Shown here piece after piece: positions 1-41,410 of a stretch of 41,410 nt of DNA (position 1 is its first letter; each line of letters starts with the position of its first letter). A program made the position numbers and the translations under genes. The notes under the pieces were generated by a model. The model saw nothing but the letters and a program-made list of their open reading frames with translations, was not told the DNA's origin and did not search any database. This stretch comes from Porphyromonas cangingivalis (GTDB lineage Bacteria; Bacteroidota; Bacteroidia; Bacteroidales; Paludibacteraceae). Where the stretch lies: NCBI GenBank assembly GCA_945902955.1, contig CAMDNO010000018.1, forward strand, positions 1-41,410, given 5' to 3'.

Positions 1-1374
1 ATCAATCCCAAAGACCCGAATAGCGGCTATTGCTATGGCATACAAAACGAAATTTTGCAACCAAATGGTACAGGCGATAAAAAGTTGCAAGCCTATAATT
101 TTAGATTTTGTTTAACGCAAAACAAAAACAATTTCATTCCAATAACGCCACCACACGATTATGACCCATCAAAATATGAATTGCTTAAACGTGTTATTGC
201 TCAACGTATCGGGTTGGGCTGGAAACATATTTTAAAATCGTATTTGTTAATTAATGTGATGCCAAACGGTAAAACCGACATCAACAATATGGGGCCATTT
301 TCCACCGACTTTATTGGCGAAAACTGGGAATATATCGATGCTGATTTTGCTTCGCGTCAAAAGATGGCTAAGGCTCACAAGAATTACATTAAAGGTTTGC
401 TGTTCTTTCTTGGTAATGATTCTTCGGTTCCGGCAGAACTCCGTAATGAGATGAAAAGTTGGGGATTTGCCAAGGATGAATTTACAGATAATGGCGGTTT
501 TCCACATCAAATTTATGTACGTGAGGGACGACGCATGATTGGCGAGTACGTGATGACTGAGAATAATTGTGTTGGAAAAACTACCGTTGCCGATGGTATT
601 GGATTGGCTGCATATACTATGGATTCTCACAACTGCCAGCGTATAGTAGTGAATGGCATGGTAAAAAACGAAGGCGATGTGCAAGTAGGTGGTTTCCCTC
701 CTTACCCCATTTCGTATCGGTCAATTATACCAAAAGCCAACGAGTGCACAAATTTATTAGTGCCCGTTTCGCTATCGGCTACGCACATTGCTTTTGGTTC
801 TATCCGCATGGAGCCGGTGTTTATGGTGTTGGCTCAATCGGCAGCTGTAGCGGCTTCATTGGCAATTGATAAAAACATTCCGGTTCAAAAGGTAAATGTA
901 AAAACCGTACAGTCTATTTTGGCAAAAAAACCCTATTTAGACGGACGAAAACCGGAAGTATTGGTAGATAATTCGGATACAAAACAAGTAAAACAAACAG
1001 GAAATTGGGAGATTCCCGCTAAACCGATTGCCTCCAACAAAATGGATTATCTGATGACTCAGGCTGATGGGAAAAGTGCTGCCGAAGTGCTATTTACGCC
1101 AAAAATTGTCGACTCGAGCATGTATGATGTGTATTTTTATTGCCCCGAAAAACCTGTAAATACGCCCGAATGGGCATCAACCATTGATGTTCAGATTTCT
1201 ACAAGTAAAGAAATAATTAAAACTACCGTGGACCAAAAAGCCAATCGCCATCATTGGGTGAAATTGGGGCGCTATGAGTTGAATGCAAGAAAAAGCACTT
1301 CGGTAAAAATAATTACAAACAAAGCCGGAATTGTGATTGCTGATGCGGTGCTTTTTGTGCCTGTTGAAAAATAA
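1..1374 (+). CDS. FAD-dependent oxidoreductase with golvesin-like C-terminal domain (5' partial)
   Basis: The frame is open from base 1, so the N-terminal Rossmann/FAD-binding part lies outside the window; 457 residues are visible. The visible part matches the C-terminal half of the FAD-dependent oxidoreductase family often labelled xanthan lyase-like in Bacteroidota: the block SATHIAFGSIRMEPVFM followed by QSAAVAASLAI (visible residues about 259-289) is the family's conserved C-terminal FAD-contacting motif. From about residue 335 to the end is a beta-sandwich resembling the golvesin/xanthan-lyase C-terminal domain (YDVYFYCP, then HHWVKLGRYEL, then GIVIADAVLFVP), thought to bind carbohydrate or the cell surface. 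The substrate is unknown; a sugar-oxidising role fits the locus. It is 9 bp upstream of the GH78 gene and probably in the same operon. Family assignment is firm, function is not. Confidence 0.85.
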   Translation: MNPKDPNSGYCYGIQNEILQPNGTGDKKLQAYNFRFCLTQNKNNFIPITPPHDYDPSKYELLKRVIAQRIGLGWKHILKSYLLINVMPNGKTDINNMGPFSTDFIGENWEYIDADFASRQKMAKAHKNYIKGLLFFLGNDSSVPAELRNEMKSWGFAKDEFTDNGGFPHQIYVREGRRMIGEYVMTENNCVGKTTVADGIGLAAYTMDSHNCQRIVVNGMVKNEGDVQVGGFPPYPISYRSIIPKANECTNLLVPVSLSATHIAFGSIRMEPVFMVLAQSAAVAASLAIDKNIPVQKVNVKTVQSILAKKPYLDGRKPEVLVDNSDTKQVKQTGNWEIPAKPIASNKMDYLMTQADGKSAAEVLFTPKIVDSSMYDVYFYCPEKPVNTPEWASTIDVQISTSKEIIKTTVDQKANRHHWVKLGRYELNARKSTSVKIITNKAGIVIADAVLFVPVEK

Positions 1375-1383
1375 AAATTGAGT

Positions 1384-3741
1384 ATGAAGATTTGGTTGCT
1401 TTCGTTTCTTCTTCTATCAAGCTTTTGGGTAAAAAGCGAATCCAAGTTGTCTTGGGATTCGCATTGGATAGCTCATCCGCAAGCTGATTTGCTCAATTAT
1501 GGCGTGTTTCATTTTCGAAAAACAGTAACATTGACCGAAAAACCCACTATATTTCGGGTGCATATTTCGGCAGACAATAAATTTAAACTGTTTGTAAATG
1601 GACAGTATGTAGCCTCGGGGTGTGTGTTGGGTGATGCCAATAATTGGTTTTACGATACCATCGACTTGGCACCATATTTAGTAAAGGGCGAAAATACGTT
1701 GGCTGCATTGGTTTGGAACTTAGGCAAGCAGAAAGGCGAAAACCAAATTTCTATGAAAACTGCATTTATTTTGCAAGCTGAAAATCCGACTCACAATGCT
1801 GTGAATACAAATAATACTTGGAGAGTGGAGCAGAATGAAGCCTATTCGCCAAAAGCGATTTTGCAAACTGATGAAACTGGCTATTTGCTAATTGGTTGTG
1901 GCGATTACATTCAGGGAAGTAAATATAACTGGAATTGGAAAACCTGTCCTACGGATAAATGGCATAATGCTAAAAACTTAGAGCATGGAAATCCAAAAGG
2001 CTTTGGTTCGGGTTGCACATGGGTACTAGCTCCACGTATGATTCCAATGTTGGACGAAAAAATGCTGCGATTTCCAGTTGTTCGAAGGTCAACAATGCCT
2101 GTAAATCAAGGATTTTTAAAAGGACAGCAAAAACTCAGCATTGATTCAAATTCCAAAGTAAGTATTTTACTTGACCAAACTACATTAATAAATGCATTCC
2201 CTACACTCATTTTTAGCAAAGGAAAAGGAGCTAAAATAACGTTTACCTATTGCGAATCCTTATTCGACAGCAAAAGACAAAAAGGCAACCGCAACGAAAT
2301 AGAAAATAAAACAGCCAAAGGACTAAAAGATGTAATTGTGGCAAGCGGTGATATAAATTGTGTGTTTCAACCCCTCGAATATCGCACTTACCGCTATTTG
2401 CAATTGGATATTATTACTGCTGATGAAAAATTGGTATTGGATAATTTACAACACACGGCTGTGGGATATCCTTTCCAAGAAAAAGCCAAATTTGTAAGTA
2501 ATGATAGTTCGTTGACAAAAATATGGAACGTGGGTTGGCGCACTGCTCGCCTTTGTGCCATGGATACATACATGGATTGTCCGTATTACGAGCGACTTCA
2601 ATATGTTGGCGACACTCGCATTCAGGCACTTATCTCACTTTATGTTTCGGGTGACGACCGACTCATGCGACAAGCCATATATATGCTCAACAGTTCTCGT
2701 TTTGGCGAAGGATTGACATTGAGCAGTTACCCTTCGAACGCAACGCAGAAAGTGATCCCACCTTTTTCACTTTTTTGGGTAGATATGATGTACGATTATA
2801 TCATGCTCCGACCCGATATAGATTTTGTTCGCCAATTTCTTCCCGGAATTTACGGTGTACTCGATTGGTACGAACAACACATTGATGCCAGAACAAGCAT
2901 GTTGGGCAGCACGCCTTATTGGAGTTTTGTGGATTGGGCAAAAGAATGGCCATGGGATAATAAAATTAAAGAAGGCGGTGTTCCAAAAGGTGGCGACGAT
3001 GGCGGTTCTAGCATTACTTCCCTACAGTTTGTTTATACTTTACAACATGCAGCTATCATTTTCGAAGAGCAAGGCAATCATCGTCAGGCAAAGTATTATA
3101 GTCAGTTAGCAGCAAAAATATCAAAAGCCGTTTATCAAAATTGCTGGGACGAAAAGCGGCAATTATTGGCCGATACGCCCGACAAAACAATTTTTAGTCA
3201 ACATGCCAATATTTGGGGTGTACTTACCAATACCATTCCTGCCAAGCAGCAAAAAGAATTGATGAACAAGGTTCTTAAAGATAAATCGCTCATTCAGAGC
3301 ACCTATTATTTTAAGTTTTATTTGGCTCAAGCCCTGTTTCAAGCCGGTATAGGCAATGAATATATTTCAATGCTCGAGCCTTGGAAGCAAGCATTAGCGC
3401 TTGGATTAACCACTTTCCCCGAGCAGCCTGAACCCACACGGAGCGACTGTCATGCTTGGAGTGCCAGTCCGAATTACGATTTATTAGCAACGGTGTGCGG
3501 AATAAGACCTATGGAGTTTGGTTTTAGGAAGGTTCGCATTGCGCCAAATCTTGGAAGCCTAAAGAACGCAGAAGCCAACATGCCGCATCCTAATGGCGAA
3601 ATTAAAGTGAAATTTGTACGCAAAGGCATTAATGGTATTGTTGCCGAAATAACTTTGCCAGCAAAACTAACCGGCGAATTTGTATGGAATGGGAAAGTGC
3701 GGAAATTATATTCAGGTGTAAATAAGGTTGAAATTTTGTAA
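1384..3741 (+). CDS. GH78 alpha-L-rhamnosidase, exported
   Basis: Predicted to remove terminal alpha-L-rhamnose from oligosaccharides. I chose the ATG at 1384 rather than a TTG 6 bases upstream because it starts directly with a signal peptide (MKIWLLSFLLLSSFWVKSES). Order of parts (785 aa): N-terminal beta-sandwich with a sugar-binding look (about 25-200, HFRKTVTL ... LFVNGQYVASG), a second beta domain (about 240-365), an (alpha/alpha)6 catalytic barrel (about 370-690) and a C-terminal beta domain. The GH78 active-site signature appears as DCPYYERLQYVGD (about 398-410); the family's more classical form has Arg and Trp here, but the YYE-LQYVGD variant is a familiar Bacteroidota form. WSFVDW and the later FPEQPEPTRSDCHAW segment (about 680-700) complete the barrel. 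There is no T9SS tail or lipobox, so it is probably periplasmic. Nothing in sequence alone fixes the natural glycan. Confidence 0.9.
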   Translation: MKIWLLSFLLLSSFWVKSESKLSWDSHWIAHPQADLLNYGVFHFRKTVTLTEKPTIFRVHISADNKFKLFVNGQYVASGCVLGDANNWFYDTIDLAPYLVKGENTLAALVWNLGKQKGENQISMKTAFILQAENPTHNAVNTNNTWRVEQNEAYSPKAILQTDETGYLLIGCGDYIQGSKYNWNWKTCPTDKWHNAKNLEHGNPKGFGSGCTWVLAPRMIPMLDEKMLRFPVVRRSTMPVNQGFLKGQQKLSIDSNSKVSILLDQTTLINAFPTLIFSKGKGAKITFTYCESLFDSKRQKGNRNEIENKTAKGLKDVIVASGDINCVFQPLEYRTYRYLQLDIITADEKLVLDNLQHTAVGYPFQEKAKFVSNDSSLTKIWNVGWRTARLCAMDTYMDCPYYERLQYVGDTRIQALISLYVSGDDRLMRQAIYMLNSSRFGEGLTLSSYPSNATQKVIPPFSLFWVDMMYDYIMLRPDIDFVRQFLPGIYGVLDWYEQHIDARTSMLGSTPYWSFVDWAKEWPWDNKIKEGGVPKGGDDGGSSITSLQFVYTLQHAAIIFEEQGNHRQAKYYSQLAAKISKAVYQNCWDEKRQLLADTPDKTIFSQHANIWGVLTNTIPAKQQKELMNKVLKDKSLIQSTYYFKFYLAQALFQAGIGNEYISMLEPWKQALALGLTTFPEQPEPTRSDCHAWSASPNYDLLATVCGIRPMEFGFRKVRIAPNLGSLKNAEANMPHPNGEIKVKFVRKGINGIVAEITLPAKLTGEFVWNGKVRKLYSGVNKVEIL

Positions 3742-3897
3742 GCAAAAAAAAAAAAAATCATCATTTATCCATTATCGAAATGAAATACTCACATTTGATT
3801 TTTTTAGTTGGATAATAAGTAATCTTGCTAAATGTGCAAGGAAATTATTCTACAACTTACAAGTTACTAATTGATTAAAACAAAGCATATTATTTTT

Positions 3898-6114
3898 ATG
3901 AAAAAAAGTTTTAAAGCTACTATACTAGTGCTGTTTTTTCTTGGCGGGAAAATGTACTCCGCTTCAACCAATATCGATTCCTTACTTTCGGTAATGACGC
4001 TCGACGAAAAAATTGGGCAAATGACACAAATGTGTTTTAGCACGATTACACTCGATGGAAGTAAATCGCTCGACCTGAATGTGGCTAATTTCAGGCAGTT
4101 GATTAAACAACAGCACATTGGCTCATTTTTGAGTGGTAGTGACAATTATGCCAAGTGGTTCGAATTTATTACGGCCATTCAAAAAGTGGCCGTTACCGAA
4201 ACCCGACTTGGCATTCCGCTTATCATTGGTATCGACCACGTACATGGTGCAAATTACATTAACGAAGGCACCATTTTTCCGCACAACTTAATGTTGGCTT
4301 GTAGTTTCGATAAAGCATTGTTGGAAAAAATTGCCAAAGTAACAGCTATCGAAACAGCACCTGTGGGACTTAGCTGGAATTTTGCGCCGGTGCTCGATGT
4401 GGGGCGCACACCGTACTGGCCACGCTTTTACGAAACTTTTGGCGAAGATACGCATGTTACGGCTGAAATGGGAAGTGCATTTATCAAAGCATACCAAAAT
4501 GTCCCCGAAATTGCACCTTATAAACTCGCAGCTTGTGCCAAACATTTTATTGGCTACTCTGACCCAAAATACGGTTTCGACCGTTCGCCTTCCGAAATTC
4601 CCATGCAAACGCTGCACGAAATTTTTGTGCCACCTTTCCAAAAAGCATTCCAAGCGGGTGTAAAAACACTGATGGTAAATAGTGGCGAGTTAAATGGCGA
4701 GCCTGTACATGGGTCAAAATTTTTGCTCGATACTTTGCTGCGTCAACATCTTGGGTTCGAGGGTGTAATTGTGAGTGACATCAAAGATATTGAGCGCATT
4801 GTAAAAATGCACCACACCGCTGCTACCGAAAAAGAAGCCACGCTACAAGCCGTGAATGCGGGCATTGATATGTATATGGCTTGCAATAACAGTGCTTTTA
4901 TAAAGGACGTAAATGAATTGCTTGCCGAAGGAAAACTATCAATATCGCAAATTGATGCTTCGGTGCGACGCATTCTGCTATTAAAAAAAGATTTGGGACT
5001 TTTCGAAAATCCTTATCCATTAAAGCAACTATTAGAAGCGGTAAATACGCTACAAAACCGTAAAGTAGCCTTGGAGGCTGCCGAAAAATCAATTGTTTTA
5101 TTAAAAAATGAAAATACACTTCCGCTCGATAAATCTAAAAAAATATTGTTGGCCGGCATAGGAGCCAATTCAAAACGTATGTTGAATGGCCCCTGGTCGT
5201 TTGACTGGATGGGTGCTGAAGAGGACTTGCAACCTAAAACGATGCGCACGCTTTTCGAAGCTTGCAAAAATACTTTTGGCGAGAAAAATGTGACTTTGTC
5301 AAAAACAGAACGTATTTTAGCTACAAAAGACAGCAAATCATTCCAAAAAGATGCGCGCAAAGCAGATGTAATAGTACTGGCGATTGGCGAACAACCCTAC
5401 AGCGAATTTATGGGGAATATCAATGACCTCACGCTCGATACCGACCAACTTGCATTGGTGGATGTGGCAATAGAAACTAAAAAACCGGTTGTGCTGGTGC
5501 TTATGGAGGGTCGTCCGCGTGTGATTACAAAGCAAGCTGCCGGTGCAGAAGCCATACTTTTTGCAGGTTATCCGGGCATCGAAGGTGCACAAGCAATTGC
5601 CAATATACTTTCGGGCAAAACAAATCCGTCGGCGCGTTTGGCTTTTTCCTATCCTTTAAGTGCAGGTCATACCATACCGTACAACTACAAACCGTCGGAA
5701 TACAACATTTACTGGAAACCCGACACGCTTCCAAAATGGTTATTTCCATTCGGTCACGGATTGAGTTATACCCAGTTTGAATACGCCGATATTCAACTTT
5801 CCGACTCCATAGTAAGTGCTATAGGAACAATAAAAGCAACGGTGAAAATTAAAAATACAGGAAAAATAGCAGGCACCGAAACTGCACTTTGGTACATCAA
5901 AGATGAAGTTGGTTCTATCTCGCGCCCGATAAAAATGCTCAAGCATTTCGAAAAAGTGGCATTAAATGCAGGAGAAGAAAAAATCGTAATTTTTGAAATT
6001 TCCGCTGCGGAACACCTTTCATTTCCCGATAAGAATGGAAAGAAACTGCTCGAAAATGGAGATTTTCAGCTGTTTATAGGCAATTTAACTCAGAAATTCA
6101 GTTTTAAAAAATAG
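3898..6114 (+). CDS. GH3 beta-glycosidase (BglX/ExoI-like), exported
   Basis: Glycoside hydrolase family 3 enzyme, probably a beta-glucosidase that trims imported oligosaccharides. The ATG at 3898 gives a clean signal peptide (MKKSFKATILVLFFLGGKMYS), preferred over a TTG 27 bases upstream. The 738-aa product has the TIM-barrel domain with KHFIGY (Lys-His about 215-216) and the nucleophile Asp about 294 in GVIVSDIKD. The second domain contains GEQPYSEFMG, whose Glu (about 503) aligns with the general acid/base of ExoI-type enzymes, and a fibronectin III-like domain ends the protein after FPFGHGLSYTQFEY. All catalytic features are present. There is no lipobox or sorting tail, so a periplasmic place is likely. 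The preceding 156-bp gap holds a 14-A tract; the next gene starts 3 bp after the stop, indicating co-transcription. Glucoside versus xyloside preference cannot be read from sequence. Confidence 0.92.
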   Translation: MKKSFKATILVLFFLGGKMYSASTNIDSLLSVMTLDEKIGQMTQMCFSTITLDGSKSLDLNVANFRQLIKQQHIGSFLSGSDNYAKWFEFITAIQKVAVTETRLGIPLIIGIDHVHGANYINEGTIFPHNLMLACSFDKALLEKIAKVTAIETAPVGLSWNFAPVLDVGRTPYWPRFYETFGEDTHVTAEMGSAFIKAYQNVPEIAPYKLAACAKHFIGYSDPKYGFDRSPSEIPMQTLHEIFVPPFQKAFQAGVKTLMVNSGELNGEPVHGSKFLLDTLLRQHLGFEGVIVSDIKDIERIVKMHHTAATEKEATLQAVNAGIDMYMACNNSAFIKDVNELLAEGKLSISQIDASVRRILLLKKDLGLFENPYPLKQLLEAVNTLQNRKVALEAAEKSIVLLKNENTLPLDKSKKILLAGIGANSKRMLNGPWSFDWMGAEEDLQPKTMRTLFEACKNTFGEKNVTLSKTERILATKDSKSFQKDARKADVIVLAIGEQPYSEFMGNINDLTLDTDQLALVDVAIETKKPVVLVLMEGRPRVITKQAAGAEAILFAGYPGIEGAQAIANILSGKTNPSARLAFSYPLSAGHTIPYNYKPSEYNIYWKPDTLPKWLFPFGHGLSYTQFEYADIQLSDSIVSAIGTIKATVKIKNTGKIAGTETALWYIKDEVGSISRPIKMLKHFEKVALNAGEEKIVIFEISAAEHLSFPDKNGKKLLENGDFQLFIGNLTQKFSFKK

Positions 6115-6117
6115 TTT

Positions 6118-8325
6118 ATGAAAAATCAAATTATCCTTTTATTCGTGTTATGTGCAAATTTTGCTTTAGTTGCACAGCCAACCGACAATCCCTACAAAAC
6201 TCAATACGGTAGTGCTGCACCTACATGGACTGACGAACTAAATTGGTCGCGCACGGTTTCAATTACCGATTTTAAACTTGCCGAAGAAACTTCGTGGGAC
6301 AATGCTTTGCAAAAAGCATTCGTTGCTTTAGGCGCAAACGGTGGAACGATCTTTTTTCCCACCGGAAGTTATGCCTTTGTGAACAATGTAGTTTTGCCCT
6401 CAAAAGTTATTTTACGTGGCGAAACACCTATACAAACCGATTCAAAATCAGATAGTTTTGCCCCCGCATCACGCCTTGTTTTTCCTAAATACGAACCTAC
6501 ATTTACCGGAAATGGCACCGACAACACCACTGCATTTAAGTCGATAACTACTACCGGCGATGTATTTAATTGCGGTATTGTTTATTTAGATATAAATCAT
6601 GCTAGAATAAGTATAGGTTCGTCGGCAAGTAAAAATATGTTGGTTTATGGAGTTCGTCAAAACAATGTGGCACAGCCCGATGCCGGCGTTCCGGATATGA
6701 CGTATATGAATGGTTGGCAGCGGTTTTCGTATCGCCACACTTACAATATTTCAGTTTATGCCGAAAGTTGTGCCTCCGTAACCCGTTGCCGTGTAAACGA
6801 TTTAATGAACAACACAGTACACCCTATTGCCGACGACAGTTACGACCAACCAAATTATATTGCCAAAGGAACCTATATTAATGGTGCCGAAAATCCGAAT
6901 GGTGCAACAGCGACTGGCTTAACAACAATAACCCATGGAGAACGTGCGCGGTTCGATTATCTGAACCATTACGGAATACGTGCCAACGGAAAAAGAATGA
7001 ATCCATCGGTGAATGCAGTTCCGATAAATCAGCAAATTGAGCTGATTGACAATTGGTTATACACCACCATGCGGGTGGGCTATTTTGCCGAAGCCATAGG
7101 AATTGTGGTGCGGGGGAATATCAAAAAGGACAAAACCGGTAAATTGGCATGGCTCGATGCTACCGGCAAAAGTTTAATAAGCTACAACGGCAATACACTC
7201 GAAAACCGTGCTCTGAATTTTGCAGGCGAAAATATTCTGATTGAAAATAACGATTTTGAAGTTACACGTCATAAAATGGTGAATACCAAATATTATTCAA
7301 CTGATGGCGAAGGAATTATGATACAGTGGCAGGATGCATGGGGATTTAATACGGCCGATGCCAATTCGGGCTACGGTGCACGAATGCGTGATATAACTAT
7401 TCGCAACAACAGAGTGACTGGTTATGTTGGCATTTATGATGTACAAGTTCCAATTAGTAATGTTACGATTTCAAACAATGATTTGCGAGCCAATGAAGAC
7501 ATTACGGGCAGAACCGATGGAATAATCATGATATTTAAAAAGGAAGCAAACCATCGTGTAGATAATTTATTTATTGAAAATAATACGAATATTTCAAACA
7601 TCAATATTGGTTATAAAAATGCTTCGAATGTGTACGAAATGCCCGGAAGCAATATTGTTGTGAGAAACAACACCGGCGTAAATAGAGCAGGTTTAAATGT
7701 TCCTTACCAAACCGTTGTACACGGAAATAGTTCATTTACTTCTGTAAGTTCATATACAACCGATTTGTTGCTGCCAATTGCGCAGGCGCCTTATCAAATG
7801 CAACACAGTACTGATGCAGCTGCGCCTGTTTTTGTGGAATTTAAAAAGGCCATCGAAGCCATAGACTTATCCAATATTAGCATCAAAAGAGCATCCGACA
7901 ATACAGTTTCGCCTTTAAATGCAGCTATAAATGGTTCGAAATTAGAGCTAACTCCTACTACAGCATTGCTAATAAACGATATCGACACGATAACAATTCC
8001 GGCAAACAGCATTCGGTTTGTGGGCGAAACGGAGGGCAACGCAATTATAAAATGGCATTTCAGAGTAGCTCAAAATTCGGCAACCGCCGTTTCGAAAACT
8101 GTTGCTGACAAAGCCTGTTCCTTTTATCCAAATCCGGCAAAAAGCATCCTGAACATTCGCATTGAAAACGCAGTACCAGTCCCATTATCCATAGTAAGCT
8201 TATCCGGAATTGAAGTAAGAAGAAAGCTGATTGTGAATGGTGAACAGCTTTTAGTATCAGATTTACCGAGAGGAATTTATTTGATAAAAATCGGAAATAA
8301 TACAGATAAACTGATAATTGAATGA
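6118..8325 (+). CDS. Secreted pectate-lyase-like beta-helix protein with T9SS tail
   Basis: A 735-aa exported protein (signal peptide MKNQIILLFVLCANFALVAQ). After a short lead with the motif WTDELNWS comes a pectate_lyase_3-type start (about 60-110: GANGGTIFFPTGSYAF, then LPSKVILRGETP), then a long right-handed beta-helix rich in N-N-turns (IENNDFEV, IRNNRVTGY, ISNNDLRA) including the motif DGEGIMIQ. The last ~75 residues form a T9SS type A sorting domain (SFYPNPAKSILNI ... GIYLIKIG), so the protein should be surface-attached or released. It is a paralogue of the product at 33283-35697, sharing the NWS lead, the GETP turn and DGEG(I/V)-Q. Expected activity is a polysaccharide lyase or hydrolase on an acidic or rhamnose-rich glycan; I cannot assign a CAZy family. 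It is 3 bp downstream of GH3 and the fourth gene of the operon. Confidence 0.8.
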   Translation: MKNQIILLFVLCANFALVAQPTDNPYKTQYGSAAPTWTDELNWSRTVSITDFKLAEETSWDNALQKAFVALGANGGTIFFPTGSYAFVNNVVLPSKVILRGETPIQTDSKSDSFAPASRLVFPKYEPTFTGNGTDNTTAFKSITTTGDVFNCGIVYLDINHARISIGSSASKNMLVYGVRQNNVAQPDAGVPDMTYMNGWQRFSYRHTYNISVYAESCASVTRCRVNDLMNNTVHPIADDSYDQPNYIAKGTYINGAENPNGATATGLTTITHGERARFDYLNHYGIRANGKRMNPSVNAVPINQQIELIDNWLYTTMRVGYFAEAIGIVVRGNIKKDKTGKLAWLDATGKSLISYNGNTLENRALNFAGENILIENNDFEVTRHKMVNTKYYSTDGEGIMIQWQDAWGFNTADANSGYGARMRDITIRNNRVTGYVGIYDVQVPISNVTISNNDLRANEDITGRTDGIIMIFKKEANHRVDNLFIENNTNISNINIGYKNASNVYEMPGSNIVVRNNTGVNRAGLNVPYQTVVHGNSSFTSVSSYTTDLLLPIAQAPYQMQHSTDAAAPVFVEFKKAIEAIDLSNISIKRASDNTVSPLNAAINGSKLELTPTTALLINDIDTITIPANSIRFVGETEGNAIIKWHFRVAQNSATAVSKTVADKACSFYPNPAKSILNIRIENAVPVPLSIVSLSGIEVRRKLIVNGEQLLVSDLPRGIYLIKIGNNTDKLIIE

Positions 8326-8396
8326 TTCAATTTTAAGGCAAAATAATAATTATACGTCTAAAAGTAAAAACCAACGTAAACATTCGAATTTCCAAT

Positions 8397-10736
8397 ATGC
8401 CAATTTTTAAAAAGTGTCTTGTTATTTCTGTTTTATCAGTTTTCGCAGCTGTTTCAACAGCCCAATCGTACGAAACCGAATTTCAAGCCCGTGCCCAACA
8501 AATTATCAATTACGTAGCCGACGACTACAAAGCCGATGCTTCAGGCTGGTACAATTGCAATCCTTCCGATTATGGCAAGTACAACTGGCAAATTGCCGTA
8601 GCTTGTTTTCATAAATATGGTGTTACAAATGCCAAAGGAAATCAATATCTACCGCATTTTAATAATTCTACTTGCATACAGGCACGATTCCACTTTAATT
8701 TAGCGGGCGAAACCTATCTATTTTCAAATTACTGGGGAGCGCCTTCGGTAAAATCGACTGTAAAAAATTACCTGACAGCTGCGTGGAATAGAAACGATAG
8801 TTATAATCTATTTATGTCCGAAGGAACGGAAAACCACATTGCTATGACGCGTCCTGCCGCTTATTTGTATGCACAAATTGCACGCGACAGTTTTCCTACC
8901 GATTTTCCGGATGCACAACAAAAATTAGATAGCGCAAAACTCTGGATAATGGAATGGGCAAAAACGTTGTACACTGCCGGATTGGGAGAATGGAATTCGA
9001 GCACTTATGCGCCTTACGGCATGATTGGCTGGATTGCTTTGTACGACGGAGCCAAAGACCCCGAAGTGCGAAAAGTGGCGCAGGCTGTACTCGATTATTA
9101 TGCTTGCGAAATGGCTTTGCACTACACTCAGGGCATTGTGGGCGGCTACGAATCGCGTAACGGAACAGGCTACGAAAGCGTGGTAAGCGGTAGTGATTAT
9201 TTTTCGTGGCTTTGGTTTGGAGAGAGCCCGCGTAAAATCTCGTGGGCAGTTGGCACTCAAAATGTAGAAGCTTCGACAGCAGTTTATGCGGCTGTTTCGG
9301 ACTATCGACCACCTTTGGCAGCTGTAAAATTGGCAAAAAAACAATTGACCAAAAATGCGATGTACTACAATAGCAAAGGCGAATACCTAATGAACAATCC
9401 CGGAGCGGTAAAACAGACTTTTTACATTGGCAACACCTATACGTTGGGAGCCGCTTATTTACCTTACGGCGGTTTTACAGGTGGCGATTCCCAATTTCAG
9501 GCCTGGAAATTTGTTGGTAAAGTAACTCCCGACGAAACAAATGCAGCTAAAACAGCCAACGTCATCGTAGGTTATGGTTCAAAAGAGTGGAACAAAGCAC
9601 GTCATCGCATGCCTTGGGACCAATTGGTGCATCACCGCAATGTGCTGGTACAACTCACCAAAGTTCCTGCTAATTACAATGCGATTTATGCTCAAATACA
9701 AACCATTATCAATAATTGGAAAACGAGTTGGGCAACCGATTTCAACCAGCGTTTCCCGAACGATGGCAAGGGAAATCCTGTTAATATGTCGGCGGATGTT
9801 AGTAACGCTAATTTTTCGTACATGGCGGTATGGAAAAAAAATGCTACTGTAAACCGTTTACTTCGCAACAATATTGAGTTTTACGAAATGGACAGTAACT
9901 ACGTGGCTATACGTTCCATTGCTCAAACTGCACCAACTTACGCCAGCGTTACCGACAATTATGCGCTGAAAGATGCTGCCCCGCAAGGTAATTTGTGTGG
10001 ATTGATACTGGAAGTGGGTTCGAAAAAAGAATATGCCTCGTTTGTGGTATTTCAGGATGCGATTATTGATAATTCTTCGCTCAATAAAACCAATATTTCA
10101 GCTGACAACATTGTATACACTTCGGCAAAAGGAGATGTGTTGAACATACAATACAATTCATCGGGCACATTTACGGAACCGCTTTACGACTGGGGATATG
10201 GACCCGTTACGCGTCAGCTTGCTCAAAAATCACCACCCTTTATTCAACCTACATGGCCAACTGGTGAGGGTTTTGGTCGTATTGCATCGTGGTCGGTTAA
10301 TGGCACTTCGGTTGATATGACAAATTCGAAATGGAGTGTGTACGATGGACCAAATTTACAGTTAAAAAATAGCATTTTACGAATAAACGATGGACTGACG
10401 CAAGCATTTGAGATTGATTATACAGGTACTTTGCCCGTATATAAATCTGGTAACTACGCAAGCATTGCCAAAAACAAAGTGAATCAGGATAGCTTTAAAA
10501 TTTATCCAAATCCGGCGACTAACTTGTTAAATATTGAACTTTATTCGACCTACACAGGCAGTTATCTGGTGGAATTATTCGACCTCAGCGGCAAATCGGT
10601 TTTAATGTTGTCCAACCAAAAAACATCGAGCATGGAGTTAGTTCAACTGCCATTATCCAAGAAACTGAAAGGATTGTTTTTGCTAAAAGTAAAAACGGGT
10701 AATAACACCTTTACGAAGAAGATACAAATTTACTAA
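8397..10736 (+). CDS. Secreted protein of unnamed helical family, candidate glycan-cleaving enzyme, T9SS tail
   Basis: A 779-aa protein I do not recognise. Residues 1-22 are a signal peptide (ending VSTAQ). Residues 25 to about 470 are rich in aromatic-studded helices spaced like an alpha/alpha toroid, followed by a mostly beta part (about 480-690), the layout of several lyase and hydrolase families. Conserved blocks shared with the product at 38475-40748: SYETEFQARAQQI (24-36), TENHIAMTRPAAYLYA (144-159), YTAGLGEWNSSTY (192-204), SDYRPP (301-306). The C-terminus (about 700-779) is a T9SS type A sorting domain (KIYPNPATNLLNIEL). It follows the beta-helix gene by 71 bp and ends the + strand gene cluster, 4 bp from the convergent susC stop. 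The enzyme role is inference from fold-like layout and neighbours; Glu, Asn and His in the TENH and EWNS blocks are the first residues to consider as catalytic. Confidence 0.75.
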   Translation: MPIFKKCLVISVLSVFAAVSTAQSYETEFQARAQQIINYVADDYKADASGWYNCNPSDYGKYNWQIAVACFHKYGVTNAKGNQYLPHFNNSTCIQARFHFNLAGETYLFSNYWGAPSVKSTVKNYLTAAWNRNDSYNLFMSEGTENHIAMTRPAAYLYAQIARDSFPTDFPDAQQKLDSAKLWIMEWAKTLYTAGLGEWNSSTYAPYGMIGWIALYDGAKDPEVRKVAQAVLDYYACEMALHYTQGIVGGYESRNGTGYESVVSGSDYFSWLWFGESPRKISWAVGTQNVEASTAVYAAVSDYRPPLAAVKLAKKQLTKNAMYYNSKGEYLMNNPGAVKQTFYIGNTYTLGAAYLPYGGFTGGDSQFQAWKFVGKVTPDETNAAKTANVIVGYGSKEWNKARHRMPWDQLVHHRNVLVQLTKVPANYNAIYAQIQTIINNWKTSWATDFNQRFPNDGKGNPVNMSADVSNANFSYMAVWKKNATVNRLLRNNIEFYEMDSNYVAIRSIAQTAPTYASVTDNYALKDAAPQGNLCGLILEVGSKKEYASFVVFQDAIIDNSSLNKTNISADNIVYTSAKGDVLNIQYNSSGTFTEPLYDWGYGPVTRQLAQKSPPFIQPTWPTGEGFGRIASWSVNGTSVDMTNSKWSVYDGPNLQLKNSILRINDGLTQAFEIDYTGTLPVYKSGNYASIAKNKVNQDSFKIYPNPATNLLNIELYSTYTGSYLVELFDLSGKSVLMLSNQKTSSMELVQLPLSKKLKGLFLLKVKTGNNTFTKKIQIY

Positions 10737-10740
10737 AAGC

Positions 10741-13700
10741 CTAAAAAACAACACTTACACCGAAATTCAGCGTTGCAATTCCTGAATTAAGGCCCACATT
10801 TCCGGGCGAAAGATTGGCATCGGCTCCTGCTGCACCTCCCGAAACTTCGGGGTCGCCGTCTTTAAATTTCGAAAAGGTGAGCAGATTTTGTGCCTGAAGT
10901 TGTAAGTTGACCGATTTAGCATAAATCTTTGCCGCCATATTTTTAGGCAAGCTGTAGTTTATCAACACATTGCGCAGCCTCAGATATGATCCATCAACCA
11001 GATAACGAGTACTTTCGCGTCCTGACATGATAGAGTTGTACAGTAATGGAATCTGACTTTGTTTATTTTCCGGCGTCCAATATCCTTCTATTGATTTAAG
11101 TTTGTTTTGAATGTCGTAGGTCGAAACGTAACTGTTTTGGCGCATGCCTGAATGATACAACCAATTGCCGGTTTGAAACGAAAACAGGAACGAGAGTGTC
11201 CAGTTTTTGTAGGTAAACAAGTTATTAATACCACCGTGCATCGTCGGATATGGTGTTTTGTCGGTTATCAACACCCGCTGATTTCGATATTCAGCCGCCG
11301 TTAGCAGTTCGGCATCCAATGTATTTCCTGTTTTTGTTTTGTTTGGTTCGGTTCCCGCAACTTCGTAAATCAATTCATGCCCTGTTTCGGGGTCAACACC
11401 CGCCCACAAGGGTAAATAATAAAGTGCCAAAGGATAGCCCGAATAAACGCGGTTCACACCTTTTTCAATAAATGGCTGTTGAGCTGATAGTTGTAGAACT
11501 TTACTGCTAAAATGTGAAATATTAAATTCCGTTTTCCATTTCAGAGTCGATTGTAAATTATCCGTTGTGATATTAAAATCGAAACCTTTGATGTTCATAA
11601 TTCCCGAATTTACAGTTACATCTGTACTAAAATAGCCCTGAAAAGTTCCGATATTGTAATTGATAAGTAAGTCGTTACTCCTTTTGTAATAAAAATCAAG
11701 GGTGGCTGAAATCCGGTTCTTTAATATCGAGATATTAGCTCCTGTGTTTAGCTGAATTTGTTTTTCCCATTGCACATCGGGGTTTGCAATGCGGTCGAAT
11801 ACAAAGCCCGGACTTCCGGCATATTCAGCCCAATTTAACACCCTCGATTCAGCAGGGAAATTACCTACTTCGGCATTGCCTACATAACCATAACCTGCGC
11901 GTAATTTGAGGTAGTCGATAGTCTCTATGCTCTTTACAAATTCTTCGGAACTTGCCAACCAGCTGACACCCAAACCGGGGAAAAATCCCCAACGATTATG
12001 TGGTGTAAACCGCGATGTAGCATCTGCACGTGCATTTAATTCCACAAACCATTTGTCGTCGAAAGCATATTGCGAACGGTTAAAAAACGACAGAAAACGA
12101 TAACCATCCATACCTGCCGACTGTAGCGTATATACTTTTTCGGTATTGGCATTTGTCAACTCAAAATAATCTGTCGGAAAGCCTTCGTATCGGGCTACAT
12201 TAAAATCGCTGTTGAATGATTGAATGTTGTTTCCGAGCATCACCTTTAGCTTATGCCTGCGCGACAAATCGGCTGTATAATTCAGTACATTGTTTCCGTT
12301 AATGCCGTAATTTAATGTGCGGGCATATAGTATTATACCACTTTTTGTGGGGTCGATGGCTTCGTCTTCGCGGTAAAAATCCTTCGACTGAAAGTTACGG
12401 TATCTACGCGTTCCGGGCGTAAAGCTCCAATCGGAACGGAATGTGAAATTATTTAAAAAACGTACTTCACCATAAACAGTCAAAATGCCATTCAAATCAA
12501 TATTGTCGTCCCAAGTTTCATTCATTCTGTAAATTGGATTTGCCCCTTTTTTGTCATTAATATTTCGGGCATCGAACAAACTTCCCGAACCATCTGGAGC
12601 ATGAACCGGTAAAAGTGAGGAACGGTTAAGTAGCAAGTTGACAGATGTATAGGTTGAATTATTCCACAAATTTATTACAAAATTGGATGATACCCCGGCT
12701 TTAATAAACTTTGTGATATTGTAGTCGTTTTTCAACAACAAAGTGATTCGTTCGGTGGATTTGTCTTTTATAAAGTCATTGTTCGTTCGGTAAGATAGGC
12801 TAATCAGGTGCTTGTTTTGGCTCTGCTCGCCTTGTAATGCAATTCTAAATTCACTGTATAGCATTGGCTGATTTACTTCATTTAACCAATCAGTACCTTT
12901 AGGCTGTTGTAGCAGATACGAATTTAACCAGCCTCGGTTATAGCCTTTGAAGTTTGTATAATCCGAAGAAAATGGAAAATACTTGGTAGGACTTGAATCA
13001 GAAAACTGTTTTCTCTCTGGATATCGGTTGTAATATGCGTTGTCGATAACCTTAAGCAATTCAGAGCCCGTAAAGAACTCAGGCTTGTTAATTAAATAGT
13101 TTAAGCCAGTTTTTAAATTAACTGTCAGTTTTGAAGGCATATCAAAGTCACCCGATTTGGTTGTTACTAAAATAACCCCATTCGAAGCCCTTGAGCCGTA
13201 AATAGCACCCGAAGCAGCATCTTTCAAAAATTCGACTGACTCAATATCATCCGGATTTAAGTCTTTAAGTGTCAGACTTTGTGGCACGCCATCCACCACA
13301 ACCAAGGGTTCTGCAATGGAATTAATCGACGATACGCCTCTCACCCGAAAGCGATCATTAGTGGCATATACGCCAGATACATTTCCCTGTATAGCTGTGC
13401 CTAAATCCCCGCCTATTGCATTTTTCAAAATGCGTTCAGGAAGGGAAGCTATAGAACCAGTAATTTCTTTTGTCTTTAATTTACCATAACCAACAACCAT
13501 TAAATCATTGAGCAGAAAGGTATTACTCCGCATAACAACACTCAAAGCAGTACTTTTAATTTCGGTGATTTTTTGTGTACGGTAGCCTAAAAGTACCAAC
13601 GAGAGTATGGAATCCCGTTCTGTTTTTAAAAAGCGGAAATTACCATTCTCGTCGGAAATTGCCTTTAATGCGTTTGCTTGATTAATTAAACATACTCCCT

Positions 13701-14115
13701 GAAGCGGCATTTTAAGATCGTCAACCACTTTTCCGTTTATCCAAAAAACCTGTTCGGAAGAGGATGGTATTTCATTTTTTGCCAAAGAAAGAAAAATAAA
13801 ATAATCAACCAGTTTAAACTCAATTTTCAGCGAAGGGAGTAACTGATTTAATGTTGCGGTTAACGTTCCGTTTTGAATGTTAAGTGTAACCTGTTGTTTA
13901 TCGCTTATTTCGGTTGTATTATACACAAAAACCACATCCCATTTTTTTTCAACCACATTCAGTATTTCTTTAAGTGGAGTATTTGTAAAACTCAACGTAA
14001 AGGTTTTTCCGTTCGTTTGAGAATAAACCATTTGCACTAAAAAAAGCAAAGTAGAGATAAACCAAACTTTATAGTTTGATGAATTGTTGTTTTTTATATT
14101 TCTCTTTGTCAACAT
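10741..14115 (-). CDS. susC: SusC-like TonB-dependent outer-membrane transporter with STN domain
   Basis: Imports oligosaccharides across the outer membrane using TonB energy, capped by the SusD lipoprotein. The 1124-aa product has a signal peptide (about 1-33, ending VQMVYSQ), an STN domain (about 38-110, FTNTPLKEILNVVEK), a carboxypeptidase-regulatory-like Ig domain (about 123-200, INGKVVDDLKMPLQGV), a plug with the SusC signatures VVVDGVPQSL, DIESVEFLKDA and AIYGSRASNGVILVTTKSG (about 270-330), and a 22-strand barrel ending in the aromatic VSVVF. STN domains usually pass a signal to an anti-sigma/ECF-sigma pair, but none is encoded in this window. It starts 9 bp after the susD stop and so is the second gene of a susD-susC operon, the reverse of the normal order. 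Intact; substrate unknown. Confidence 0.95.
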   Translation of the reverse strand: MLTKRNIKNNNSSNYKVWFISTLLFLVQMVYSQTNGKTFTLSFTNTPLKEILNVVEKKWDVVFVYNTTEISDKQQVTLNIQNGTLTATLNQLLPSLKIEFKLVDYFIFLSLAKNEIPSSSEQVFWINGKVVDDLKMPLQGVCLINQANALKAISDENGNFRFLKTERDSILSLVLLGYRTQKITEIKSTALSVVMRSNTFLLNDLMVVGYGKLKTKEITGSIASLPERILKNAIGGDLGTAIQGNVSGVYATNDRFRVRGVSSINSIAEPLVVVDGVPQSLTLKDLNPDDIESVEFLKDAASGAIYGSRASNGVILVTTKSGDFDMPSKLTVNLKTGLNYLINKPEFFTGSELLKVIDNAYYNRYPERKQFSDSSPTKYFPFSSDYTNFKGYNRGWLNSYLLQQPKGTDWLNEVNQPMLYSEFRIALQGEQSQNKHLISLSYRTNNDFIKDKSTERITLLLKNDYNITKFIKAGVSSNFVINLWNNSTYTSVNLLLNRSSLLPVHAPDGSGSLFDARNINDKKGANPIYRMNETWDDNIDLNGILTVYGEVRFLNNFTFRSDWSFTPGTRRYRNFQSKDFYREDEAIDPTKSGIILYARTLNYGINGNNVLNYTADLSRRHKLKVMLGNNIQSFNSDFNVARYEGFPTDYFELTNANTEKVYTLQSAGMDGYRFLSFFNRSQYAFDDKWFVELNARADATSRFTPHNRWGFFPGLGVSWLASSEEFVKSIETIDYLKLRAGYGYVGNAEVGNFPAESRVLNWAEYAGSPGFVFDRIANPDVQWEKQIQLNTGANISILKNRISATLDFYYKRSNDLLINYNIGTFQGYFSTDVTVNSGIMNIKGFDFNITTDNLQSTLKWKTEFNISHFSSKVLQLSAQQPFIEKGVNRVYSGYPLALYYLPLWAGVDPETGHELIYEVAGTEPNKTKTGNTLDAELLTAAEYRNQRVLITDKTPYPTMHGGINNLFTYKNWTLSFLFSFQTGNWLYHSGMRQNSYVSTYDIQNKLKSIEGYWTPENKQSQIPLLYNSIMSGRESTRYLVDGSYLRLRNVLINYSLPKNMAAKIYAKSVNLQLQAQNLLTFSKFKDGDPEVSGGAAGADANLSPGNVGLNSGIATLNFGVSVVF

Positions 14116-14124
14116 TACTCCCTG

Positions 14125-15735
14125 TTATCTTTCTAAAGCTGTATTATAAAGGTATTCGTTTTCGGGAATCAAACAATACAAACGATTGTTATTCCAATGA
14201 ATCAAACTCTCGGCTGTATTAATTTTTCTATTACCCATCGGTATAAATCCTGATTTGTAAGGTTCCGGAAGATATTCAGCTACTGGACTATCGCTCAACG
14301 ATGCTAATCGAAGATTATCCCAACGGCGAACGTTTTCGAAACAGAGCTCGCGACTACGTTCATCAATAATCGTTTTCATTAAACTGTTTTTACTAATACC
14401 GTTGCCAATTTCGTCCAAACCTGCTCTAGCCCGAATAAGATTTAACTCTGACACAGCATCCTGTAATTTATTTATATGTACGTAAATTTCGGCACGCATC
14501 AAATGAAATTCGGCAGCACGCAGCCAAATAATATTAGATGTAGGATATGCATATTTAAGTGTGGTCCACTGTCCTGCTGGTGCTTCCTTACCCTGATTGC
14601 GGGTAACATACATCATTTGCCTGAAACGAACATCCATGGAAGTATCTCCCTGCAACATTCTTATTACAAGCGAACTGTCAATTACCAATCGAAATTTTGA
14701 TTGTGTAACATCACCATTTTGTAAGTTTTTAAAAGCCGTCCACTGAAACCCATTCCAACGCGATGAGATAGTAGGCAAAAATGCACTATTACCATGAAAA
14801 CCCATGATAATCTCCGAATTATTGCCTGCCTGAAAGTTGGTTTTGTCAACAATTTGAAAAAGACGTGCATAACTTGTCCCCGACTGCAAAGGAAACAAAG
14901 TGGACGACCCTTTCGTATTTCCCAGCAATTTATTTACATAAATAAGTGCCGAATCGAAATCGTTTTTTTGAAAATAGACTTTTGCCAGCATGGCAGTTGC
15001 CACATTGCGCTTACAGCGAAATTGGTAAGCTGTAGGATGAATGGATTTATCAAACTTTTCGGGTATTAATATTTCAGCCTGTTTCAAATCATCTATAACA
15101 AAGCGATACACCTGCGCTACCGTTTTACGTGGTTCAGGCATGTCTTCAAAGCTAAGTATTGGTTTCTTACGATACAAGGTAGAGGGTGAATTGAGTGTCG
15201 AAACATGGAATTGCCTGCCTATGTAAAAATTATTGTAAAATTCGCAGGTGGCACGCATCAAAAAAGCCTCACCGAGCAATCTGTCGGCATTCAGTGAATC
15301 ATTTTTTGTTTTTAGTGTAGGTAGTTCTTTCTCTATTGACTGAATCACTACATTGCAATTGTTGTTGACAAACGACGTCCATTGCATAAGTATACCTGCC
15401 TGATAATCATCATAATTGCAATTATAGTTGAAAAAATAATTCAGGGTGTTTTTTCCCGAAAAATCAGGAATAACTGTGGTGTTGAGGGTATTTGTAATTT
15501 CATCAGAACCAAGCATTTGGGACAAAGCAAGTGTGCCAAAATATAAATTGGAACTAAACGCTCCGTAAGCTCCATTGACACACACATCCAAATCGCTCAG
15601 ATTGTAAAGCAGCGATTCAATACTCTGATTGTTTTCATTACGTATCGACGACAAAAAATCGCTGCAAGCACTTAGTAAAAAGAGCATTGCACCGATAATT
15701 GTATATCGTATAAACCCATAAAAGTTATAACTCAT
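14125..15735 (-). CDS. susD: SusD/RagB-like outer-membrane glycan-binding lipoprotein
   Basis: Surface lipoprotein that binds glycan and forms the lid of the SusC transporter. The 536-aa product has a lipoprotein signal peptide with lipobox LLSAC (Cys 24) followed by SDFLS. Family features: the N-terminal segment on loss of which TPR helices follow (LLGEAFLMRATCEFYNNFYIG), and the C-terminal RagB/SusD region (IIWLRAAEFHLMRAEIYVHIN, then ELNLIRARAGL and ERSRELCFENVRRWDNLR). It is first in the transcription unit, with a perfect Bacteroidota promoter only 35 bp upstream, and susC follows after 9 bp. Length is normal for the family. The glycan bound cannot be deduced; SusD sequences diverge with substrate. 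Confidence 0.95.
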   Translation of the reverse strand: MSYNFYGFIRYTIIGAMLFLLSACSDFLSSIRNENNQSIESLLYNLSDLDVCVNGAYGAFSSNLYFGTLALSQMLGSDEITNTLNTTVIPDFSGKNTLNYFFNYNCNYDDYQAGILMQWTSFVNNNCNVVIQSIEKELPTLKTKNDSLNADRLLGEAFLMRATCEFYNNFYIGRQFHVSTLNSPSTLYRKKPILSFEDMPEPRKTVAQVYRFVIDDLKQAEILIPEKFDKSIHPTAYQFRCKRNVATAMLAKVYFQKNDFDSALIYVNKLLGNTKGSSTLFPLQSGTSYARLFQIVDKTNFQAGNNSEIIMGFHGNSAFLPTISSRWNGFQWTAFKNLQNGDVTQSKFRLVIDSSLVIRMLQGDTSMDVRFRQMMYVTRNQGKEAPAGQWTTLKYAYPTSNIIWLRAAEFHLMRAEIYVHINKLQDAVSELNLIRARAGLDEIGNGISKNSLMKTIIDERSRELCFENVRRWDNLRLASLSDSPVAEYLPEPYKSGFIPMGNRKINTAESLIHWNNNRLYCLIPENEYLYNTALER

Positions 15736-15769
15736 AAATGCAGTATCAGATTCCGGAATTATTGCACTG

Positions 15770-15800
15770 CAAACTTACTGAAAATAGTGTAAATAACAAA
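15770..15800 (-). promoter_or_regulatory. Bacteroidota housekeeping promoter for susD-susC
   Basis: Read on the minus strand, TTTG (15797-15800), exactly 19 nt, then TAAGTTTG (15770-15777): a perfect match to the Bacteroidota primary-sigma consensus TTTG-N19-TANNTTTG. Transcription would begin near 15763, giving a leader of roughly 25-30 nt before the susD ATG. The promoter sits entirely between the upstream surface-protein stop (15812) and susD, so the pair can be expressed independently of that gene. Confidence 0.8.
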
Positions 15801-15811
15801 AAACAATTTTA

Positions 15812-18800
15812 TTACTGCACTACTAATTTCTGATTGAGCCTATTACCAGCCGAAACAATATAAATACCTTTTGGCAAAAAGTTGATATTTATGATTTCAG
15901 TTCCTTTCACCATTCCGTTCCAAACTATTTTACCGGTTACACTACAAATCCTTACTTCGGTTGGTAAGTTTGAACCTGAAGAGATACGAACCTGACCGAT
16001 AGCAGGATTAGGATAAATCTTTAAGTTGATATCTGAGTGAATTGTATTAATAGTTGTAATCGAAAAATGAGTTGAGAGAGTAGCATTCATTCCGGGCATC
16101 GATAAAGTAGTGGCTACAGCCGTTGAGTCGGTAATGTAATTTTGTCCGTTACTCCAGCGGGTAAACGAACCAACATCGCCATAATCGGCTGCATTGAGCG
16201 CAATTTTTGTTCCTTCGGCAAACATACCTTTCGATACGCCATTCACTTTCAGCTCGTACTGAGCAGGTGTGGTTCCACCTATCACGGCGTAAAAACCAGC
16301 TACCTCGTCGGCAGCACCATAAAACGTATTTTGCACCGGATTTTCCAGATATAAAAATGAGTTTAATGGTTGACCTGAAGTGAACGCCACATCGCCTCCA
16401 TACACAATGGTTTTATCGTGGTTGGCAAATTTACGTACTGCTATATCGCGACCACCGTTCTTTTGCACCACTCGATCCACCAATTCGCGGGTTTGTAGTG
16501 TGGGGTTCATAATATAAATCAAAGCACCTCCGGAATAGGAAATTTCGGGTAAAATTTCGCGAGAAAGGGGTGTTCCGTAAAACGATTTTCCTGTAATATA
16601 GACACGTCCATCTATGTCGGCAGCCACATTACCATGCTCTGGATCAATGGTGTTGCCCGTTCCGTCAGATTTACGAGCCGTAAAACTCTGTCCTTCAATC
16701 CATGCACCAGTGGCAATGTTCATGCGCGCAACATAAGTATGAAACTCGGTGCCTACGTTGGATAAGTTGTGAAAATGATCGCCACCCACAAAACGCACTT
16801 TGGTTTGTATATCGTACGGACTGTAACGCAGCGGATGATTTCCACCCGACACTTCCGCCATAAAATACATCAAACCATCGTCGCCCATGCTAACACGGGC
16901 AATGCGTGTATCGGCCATATTATTATCCGAAGCATTTATCCAGTTTGGTGAGCTAGAATCGCTACTCCAATTGTAACCATTAAATTTAAGCGTTCCAGCA
17001 AACGAATAGATTTTAAAGCCCGGTATATCCACAGGAAAAGTTGTTGTTCCTTCCCAAGTATAAACGTTTTTCCAACCTACTTCTACAGCCGATTGCGAAG
17101 CTTCATCGATACACACATCATTGGTATATTGCGAAGCACCGCCGAAAGAAGTAATTACATCACCAGCCGGATTCATAACATTAACTGTTACATTGCCCCA
17201 TTTTTTTCCATCGAAATCAACTCCAGGAAGCGTCAACACTATCATGTAACCTGTTTTGCCGGCATCAACACGATAAACTGTTTTGGCAAAAGTTTTGGCA
17301 AGTATCAATTTGTCGGCCAATCGGTTTACTTTTACCAAGCCACTGGTACCGGCAGCCACATAAATATTATCGTTGTTGTCGATAGCCAAATCCACTGCAT
17401 AAGCACCTATTTTGGTAACCGAAAGCACGGTTTTTCCATCGGCCGAAATACGCACGAGAGCACCACGCGAGTTGATAGTAGCTCCATTGAGCAAATGCAG
17501 CACTGCACCTTCGGGAATCACCGTTCCCCAGTCGCAAGCCAATACAATAACCCCATCCGACAGCACTTTGGTACCCCATACTTTGCCCGAACCTGCTTCG
17601 CCACCAAGATACGACGATGCTACAAAATCGTACACTTTACGGTCGGCATAATTTACCAATACCGATATTACTTTTTCTTGAAACTTTCCACCATTGTCGG
17701 TAGCTTTGGCATTGAGAGTGAAAACACCCGAAAACGTAGGTGTCCAACTTACGGTATAAGGAGCAGTAGTAGCTTCGCCAATTTTTTCATTTTCAATAAA
17801 ATACTCCACTTTGGTAATTGTTCCATCCATATCATAAGCAAATGTGGTTAAATCGGTGGGCGTATTAATAGCCACTTCGGCTGAGTTGGCAGGAGTTAGT
17901 ATGCTTACAATCGGTTCGGCATTGGGAAATCCACCCGGACCGGAAACCAAAATATCATCCACCCAAAGATACTTCCAGGTCTGAGTTGCTAAAGGTCTGA
18001 ACCGAAAGAGAAAAGTATAATATCCGGCAGTAGGACATACCAATGACAATGTTTGTTGAGAATAACTTATACCCACTTCGGCACTTAAATTACTCCAAAT
18101 AGTATCCGCACCCGAAATTAATCCGGCTTCTAACTTATAACCAGATGTTACCGTACTTGCTTTTGCCGAAAATGCCACTGAAAAAGTACCAACCGAAAAA
18201 TACAAAGGTGTGCTGTAGCGAATAAAATTCTTATCCACCGACGATTTTCGACGCATAGCTTTTGTACTATTTACACCTTCACCATCATATACTTTCCACT
18301 CATTCCCTCCGGCAATATTGGAAAATATCCAATTTGAAGCATTGTCTTCAAAACTTTCGGTAATTAAATATCCTGTAGAAGTAGCATTGGAAGTAATGTT
18401 AACTGAACCCGAAGTCGTTGATAAACCTGTATTGTCAGTTGACACGGCAAAAACTGTGAATGAACCCGGATTAGGATTGCTCCAATCGTAGGTGTAAGGT
18501 GCTGTTTGCACGGTGGATACTTTCGATCCGTTTACATAAAATGAAACTTCACTTACCGACCCATCTGTATCGGACGCAGTGGCTGAAAGTGTTACGATGC
18601 TACCTTGATTGATAGATACATTGCTTGCCGGAGCTGTAAGTGTACAAGTTGGAGGCAAATTCACTCCGGTAACGGTAATAGTTGCTGTTACAGTTGAATC
18701 TCCTGCATTATCGTAGGCTTTGGCGTAAAGTGTGCTGGCACCAATGGGTAAATTCGGAATAGTAAAATTGTAAGGCGGTGTAGTTAAGCTGCCTAACAAT

Positions 18801-19456
18801 TCATTGCGATAATACAGATTTACTTTGCTCACCGAGCCATCGGCATCGGCAGCTGTAACGCTTACTGGTAAAGAAGTTCCGGCAGTATGTGTGTAGCCGT
18901 CGGCAGGACTTGTGATAGCCACCGTTGGAAGAAAATTTCCCGTTTCGATAAATTCAAAATCATCGATATAGCAAAAATTATAGGTTGGTGAAGCTCCGGT
19001 ATCAATAACCTTGAGTATAATGTATTTTGTACCTGCTGGTGGATTCACAATATTATCCAGCGTATATTGAATATATGTTCCGCTAATTGTAGAAGTGGTA
19101 CCAACATACACATCGTTTGCGTCAGAAGTTGCTGATGAATTATAATAAACTTCTATCTTGCGACTTTTATTTGAAGCTGTTCCCACTCTTGCCCAAAACC
19201 GCACTTTATAGGCTTTACCAATACCAAAAGTTACTGTGGGGGAAATGATGTAATTAGGCGAATAAATGTATTTATTCCGTATGCAATTAAGTGAATTATA
19301 ACCATCGGTAGTTATCACAGAATACGAATTTCCACCACTACCGGAAAAAATCCAGGAACCTTTACCCGATTCGAAACCATCGGAAAGTATAAGAGTTTCC
19401 GAAAAAATAAAAAGCGAACTAAAAATAAAAACAACAAAAGGTAGGAGTTTTTTCAT
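15812..19456 (-). CDS. Large Ig/propeller surface protein with T9SS tail (paralogue 1)
   Basis: A 1214-aa secreted protein: signal peptide (1-19), a jelly-roll cleaved-adhesin/carbohydrate-binding-like domain (about 22-170, LILSDGFESGKGSW ... CYIDDFEF), two Ig-like domains (about 175-355, each with the ADADGSVSKVNLYY or ASDTDGSVSEVSFYV pattern), a second jelly roll (about 365-505), a third Ig-like domain (about 515-600), then a ~450-residue beta-propeller-like region (about 605-1060) containing NDNIYVAAGTSGLVKVN and WINASDNNMADTR (about 841-853), a short repeat domain, and a T9SS type A sorting domain (about 1142-1214, IYPNPAIGQVRI). It is paralogous throughout to the product at 24664-28725 but lacks that protein's third jelly roll. 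Role unknown; surface glycan binding or adhesion is likely. A 28-bp promoter-like box lies 65 bp upstream, and susD has its own promoter just downstream. Confidence 0.85.
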   Translation of the reverse strand: MKKLLPFVVFIFSSLFIFSETLILSDGFESGKGSWIFSGSGGNSYSVITTDGYNSLNCIRNKYIYSPNYIISPTVTFGIGKAYKVRFWARVGTASNKSRKIEVYYNSSATSDANDVYVGTTSTISGTYIQYTLDNIVNPPAGTKYIILKVIDTGASPTYNFCYIDDFEFIETGNFLPTVAITSPADGYTHTAGTSLPVSVTAADADGSVSKVNLYYRNELLGSLTTPPYNFTIPNLPIGASTLYAKAYDNAGDSTVTATITVTGVNLPPTCTLTAPASNVSINQGSIVTLSATASDTDGSVSEVSFYVNGSKVSTVQTAPYTYDWSNPNPGSFTVFAVSTDNTGLSTTSGSVNITSNATSTGYLITESFEDNASNWIFSNIAGGNEWKVYDGEGVNSTKAMRRKSSVDKNFIRYSTPLYFSVGTFSVAFSAKASTVTSGYKLEAGLISGADTIWSNLSAEVGISYSQQTLSLVCPTAGYYTFLFRFRPLATQTWKYLWVDDILVSGPGGFPNAEPIVSILTPANSAEVAINTPTDLTTFAYDMDGTITKVEYFIENEKIGEATTAPYTVSWTPTFSGVFTLNAKATDNGGKFQEKVISVLVNYADRKVYDFVASSYLGGEAGSGKVWGTKVLSDGVIVLACDWGTVIPEGAVLHLLNGATINSRGALVRISADGKTVLSVTKIGAYAVDLAIDNNDNIYVAAGTSGLVKVNRLADKLILAKTFAKTVYRVDAGKTGYMIVLTLPGVDFDGKKWGNVTVNVMNPAGDVITSFGGASQYTNDVCIDEASQSAVEVGWKNVYTWEGTTTFPVDIPGFKIYSFAGTLKFNGYNWSSDSSSPNWINASDNNMADTRIARVSMGDDGLMYFMAEVSGGNHPLRYSPYDIQTKVRFVGGDHFHNLSNVGTEFHTYVARMNIATGAWIEGQSFTARKSDGTGNTIDPEHGNVAADIDGRVYITGKSFYGTPLSREILPEISYSGGALIYIMNPTLQTRELVDRVVQKNGGRDIAVRKFANHDKTIVYGGDVAFTSGQPLNSFLYLENPVQNTFYGAADEVAGFYAVIGGTTPAQYELKVNGVSKGMFAEGTKIALNAADYGDVGSFTRWSNGQNYITDSTAVATTLSMPGMNATLSTHFSITTINTIHSDINLKIYPNPAIGQVRISSGSNLPTEVRICSVTGKIVWNGMVKGTEIININFLPKGIYIVSAGNRLNQKLVVQ

Positions 19457-19521
19457 TTTAAAATAAATTATGCGTATTAAAAAAGGATTTATTTTTACGT
19501 TTTTTGAGATTTGTAATTATG

Positions 19522-19549
19522 GACGTAAAAATGGGGGTAATGCCCTAAA
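19522..19549 (-). promoter_or_regulatory. Shared 28-bp box, copy A (TTTAGGGCAT-N14-CGTC)
   Basis: On the minus strand TTTAGGGCAT, 14 nt, CGTC, ending 65 bp before the start codon of the 1214-aa surface protein. Two further copies with the same two blocks and exactly the same spacer length precede the genes starting at 24278 and 30329. CGTC preceded by a G-rich block at 16 nt is the geometry of an ECF-sigma -35/-10 promoter. No housekeeping promoter was seen in this leader. The regulator is not identified. Confidence 0.6.
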
Positions 19550-19590
19550 AAAACAAACTGACAAGGGTCAACTTATATTCCCCCAAATAT

Positions 19591-19681
19591 TTTATTAATT
19601 TACAAAAGTGTATTAACTTTGTAGAGTCAAATGAAAAAGAAGCATACAATAATAGCCATTATTCAAGTTATATGTATCTGA
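19591..19681 (+). pseudogene. Promoter plus 16-codon signal-peptide-like ORF (possible gene remnant)
   Basis: TTTA (19591-19594), 19 nt, TAACTTTG (19614-19621) is a near-perfect Bacteroidota promoter (one mismatch in the upstream block). Ten bases later an ATG at 19631 opens a 16-residue reading frame, MKKKHTIIAIIQVICI, closed by TGA at 19679. Lys-rich start and hydrophobic core look like the first half of a signal peptide. The inverted-repeat element begins 29 bp further on. The simplest reading is the stump of a lost exported-protein gene; a genuine leader peptide is possible but unsupported. Confidence 0.3.
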
Positions 19682-19710
19682 AATATTGAGTTTTAAATAT
19701 TAGAAAAAAG

Positions 19711-19898
19711 AATAGGAACGCTGATTTACGCTGATTTAGCGGATATTCACCGAATAAATTTAAAAATACGGATTTATAAACAGATTTTATCCCCGATAAA
19801 TCGGGGAAGATTTAAGAGCGAGGTCTTAATCATTTCGACTTGTCGGAATATAAATCCGTTTTAAAATCCGCTTAATCAGCGTAAATCCGCGTTCTATT
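19711..19898. repeat. 188-bp inverted-repeat (MITE-like) element
   Basis: The outer arms 19711-19744 and 19866-19898 are near-identical inverted repeats (about 33 nt, three or four differences; core GATTTACGCTGATT). Inside them is a second imperfect inverted pair (19763-19777 with 19850-19866, core ATAAATCCG) and at the centre a perfect 6-bp hairpin CCCCGA-TAAA-TCGGGG (19791-19806). There is no coding capacity and no convincing target duplication. The structure fits a non-autonomous mobile element or a species-specific intergenic repeat. Confidence 0.6.
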
Positions 19899-19982
19899 AT
19901 CTTCATATCATTCTAACTTATATAAACTCTAATAGATTTAAAGCTAAGGAAATAAAACAAATAACCCTAATAGTAAATAACA

Positions 19983-20267
19983 ATGAAAAGGAATTTAAAG
20001 AAAAATACAGAAAACACGTTGGTTAAGGTGCTTTCTATTACAATCGATGGTGTTTTTATTACTGCATTCGGAAAAGATTATTTCCTGTCATTCAATCGTT
20101 TGCCTTGGTTTAAAGATGCCAAAGTAAGTGATATTATGAATGTGCGGAACATTGGCACAATGGGCATTCGTTGGGATAGTATGGACGTTGATTTAGAATT
20201 AGACAGTCTGATTCATCCCGAGAAATATCCGCTTATAGTGAAGCGTTATGTTGGCGAGGTTATTTGA
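19983..20267 (+). CDS. DUF2442 family protein
   Basis: A 94-aa cytoplasmic protein without signal peptide. The C-terminal two thirds carry the DUF2442 pattern typical of Bacteroidota: FNRLPWFKDAKVSDIMNV, then GIRWDSMDVDLELDSLIHPEKYPL (residues about 37-87). DUF2442 members are often coupled to DUF4160 proteins in toxin-antitoxin-like or regulatory pairs; here no partner gene is adjacent. It is the only convincing + strand gene in the central block and is followed by a strong terminator at 20305. The short basic N-terminus is extra relative to the domain. Function unknown; not obviously part of the glycan system. Confidence 0.8.
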   Translation: MKRNLKKNTENTLVKVLSITIDGVFITAFGKDYFLSFNRLPWFKDAKVSDIMNVRNIGTMGIRWDSMDVDLELDSLIHPEKYPLIVKRYVGEVI

Positions 20268-20304
20268 AAATATTGTTGCAACAATTTAAAATCTCAACCC
20301 CTTC

Positions 20305-20336
20305 AAGCCCTGTTCTTAAACGTGCAGGGCTTTTTT
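20305..20336 (+). terminator. Rho-independent terminator of the DUF2442 gene
   Basis: Perfect 8-bp stem AAGCCCTG (20305-20312) / CAGGGCTT (20325-20332), 12-nt loop, followed by a T-run to 20336. It lies 37 bp after the DUF2442 stop and faces the convergent transcript ending at 20420. Confidence 0.85.
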
Positions 20337-20346
20337 ATATAAATAA

Positions 20347-20377
20347 GTGAGGGTGTCTTTCAAAAAGACGCCCTCAC
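20347..20377. terminator. Strong hairpin between convergent genes, likely terminator for the minus-strand unit
   Basis: Stem of 14 bp (GTGAGGGTGTCTTT / AAAGACGCCCTCAC) with a 3-nt loop. One pair is a G-U wobble if read on the + strand and an A-C mismatch on the minus strand. On the minus strand it is followed by TTATTTATAT, suiting termination of the transcript from 24278 to 20420; on the + strand no T-run follows. Direction is therefore uncertain. Confidence 0.5.
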
Positions 20378-20419
20378 TGTGCATAAGAGCCTCACCGCAG
20401 GGGTGGCTCGGGTAAAAAA

Positions 20420-20638
20420 TTAAACCAATTGGCTTTTAAAAGGTTCATTATGTAAAAACTCCGGCGATAAAGAACCTGTTTCGCCCGGGCCTTCGGGCGG
20501 GGCTGTCGATTCTAATGCTAATGAGATGTCGCTATCGAGAAAAATGATTTCGATACGTGGTTCAAAATATCTTTTGGCCCCCCGACCCCTCATGGGGGAA
20601 TTTAAGAGTTGAGCGGTATTATTTATTGTTTCTTTCAT
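20420..20638 (-). CDS. Small hypothetical protein (72 aa) downstream of the surface protein
   Basis: The start ATG lies 10 bp after the stop of the 1209-aa surface protein, so the two are probably co-transcribed. There is no signal peptide and no transmembrane segment. The middle and end (EIIFLDSDISLALESTAPP then EGPGE, about residues 28-53) are Glu/Pro rich and look like a constrained short-ORF motif; the N-terminal third includes NSPMRGRGAK, encoded by a C-run/G-run repeat (20576-20600) like that at 24430-24466. So the ORF either absorbed an intergenic repeat or is partly spurious. No function can be assigned. The tight spacing and the amino-acid composition of the second half support a real gene more than chance. 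Confidence 0.5.
   Translation of the reverse strand: MKETINNTAQLLNSPMRGRGAKRYFEPRIEIIFLDSDISLALESTAPPEGPGETGSLSPEFLHNEPFKSQLV
20576..20600. repeat. C-run/G-run intergenic repeat overprinted in a coding frame
   Basis: GGCCCCCCGACCCCTCATGG followed by GGGAA has the same layout (C-run, CGACCCCT or TAACCCCT, then a G-run and AA) as the non-coding copy at 24430-24466. Here it encodes NSPMRGRGAK of the 72-aa ORF. Confidence 0.5.
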
Positions 20639-20648
20639 AATATTTTGT

Positions 20649-23600
20649 TTATTTTATTATCACTCTTGTTGTTAACTCTTTGCCATTTTCCGATACCCGA
20701 ACTACATATACACCAGTTTGCAGTTTGTAGTTTACAGTTTGCAGTTCAGCGGTTGTTTGTCCTTTCTCAAGCATCATGCCTACTGCATTGTACACAGCAT
20801 AGTTTGCTTTTTCGGGAGCTACAATTGTTATCCGGTTGGCAGCATTTACAAATACTTGTGCATTGAGTTTTTCAACTGTGTTTACTCCTGTGGCAGCGCC
20901 TGGTGCACGGAATAGCAAGCTGAAACGGTTAGCATTGGCTGCTGTAATTGGAGCACTAAAGTTGTAAGCCGTTTCGGGTGTAAGTTCCACTTCGGTAGTT
21001 GGGTATTTTGTGTCTTTTAGGATTACGCGTGTACCTGTTTCGAAGTTCGAAAATTCGCTTAACGAAAAGCTAAAATCACCTGCTGTGCGTGTGCTAAAAC
21101 CTACTGGGATTTCGGTATTATATTTCACAGTGCTCATGCTATTGATAGCTAAATTTTTTGCGTCGGCTACTGTGTAAATATCAGCCATATCGGTTACATT
21201 GTTCATCATTTTAGGCGAATCGTACACATCGTACAAATCTGCGGCATTGGCATCGAAAACGATTAAAGCTTCGTCGGCTCTTGTGCCGAAAGATACTTGC
21301 AAACGTAGTTTTTTGCGATCAGCACTTTTTGTAGCAGGTGCTTTGAGTGGATTGCCAGTTTGGTGCGAACGCATATCGTTTGTAAACTGAATACTTCCGG
21401 TTTCTTTTGCCAACACCCAAAATGCTTGCATAGGAGGAATTATTCCACCATTAGCAATGGAAGGAACCGCTTCGCCAGTGATAGGATTGTATGTTACAAA
21501 CGACCAACCGGTTGCATTTGAACCGCTCGAATTGGTACGATACCAAATAGAAGCATCAATTTTTGCTGCATTTGCAGTAGCGAAAGCAGATGTCCAACTC
21601 AAATGCGAAGGATAAGGATTGCCAATAAGGTTATATCCTTTGCCCGAAGTAGCATCCGATGTATACGTAATTGGAATTGTAACATTTCCTGTATTTAATG
21701 TACCACCACTTTGGGTAGTAAATGTAATAGGAACGCCAGCTGTAGATGGCAAGGCAATATATCCTTTACCTGCAACTAAACCTGCTCCAGCGCTTACCGA
21801 TACCCAACCAAGATTGGAAAGCGATTCGTCGCGGCGATAATAGGTATATCCTGCTGGTGCATTAGCATTACTTACAGGGCTCGAAACATACCAGTTACGT
21901 GTTGTAGCTAAGTATTGCTCTACATTGGTTGTGCCAGTTACTGTTAGCGTACCAGTTCCTTCAGGTACATACGTTGATGTGCCGTTGGTAGCATGACTTT
22001 TCAGTGTAAGGTTTGTAAGTATAAGTGTTTGACCTGTTGGTACAGTAAGTTTTGCACCACCATTTACGGTAATGGAACGAACAGTTTTACCTGTGTTTAC
22101 AACTAACTCACCCGAAGTGATTGTTACATCTGTATTTGCTAATTCTGTATCTGTAAGTCCTAATGCGGTTATATCTCCACCTATTTTATTGGCAGCGGCA
22201 GCAGTAACAGTTCCATTATATGTTGCATAAGTAATATTATAATTGCTTTCCAAAAAGCCATTAGAACCTGTTGCCAACGATGGTGTAACAGTGTATGCGG
22301 CTCCTGCTGCTGTTGCTGCCGAAAGTCCGGCTGCATCTGGAGTTAAAGTAACGCTTGTTACTGCTTCGCTGCCTACGCCTGTAGCTCCTGCTGTAAAATT
22401 AGTGGCACTTGCACCAGCGGTTAATGTCGTTCCGTAAATCTTAGAAGGACCTGTGGCAGTAATGGTTAATGCCACTTTGGAAATGCTAAACGTATAATCA
22501 GCCGAAGTGGCTGCATTGTTATTTGCAGTTGATGTTGCACTTGCAACCACTTTATAATTACCTGCATTAGTTGGTGCTGTAGCTGAAGAATAAGCTACAC
22601 CATCTGTATTGGTATATAACAATGATGTTGTACCATCGGCACTATAAGAAATTGTAGCGGGACCTTGTGCAGCTCCAGTGTAAGTAAAACTTTGTGTACC
22701 CGAAACCGAAATACTTGGACTTGCCTTGGAAATAGTAAATTCGGTAGCGATTGAACTGGCAGAATTAAATGCTCCATTAGCTGCCACAGTGGCTGTTGCA
22801 GTGTAAGTGCCTGCATTTGTTGGTAAAGTAGCGCTTTCAGTGTATGATGTTCCACCTGTTCCTACATAACTGAAAGTATAACTTGTACCAGTTCCAGTGT
22901 TAGTAGCAGCAATTGGGCCTTGAGGATTACCATTGTAAGTATAAGTGCCAATAGGAGTAACAGTTACCGTTGGGGTAGACAGACCACCACTAACCGCTTG
23001 CGACTCATACGCACCCATATCTATTAACGAATTATAAACACGAGCACTTCCAGCAATATCAGTTGTGCCATTACCACTACCATTTCCAGCATCCTTACAT
23101 ACTGAAGTTGCCTCTAAATTCCAATTGGCTGAAGTAACAGAAGCAGGAATTACGGCGTTATAACCAGTAACTCCAGAAGGCGAAACAAAACCAGCAGCAG
23201 TATTTGTGTTAGCTAATGCGATATTAGTACCTGAATTACTTGCCATATTGATGGCGTTGTAGGTCATAGACGATAGAATAGTAAAATTTTCAACTGCACC
23301 ATTATTACTAAAAATATTATTGGTGGCAATTAAATAAGTTGGTGAGATGTCAATACCAGTTTTAGCTATAAATATATTTTTACTTTCATTGTTTGCAATA
23401 GTATTATTTGTAAGCGTTACTGTTTTGTCATCTGTATTTAACAATCCAACCAGAATTCCTTCTTTGGCGTTGTTGTAGATTGCACAGTTTGATATGGTTA
23501 CGTTAGCTCCTAAGGCCAAGTAATCAGCAACTGGATAACTAGTGCTAACCTTCCCAACAAATATTCCACCACCTACACCATTTGTGCTATTATTATAAAT

Positions 23601-24278
23601 TTTACATCTATTTATGTTTCCACCAATCATTTGTATTCCCCCACCCATCAAATTCACAGCACCTGAACCTGTGCCAGTTAGTACGTTACCGTAGATTTCA
23701 CTATCTTGAAGTGTTCCACCTGTCATATAGACACCTCCAGCAGATCCTTTCAGCGCGGTACTTGTATGGGTATTGTTTCGGATAATACAATTCGAAACGA
23801 CAGCAGTGCTTATTGATATTTGTACACCAGCAGGTGTTCCCTGAGAGGTTCCAGTAGCTTTGAAGTTTTGAATGATTAGACCGTCTGCACTTCCATTTGC
23901 TTTAGATACTGAAAAAGCAGGTCCTATAGTTACACCGCCACCATCAAGAATTGTAGGAGATGTGACTAGGCTTCTTTGTGTTATATCTGTACCAGTACTT
24001 GCAGCAGCATAGCTACCAAAAACGCTAATCTTTTCAGTGTTGGTAACTGTCAGATTTATTTTTTCATTGAAGCTACCTTCTTTGATATAGATATTATCAG
24101 TTATGGTATTGCTACCATTCCCTGTCGCGGCAGAAACAGCTGCTGCAATCGTTTTAAATGGAGAATCCCAACTTGCGCCAGTACCTGCAGTACCTACAGA
24201 GCCATCCACATAATAATCGGTAGCATACATCCCTGCCGAGAAGCATGCGCAAAAAAGAAAAAGAGTTAGTTTTTTCAT
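20649..24278 (-). CDS. Beta-helix/MBG-domain surface protein with T9SS tail
   Basis: A 1209-aa secreted protein. Signal peptide (1-19, MKKLTLFLFCACFSAGMYA), then a right-handed beta-helix of the choice-of-anchor Q type (about 20-425: DYYVDGSVGTAGTGASWDSP ... IDMGAYES) rich in asparagine-ladder turns. Next come three MBG/YDG-like beta repeats (about 430-518, 519-600, 601-695; TYTYNGNPQGP, FTYTGAAQGP, KIYGTTLTAGA), a long beta region with YNLIGNPYPS typical of Bacteroidota secreted proteins, and a T9SS sorting domain (about 1140-1209). The first 425 residues are paralogous to the 492-aa protein at 28851-30329. Role unknown; adhesion or matrix is likely. Box copy B lies 61 bp upstream. A tandem heptamer repeat sits in the sorting-domain coding region and could shift the frame. 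Confidence 0.85.
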   Translation of the reverse strand: MKKLTLFLFCACFSAGMYATDYYVDGSVGTAGTGASWDSPFKTIAAAVSAATGNGSNTITDNIYIKEGSFNEKINLTVTNTEKISVFGSYAAASTGTDITQRSLVTSPTILDGGGVTIGPAFSVSKANGSADGLIIQNFKATGTSQGTPAGVQISISTAVVSNCIIRNNTHTSTALKGSAGGVYMTGGTLQDSEIYGNVLTGTGSGAVNLMGGGIQMIGGNINRCKIYNNSTNGVGGGIFVGKVSTSYPVADYLALGANVTISNCAIYNNAKEGILVGLLNTDDKTVTLTNNTIANNESKNIFIAKTGIDISPTYLIATNNIFSNNGAVENFTILSSMTYNAINMASNSGTNIALANTNTAAGFVSPSGVTGYNAVIPASVTSANWNLEATSVCKDAGNGSGNGTTDIAGSARVYNSLIDMGAYESQAVSGGLSTPTVTVTPIGTYTYNGNPQGPIAATNTGTGTSYTFSYVGTGGTSYTESATLPTNAGTYTATATVAANGAFNSASSIATEFTISKASPSISVSGTQSFTYTGAAQGPATISYSADGTTSLLYTNTDGVAYSSATAPTNAGNYKVVASATSTANNNAATSADYTFSISKVALTITATGPSKIYGTTLTAGASATNFTAGATGVGSEAVTSVTLTPDAAGLSAATAAGAAYTVTPSLATGSNGFLESNYNITYATYNGTVTAAAANKIGGDITALGLTDTELANTDVTITSGELVVNTGKTVRSITVNGGAKLTVPTGQTLILTNLTLKSHATNGTSTYVPEGTGTLTVTGTTNVEQYLATTRNWYVSSPVSNANAPAGYTYYRRDESLSNLGWVSVSAGAGLVAGKGYIALPSTAGVPITFTTQSGGTLNTGNVTIPITYTSDATSGKGYNLIGNPYPSHLSWTSAFATANAAKIDASIWYRTNSSGSNATGWSFVTYNPITGEAVPSIANGGIIPPMQAFWVLAKETGSIQFTNDMRSHQTGNPLKAPATKSADRKKLRLQVSFGTRADEALIVFDANAADLYDVYDSPKMMNNVTDMADIYTVADAKNLAINSMSTVKYNTEIPVGFSTRTAGDFSFSLSEFSNFETGTRVILKDTKYPTTEVELTPETAYNFSAPITAANANRFSLLFRAPGAATGVNTVEKLNAQVFVNAANRITIVAPEKANYAVYNAVGMMLEKGQTTAELQTVNYKLQTGVYVVRVSENGKELTTRVIIK
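20714..20748. repeat. Five tandem heptamers inside the sorting-domain coding region
   Basis: Units on the + strand: CAGTTTG, CAGTTTG, TAGTTTA, CAGTTTG, CAGTTCA. On the coding strand they specify ELQTVNYKLQTG near the C-terminus of the 1209-aa protein. Because 7 is not a multiple of 3, gain or loss of a unit would frameshift the final ~20 residues of the T9SS tail. Confidence 0.75.
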
Positions 24279-24339
24279 ACGATATTGAATTTAAAGTGTA
24301 ATGAATTCAGTTAATAATAATAATGTTTCAATATGTATT

Positions 24340-24367
24340 GACGTGAAAAGGAAAGTGATGCCCTAAA
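24340..24367 (-). promoter_or_regulatory. Shared 28-bp box, copy B
   Basis: TTTAGGGCAT (24358-24367) and CGTC (24340-24343) on the minus strand, separated by 14 nt, 61 bp before the ATG of the 1209-aa surface protein. Both blocks and the spacer length are the same as in copies A and C. It lies about 190 bp after a terminator, so it probably starts a new transcription unit. Confidence 0.6.
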
Positions 24368-24429
24368 GAGGGCGGAAAAAATATTTTATTTTTTATTACA
24401 AGGAGGGGAGAGAGTGCTACAACCTCACT

Positions 24430-24466
24430 ACCTCACCCCTAACCCCTCTCCCCAGTGAGAGGGGAA
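24430..24466. repeat. C-run/G-run hairpin repeat
   Basis: ACCTCACCCCTAACCCCTCT followed by a 6-nt loop and GAGAGGGG AA; the core is a perfect 8-bp stem (24443-24450 with 24457-24464). A related copy is inside the 72-aa ORF at 20576-20600. This looks like a dispersed intergenic repeat of this genome. Confidence 0.55.
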
Positions 24467-24514
24467 TGGAGCGTAGAATAAGGTTTTGTAGGTTATGATA
24501 TATCAGTAGGAGTG

Positions 24515-24553
24515 CTAAGTGATCGGAAGACTCCAAGTCATCCAATCACTTAG
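24515..24553. repeat. Hairpin CTAAGTGAT / ATCACTTAG
   Basis: Perfect 9-bp inverted repeat (24515-24523 with 24545-24553), extended inward by GGA/TCC after a one-base bulge. It has no T-run on either side, so it is not an obvious terminator; it sits just beyond the terminator of the 1353-aa gene. Confidence 0.5.
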
Positions 24554-24559
24554 ATCTAC

Positions 24560-24595
24560 AAAAAAAAGCAGTGAAGCGTTTTCACACCTCACTGC
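24560..24595 (-). terminator. Rho-independent terminator of the 1353-aa surface protein gene
   Basis: On the minus strand a 7-bp stem GCAGTGA / TCACTGC (24589-24595 with 24568-24574) is followed by eight T (complement of 24560-24567). It lies 68 bp after the stop codon at 24664. Confidence 0.8.
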
Positions 24596-24663
24596 CATTT
24601 GTTTACAAAACTGTTTCTAAGCCAACACCAACACGTTGAAAAAGAAATTAAATACAAAAACGG

Positions 24664-27600
24664 TTATCTGATTTGAAGTTTAAAGGTTTTATCCTTGACT
24701 TGTAACAAATACATTCCGGAACTTAAACCCGAAGTAGGTATCGTTATTTCGTCGTTTCCTATAGTTTCGAAACATATATTACCTGTCAGATTTAATATTT
24801 TTACTGTCACAGGAGATGAACTGCTTGTAACAACTTTCACAAATCCATTAGTCGAAGGATTTGGATAAATCTGAATTCCTTCACGATTAGTATCGACACC
24901 TGTAGAAATGGCCGGACTCTGCAATGCTTGTGAAAGGTCAAGTTCTACTTTCAGGTCGTCGATATATAGGTATACATAACTTGTACCTGTAGCGCTCAGA
25001 CACAAATAGTAGGTATTATCGGCAGGTACGGTAAACGGAGCAGAATATTGTACAAATCCGGTTGTAATAAACGGAGTTGTGAAAATATCTGTTTTGCCGG
25101 TGTTCAATTGTGTCGTATTAAATGAGGCTGTGATTTTCCGATTGTTAGCAGTGGTAGCCTTTGTATAATATGAAATTTTGTATTGCTCACCTGCTTTCAG
25201 TTGTATACCTTTAGAAATAGCAAAATTGGTGTTTATTACGTATTTCGAACGAAGTCCATCTGTTCCATTCAGTCCTGCACCGGCAGTTAACTTCCAGTCG
25301 TTGCCACCAGCTGCAGTTGAATAAAGCCATGTCCCTTCAATTGGGTTAAAGTCTTCGTAATACACAACAATATCTTTGTATGTGGCTGTAATACTTACCG
25401 AATCTGTAATGGTTAAAGTAGTTGTAGGGTCCGAAATATTGGCAATGCCGGCTACATCGCCTGTCCACTTATCAAAAGTTTTACCTTCGGGAGCTGCATC
25501 GGCTGCAATGTCAACTACTGTACCTATTGAGTACAATCCACTACCCGAACCATTAACGACAGTAAGTACTTGTTGTGCTTCAACTGTACCTCCGATTAAG
25601 GTAAAGAAACCATTGGTAGTACCCACTTTTGTTTCCTGAATTGGCGAAGCCAAAAAGAATGAATCGTTGGTAATACCACCCATTATTAAACTATGATCGT
25701 TGTTTGCAAACTTACGATAAGCAATGGTGTAGGCCGATGACCCACTACGCAACGCCGGCACAGTAACCAATTCACGGAAACTGAAATCAGGATTGAGCAC
25801 TAAAATAAAAGCCCCTGCCTTATAGGTGTCGGTTGGGAAAAGATCCTTTGTGACAGGAAGTTTATAGAATGATTGTCCGGTGATGTAAACACGTCCTTCT
25901 GTATCGGCAGTAAAATCTCCGTTAGCCATTTCAGCCGTATTACAAGCGCCAATATCCGTTCGTGCTGTAAATTGCTGTCCTTGAATATATGCTCCGGTTG
26001 CAGGTTCATATTTACCAATAAAGGTTTTTATTTCGGTACCCGAAGAATAAAATTCAGAATAAGCATCCCCACCAACAATTTTCACTTTCTTCATATTATC
26101 AAATGGGTCGTATCTGAAAATGTGGTTTCCTCCGGCACAATCATATCCAATATACAATTTTCCATCTTTCCCAATGGTGCAACGTACAGCTCGGGTATCT
26201 GCCATATTATTTTCAGGTCTGTTTATCCAATAATCCGACTGCGAATCGGCTGAATGATTGTACCCTGTGTATTTTACTGCACCGGAATAACTTGTGCCTC
26301 TGTAGTTCGAAATTTGAACCGGATAAGTAGTAGTTCCTTCCCAGGTAAACGATTGTTTCCAACCTGCCGAAACGACAGTTTGGGTTGCTTCGTCGATACA
26401 AACATCCTGTGTGTATTGTGAGGCTCCGTTAAAACCGGCAATCTCAACACCATCCGGATTTAACGTTCGAATGGTAACACCATCTTTAGATTCGTCTAAA
26501 AAATCAATTCCATTACAGGTTAAAACCACTGTATAACCTGTGGCTCCAACATCAACCCGATGCACATTCTTTTCGAATACTTTGCTATAAAGTACCGATG
26601 TAGCATCACTATTCAATTTTAAAAGCCCTTTTGTACCAGCTGCAACGTAGATGTTATCGTTGTCGTCGATAGCCAAATCAGCCACCTGTTCAGATACACG
26701 TGTTACGGATTTAACGCTTTTACCATCTGGTGCTAACAAAACTATGGCACCACCCGAACGAGCATTAGAGCCATTGAGTAAGATGGGTGTTTTTGCACCC
26801 GGATTAACAGAATCAAGATTTACCGCTAATACAATATTCCCGTTTGATAAAATTGCAGAACCCATAACCGCACCTTTACCCTCCTGACCACCGATATACG
26901 AGGATTCGGTAATATCGTACAATCCGTGTGTAGGATAATCGATAAGCAAAGCAACCGAGGTAGATGTTTTTGTGTTGTTGTTTGCATCAATAGCTTTAGC
27001 AACTACTGTACGACTTCCGGCAGTTATGCCCAACCAGATAAATGTGTATGGAGAAGTTGTAGTTTCACCCAATTTTACATTACCGTTCCAGTATTCCACT
27101 TTTTGAATACTGCCATCTACATCATAAGCACCTGCTTCAAAGGAGATTGAGCTTCCTTCGGTGAAAGCTGTACCGGTAACGGGTGATTTTAAAAATACTA
27201 CAGGAGCAACATCAGTAACTCCACCAAGTCCTTCTACACGAAGATCATCTAAATAAATATTAATCCAGCCGGCAGAAGTTGACGAAAGTGTAAGGTAATA
27301 ATATCCTGAAGTTGGCGCCGTATACTGGCAACTACGTAGTGCGTAAGAGCTTGTCAACGCCATAGTGTCTAAAGCTGTTGCGGTGGCTTTGTCGGTTGTT
27401 GTACCAATAAAAGCAGCCATTTTAATTGTTGATGTGCCACTTAATTTTGATTGAAATGAAATGGTATAGGTAGCACCAGCGGATAAATAAAACTTACCAG
27501 TAGTTACGAAGTTATTTCCTGTATTTGTATTTCTACTCCGCAAGCCGGTTGAGCCATTATAACCTTCAGTTTTGTAAAATTTCCAATCGTTTCCTCCGTT

Positions 27601-28725
27601 AGCAGTTGATAATAGTATTTCCTGTTGACCGTACTCAAAATCGTTGAAATAAACTGTTCCTGACTGTGTAGCTTGTACTGCAAGTGTACTTTCGGTGCTG
27701 TAGCTGTATTTGCCCATATTATCTATGGCTTTGGCTTTAAACAGATACAGGCCGGGTTGCAAATTTTCATACGTAAATGAATAAGGACTTGTTATCGATT
27801 CGCCTATTTTAAGATTATTCGCATAAAACTCCACTTTTGTAACAGAGCCGTCGGAATCGGACGCTGTAGCTGTTAGTTGAATACTCTGATTTTGATTTAT
27901 AGTAGAACCGTCTGCAGGTGCAGTTAATGTAACAATAGGTGCACTGTTTTGAACCACCACATTCACTATATCCGAAACTGTAAATTCATCATTATCATCT
28001 ACAGCTATTGCTTTGATTGTATAATTTCCTTCTTCAATATTTAGCCATTCAGCGCTGTATGGGGCAACACTGTCAGTTCCAATTTTGGCATCACCTCTGT
28101 AAAACTCAACATAGCTTACTATCCCATCGGCATCGGCAGCAGTAGCCGTAATTGTTTGATTGCTTCCGGCAACTAAAACCTGATTGTTGGTGGGCGAAGT
28201 TACCGACACTGTTGGTTTGAAGTTTCCCCATTCAACGACATCAAAGTCATCAATATATTGATAAACATAGCCCGTGCCTTTGCCTTTTAAAATAATATAA
28301 AATGTACCTGCTGGTGGACTGGTTAAGTTTAATTCGTATTGAGCAAATGAGGTCGTAAAATTAGCTGTGGAATCAACCAATACTTCATTGCCATTAGCCT
28401 GATTTACAGTATTGTAATACACCATCATTTTGCGTGTATTAGCGATTGCACTTTTTGCCCAAAACCGTATTTTGTAGGGTTTGTTGGCAGTAAAAGTAAC
28501 TGCCGGTGAAATCATGTAATTTGGTGTGCCGATAAATTTACTGCGCACACCATTTGATGCGTTAATGCCCGTAGCAGCTACAATTGCATAATCGTTACCT
28601 CCGGCAGCCGTAGAGAAAACCCACGAACCCTTGCCGTTTTCAAAATTTTCAGCGAAAATTGTAGTTTGAGAAAAAAGTGTACTGCAAAGCAATGCCATCA
28701 GGCAGCATGTGAATAGTTTTTTCAT
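24664..28725 (-). CDS. Large Ig/propeller surface protein with T9SS tail (paralogue 2)
   Basis: A 1353-aa secreted protein and the largest in the window. Order: signal peptide (1-19), jelly roll 1 (about 22-168, FAENFENGKGSW ... YIDDFDVVE), two Ig-like domains (about 170-345, both with the D-DG-V-KVEFY pattern), jelly roll 2 (about 357-500), Ig 3 (about 505-598), beta-propeller-like region (about 602-1045, NDNIYVAAGTKGLLKLN, then WINRPENNMADTR at about 833-845), an InlB/bacterial-repeat-like domain (about 1052-1118, KTFDKWTGDV), jelly roll 3 (about 1122-1265) and a T9SS sorting domain (about 1282-1353, IYPNPSTNGFVKV). The NNMADTR block is conserved in the paralogue at 15812-19456 although the linkers differ. 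It lacks the 28-bp box and follows the 492-aa gene across a hairpin, so it may be read through from it. Function unknown; probably glycan binding or adhesion. Confidence 0.85.
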   Translation of the reverse strand: MKKLFTCCLMALLCSTLFSQTTIFAENFENGKGSWVFSTAAGGNDYAIVAATGINASNGVRSKFIGTPNYMISPAVTFTANKPYKIRFWAKSAIANTRKMMVYYNTVNQANGNEVLVDSTANFTTSFAQYELNLTSPPAGTFYIILKGKGTGYVYQYIDDFDVVEWGNFKPTVSVTSPTNNQVLVAGSNQTITATAADADGIVSYVEFYRGDAKIGTDSVAPYSAEWLNIEEGNYTIKAIAVDDNDEFTVSDIVNVVVQNSAPIVTLTAPADGSTINQNQSIQLTATASDSDGSVTKVEFYANNLKIGESITSPYSFTYENLQPGLYLFKAKAIDNMGKYSYSTESTLAVQATQSGTVYFNDFEYGQQEILLSTANGGNDWKFYKTEGYNGSTGLRSRNTNTGNNFVTTGKFYLSAGATYTISFQSKLSGTSTIKMAAFIGTTTDKATATALDTMALTSSYALRSCQYTAPTSGYYYLTLSSTSAGWINIYLDDLRVEGLGGVTDVAPVVFLKSPVTGTAFTEGSSISFEAGAYDVDGSIQKVEYWNGNVKLGETTTSPYTFIWLGITAGSRTVVAKAIDANNNTKTSTSVALLIDYPTHGLYDITESSYIGGQEGKGAVMGSAILSNGNIVLAVNLDSVNPGAKTPILLNGSNARSGGAIVLLAPDGKSVKSVTRVSEQVADLAIDDNDNIYVAAGTKGLLKLNSDATSVLYSKVFEKNVHRVDVGATGYTVVLTCNGIDFLDESKDGVTIRTLNPDGVEIAGFNGASQYTQDVCIDEATQTVVSAGWKQSFTWEGTTTYPVQISNYRGTSYSGAVKYTGYNHSADSQSDYWINRPENNMADTRAVRCTIGKDGKLYIGYDCAGGNHIFRYDPFDNMKKVKIVGGDAYSEFYSSGTEIKTFIGKYEPATGAYIQGQQFTARTDIGACNTAEMANGDFTADTEGRVYITGQSFYKLPVTKDLFPTDTYKAGAFILVLNPDFSFRELVTVPALRSGSSAYTIAYRKFANNDHSLIMGGITNDSFFLASPIQETKVGTTNGFFTLIGGTVEAQQVLTVVNGSGSGLYSIGTVVDIAADAAPEGKTFDKWTGDVAGIANISDPTTTLTITDSVSITATYKDIVVYYEDFNPIEGTWLYSTAAGGNDWKLTAGAGLNGTDGLRSKYVINTNFAISKGIQLKAGEQYKISYYTKATTANNRKITASFNTTQLNTGKTDIFTTPFITTGFVQYSAPFTVPADNTYYLCLSATGTSYVYLYIDDLKVELDLSQALQSPAISTGVDTNREGIQIYPNPSTNGFVKVVTSSSSPVTVKILNLTGNICFETIGNDEITIPTSGLSSGMYLLQVKDKTFKLQIR

Positions 28726-28772
28726 TTGAAATAGTATTAAAAAATTAACAATAAGGATAATTTAAAGATTAT

Positions 28773-28810
28773 AAAAAACAGTGAAGATTTTTCAAATATA
28801 TCTTCACTGT
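28773..28810 (-). terminator. Intrinsic terminator or attenuating hairpin after the 492-aa gene
   Basis: Perfect 11-bp stem ACAGTGAAGAT (28778-28788) / ATCTTCACTGT (28800-28810). On the minus strand it is followed by six T (complement of 28773-28778, overlapping the stem by one base). It lies 40 bp after the 492-aa stop and 53 bp before the 1353-aa start, where no separate promoter with good consensus was found, so partial read-through is plausible. Confidence 0.65.
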
Positions 28811-28850
28811 ATAAGGAGTAAACTAAACAATCTTTTTTACCTAAAATGAA

Positions 28851-30329
28851 CTATCGTACCATCACTTTTGTAACTTCGTTGTTAGTTCCAACCAATGTTT
28901 TTACCAAATACATACCATTTGCCATTGGTACAAAGTTATTTTCTAACTTTCCGCTTTTTTGTAGGTGGCCATCCATAGTATAAATTTCGTAAGCTGTTGC
29001 GTTTTCGATAACCATGCCACCTTGTTTGGCGTAAATTTTTGAAATATTGTTTTTAGTCAATTTTGTTAATGTTGTAATCAAATTAGTTTCGTAAGCTCCC
29101 AAATCAATAGTGGTTTGCTGAATACGTGCATTACCTGCAATATCGGTAGAGCCAACAGCAGCAGCATTATTACCTACATTGTATAATCCTGAACCCGAAA
29201 TAGGCATCCAATTAGAAGATGCATTTGCAATAATTCCAGCAGATGCTGTTGGCGCAGTAAATAAAGTTGCCTGACTGCCTGCTGTCAATGCAATATTAGC
29301 TGTGCCGGATGCACTTTCGGCCTGAATGGCATTGTAGGTTGCTGTTCCGGCAAGAACTTCGCTGCCTCCGTTGTTGTATAAAATATTGTTGGTAGCAGTA
29401 AGTTGCGCTATGCCGTCTCCACCAAAAGCACAAATGCTGGCGTTGTTTACAATGGTATTGTTTATAAGACTCACTGTTTTGGTTTCGCCAGTGATAATGC
29501 TGACTTTAATCCCCTGATAAGCATTGTTATAGATTACGTTATTAGCTAAAGTAATATTATTGTCGAGTAAGGCATAAACGTTGATGGTTGCTGTAGCTTT
29601 AGCCACTAAAATTCCACCAACCTGACCTGTTGCACCTGCCGTATTATTATAAATTTTACAACGTTCGATAGTTCCTCCTGTAATTTGTATGCCCCCACCC
29701 TGCGAATTGGCATGTGTGGTACTATTTCCATAAATCTCAGAATCACGTATCGTACCAGCCTTTATAAACACGCCACCAGCAGAAGCTTTATTGTTAGCTG
29801 TAGTTCGTGAATTATTTTTAATAATACAATTTGAAACCACGGCACTTGCATGACTTACAGCCACTCCGGCAGCAACTGCATTTTGTGTATAAGTATTGTC
29901 CTTACCATTTTGAATTGTAAATCCATCTAAGGTAACGCGCTGTGCAATTTTTACAACATTGGCAGTAGCTTGTCCATCAACAATTGATGCATTAATAGCA
30001 ATATTGCGCTGCGTAATATCAGTACCCGCACTTGCAGCTGCATAGCCTCCAAACAACGAAATGCCTGTGCAATCTACATGAGTTAAATCTAATGGAACAG
30101 TGGCAGCAGCAGCAGCCATGTAGGTGCCTGCTTTTACATAAATATTGTCATCCTGACTGGTAGCATTGTTGGTTTTTGCCAAGGTGAGCGCTTCGGGGAT
30201 CGTTTTTTTAGCAGTTTCCCAACTGAGACCATCGCCACTGGCTGCTATGGCTCCATCTACAAAAAAATCGGCAGCATTTATGCCTAACGAAAATGAGGCA
30301 CACAAAATAAAAGTAAGTAGTTTTTTCAT
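28851..30329 (-). CDS. Beta-helix surface protein (choice-of-anchor Q type) with sorting tail
   Basis: A 492-aa secreted protein: signal peptide (1-19, MKKLLTFILCASFSLGINA), a right-handed beta-helix (about 20-425, ADFFVDGAIAASGDGLSWET at the start, VVSNCIIKNNSR, IYNNTAG, LINNTIVNNAS in the coils, and IDLGAYET at the end), then a short C-terminal domain (about 435-492, YEIYTMDGHLQKSGKLENN ... GMYLVKTLV) that fits a T9SS type A sorting domain without the usual YPNP lead. It is a full-length match to the first 425 residues of the 1209-aa protein, which adds MBG repeats. No catalytic residues can be pointed to. It is the first gene after box copy C and heads the central surface-protein block. 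Confidence 0.8.
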   Translation of the reverse strand: MKKLLTFILCASFSLGINAADFFVDGAIAASGDGLSWETAKKTIPEALTLAKTNNATSQDDNIYVKAGTYMAAAAATVPLDLTHVDCTGISLFGGYAAASAGTDITQRNIAINASIVDGQATANVVKIAQRVTLDGFTIQNGKDNTYTQNAVAAGVAVSHASAVVSNCIIKNNSRTTANNKASAGGVFIKAGTIRDSEIYGNSTTHANSQGGGIQITGGTIERCKIYNNTAGATGQVGGILVAKATATINVYALLDNNITLANNVIYNNAYQGIKVSIITGETKTVSLINNTIVNNASICAFGGDGIAQLTATNNILYNNGGSEVLAGTATYNAIQAESASGTANIALTAGSQATLFTAPTASAGIIANASSNWMPISGSGLYNVGNNAAAVGSTDIAGNARIQQTTIDLGAYETNLITTLTKLTKNNISKIYAKQGGMVIENATAYEIYTMDGHLQKSGKLENNFVPMANGMYLVKTLVGTNNEVTKVMVR

Positions 30330-30377
30330 GATATAATTTGTTTAATTGTTTAACAAAAAAAAGTATTTTTAATTTGT

Positions 30378-30405
30378 GACGAATAAAAAGTAGAAATGCC
30401 CTAAA
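30378..30405 (-). promoter_or_regulatory. Shared 28-bp box, copy C
   Basis: TTTAGGGCAT (30396-30405) and CGTC (30378-30381) on the minus strand with a 14-nt spacer, 48 bp before the ATG of the 492-aa protein. It begins 6 bp after the long terminator hairpin of the GH3 gene, which places it exactly where a new promoter is needed. Confidence 0.6.
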
Positions 30406-30411
30406 AGAAAT

Positions 30412-30467
30412 AATCCCGCGCACTGCATTTTTTTCAATAAAGTATGAAAAATGCAGTACACGAGATT
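30412..30467 (-). terminator. Long hairpin terminator of the GH3/PA14 gene
   Basis: A 21-bp stem (30412-30432 with 30447-30467) around a 14-nt loop. As minus-strand RNA every position pairs, using four G-U wobbles in the outer part; as + strand RNA these become A-C mismatches, so the structure was selected on the minus strand. It is followed by ATTTCTTTT and lies 36 bp after the GH3 stop. Confidence 0.7.
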
Positions 30468-30503
30468 AATACACTGACGAAAAAACATTTATTTTGCTAC
30501 AAA

Positions 30504-33137
30504 TTATTCCGACAAAAACAACTCTCTGCCTTTTACCTGAATGATTTTTTGTATCATACTTTTGTTTTTCAACGAAACGGCATCAGGCTGTTTGCCACCT
30601 ACGGATAGTTGTATTTTACCTGCCGAAACTACCGGAATTCCTTCGTCGGTATATGCAGCCATTTGTATTGGCTGTAATGCAAAACTAAGTTGTTTTGATT
30701 CGCCCGCTTTCAGATGAATGCGCTGAAACCCCTGCAACGAACGTATCGGAACCGTGAATCTGGAATCGGGCAGCGAAACATAGAGTTGCACAACTTCGTC
30801 GCCATCGCGGCTGCTTGTATTTGATACATTTACAGTTATTTGTAAGCTGTCGCCTGCATTTATTTTTTGAGCAACATTTAGATTTGAATATTCGAACGTT
30901 GAATAACTCAATCCGTAGCCAAATTCGTAGAGCGGTTTGCCTTTAAAAAAGCGATAGGTTTTGCCCACCATATCGTAATTGTCGAAGGCAGGAATCTGAT
31001 TTATTGATTTATAAAACGTTAGCGGCAGTCGGCCAGCAGGATTATAATCGCCCCAAAGTACATCGGCAATGGCGGTTCCACCTGCTTGTCCGGGATACCA
31101 TGCTTCCACAATGGCAGGAATATTTTCTTTTTCCCAATTAAAAGCCAGCGCGCTTCCGTTGAGTAAAACCAACACGGTAGGTTTGCCGAGTTTATAAATT
31201 TCCTGAATCAATTCGCTTTGTGAGTGAGGCAATTTGATGTCGAGGCGGTCGCCACCCGAAAAGCCCTCCACTTTCACTTTCATCTCTTCGCCTTCGAGGC
31301 GCGGACTTAAACCCATGCACAAAATTACTACATCCGATTTTTTCGCTAACGCAATGGCTTCTTCTTTCAGATTTGCGTTGGGAATGGTCCAAAGCAAACG
31401 CATCATGGCATGTTCGGTGTTTTTTTGGAAATATTCCACACGTATCTTATATACTTTGCCTGCAACTAAGTGAAGGTGTTCGTACTCTTTTTGCGGATGA
31501 TGTTCTGATTTCCATTTAGCAATCAATGTGTCATTTAAATACAATTTAAAACTTGAAAAACCTTCACCACCAACGGCGTATTCGCCTGTTTTGTCGGGAA
31601 CCAACACACCCGTCCAACACACCGAAAAGTAATCGTAATTCAAATCGGTAAATGGAGCATTGCCTGCCCACAAAAAATCGATATTGGGGTCAATTTGGGT
31701 GTGCTTGGGAATTCCTTTGAAAATGATATTATTGAAATATTCCGCTTTCAACCCATTGGTTTTCAGGCTTGAATCGGTAAACAAAAAGCACGATGGAACA
31801 ACTTCCAAAGCAGGCAAACGTTCGGCCAACTCGCAACCCTGTGCATATTGTATGTTGGCATTTGGTAGCTTTTCGCGAATACCTTGCAATGGTGTTTTGG
31901 GATTGGACGGGAAGCCATTGTAATTTCCGAGCAGCACTTCCAAATCGTCGGCATTGGGTCCGATAACGGCTACATTTTTTAGATTTTTACTAAGTGGTAA
32001 AATATTTTTTTCGTTTTTCAACAACACAATCGATTTTCGTGCAGCCTCCAATGCCAATTGTTGATGCGCTTTGCTATCCACCACCGAATAAGGAATTTTG
32101 CTGTATGTTACAAGTTCATCGGCATCAAATTGCCCCAATTTCATGCGTGCCAACAACAATCGACGTACCGACACATCTAATTCTTTTTCGCTTATCAATC
32201 CTTGTTTCACAGCATTTACCAACGCCGGGTAACTTTCGCCACAATTCAAATCGGTACCCGCTTTTACAGCCATAGCAGCCGCTTCTTCTTTGGTATTCAC
32301 TACATGATGCGCCGTTTTATCGTAAAAATCTTTGATTGCCCAACAGTCCGAAACAATATAACCTTTGAAATTCCATTTGTCGCGCAGCAAACTTTCGAGG
32401 TACTTGCTTCCACAACAGGGCAAACCTCTGAAACGCTGGTAAGCACACATCACCGAATACACTTTAGCATCAGCAACCGATTTTTTGAAATGGGGTGTGT
32501 AGGTTTCGGCCATATCGCGTTGACTTGGCCATACATTAAAGCTGTGACGGGTGGATTCGGGTCCGCTGTGTACCACAAAATGCTTTGCAGTAGCAATGAT
32601 TTTAAAATAATTTGGGTCGTTGCCCTGAAGTCCTTTGATAAATGGAACAGCTAATTCTCCTGTCAGATAAGGGTCTTCGCCGTAGGTTTCCATGCCACGC
32701 CCCCAGCGTGGGTCGCGAAAAATATTGATATTGGGCGTCCAGTATGTCAAGCCCTGATAAATACCCCGTTTACCACGACTCGAAAATTCGTGGTATTTGG
32801 CACGTGCTTCATCAGAAATGCTATTGGCAATATTGAACATCTGATTTGCGTCCCACATAGCAGCCATACCAATAGCTTGCGGAAAAACAGTAGCCACACC
32901 AGCACGAGCCACCCCATGCAGGCATTCGTTCCACCAGTTCATAGCAGGAATTCCCAATCGTTCCACAGCAGGCGAATCGTAGCGCATCAAATCCACTTTT
33001 TCCTGCAATGTGAGACGCGACAACAAATCTTCGGTGCGTTGTTCGAAACTCAAATTGGTTTGCTGATAGGGCAATTGAGCTACAAGTAGTTGAGCTGAGA
33101 AAAACAGCATTAGCATTGTTTGTAAATAGGTTTTCAT
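30504..33137 (-). CDS. GH3 beta-glycosidase with PA14 insertion (xylosidase/glucosidase clade), exported
   Basis: An 877-aa exported GH3 enzyme (signal peptide MKTYLQTMLMLFFSAQLLVA). The barrel shows ECLHGVARAG, then PNINIFRDPRWGRGMETYGE (about 135-154), KHF at 185-187, and the nucleophile Asp 264 in YIVSDCWAI. A PA14 carbohydrate-binding domain is inserted in the second domain (about 455-587, LKAEYFNN ... YKIRVEYFQ). The acid/base candidate is a Glu in SPRLEGEEM (about 611-619), and a fibronectin III-like domain follows FEYSNLNVA to the end. Sequence style matches xylan beta-xylosidase/beta-glucosidase GH3 enzymes rather than the BglX-like one at 3898-6114, so the two GH3 enzymes probably cleave different linkages. 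It is the last gene of the right-arm unit and is followed by a strong terminator. No lipobox or sorting tail. Confidence 0.92.
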   Translation of the reverse strand: MKTYLQTMLMLFFSAQLLVAQLPYQQTNLSFEQRTEDLLSRLTLQEKVDLMRYDSPAVERLGIPAMNWWNECLHGVARAGVATVFPQAIGMAAMWDANQMFNIANSISDEARAKYHEFSSRGKRGIYQGLTYWTPNINIFRDPRWGRGMETYGEDPYLTGELAVPFIKGLQGNDPNYFKIIATAKHFVVHSGPESTRHSFNVWPSQRDMAETYTPHFKKSVADAKVYSVMCAYQRFRGLPCCGSKYLESLLRDKWNFKGYIVSDCWAIKDFYDKTAHHVVNTKEEAAAMAVKAGTDLNCGESYPALVNAVKQGLISEKELDVSVRRLLLARMKLGQFDADELVTYSKIPYSVVDSKAHQQLALEAARKSIVLLKNEKNILPLSKNLKNVAVIGPNADDLEVLLGNYNGFPSNPKTPLQGIREKLPNANIQYAQGCELAERLPALEVVPSCFLFTDSSLKTNGLKAEYFNNIIFKGIPKHTQIDPNIDFLWAGNAPFTDLNYDYFSVCWTGVLVPDKTGEYAVGGEGFSSFKLYLNDTLIAKWKSEHHPQKEYEHLHLVAGKVYKIRVEYFQKNTEHAMMRLLWTIPNANLKEEAIALAKKSDVVILCMGLSPRLEGEEMKVKVEGFSGGDRLDIKLPHSQSELIQEIYKLGKPTVLVLLNGSALAFNWEKENIPAIVEAWYPGQAGGTAIADVLWGDYNPAGRLPLTFYKSINQIPAFDNYDMVGKTYRFFKGKPLYEFGYGLSYSTFEYSNLNVAQKINAGDSLQITVNVSNTSSRDGDEVVQLYVSLPDSRFTVPIRSLQGFQRIHLKAGESKQLSFALQPIQMAAYTDEGIPVVSAGKIQLSVGGKQPDAVSLKNKSMIQKIIQVKGRELFLSE

Positions 33138-33177
33138 TGTTCTTGACCTAAATCTAAAATTATATAGTATTAATGCA

Positions 33178-33255
33178 GATTACGCAAATTACGCAATTGC
33201 TGCAATAATAAACCAAAAGTTTATAAAAGCACTTATTTACGTAATTTGCGTAATC
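33178..33255. repeat. 78-bp inverted repeat with 16-bp arms
   Basis: GATTACGCAAATTACG (33178-33193) and its exact complement CGTAATTTGCGTAATC (33240-33255) flank a 46-nt loop. There is no T-run on the minus strand, so it is not an obvious terminator for the gene ending at 33283. The TTACGC words resemble the arms of the element at 19711-19898. Confidence 0.65.
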
Positions 33256-33282
33256 CTGTTTTACAAATAAAATCCTGAGATA

Positions 33283-35697
33283 TTATTTTTGAATCAATAC
33301 TTTAGTTGTACTCGACTGACCTTTTGAGTCAACTAAACGTAAGAAATACATGCCGTTAGCGATGTTTTCTGTCGAAAATTCGGCTGTATTGGTCAATTTG
33401 CGACCAAGTTCTTTCACGGTTTTTCCGTTCAAATCAACCAACGAAATAGTGGCTGAAAGTCCTCTTGCCAAATTAAAATTCACAGTTGCCGTATTTTTAA
33501 CCGGATTTGGATATACCGACATAGGTACCAGCGAGACTGAAGAAGAAAAAACGGAGCTAATACTAACTGCTTGAGCGGTTGTTGCATAAGTAGCATCATC
33601 TTTCGAACATTTAACTGCTGCCACACGGTATTCGTAATTTCCATTAACAGCTGTGTAGTCGTGCCAGTTACGGAGATTTAATGTATTTACCTGTAGTGGG
33701 AAACTACGCGTATCCAACCCGGCAGGTCCATAATTAGCTGCTGGTTGAGTCAAAACCACATCATTCGCTTTATTCGTTTCACTGCGTGGACGAAAAGCAA
33801 TGGTGTACCAATCGTTAGTGCCCACTTTGCGTCTGTCCACTCTGTAAGCCGACTCGTTCGCCACATCTGTCCATTCTATTTCGACAGCCGATGTTGTTGC
33901 ATTGTAAATCAATTTAGAAATGGTTGGTACAGTTGGGTCGTTCGTTGGGCAACCCGACAACCAATCCTGTGGATCAGTCATTACTGCCGTATTCACACTA
34001 GCAGTACCACAAATTACAGGGCTTGGAGTTGTTCCATTTAATCCAAAATTTTCGATATTCGAAATATCCTGACCGTAGTTTGGCTTACCTTCTGCAGTAC
34101 ATATTTTTGCACCTACACTTCCCATAATGGAATTCCAACCCTGAAATAAACCTACCACATACGCATCGTAAGGCCCAATATATCCCAATTCGCCATTATT
34201 CAAATCGGCTTGTTTGTTGTTGGTAATTGCTACCGAATATACTTCCACACCATTGTGGCGTTGCAACAGTACTCCTTCGCCATCATTTCCTCTCGATCCG
34301 GTTCCACACCAACGATTATCGTCGAACCACACATTGTGTCCACCATAATCGATAAAACGTGCCATAAAATCTTCGTTATTCTCAGTTGTGTAATAGTTCC
34401 ATCCATCGCGGGCCACATGCAATTGATCTGAAGATACATTAGAGTAGGCATTCGAAAGACCTAAATGGTGACGATAATTGACATTATTTTTCACAACTAC
34501 CCATGTACCGGCTACTTCAATTCCTTTATTTCCGTGGTTATAAACCCAGTTGTCGCGGATAATTACATTGGGTTCGTAAAAACCCTCCATTTGGTTTACT
34601 AAACTCCGATTATTAAATGGAGTCAGCAAACTCTTGTTAACATCAATACCAATGGCATTACCATAATCGTAAATTAACCATTTCCACAATGAAGTATTTG
34701 TACCTGAATTGGCTGATGTAGGTGCCTGATAACCAAAACAAGCCGTTGGCATTGCAATAACATTGTTGGCCACAAACACATTTTTAGCATCGATACCTAT
34801 ACGTGCACCAAAGCGCCAACCTCCGTTTTCTTGTTTCCATTTGGCTTGTGCCAAGCGGTTTATAACATAATTAGGCGGTGTAGAATTCGACATTTTTACA
34901 CCAAAAACAAATATTTTTGATGGAGCCAATGCTTTTACGCCACCCCACGAAGCCAATCCACTGAAAGGATCCATGAAATGTGTACCGTTGGGAACACGCG
35001 CGCCCCAACCATTGAAAGGTTTTGTTCCTCCGGTATAAGTGTAAGTGCCTGTGTACGACCAAGTCGGGTTCCACCCATTACCGCCAGCGGCAAGTTCTGA
35101 ATCCATTCCAAAATAAATATATCCAAATTCCATTTCAATCCAGGCAATACCCATGTGTGAGTTTTGACCTAAATTTGCCTCGTTTGCACCTTTTGTCTGA
35201 CCAATACAGTTCCACATTTTGGGAATACTGTCATTCGTGGTTCCAAACTCAGAAAGTCGGCGTGTGAATTTGAATTTTGTTGGCAACGAATTTAATCCAT
35301 GATTGGCTAAATCAACCTGTCCGGCTGTGGTATTTTTGCCCGTTACAGCTACTTTATCTGTTGCAGGAGTTTCGCCCACAATCACAACCCCCTTTTTGAG
35401 CATCAAACCTTCGTCGTTTGGCCCATCAGGAATGTCGAAAACATAAGTACCAGCAGGATAATACAATACACCGCCACCCTGCGCATATAACAAATCGCGT
35501 TTTGCTTTAAATTCGGCAAAGTTTGCAGCGCCGGAGTTTTTGTTTTCCATTGTAATCCGATTGCTCCAGTTCACTTCGTTTAGCCAAACAGGGTAGCCTT
35601 CGGAACCGTTGTAGTACTCGGCAATCGGATTTTGAGCCGATGCGCCGAATGTGCTAATCAGTAAGCATATTATTGCAGCAAAAAAATGTTTTTTCAT
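33283..35697 (-). CDS. Secreted pectate-lyase-like beta-helix protein with FnIII and T9SS tail
   Basis: An 804-aa secreted protein: signal peptide (1-21, ending TFGASAQ), the lead motif VWLNEVNWS, a pectate_lyase_3-type start (about 65-115, YAQGGGVLYYPAGTYVF, then VVIVGETP), a right-handed beta-helix (about 120-580: NVFVANNVIAMP, NVIIRDNWVYNHG, VAITNNKQADL) with DGEGVLLQRHNG, a fibronectin III-like domain (about 595-715) and a T9SS type A sorting domain (about 728-804, SVYPNPVKNTATV). It is a paralogue of the product at 6118-8325, which lacks the FnIII domain. A catalytic role on the same polysaccharide is likely but no CAZy family can be named from sequence alone. It is 24 bp downstream of the first propeller gene and 145 bp upstream of GH3. 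Confidence 0.8.
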   Translation of the reverse strand: MKKHFFAAIICLLISTFGASAQNPIAEYYNGSEGYPVWLNEVNWSNRITMENKNSGAANFAEFKAKRDLLYAQGGGVLYYPAGTYVFDIPDGPNDEGLMLKKGVVIVGETPATDKVAVTGKNTTAGQVDLANHGLNSLPTKFKFTRRLSEFGTTNDSIPKMWNCIGQTKGANEANLGQNSHMGIAWIEMEFGYIYFGMDSELAAGGNGWNPTWSYTGTYTYTGGTKPFNGWGARVPNGTHFMDPFSGLASWGGVKALAPSKIFVFGVKMSNSTPPNYVINRLAQAKWKQENGGWRFGARIGIDAKNVFVANNVIAMPTACFGYQAPTSANSGTNTSLWKWLIYDYGNAIGIDVNKSLLTPFNNRSLVNQMEGFYEPNVIIRDNWVYNHGNKGIEVAGTWVVVKNNVNYRHHLGLSNAYSNVSSDQLHVARDGWNYYTTENNEDFMARFIDYGGHNVWFDDNRWCGTGSRGNDGEGVLLQRHNGVEVYSVAITNNKQADLNNGELGYIGPYDAYVVGLFQGWNSIMGSVGAKICTAEGKPNYGQDISNIENFGLNGTTPSPVICGTASVNTAVMTDPQDWLSGCPTNDPTVPTISKLIYNATTSAVEIEWTDVANESAYRVDRRKVGTNDWYTIAFRPRSETNKANDVVLTQPAANYGPAGLDTRSFPLQVNTLNLRNWHDYTAVNGNYEYRVAAVKCSKDDATYATTAQAVSISSVFSSSVSLVPMSVYPNPVKNTATVNFNLARGLSATISLVDLNGKTVKELGRKLTNTAEFSTENIANGMYFLRLVDSKGQSSTTKVLIQK

Positions 35698-35721
35698 GAT
35701 AGATATAAAATTATAAATTGA

Positions 35722-37089
35722 TTAATTCTTGATAAAACGGTTCGTCGAAAGTTTACCATCAGTCGAAATCATTTTTACGATATAAAGCGATGCTTTTAAG
35801 TTTTTGATATTCACAAGTGTTTTTGCATCAGTAGCTTTTACGGATGTAAGCAACTTTCCTGTAACACTGTACATAGTGATAGTTGAACCTGCTTCGGTAT
35901 TTACAATTAGCTCTGTTTGAGTAGCATTTGTATAAAGCGAGAGGGTCGATGCTTTTGTATTGTTTATAGCAGAAGTTGTAAGGTCGTAAACGTAGATACC
36001 ATCAGTCATAACTGCAGAAACATACAATTTCGTACTTGATTTTACTAAATCACTTAAATAGTAAGTGCCACTTGCCGGAGCTACTCTCGTACTTGGAATT
36101 GTAATACCTGTTCCAACTGGAGCAAAAGTCTCGTTATACAAATCTTGTCCCAAATCCCAACCCGCAGTAGTATTGTTTAGTTGTGATACATAAACATTAT
36201 TGATACTACTCAAAACATAAATAGGACCATCATTGTCTCCAATAATTCTACGAACTTCCCAATATGGCACTCCTGAAGTAGAAGAACCTTGCCAGTTTGT
36301 ACCTGCATCTCTTGAACTCCAAATCAATCCTTTATTACCATTCTGACCTCCATAATAAAGATATGTAGCACCATTTACTTTATGTTCAAAGGCACAATAA
36401 GGATTGAAAAAATCTCCTACTAAATTATATGTCCATGTTAAACCATAATCGGTAGACGTTAACAAATAATTATCATTGGTTACCACTTTGTCGGTAGCGT
36501 ATAATATAGTGCTACCTGGAAAACTATAAATACCTAAAACATTTTTAAAAATATTTCCGGCTGGAAGTGTAACTTGTGCATAGTTTGTCCATGTATCGCC
36601 ACCATCAGCCGAGCGCCAGATACCACCACCAAAGGTTGGAACTAAAATAATGGTATTATTATTACCATCTTGAATCTGAGTAAAATTATTAGAAACACCT
36701 CCAAATGTAGACAATACAGTTGGATTAAGTGCAGTTAACACCCAACTTGTACCATTATACTTGTATAATTGGGTAGCTGTAGCTGTAGCAAGATTGCTTG
36801 CAGTAACTTTAACAATAGCCAACTTCATTGTTTTAAAACTTAAAAAATACACTGGAGTGCCCTGCAATCCAAAAGCTTCCCAATCGCCACCGTTGGCCGA
36901 GGGCGAAACCCAAATACCATCTCCGGTAGCAGCATAAAGTTTACCATCTTCATACGCTAATTTATTAATATTCAAACTAATTGTTCCACCTCCTGTTTTT
37001 GTGAGGTCTAATTTTGTCCAAACTCCTGTTGCAAAAGTGAACACCGTGCTAATAAGTAAAAGCACCAATGATAAAGTAATTTTTTTCAT
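35722..37089 (-). CDS. Secreted Asp-box beta-propeller with T9SS tail (paralogue 1)
   Basis: A 455-aa secreted protein (signal peptide MKKITLSLVLLLISTVFTFA). It has sialidase/VPS10-type Asp-box repeats: WRSADGGDTW, TSTDYGLTWTY, WSSRDAGTNWQ, and the opening WTKLDLTKTGGGTISLN with LYAATGDGIWVS. The last ~70 residues are a T9SS sorting domain (ITMYSVTGKLL ... LYIVKMIS). It is strongly similar to the 443-aa neighbour upstream (37134-38465, 44 bp away), so the two come from a local duplication. Asp-box propellers may be hydrolases, such as sialidase or GH74 types, or binding modules; no catalytic set could be recognised, so I leave the activity open. It is co-directional with the rest of the right arm and lies 24 bp upstream of the beta-helix gene. 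Confidence 0.8.
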   Translation of the reverse strand: MKKITLSLVLLLISTVFTFATGVWTKLDLTKTGGGTISLNINKLAYEDGKLYAATGDGIWVSPSANGGDWEAFGLQGTPVYFLSFKTMKLAIVKVTASNLATATATQLYKYNGTSWVLTALNPTVLSTFGGVSNNFTQIQDGNNNTIILVPTFGGGIWRSADGGDTWTNYAQVTLPAGNIFKNVLGIYSFPGSTILYATDKVVTNDNYLLTSTDYGLTWTYNLVGDFFNPYCAFEHKVNGATYLYYGGQNGNKGLIWSSRDAGTNWQGSSTSGVPYWEVRRIIGDNDGPIYVLSSINNVYVSQLNNTTAGWDLGQDLYNETFAPVGTGITIPSTRVAPASGTYYLSDLVKSSTKLYVSAVMTDGIYVYDLTTSAINNTKASTLSLYTNATQTELIVNTEAGSTITMYSVTGKLLTSVKATDAKTLVNIKNLKASLYIVKMISTDGKLSTNRFIKN

Positions 37090-37133
37090 GATAAATTGAT
37101 ATTAAATTGTTATTGATTAAGAAATTATGAATT

Positions 37134-38465
37134 TTATTTTTTTACAAAACGATTTGTCGAAAGGTTGCCATTCGTTGATATAACTTTTACAATATACACT
37201 GCGGCATTAAAATCATTGAGAGCTATATTCGTTTGGTTTTGTTTCGCAGTTTGCGATTTTAATAATTTGCCAGAAACGGAATATATTGAAATTTCAGAAC
37301 CGGATTCGGTATATACAGTTAACTCCGTTTGAGCTGAATTTAAGTGCATTTTCAAATCAGATGACTTCGGAGCTTTTAACGCAGAGGGTATCAACGAAAT
37401 AGAATAAATTCCTTCGTTGTAGGTTGAAACATATAATTTGGAGCCTGTTTTTACTAAATGTGTCAGGAATAATGGCTCTCCTGCAGGAGTTGGTTTGGTA
37501 GCCGGAATAACAATTCCTGTTCCGACAGGTAAAAAATTATCGCCATTGTCAGTTGAAACATACACGTTGTTTACACTGCTCATGGCATAAAGCGGACCAT
37601 CATCATCGCCAATAATTCGGCGATTATCCCAGTATTCTACACCGGTAGTTAACGATGCATCCCAATTCAATCCGGCATCTTCGGATCGCCAAACAATACC
37701 CTGAGCTCCATCTTTACCTGCCCAATAAAAATAATCTTTGTTTGCTACTTTACGTTTGTGAAATGACCAGGGATTGAAGAAGTTAGCCACTTCGGCATGT
37801 TGCCATGTAGCTCCAAAATCGGTCGACCGTATCAGGTACTGCATGTTAAAGTCGGCTTTGTCGGTTCCATAAATTACATTGTCGCCGGCAAAAGTGTAGA
37901 TAGCCGGAATTTTACGGAAAAACTGATAGCCGTTAGTAGGATGATTTTCATAAACAACCTGCGACCATGTAAGTCCGCTATTTGTTGAGCGCCAGATACC
38001 ATTTCCCCAGGTAGGGAGCATAATTACAACCTGATTGTTGTTCTGGATTTGTGCAAAATTGATTAAGTTTTCCGGATAGGCTCCAAAAGCACTCAGTTTT
38101 GAGGCGTTGAAACCGGTATTTTCCCAAATTTCGCCATTTCGTTTATAAAGTTGTAAAGTTCTTTTTGTTGCATCGTCGGCAGCAGCTTCGATGGTTAATG
38201 CCAATTGCAGAATATCGAAATTGAGCAAAAACACTTTTTTCCCCTGAAGCCCTGCAGCCACCCAATCGCCACCATTGGCGGATGCCGATTCATATATTCC
38301 GTCGGCAGTTGCAGCATACAATTTGTTGTTTTTCAGAGCCATCTGATACACATTTGCATCTATGGAGCCACCACCAGTCTTAGTGAGATCCATTTTTGTC
38401 CACTGTGCCGAGCTGAAACATATACTGCAAAAAAGCAAGATAAAAGCGAGTAAGTTTTTTTTCAT
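37134..38465 (-). CDS. Secreted Asp-box beta-propeller with T9SS tail (paralogue 2)
   Basis: A 443-aa secreted protein (signal peptide MKKNLLAFILLFCSICFSSAQ). The mature start WTKMDLTKTGGGSIDANVYQ and the Asp-box repeats (WRSTNSGLTWSQ, IRSTDFGATWQH, WRSEDAGLNWD, VSTDNGDNF) match its downstream neighbour almost block for block, as does the tail (ISIYSVSGKLLKSQ ... NRFVKK), a T9SS sorting domain. A blade-by-blade layout of four Asp boxes suggests a six- or seven-bladed propeller of about 350 residues. It starts 9 bp after the stop of the unnamed-family gene (38475-40748), so translation is probably coupled. Activity is unknown; a role in binding or cleaving the same glycan is inferred only from context. 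Confidence 0.8.
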   Translation of the reverse strand: MKKNLLAFILLFCSICFSSAQWTKMDLTKTGGGSIDANVYQMALKNNKLYAATADGIYESASANGGDWVAAGLQGKKVFLLNFDILQLALTIEAAADDATKRTLQLYKRNGEIWENTGFNASKLSAFGAYPENLINFAQIQNNNQVVIMLPTWGNGIWRSTNSGLTWSQVVYENHPTNGYQFFRKIPAIYTFAGDNVIYGTDKADFNMQYLIRSTDFGATWQHAEVANFFNPWSFHKRKVANKDYFYWAGKDGAQGIVWRSEDAGLNWDASLTTGVEYWDNRRIIGDDDGPLYAMSSVNNVYVSTDNGDNFLPVGTGIVIPATKPTPAGEPLFLTHLVKTGSKLYVSTYNEGIYSISLIPSALKAPKSSDLKMHLNSAQTELTVYTESGSEISIYSVSGKLLKSQTAKQNQTNIALNDFNAAVYIVKVISTNGNLSTNRFVKK

Positions 38466-38474
38466 AATAGTATT

Positions 38475-40748
38475 TTAATTTGTTCTCATTCTATGACGTA
38501 CATTTTTATTATATGCCTTAATTGATTTACAATATTTATGCTGTCTTTTCTTCTCAATTTCATATTTTACTTCAGCCGAAAGAGGGTCAACCGATATGCG
38601 GGCCTTTTTTCCTCCGGCATTCAGCGTCAGAGAACCACTGCCCCAAGGCTGACTGATAAGGTCGTAACCAAAAACAGTGCGGTAACTATCCCAACTTTGA
38701 TAGTCGATAAATTCGCCATTACCCCATACTTTTGGATAGGAACCTGCCGGCGAAAATGGATTTGGTGTAGGCGTATCATAAGTGTAAGGCGTCATTTTGA
38801 AACTTCCGGGAGCCACATATTCCATTTTAAGGGTATTGTTAGCCGGCGAAGTGTACGAATAAGTGCTGGAATCGACCATCGAAATTGATTTTGATTGTTG
38901 AACAACTTCAAAGTCAGTAAAATTCGTATAATTAGTTGCAGTACCAATCTCGAAAAGAAGCGCTCCTAACTCATTGGCTGACCACTTAAAAGTTACAGCC
39001 GAATGATTTTCACTTTCGGTTGAAGTTGAAACCTCTACAGCCAAAGGTTGTGGATAAGGCTTTACAGCCAAAAACACATCGTTTCGTAATTGAAGATAAA
39101 GGCTATTATTCACCCACTTGTATGCCTGAACATCCCAAAAATCCGATTCGCCGGTAGCACGGAGCTGACGTAGTGAGTCGGGTACAACGAACCATATTTT
39201 ATTATCCGATGCGTTGCTGTGTTTTATCATTTGCATCATCATATTCCGAAATTGTCCTATTTCGTGTTGTGGCGAGCGTCCGGCAGTGGTAGTCATAGTT
39301 CCGGCATTGCCCGAGAGTATGCGTGCCCCGTTTACTTGCCCCGTAACACCAATTCGCCACATACATTGTTCGGAAAAAGTTCCCAGCGCGCCATTTGGCC
39401 GTCCAACCGCAGCACTTGCCATGGTCACGTTCTTGTCCAGCCAGTTAGTTTCAAATTCGAATCGCCGACCGCCATTAGTGCCGTTCCAGTCGTTGTAGGG
39501 AAATTCGCCGTTGATGCTACCATCGTTATTAAAATATCGTCCCTGATCGATATGATAAAAGGGTTTTGCACTTTGCACTTCCACCGGTAAGGGGAAATTG
39601 CGTTGTGCCATGTCGATAACTATTTGTGGAGGCCTGTACGACGAACTCAACAAAAATCCCACTTCCATTTCGGTAGGGTCTTTCGTTTTCCATATTTCGG
39701 GCGAAAAGGATGTTTTAAACTTTTCGTCGGTAAAATAGGGAATTGTAAATTGATAATACGAACCTGTAAAAGGTTTAAACGAAGCTGTTTTGGCGCGCGA
39801 GTCAGCAGCAACCTGCGAACCGTCGATAAAATGCAGTGCAGCTTCGGTCATCATCCAATCCAGGCAAGCTTGCGCCCGTTTTTTATTTTCAGCTCCGTTG
39901 GGGTCGTTGCATTTTTCGGCACCCTCGTAAATGGTAAGCAATGGATTGAGCGTGTGGCCGAAGTAATTATTGGAATTCCATTCCACGCGTCCCGCATTGT
40001 ATAGCGCACGAGTCAGATTTTTCAAAAAACCATCGAAATAGGCTATGGCATTTACGTTTGTTGGATAAATGGTTTTTGTAAGTGGCGAACTTACGCCGGT
40101 ATGTAAAAGTATTCCGTTCGACGATAAATCGAGATTTGTCATATCTAACCGAACACCATTAATACTTTTGTTGTGAAGTTCGTGTGCAAATAAATAGCCG
40201 GCAGAACGCATCATCCAATGAAAGTTTTCGGAATTAAATTCCTTTCCGCCTGCTTCATTGTAACCGCAACATGGGTCGAAGACATGGTCGGTTTTCATTA
40301 ACTGATGCCACATATTGTAAACATCTGAATAAATTAAATCCACTTGTGTAGAGTCATTCGCTGCAATTTCGTTTTTCCAACGGAAGTAATACATAGCGTA
40401 TCCGGCACAACTAAATGGTGAGTTAAAACTACCTACATTGCTTCCATTCACCATATTTCGTCCGGTTTGTATAAAATTCAGCAAAGTTGTTGACGAATTA
40501 TTGGTTGTTGGCCAAGCCATTTTTGCGAGTAATTTGGGCCATTCCCATTTTCCTGCATCTGTAATTTCGCTTCCTGCAATTGGCACATAAGCCGGAATGC
40601 GAGAACCCCACATTTGATGGATGCGGCTCTGAAAACCCGTTTCATAAGAAGTTGCCGGACGTGGCAATTCGGGCACAACACAGTATGGCTGAGCATATAT
40701 TTTTAATATTGCAAAAAACAAAATGAATGAAATAAACTTAACACGCAT
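38475..40748 (-). CDS. Exported protein of unnamed helical family without sorting tail
   Basis: A 757-aa exported protein (signal peptide 1-19, ending LKIYA) that I cannot name. It is a distant paralogue of the product at 8397-10736: SYETGFQSRIHQM (34-46), SENFHWMMRSAGYLFA (173-188), YNAGRVEWNSNNY (250-262), SSYRPP (369-374) and a matching NVTMASAA ... MWRIGV stretch. The N-terminal ~400 residues look like an alpha/alpha toroid and the rest is beta-rich, a layout seen in several polysaccharide lyases and hydrolases. Unlike its paralogue it has no T9SS domain: it ends in a short basic tail (EIEKKRQHKYCKSIKAYNK), and the next gene begins only 9 bp on, so nothing is missing. It is therefore probably periplasmic, handling imported fragments. 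The enzyme role is inference. Confidence 0.75.
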   Translation of the reverse strand: MRVKFISFILFFAILKIYAQPYCVVPELPRPATSYETGFQSRIHQMWGSRIPAYVPIAGSEITDAGKWEWPKLLAKMAWPTTNNSSTTLLNFIQTGRNMVNGSNVGSFNSPFSCAGYAMYYFRWKNEIAANDSTQVDLIYSDVYNMWHQLMKTDHVFDPCCGYNEAGGKEFNSENFHWMMRSAGYLFAHELHNKSINGVRLDMTNLDLSSNGILLHTGVSSPLTKTIYPTNVNAIAYFDGFLKNLTRALYNAGRVEWNSNNYFGHTLNPLLTIYEGAEKCNDPNGAENKKRAQACLDWMMTEAALHFIDGSQVAADSRAKTASFKPFTGSYYQFTIPYFTDEKFKTSFSPEIWKTKDPTEMEVGFLLSSSYRPPQIVIDMAQRNFPLPVEVQSAKPFYHIDQGRYFNNDGSINGEFPYNDWNGTNGGRRFEFETNWLDKNVTMASAAVGRPNGALGTFSEQCMWRIGVTGQVNGARILSGNAGTMTTTAGRSPQHEIGQFRNMMMQMIKHSNASDNKIWFVVPDSLRQLRATGESDFWDVQAYKWVNNSLYLQLRNDVFLAVKPYPQPLAVEVSTSTESENHSAVTFKWSANELGALLFEIGTATNYTNFTDFEVVQQSKSISMVDSSTYSYTSPANNTLKMEYVAPGSFKMTPYTYDTPTPNPFSPAGSYPKVWGNGEFIDYQSWDSYRTVFGYDLISQPWGSGSLTLNAGGKKARISVDPLSAEVKYEIEKKRQHKYCKSIKAYNKNVRHRMRTN

Positions 40749-40809
40749 AAAATTAAATTGAAAGTGTGTTTGTGAAATAAATATATTTTACTACCTGAAT
40801 ATCAATATT

Positions 40810-41410
40810 TTAACGCTGTAATATACAATCATAACTTTTACTAATTTTTTCACCTGCATCCAAAAAGAAATACGAATTCCGCCCGTAGAAGCGGGTATCG
40901 TGTGCAAGCAATTCCTGATACGAACGACCGATTCCGGTGGTGCCAAACTCAAGTCCTTTTGCCCATAATTTTCCATCTACCCGTTGTTGCCACACATTTA
41001 CCCAGGGGTATTCGGCAGTTTTCCAACTGTATTTCAGCGTCAAACCATAAGCAGGATTATTTATTGATATCCAACCAATTGAATCGGCAAAAATATGTGT
41101 CGAGACATAACTTTCGGGCGTATAGGCGCGTCGCAAATCGATGGAATCGTTGCCAATTGCACTTTTCACCATAGGCCAGCTATAAGCAGACTTGTGTGGA
41201 TTCGGGTAAGCATAAGTTTGTAAAAATCCTTCGCGGGCATTGGATTCGACGATGCAATCTTCGCTTAAAAACGGCGTTCCGATGGTAGCATGTTGCACCA
41301 CATTAAACAGCCGCCCAACAGATGTGTAATTCTGAAAACTTTCGGTTACTTTAAAGTTTGCCTGATTAGGCAAAAGTTCTATATTTCGGGTAATAATAAC
41401 TCCGTCTAAA
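40810..41410 (-). CDS. Galactose-mutarotase-like hypothetical protein (5' partial)
   Basis: The minus-strand frame is open to the right edge, so the N-terminus lies outside the window and 199 residues are visible. The part is all-beta, with VQHATIGTPFL, SWPMVKSAI, LKYSWKTAEYPWVNVWQQ and the GLEFGTTG block, a layout like the galactose-mutarotase/aldose-1-epimerase superfamily (hydrolase-linked carbohydrate-binding folds also use it). No complete catalytic His/Glu set is visible in this fragment. It ends 61 bp before the unnamed-family gene, and no separate promoter was found between them, so it is probably part of the same unit. It could be an anomer-converting or sugar-binding helper protein. 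Superfamily assignment is by sequence style only. Confidence 0.5.
   Translation of the reverse strand, partial: LDGVIITRNIELLPNQANFKVTESFQNYTSVGRLFNVVQHATIGTPFLSEDCIVESNAREGFLQTYAYPNPHKSAYSWPMVKSAIGNDSIDLRRAYTPESYVSTHIFADSIGWISINNPAYGLTLKYSWKTAEYPWVNVWQQRVDGKLWAKGLEFGTTGIGRSYQELLAHDTRFYGRNSYFFLDAGEKISKSYDCILQR

Follow-up and report, generated by a model that had tools for sequence, protein, structure and literature searches.

Polysaccharide lyases that join a helical toroid to an antiparallel-beta domain (PL8, PL12, PL15, PL17, PL21, PL23, PL33, PL35 and PL39) share a helical-then-beta layout with the protein family considered here. The Asn-Tyr pair is reported as N240/Y294 in PL12, N192/Y246 in PL35, N201/Y258 in PL17, N186/Y239 in PL39, N336/Y390 in the PL15 exoHep, N183/Y242 in PL8 and N236/Y299 in PL23 (Table 4 of PMC12088678), and as N238/Y291 in PL33 (PMC11848413). 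Computed from these published residues, the Asn-Tyr spacing of the Asn-using toroid lyases is 53-63, about one helical hairpin. The same table of PMC12088678 gives other neutralising residues, namely, Arg in a PL15 alginate lyase, Glu in PL21 and Asp in one PL8.

Three other systems are also relevant. The PL27 enzymes (BACCELL_00875 and BT0263) are toroid lyases acting on Rha-GlcA glycans, and their beta-sandwich is N-terminal according to PMC8377490, whereas the proteins described below have the helical domain first. Two unrelated dehydratases, P29_PDnc (PMC8511951) and BcGDH, formerly GH154 (PMC12269599), are described in these sources as supplying unsaturated uronate to GH88/GH105 enzymes, the role that we propose for the present family. 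Lastly, Agrobacterium and Rhizobium possess a pectin gene pair with the NCBIfam names PglB and BglB, directly upstream of which Rhizobium binae carries a gene of the present family, annotated 'hypothetical protein'.

Two secreted proteins and their neighbours

The window, that is, the whole analysed stretch of 41,410 nucleotides, carries a gene cluster for the degradation of plant sugars and contains two open reading frames, coding for P0001 and P0002, exactly where the earlier note had placed them. These genes, their motifs and the surrounding genes are as follows.

1378..3741 (+): alpha-L-rhamnosidase (six-hairpin), PF17389
3871..6114 (+): GH3, first arm
6118..8325 (+): T9SS protein of unassigned fold, adjoining P0001
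8397..10736 (+): P0001, 779 residues; signal peptide, helical toroid-like domain, beta-rich domain and T9SS type A sorting tail
8829..8837 (+): P0001 codons E145-N146-H147 ('EN-H'), opening of model helix 145-165
8988..9008 (+): P0001 codons E198-W-N-S201-S-T-Y204 ('EWNS..Y'), loop right before model helix 205-218
9156..9158 (+): P0001 codon R254, conserved in 28/28 alignment rows
10500..10730 (+): P0001 T9SS sorting domain, residues 702-778 (PF18962, 50.4 bits, E 2.9e-13)
10741..14115 (-): SusC/TonB-dependent receptor
14125..15735 (-): SusD-like protein
30504..33137 (-): GH3 with PA14, second arm
35722..37089 (-): BNR-type beta-propeller-like T9SS protein, weak family matches, homologous to the family of the next product
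37134..38465 (-): BNR-type beta-propeller-like T9SS protein, adjoining P0002
38475..40748 (-): P0002, 757 residues; second family member, with signal peptide and without T9SS tail
39795..39797 (-): P0002 R318, from the family alignment
39963..39983 (-): P0002 E256...S259...Y262 block, from the family alignment
40221..40229 (-): P0002 E174-N175-F176 (EN-F replacing EN-H), from the family alignment

Both proteins start with a signal-peptide-like segment, judged by eye, which agrees with the export predicted earlier. In P0001, the toroid-like domain covers about residues 22-313 of the domain model, and the beta-rich part is read from a full-length model of low confidence (pLDDT 42). Reading the DNA that surrounds the P0002 stop in three frames revealed no sorting-tail motif; the P0002 orthologue in locus L003 does carry a T9SS sorting tail. 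GH3 genes are indeed present on both arms. The beta-helix that was likewise assigned to both arms is borne out for the product of 28851-30329, which clears the Pfam Beta_helix cut-off (28.1 vs 25.9 bits), but that of 20649-24278 falls just under it (25.4 vs 25.9 bits), and the neighbour of P0001 (6118-8325) yields in Pfam only a weak Big_5 match besides its sorting tail. Homologues of this last product adjoin family members in L002 and L003. The product of 37134..38465 has BNR matches under the cut-off and weakly matches a xyloglucan hydrolase.

With 22% identity over 539 columns in BLASTP (E 5e-15), P0001 and P0002 are homologous beyond chance, over a longer region than the approximately 400 residues first claimed, and the shared ordered blocks are visible in the alignments, except that EN-H reads EN-F in P0002. 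The description of the pair as duplicated holds in the sense of homology, but a recent duplication finds no support, since the two proteins are not exclusive sisters in the tree: a Nostoc protein and L015 fall within their clade (support 0.97). The Nostoc protein groups with P0002 (0.87), and L015 is attached to them at an inner node with a support of 0.01; the tree was built without L001_3 (partial), L051, L129, L130 and L138. Because L001 and L003 each carry orthologues of both proteins, the pair is old and has been retained together, and P0001 and P0002 are, as judged from the tree, two old lineages and not recent duplicates. Three further family members occur in the same genome, in tandem on contig C27.

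Family extent, predicted fold and conserved residues

Sequence comparison places P0001 and P0002 in one two-domain family, far wider than the pair, with members in Bacteroidota, Pseudomonadota, Clostridia, cyanobacteria, Streptomyces and haloarchaea; four scans of viral contigs yielded no relatives. Neither protein contains a catalytic domain known to Pfam or NCBIfam, and hmmsearch with the family profiles A1 and A4 found no match at E <= 10 among PDB sequences, including 5noa (the PL27 BACCELL_00875) and other lyases with PDB structures, such as PL35. The absence of a family name that had been noticed thus extends to these resources, and the family, bearing no Pfam or NCBIfam name, is a good candidate for a new enzyme family. 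As far as titles and abstract openings tell, literature searches turned up no paper that could be linked to these sequences.

Membership in the Hepar_II_III_N-type, PL8, PL5 or GH88 families was considered and rejected for want of significant profile-profile similarity. The hhalign probabilities were at most 1.3% for Hepar_II_III_N (PF16889), PL8 (PF08124) and PL5 (PF05426) and at most 2.0% once the GH88 set is included, with at most 0.7% for reversed controls; Pfam scans gave no match to the first three in family members, nor to PF07470 in P0001 or P0002. These comparisons used the loci that were fetched (8 of 11 for Hepar_II_III_N, 4 of 5 for PL8, 14 of 20 for PL5 and 12 of 20 for GH88), leaving 8, 4, 11 and 11, respectively, after removal of frames shorter than 300 residues. 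The best local alignment with Hepar_II_III_N, which is not significant, sets N-H on N-H and Y on Y.

The domain model is, at moderate model confidence, all-helical and toroid-like (pLDDT 62.9, pTM 0.74); the helical-then-beta layout put forward in the earlier note is supported. Foldseek returned no match for it at E <= 0.001. With VIA-align, the best rows are the human uronyl epimerase DS-epi1 (6hzn, Z 11.7) and a chondroitinase (Z 11.1), the latter tied with rows 3-6, of glucanase and GH105 type (Z 10.6-10.2). The top value lies below about 13, the level of this tool for helical models, and values up to Z 9.3 are also obtained for enzymes that do not act on carbohydrates, a terpene synthase among them. 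GH154-type structures (8oi4, Z 9.8; 9o4u, Z 9.5) are among the matches, yet among many at similar score, and 5noa aligns at Z 9.4; absence from the list was not counted as evidence. In the model, N146, Y204 and R254 are located at or before the N-terminal ends of helices 5, 7 and 9 of ten, and this helix topology would bring them onto one rim if the hairpins alternate.

In an alignment of 28 members, prepared without L004 (cut by a contig end) and L030, N146, E198, Y204 and R254 are invariant (28/28). S201 is also found in 28/28 rows, E145 in 27, and H147 and D233 in 24 each. The EN-H and EWNS blocks proposed as the best catalytic candidates thereby keep their place through N146, E198 and Y204; R254 is to be added, and the His of EN-H is not invariant, the P0002 lineage having Phe. 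The Asn, Glu, Tyr and Arg are kept in 14/14 plasmid members (five already among the 28 rows), in 8/8 further rows, where the Asn of L129 is placed by alignment alone, and in 3/3 C27 members (one also among the eight). In L030, which shares its locus with L129, an EN-H block is not clearly visible, and the position of the Asn likewise comes from the alignment alone. The Ser201 position is occupied by Asn in the three C27 members and by Ala in the Streptomyces member.

The Asn-Tyr spacing is 58-61 in 24/28 rows (58 in P0001), within the range calculated above from the published residues of Asn-using toroid lyases; it is 87 in the P0002 lineage (three rows), owing to an insertion, and 49 in Nostoc. 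The Asn and Tyr may act as a catalytic pair. The E..S/D..Y context also resembles that of three PF16889 proteins (L059-L061). The family differs from toroid lyases in the lack of any sequence or profile match, in its Glu-x-x-(Ser)-x-x-Tyr block and in an Arg 50 residues past the Tyr. Toroid lyases also draw a catalytic His from the beta domain; in the family, His is common at two columns of this domain (15/28 and 19/28 rows), and P0001 and P0002 have it at neither.

Gene linkage and the proposed reaction

Like toroid lyases, many family members share degradative loci with GH88/GH105-type genes. PF07470-type (unsaturated uronyl hydrolase) genes, detected with a local HMM built on the fetched GH88 locus proteins and with BLAST seeds instead of Pfam itself, occur in 10/14 plasmid loci, a non-random set picked by hand for genus breadth from tables of 13, 56 and 199 records, with 20 matches listed for each of the last two. 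They are present at all 10 loci whose member has 820-900 residues, directly downstream in nine, and these loci also contain KduI with KduD in four cases and GH28 in four; since Rhizobiaceae make up 5/10, the independent lineages are about four. None was found in control DNA from four of the same plasmid records (four stretches of 50 kb, 200 kb). The KduD seed matched two control stretches at 29-37% identity, reflecting related dehydrogenases, and the KduD genes beside family members show 52% identity or more, each near a KduI. The neighbour is absent at two cyanobacterial, one haloarchaeal and one Streptomyces plasmid loci. In the phylum of the window, PF07470 genes were seen in 4/18 stretches (L002, L003, L047 and L049) and not found in 14, and Pfam scans of the window products revealed none. 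Transporter genes accompany the window, rhizobial and marine members, whose loci are degradative and for the most part also contain PF07470 genes; a Thioclava locus carries an L-rhamnose mutarotase gene.

With regard to function, we consider it fairly likely that P0001 and P0002 are secreted two-domain lyases that beta-eliminate uronic-acid-containing glycans, either poly- or oligosaccharides. The probable substrate is a glycan with both rhamnose and uronate, such as pectic rhamnogalacturonan. The uronate carboxylate at the +1 site would be bound and neutralised by Asn146 together with Arg254, and possibly Glu145 or Glu198, lowering the pKa of the C5 proton. Tyr204 would remove this proton and/or protonate the leaving oxygen, aided by His147 where present or by a beta-domain His in other subgroups. 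Rupture of the 4-O bond would leave a 4,5-unsaturated uronate at the new non-reducing end, to be cleaved off by a PF07470-type (GH88/GH105) unsaturated uronyl hydrolase, and the freed sugar would then be metabolised by KduI/KduD.

The main rival is a uronate dehydratase, in which the same elimination would expel water from O4 of a terminal uronate and prime the GH88/GH105 partner. The direct pairing of family and PF07470 genes fits this reading, as do the two dehydratases mentioned above and the GH154-type fold matches, but we judge it unlikely: the helical-plus-beta layout and the Asn/Tyr pair match lyases better, and the residues proposed in the sources are others, namely, Asp248 and Lys303 for P29_PDnc, which is active as Y306F (PMC8511951), and two Tyr and an Arg for BcGDH (PMC12269599). 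Somewhat less probable still is an alpha/alpha-toroid glycoside hydrolase using E198 and another acid. The invariance of E198 and the many hydrolases in the VIA-align rows, for instance GH105 and GH76, would suit it, but the acids present in at least 27/28 rows are E198 and E145 only, and both the gene linkage and the trio of Asn, Tyr and Arg point to elimination. The earlier alternative of lyase or hydrolase is therefore narrowed to its lyase side, because of the Asn/Tyr signature and because other members are accompanied by PF07470 genes and by KduI/KduD. A DS-epi1-type uronyl C5-epimerase, removing and returning the C5 proton with the bond uncut, would account for the best VIA-align row and for the O-antigen ligase gene, a biosynthetic setting, that adjoins two cyanobacterial plasmid members, but is very improbable given the degradative, transporter-bearing loci of the window, rhizobial and marine members.

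Going beyond the lyase reading of the pair, we tentatively propose a large, cross-domain, unnamed family of toroid uronate-eliminating enzymes with an Asn-Glu-Tyr-Arg catalytic core. The second His known from classical toroid lyases would be optional here, many rhizobial and DTENHW members having kept it and the window lineage having lost it. Many pectin or rhamnose-uronate operons now starting with a 'hypothetical protein' might find in this family the first enzyme that they lack. If so, one unnamed family would account for the opening elimination step of many acidic-glycan operons in root-nodule bacteria, marine Rhodobacterales, Gammaproteobacteria, a Clostridia plasmid and Paludibacter-like Bacteroidota, and would offer a new enzyme to cut pectin-type or rhamnose-uronate glycans. 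Whether toroid-lyase catalysis by Asn and Tyr can do without the beta-domain His would also be put to the test, and the pairing with a GH88/GH105 gene makes the proposal directly testable with two recombinant proteins. A point against the lyase reading is that NCBIfam names the rhizobial PF07470 partner 'beta-galactosidase BglB', although in the PDB this protein matches GH105 entries best.

Two members of an unnamed secreted family

The earlier note had announced two homologous open reading frames outside any recognised family, and both were located:

8397-10736, + strand, P0001, 779 aa
38475-40748, - strand, P0002, 757 aa

They align over 539 columns with 22% identity (E 5e-15), which bears out the proposed homology, and Pfam and NCBIfam recognise only a T9SS sorting tail in P0001 and nothing in P0002. 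PDB sequence searches with the two proteins gave no credible match apart from the sorting tail, and family profiles gave zero matches to PDB sequences at E <= 10. Tails of this type score above a curated Pfam or NCBIfam cut-off in 8 of the 17 gene-sized products of the window. As the tail is absent from P0002 (region 38475-38560), and no tail motif was found in three frames around its stop, P0002 may be retained in the periplasm, in which case only P0001 would be sorted to the surface. The P0002 orthologue in the Bacteroidota stretch L003 does possess the tail.

The window is the entire contig C18 of a 4.5-Mb draft genome, 87% complete. Within the order, P0001 (residues 1-690) matches 3 of 295 genomes, own genome counted, and P0002 matches 2 of 295; the named P0001 relatives found belong to Paludibacter and Porphyromonadaceae MAGs. 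In the phylum, the family profile finds matches in 11 of 395 genomes, and a profile of wider reach does so in 12 of 390, own genome counted in each. Another contig of the genome, C27, carries three more members in tandem beside a SusC-like gene:

L139 3441-10700, tandem trio with open frames of 895, 898 and 630 aa

Searching plasmids by tblastn with three queries matched 13, 56 and 199 records, including rhizobia, Rhodobacterales, Gammaproteobacteria, Clostridia, cyanobacteria, Streptomyces and Haladaptatus; among the matches listed (13, 20 and 20), many are unannotated and the annotated feature is 'hypothetical protein', accompanied once by an O-antigen ligase. In hhalign comparisons, the three subgroups (window-like, 'DTENHW' and rhizobia-like) align over 514-519 columns with probabilities of 99.2-100% in both directions, and the Hepar_II_III_N, PL8, PL5 and GH88 sets reach at most 2.0% (reversed copies, 0.7%); the subgroups therefore form one family, and no placement as a branch of any of these four sets is visible. 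Judged from its sequences, the family is real and coherent, and lacks a name in Pfam or NCBIfam. A literature search, whose coverage excluded CAZy itself and most subscription journals, tied no name to these sequences.

Conserved residues and predicted fold

Asn146, Leu157, Glu198, Ser201, Tyr204 and Arg254 (P0001 numbering) are present in all 28 aligned members, Glu145 in 27 and His147 in 24. In 14 plasmid loci hand-picked for genus breadth, five of whose members also belong to the 28-row alignment, Asn, Glu198, Tyr and Arg are invariant, with Ser201 in 13 and His147 in 12. The same four residues recur in eight further rows (8/8), of which one repeats a locus of the 28 and another, L129, has its Asn placed by alignment only, and in the C27 trio (3/3), where His147 is kept in two and Ser201 is replaced by Asn in all three. 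One trio member has EN-I instead of EN-H. The Asn-to-Tyr distance is 58-61 in 24 of the 28 members; in the three rows of the P0002 lineage an insertion extends it to 87, and in Nostoc it is 49. Tyr and Arg lie 49-50 apart in every row outside the P0002 lineage, where the distance is 56.

With regard to known toroid lyases, whose neutralisers and base/acid residues are compiled in Table 4 of PMC12088678, the Asn-Tyr spacing of those using Asn is 53 to 63, as computed here from residues published in PMC12088678 and PMC11848413. PL33 (N238, Y291, H444; PMC11848413) stands at 53. Other neutralisers given in PMC12088678 are Arg (PL15 alginate lyase), Glu (PL21) and Asp (one PL8), and PMC11848413 describes a toroid-plus-beta fold as common to such lyases. 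Among 21 lyase-locus frames scanned, three PF16889 (Hepar_II_III_N) proteins (L059-L061) contain G-N-H-L-L-F and G-x-x-x-E-L-D-P-H-Y blocks. In the best local alignment of the family with this set, which is non-significant, N-H falls on N-H, Ser201 on Asp and Tyr on Tyr; the likeness is one of putative active-site pattern, and does not imply membership.

AlphaFold2, run on eight sequences, failed for full-length P0001 (pLDDT 42), and gave a moderate, all-helical model for residues 21-335 (pLDDT 62.9, pTM 0.74). With this model, none of 274 Foldseek matches reached E <= 0.001, the first rows, all above this value, being exo-glucosaminidases and a GH105 enzyme. VIA-align ranked DS-epi1 first (Z 11.7, rmsd 4.0, 268 aligned) and chondroitinase 9o3q second (Z 11.1, rmsd 4.4, 266 aligned); below stand functionally diverse toroids at Z 10.6 and less, of which the next four rows tie with the second. 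Enzymes that do not act on carbohydrates also appear (terpene synthase, Z 9.3). The helical domain is therefore a likely alpha/alpha toroid, whose nearest family we leave unnamed. In the model, N146 opens the fifth long helix, while Y204 and R254 immediately precede or precede the seventh and ninth, respectively; as an alternating toroid puts these helix ends on the same rim, the three residues could share one predicted cleft.

Gene neighbourhoods and predicted function

By its gene content the window looks like a polysaccharide-utilisation locus, with a six-hairpin rhamnosidase, GH3, SusC, SusD, beta-helix proteins, two large Big_7/CBM_4_9 proteins and a second GH3 (with PA14). No PF07470-type (GH88/GH105) gene was found in it; such genes occur in 4 of 18 phylum stretches (L002, L003, L047, L049). 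L003 combines one with orthologues of P0001 and P0002, SusC and SusD, and in L002 GH28-, PF07470- and GH3-type genes accompany an orthologue of P0001; L001 has both orthologues and no PF07470 gene within its stretch. Two further T9SS proteins of the window have counterparts in these stretches. The 735-aa product of 6118-8325, of unrecognised fold, has homologues adjoining family members in L002 (49%) and L003 (83%). The 804-aa product of 33283-35697 is 76% identical to its L001 counterpart, its sole match being a weak one to mannuronan C5-epimerase AlgE4 (E 3e-4).

On plasmids, 10 of the 14 loci (L053, L054, L055, L056, L058, L142-L146), namely every one with a member frame of 820-900 aa, have a PF07470-type gene within the stretch retrieved, directly downstream of the family gene in nine. 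KduI with KduD accompanies it in four of the ten, and GH28 in four; the Thioclava locus has an additional L-rhamnose mutarotase gene. PF07470-type genes were not found in the stretches of L050 and L051 (cyanobacteria), L052 (Haladaptatus) and L057 (Streptomyces), nor in four 50 kb control stretches from four of the same plasmid records. NCBIfam names the Rhizobium binae pair beta-galactosidase BglB (PF07470 protein, L053 10460-11554) and polygalacturonase PglB (GH28 neighbour); the former name may be misleading, since the best PDB matches of this protein are GH105 entries.

Beta-elimination on uronate-containing glycans is the best-supported reading of the family function, and we consider it probable; the main rival is that these proteins are dehydratases instead of lyases. 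That the family constitutes a novel case, of cross-domain, Asn-Glu-Tyr-Arg uronate-eliminating toroid enzymes with an optional second His, is a more tentative proposal. Two points lower the weight of both slightly: some toroid lyases neutralise with a residue other than Asn, and the fold ranking contains ties. The dehydratase rival and a hydrolase reading each gain marginally.

Two BNR propeller-like genes adjoin P0002, and genes of one cluster adjoin the family gene in seven of nine stretches of the DTENHW clade:

L038, L039, L040, L041, L043, L044, L046, propeller-cluster genes directly beside DTENHW-type members

Three scanned genes of this cluster matched Sortilin/BNR propeller models above a cut-off. 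Beta-propeller folds occur among the lyases that act on gum arabic and ulvan (PMC8377490), so a propeller partner working on the same glycan is possible by analogy. In some DTENHW loci, cluster genes sit between tandem family copies. The cyanobacterial plasmid members (L050 7500-10257 and L051 8010-9762) directly follow an O-antigen ligase gene, a biosynthetic setting that contrasts with the degradative loci elsewhere.
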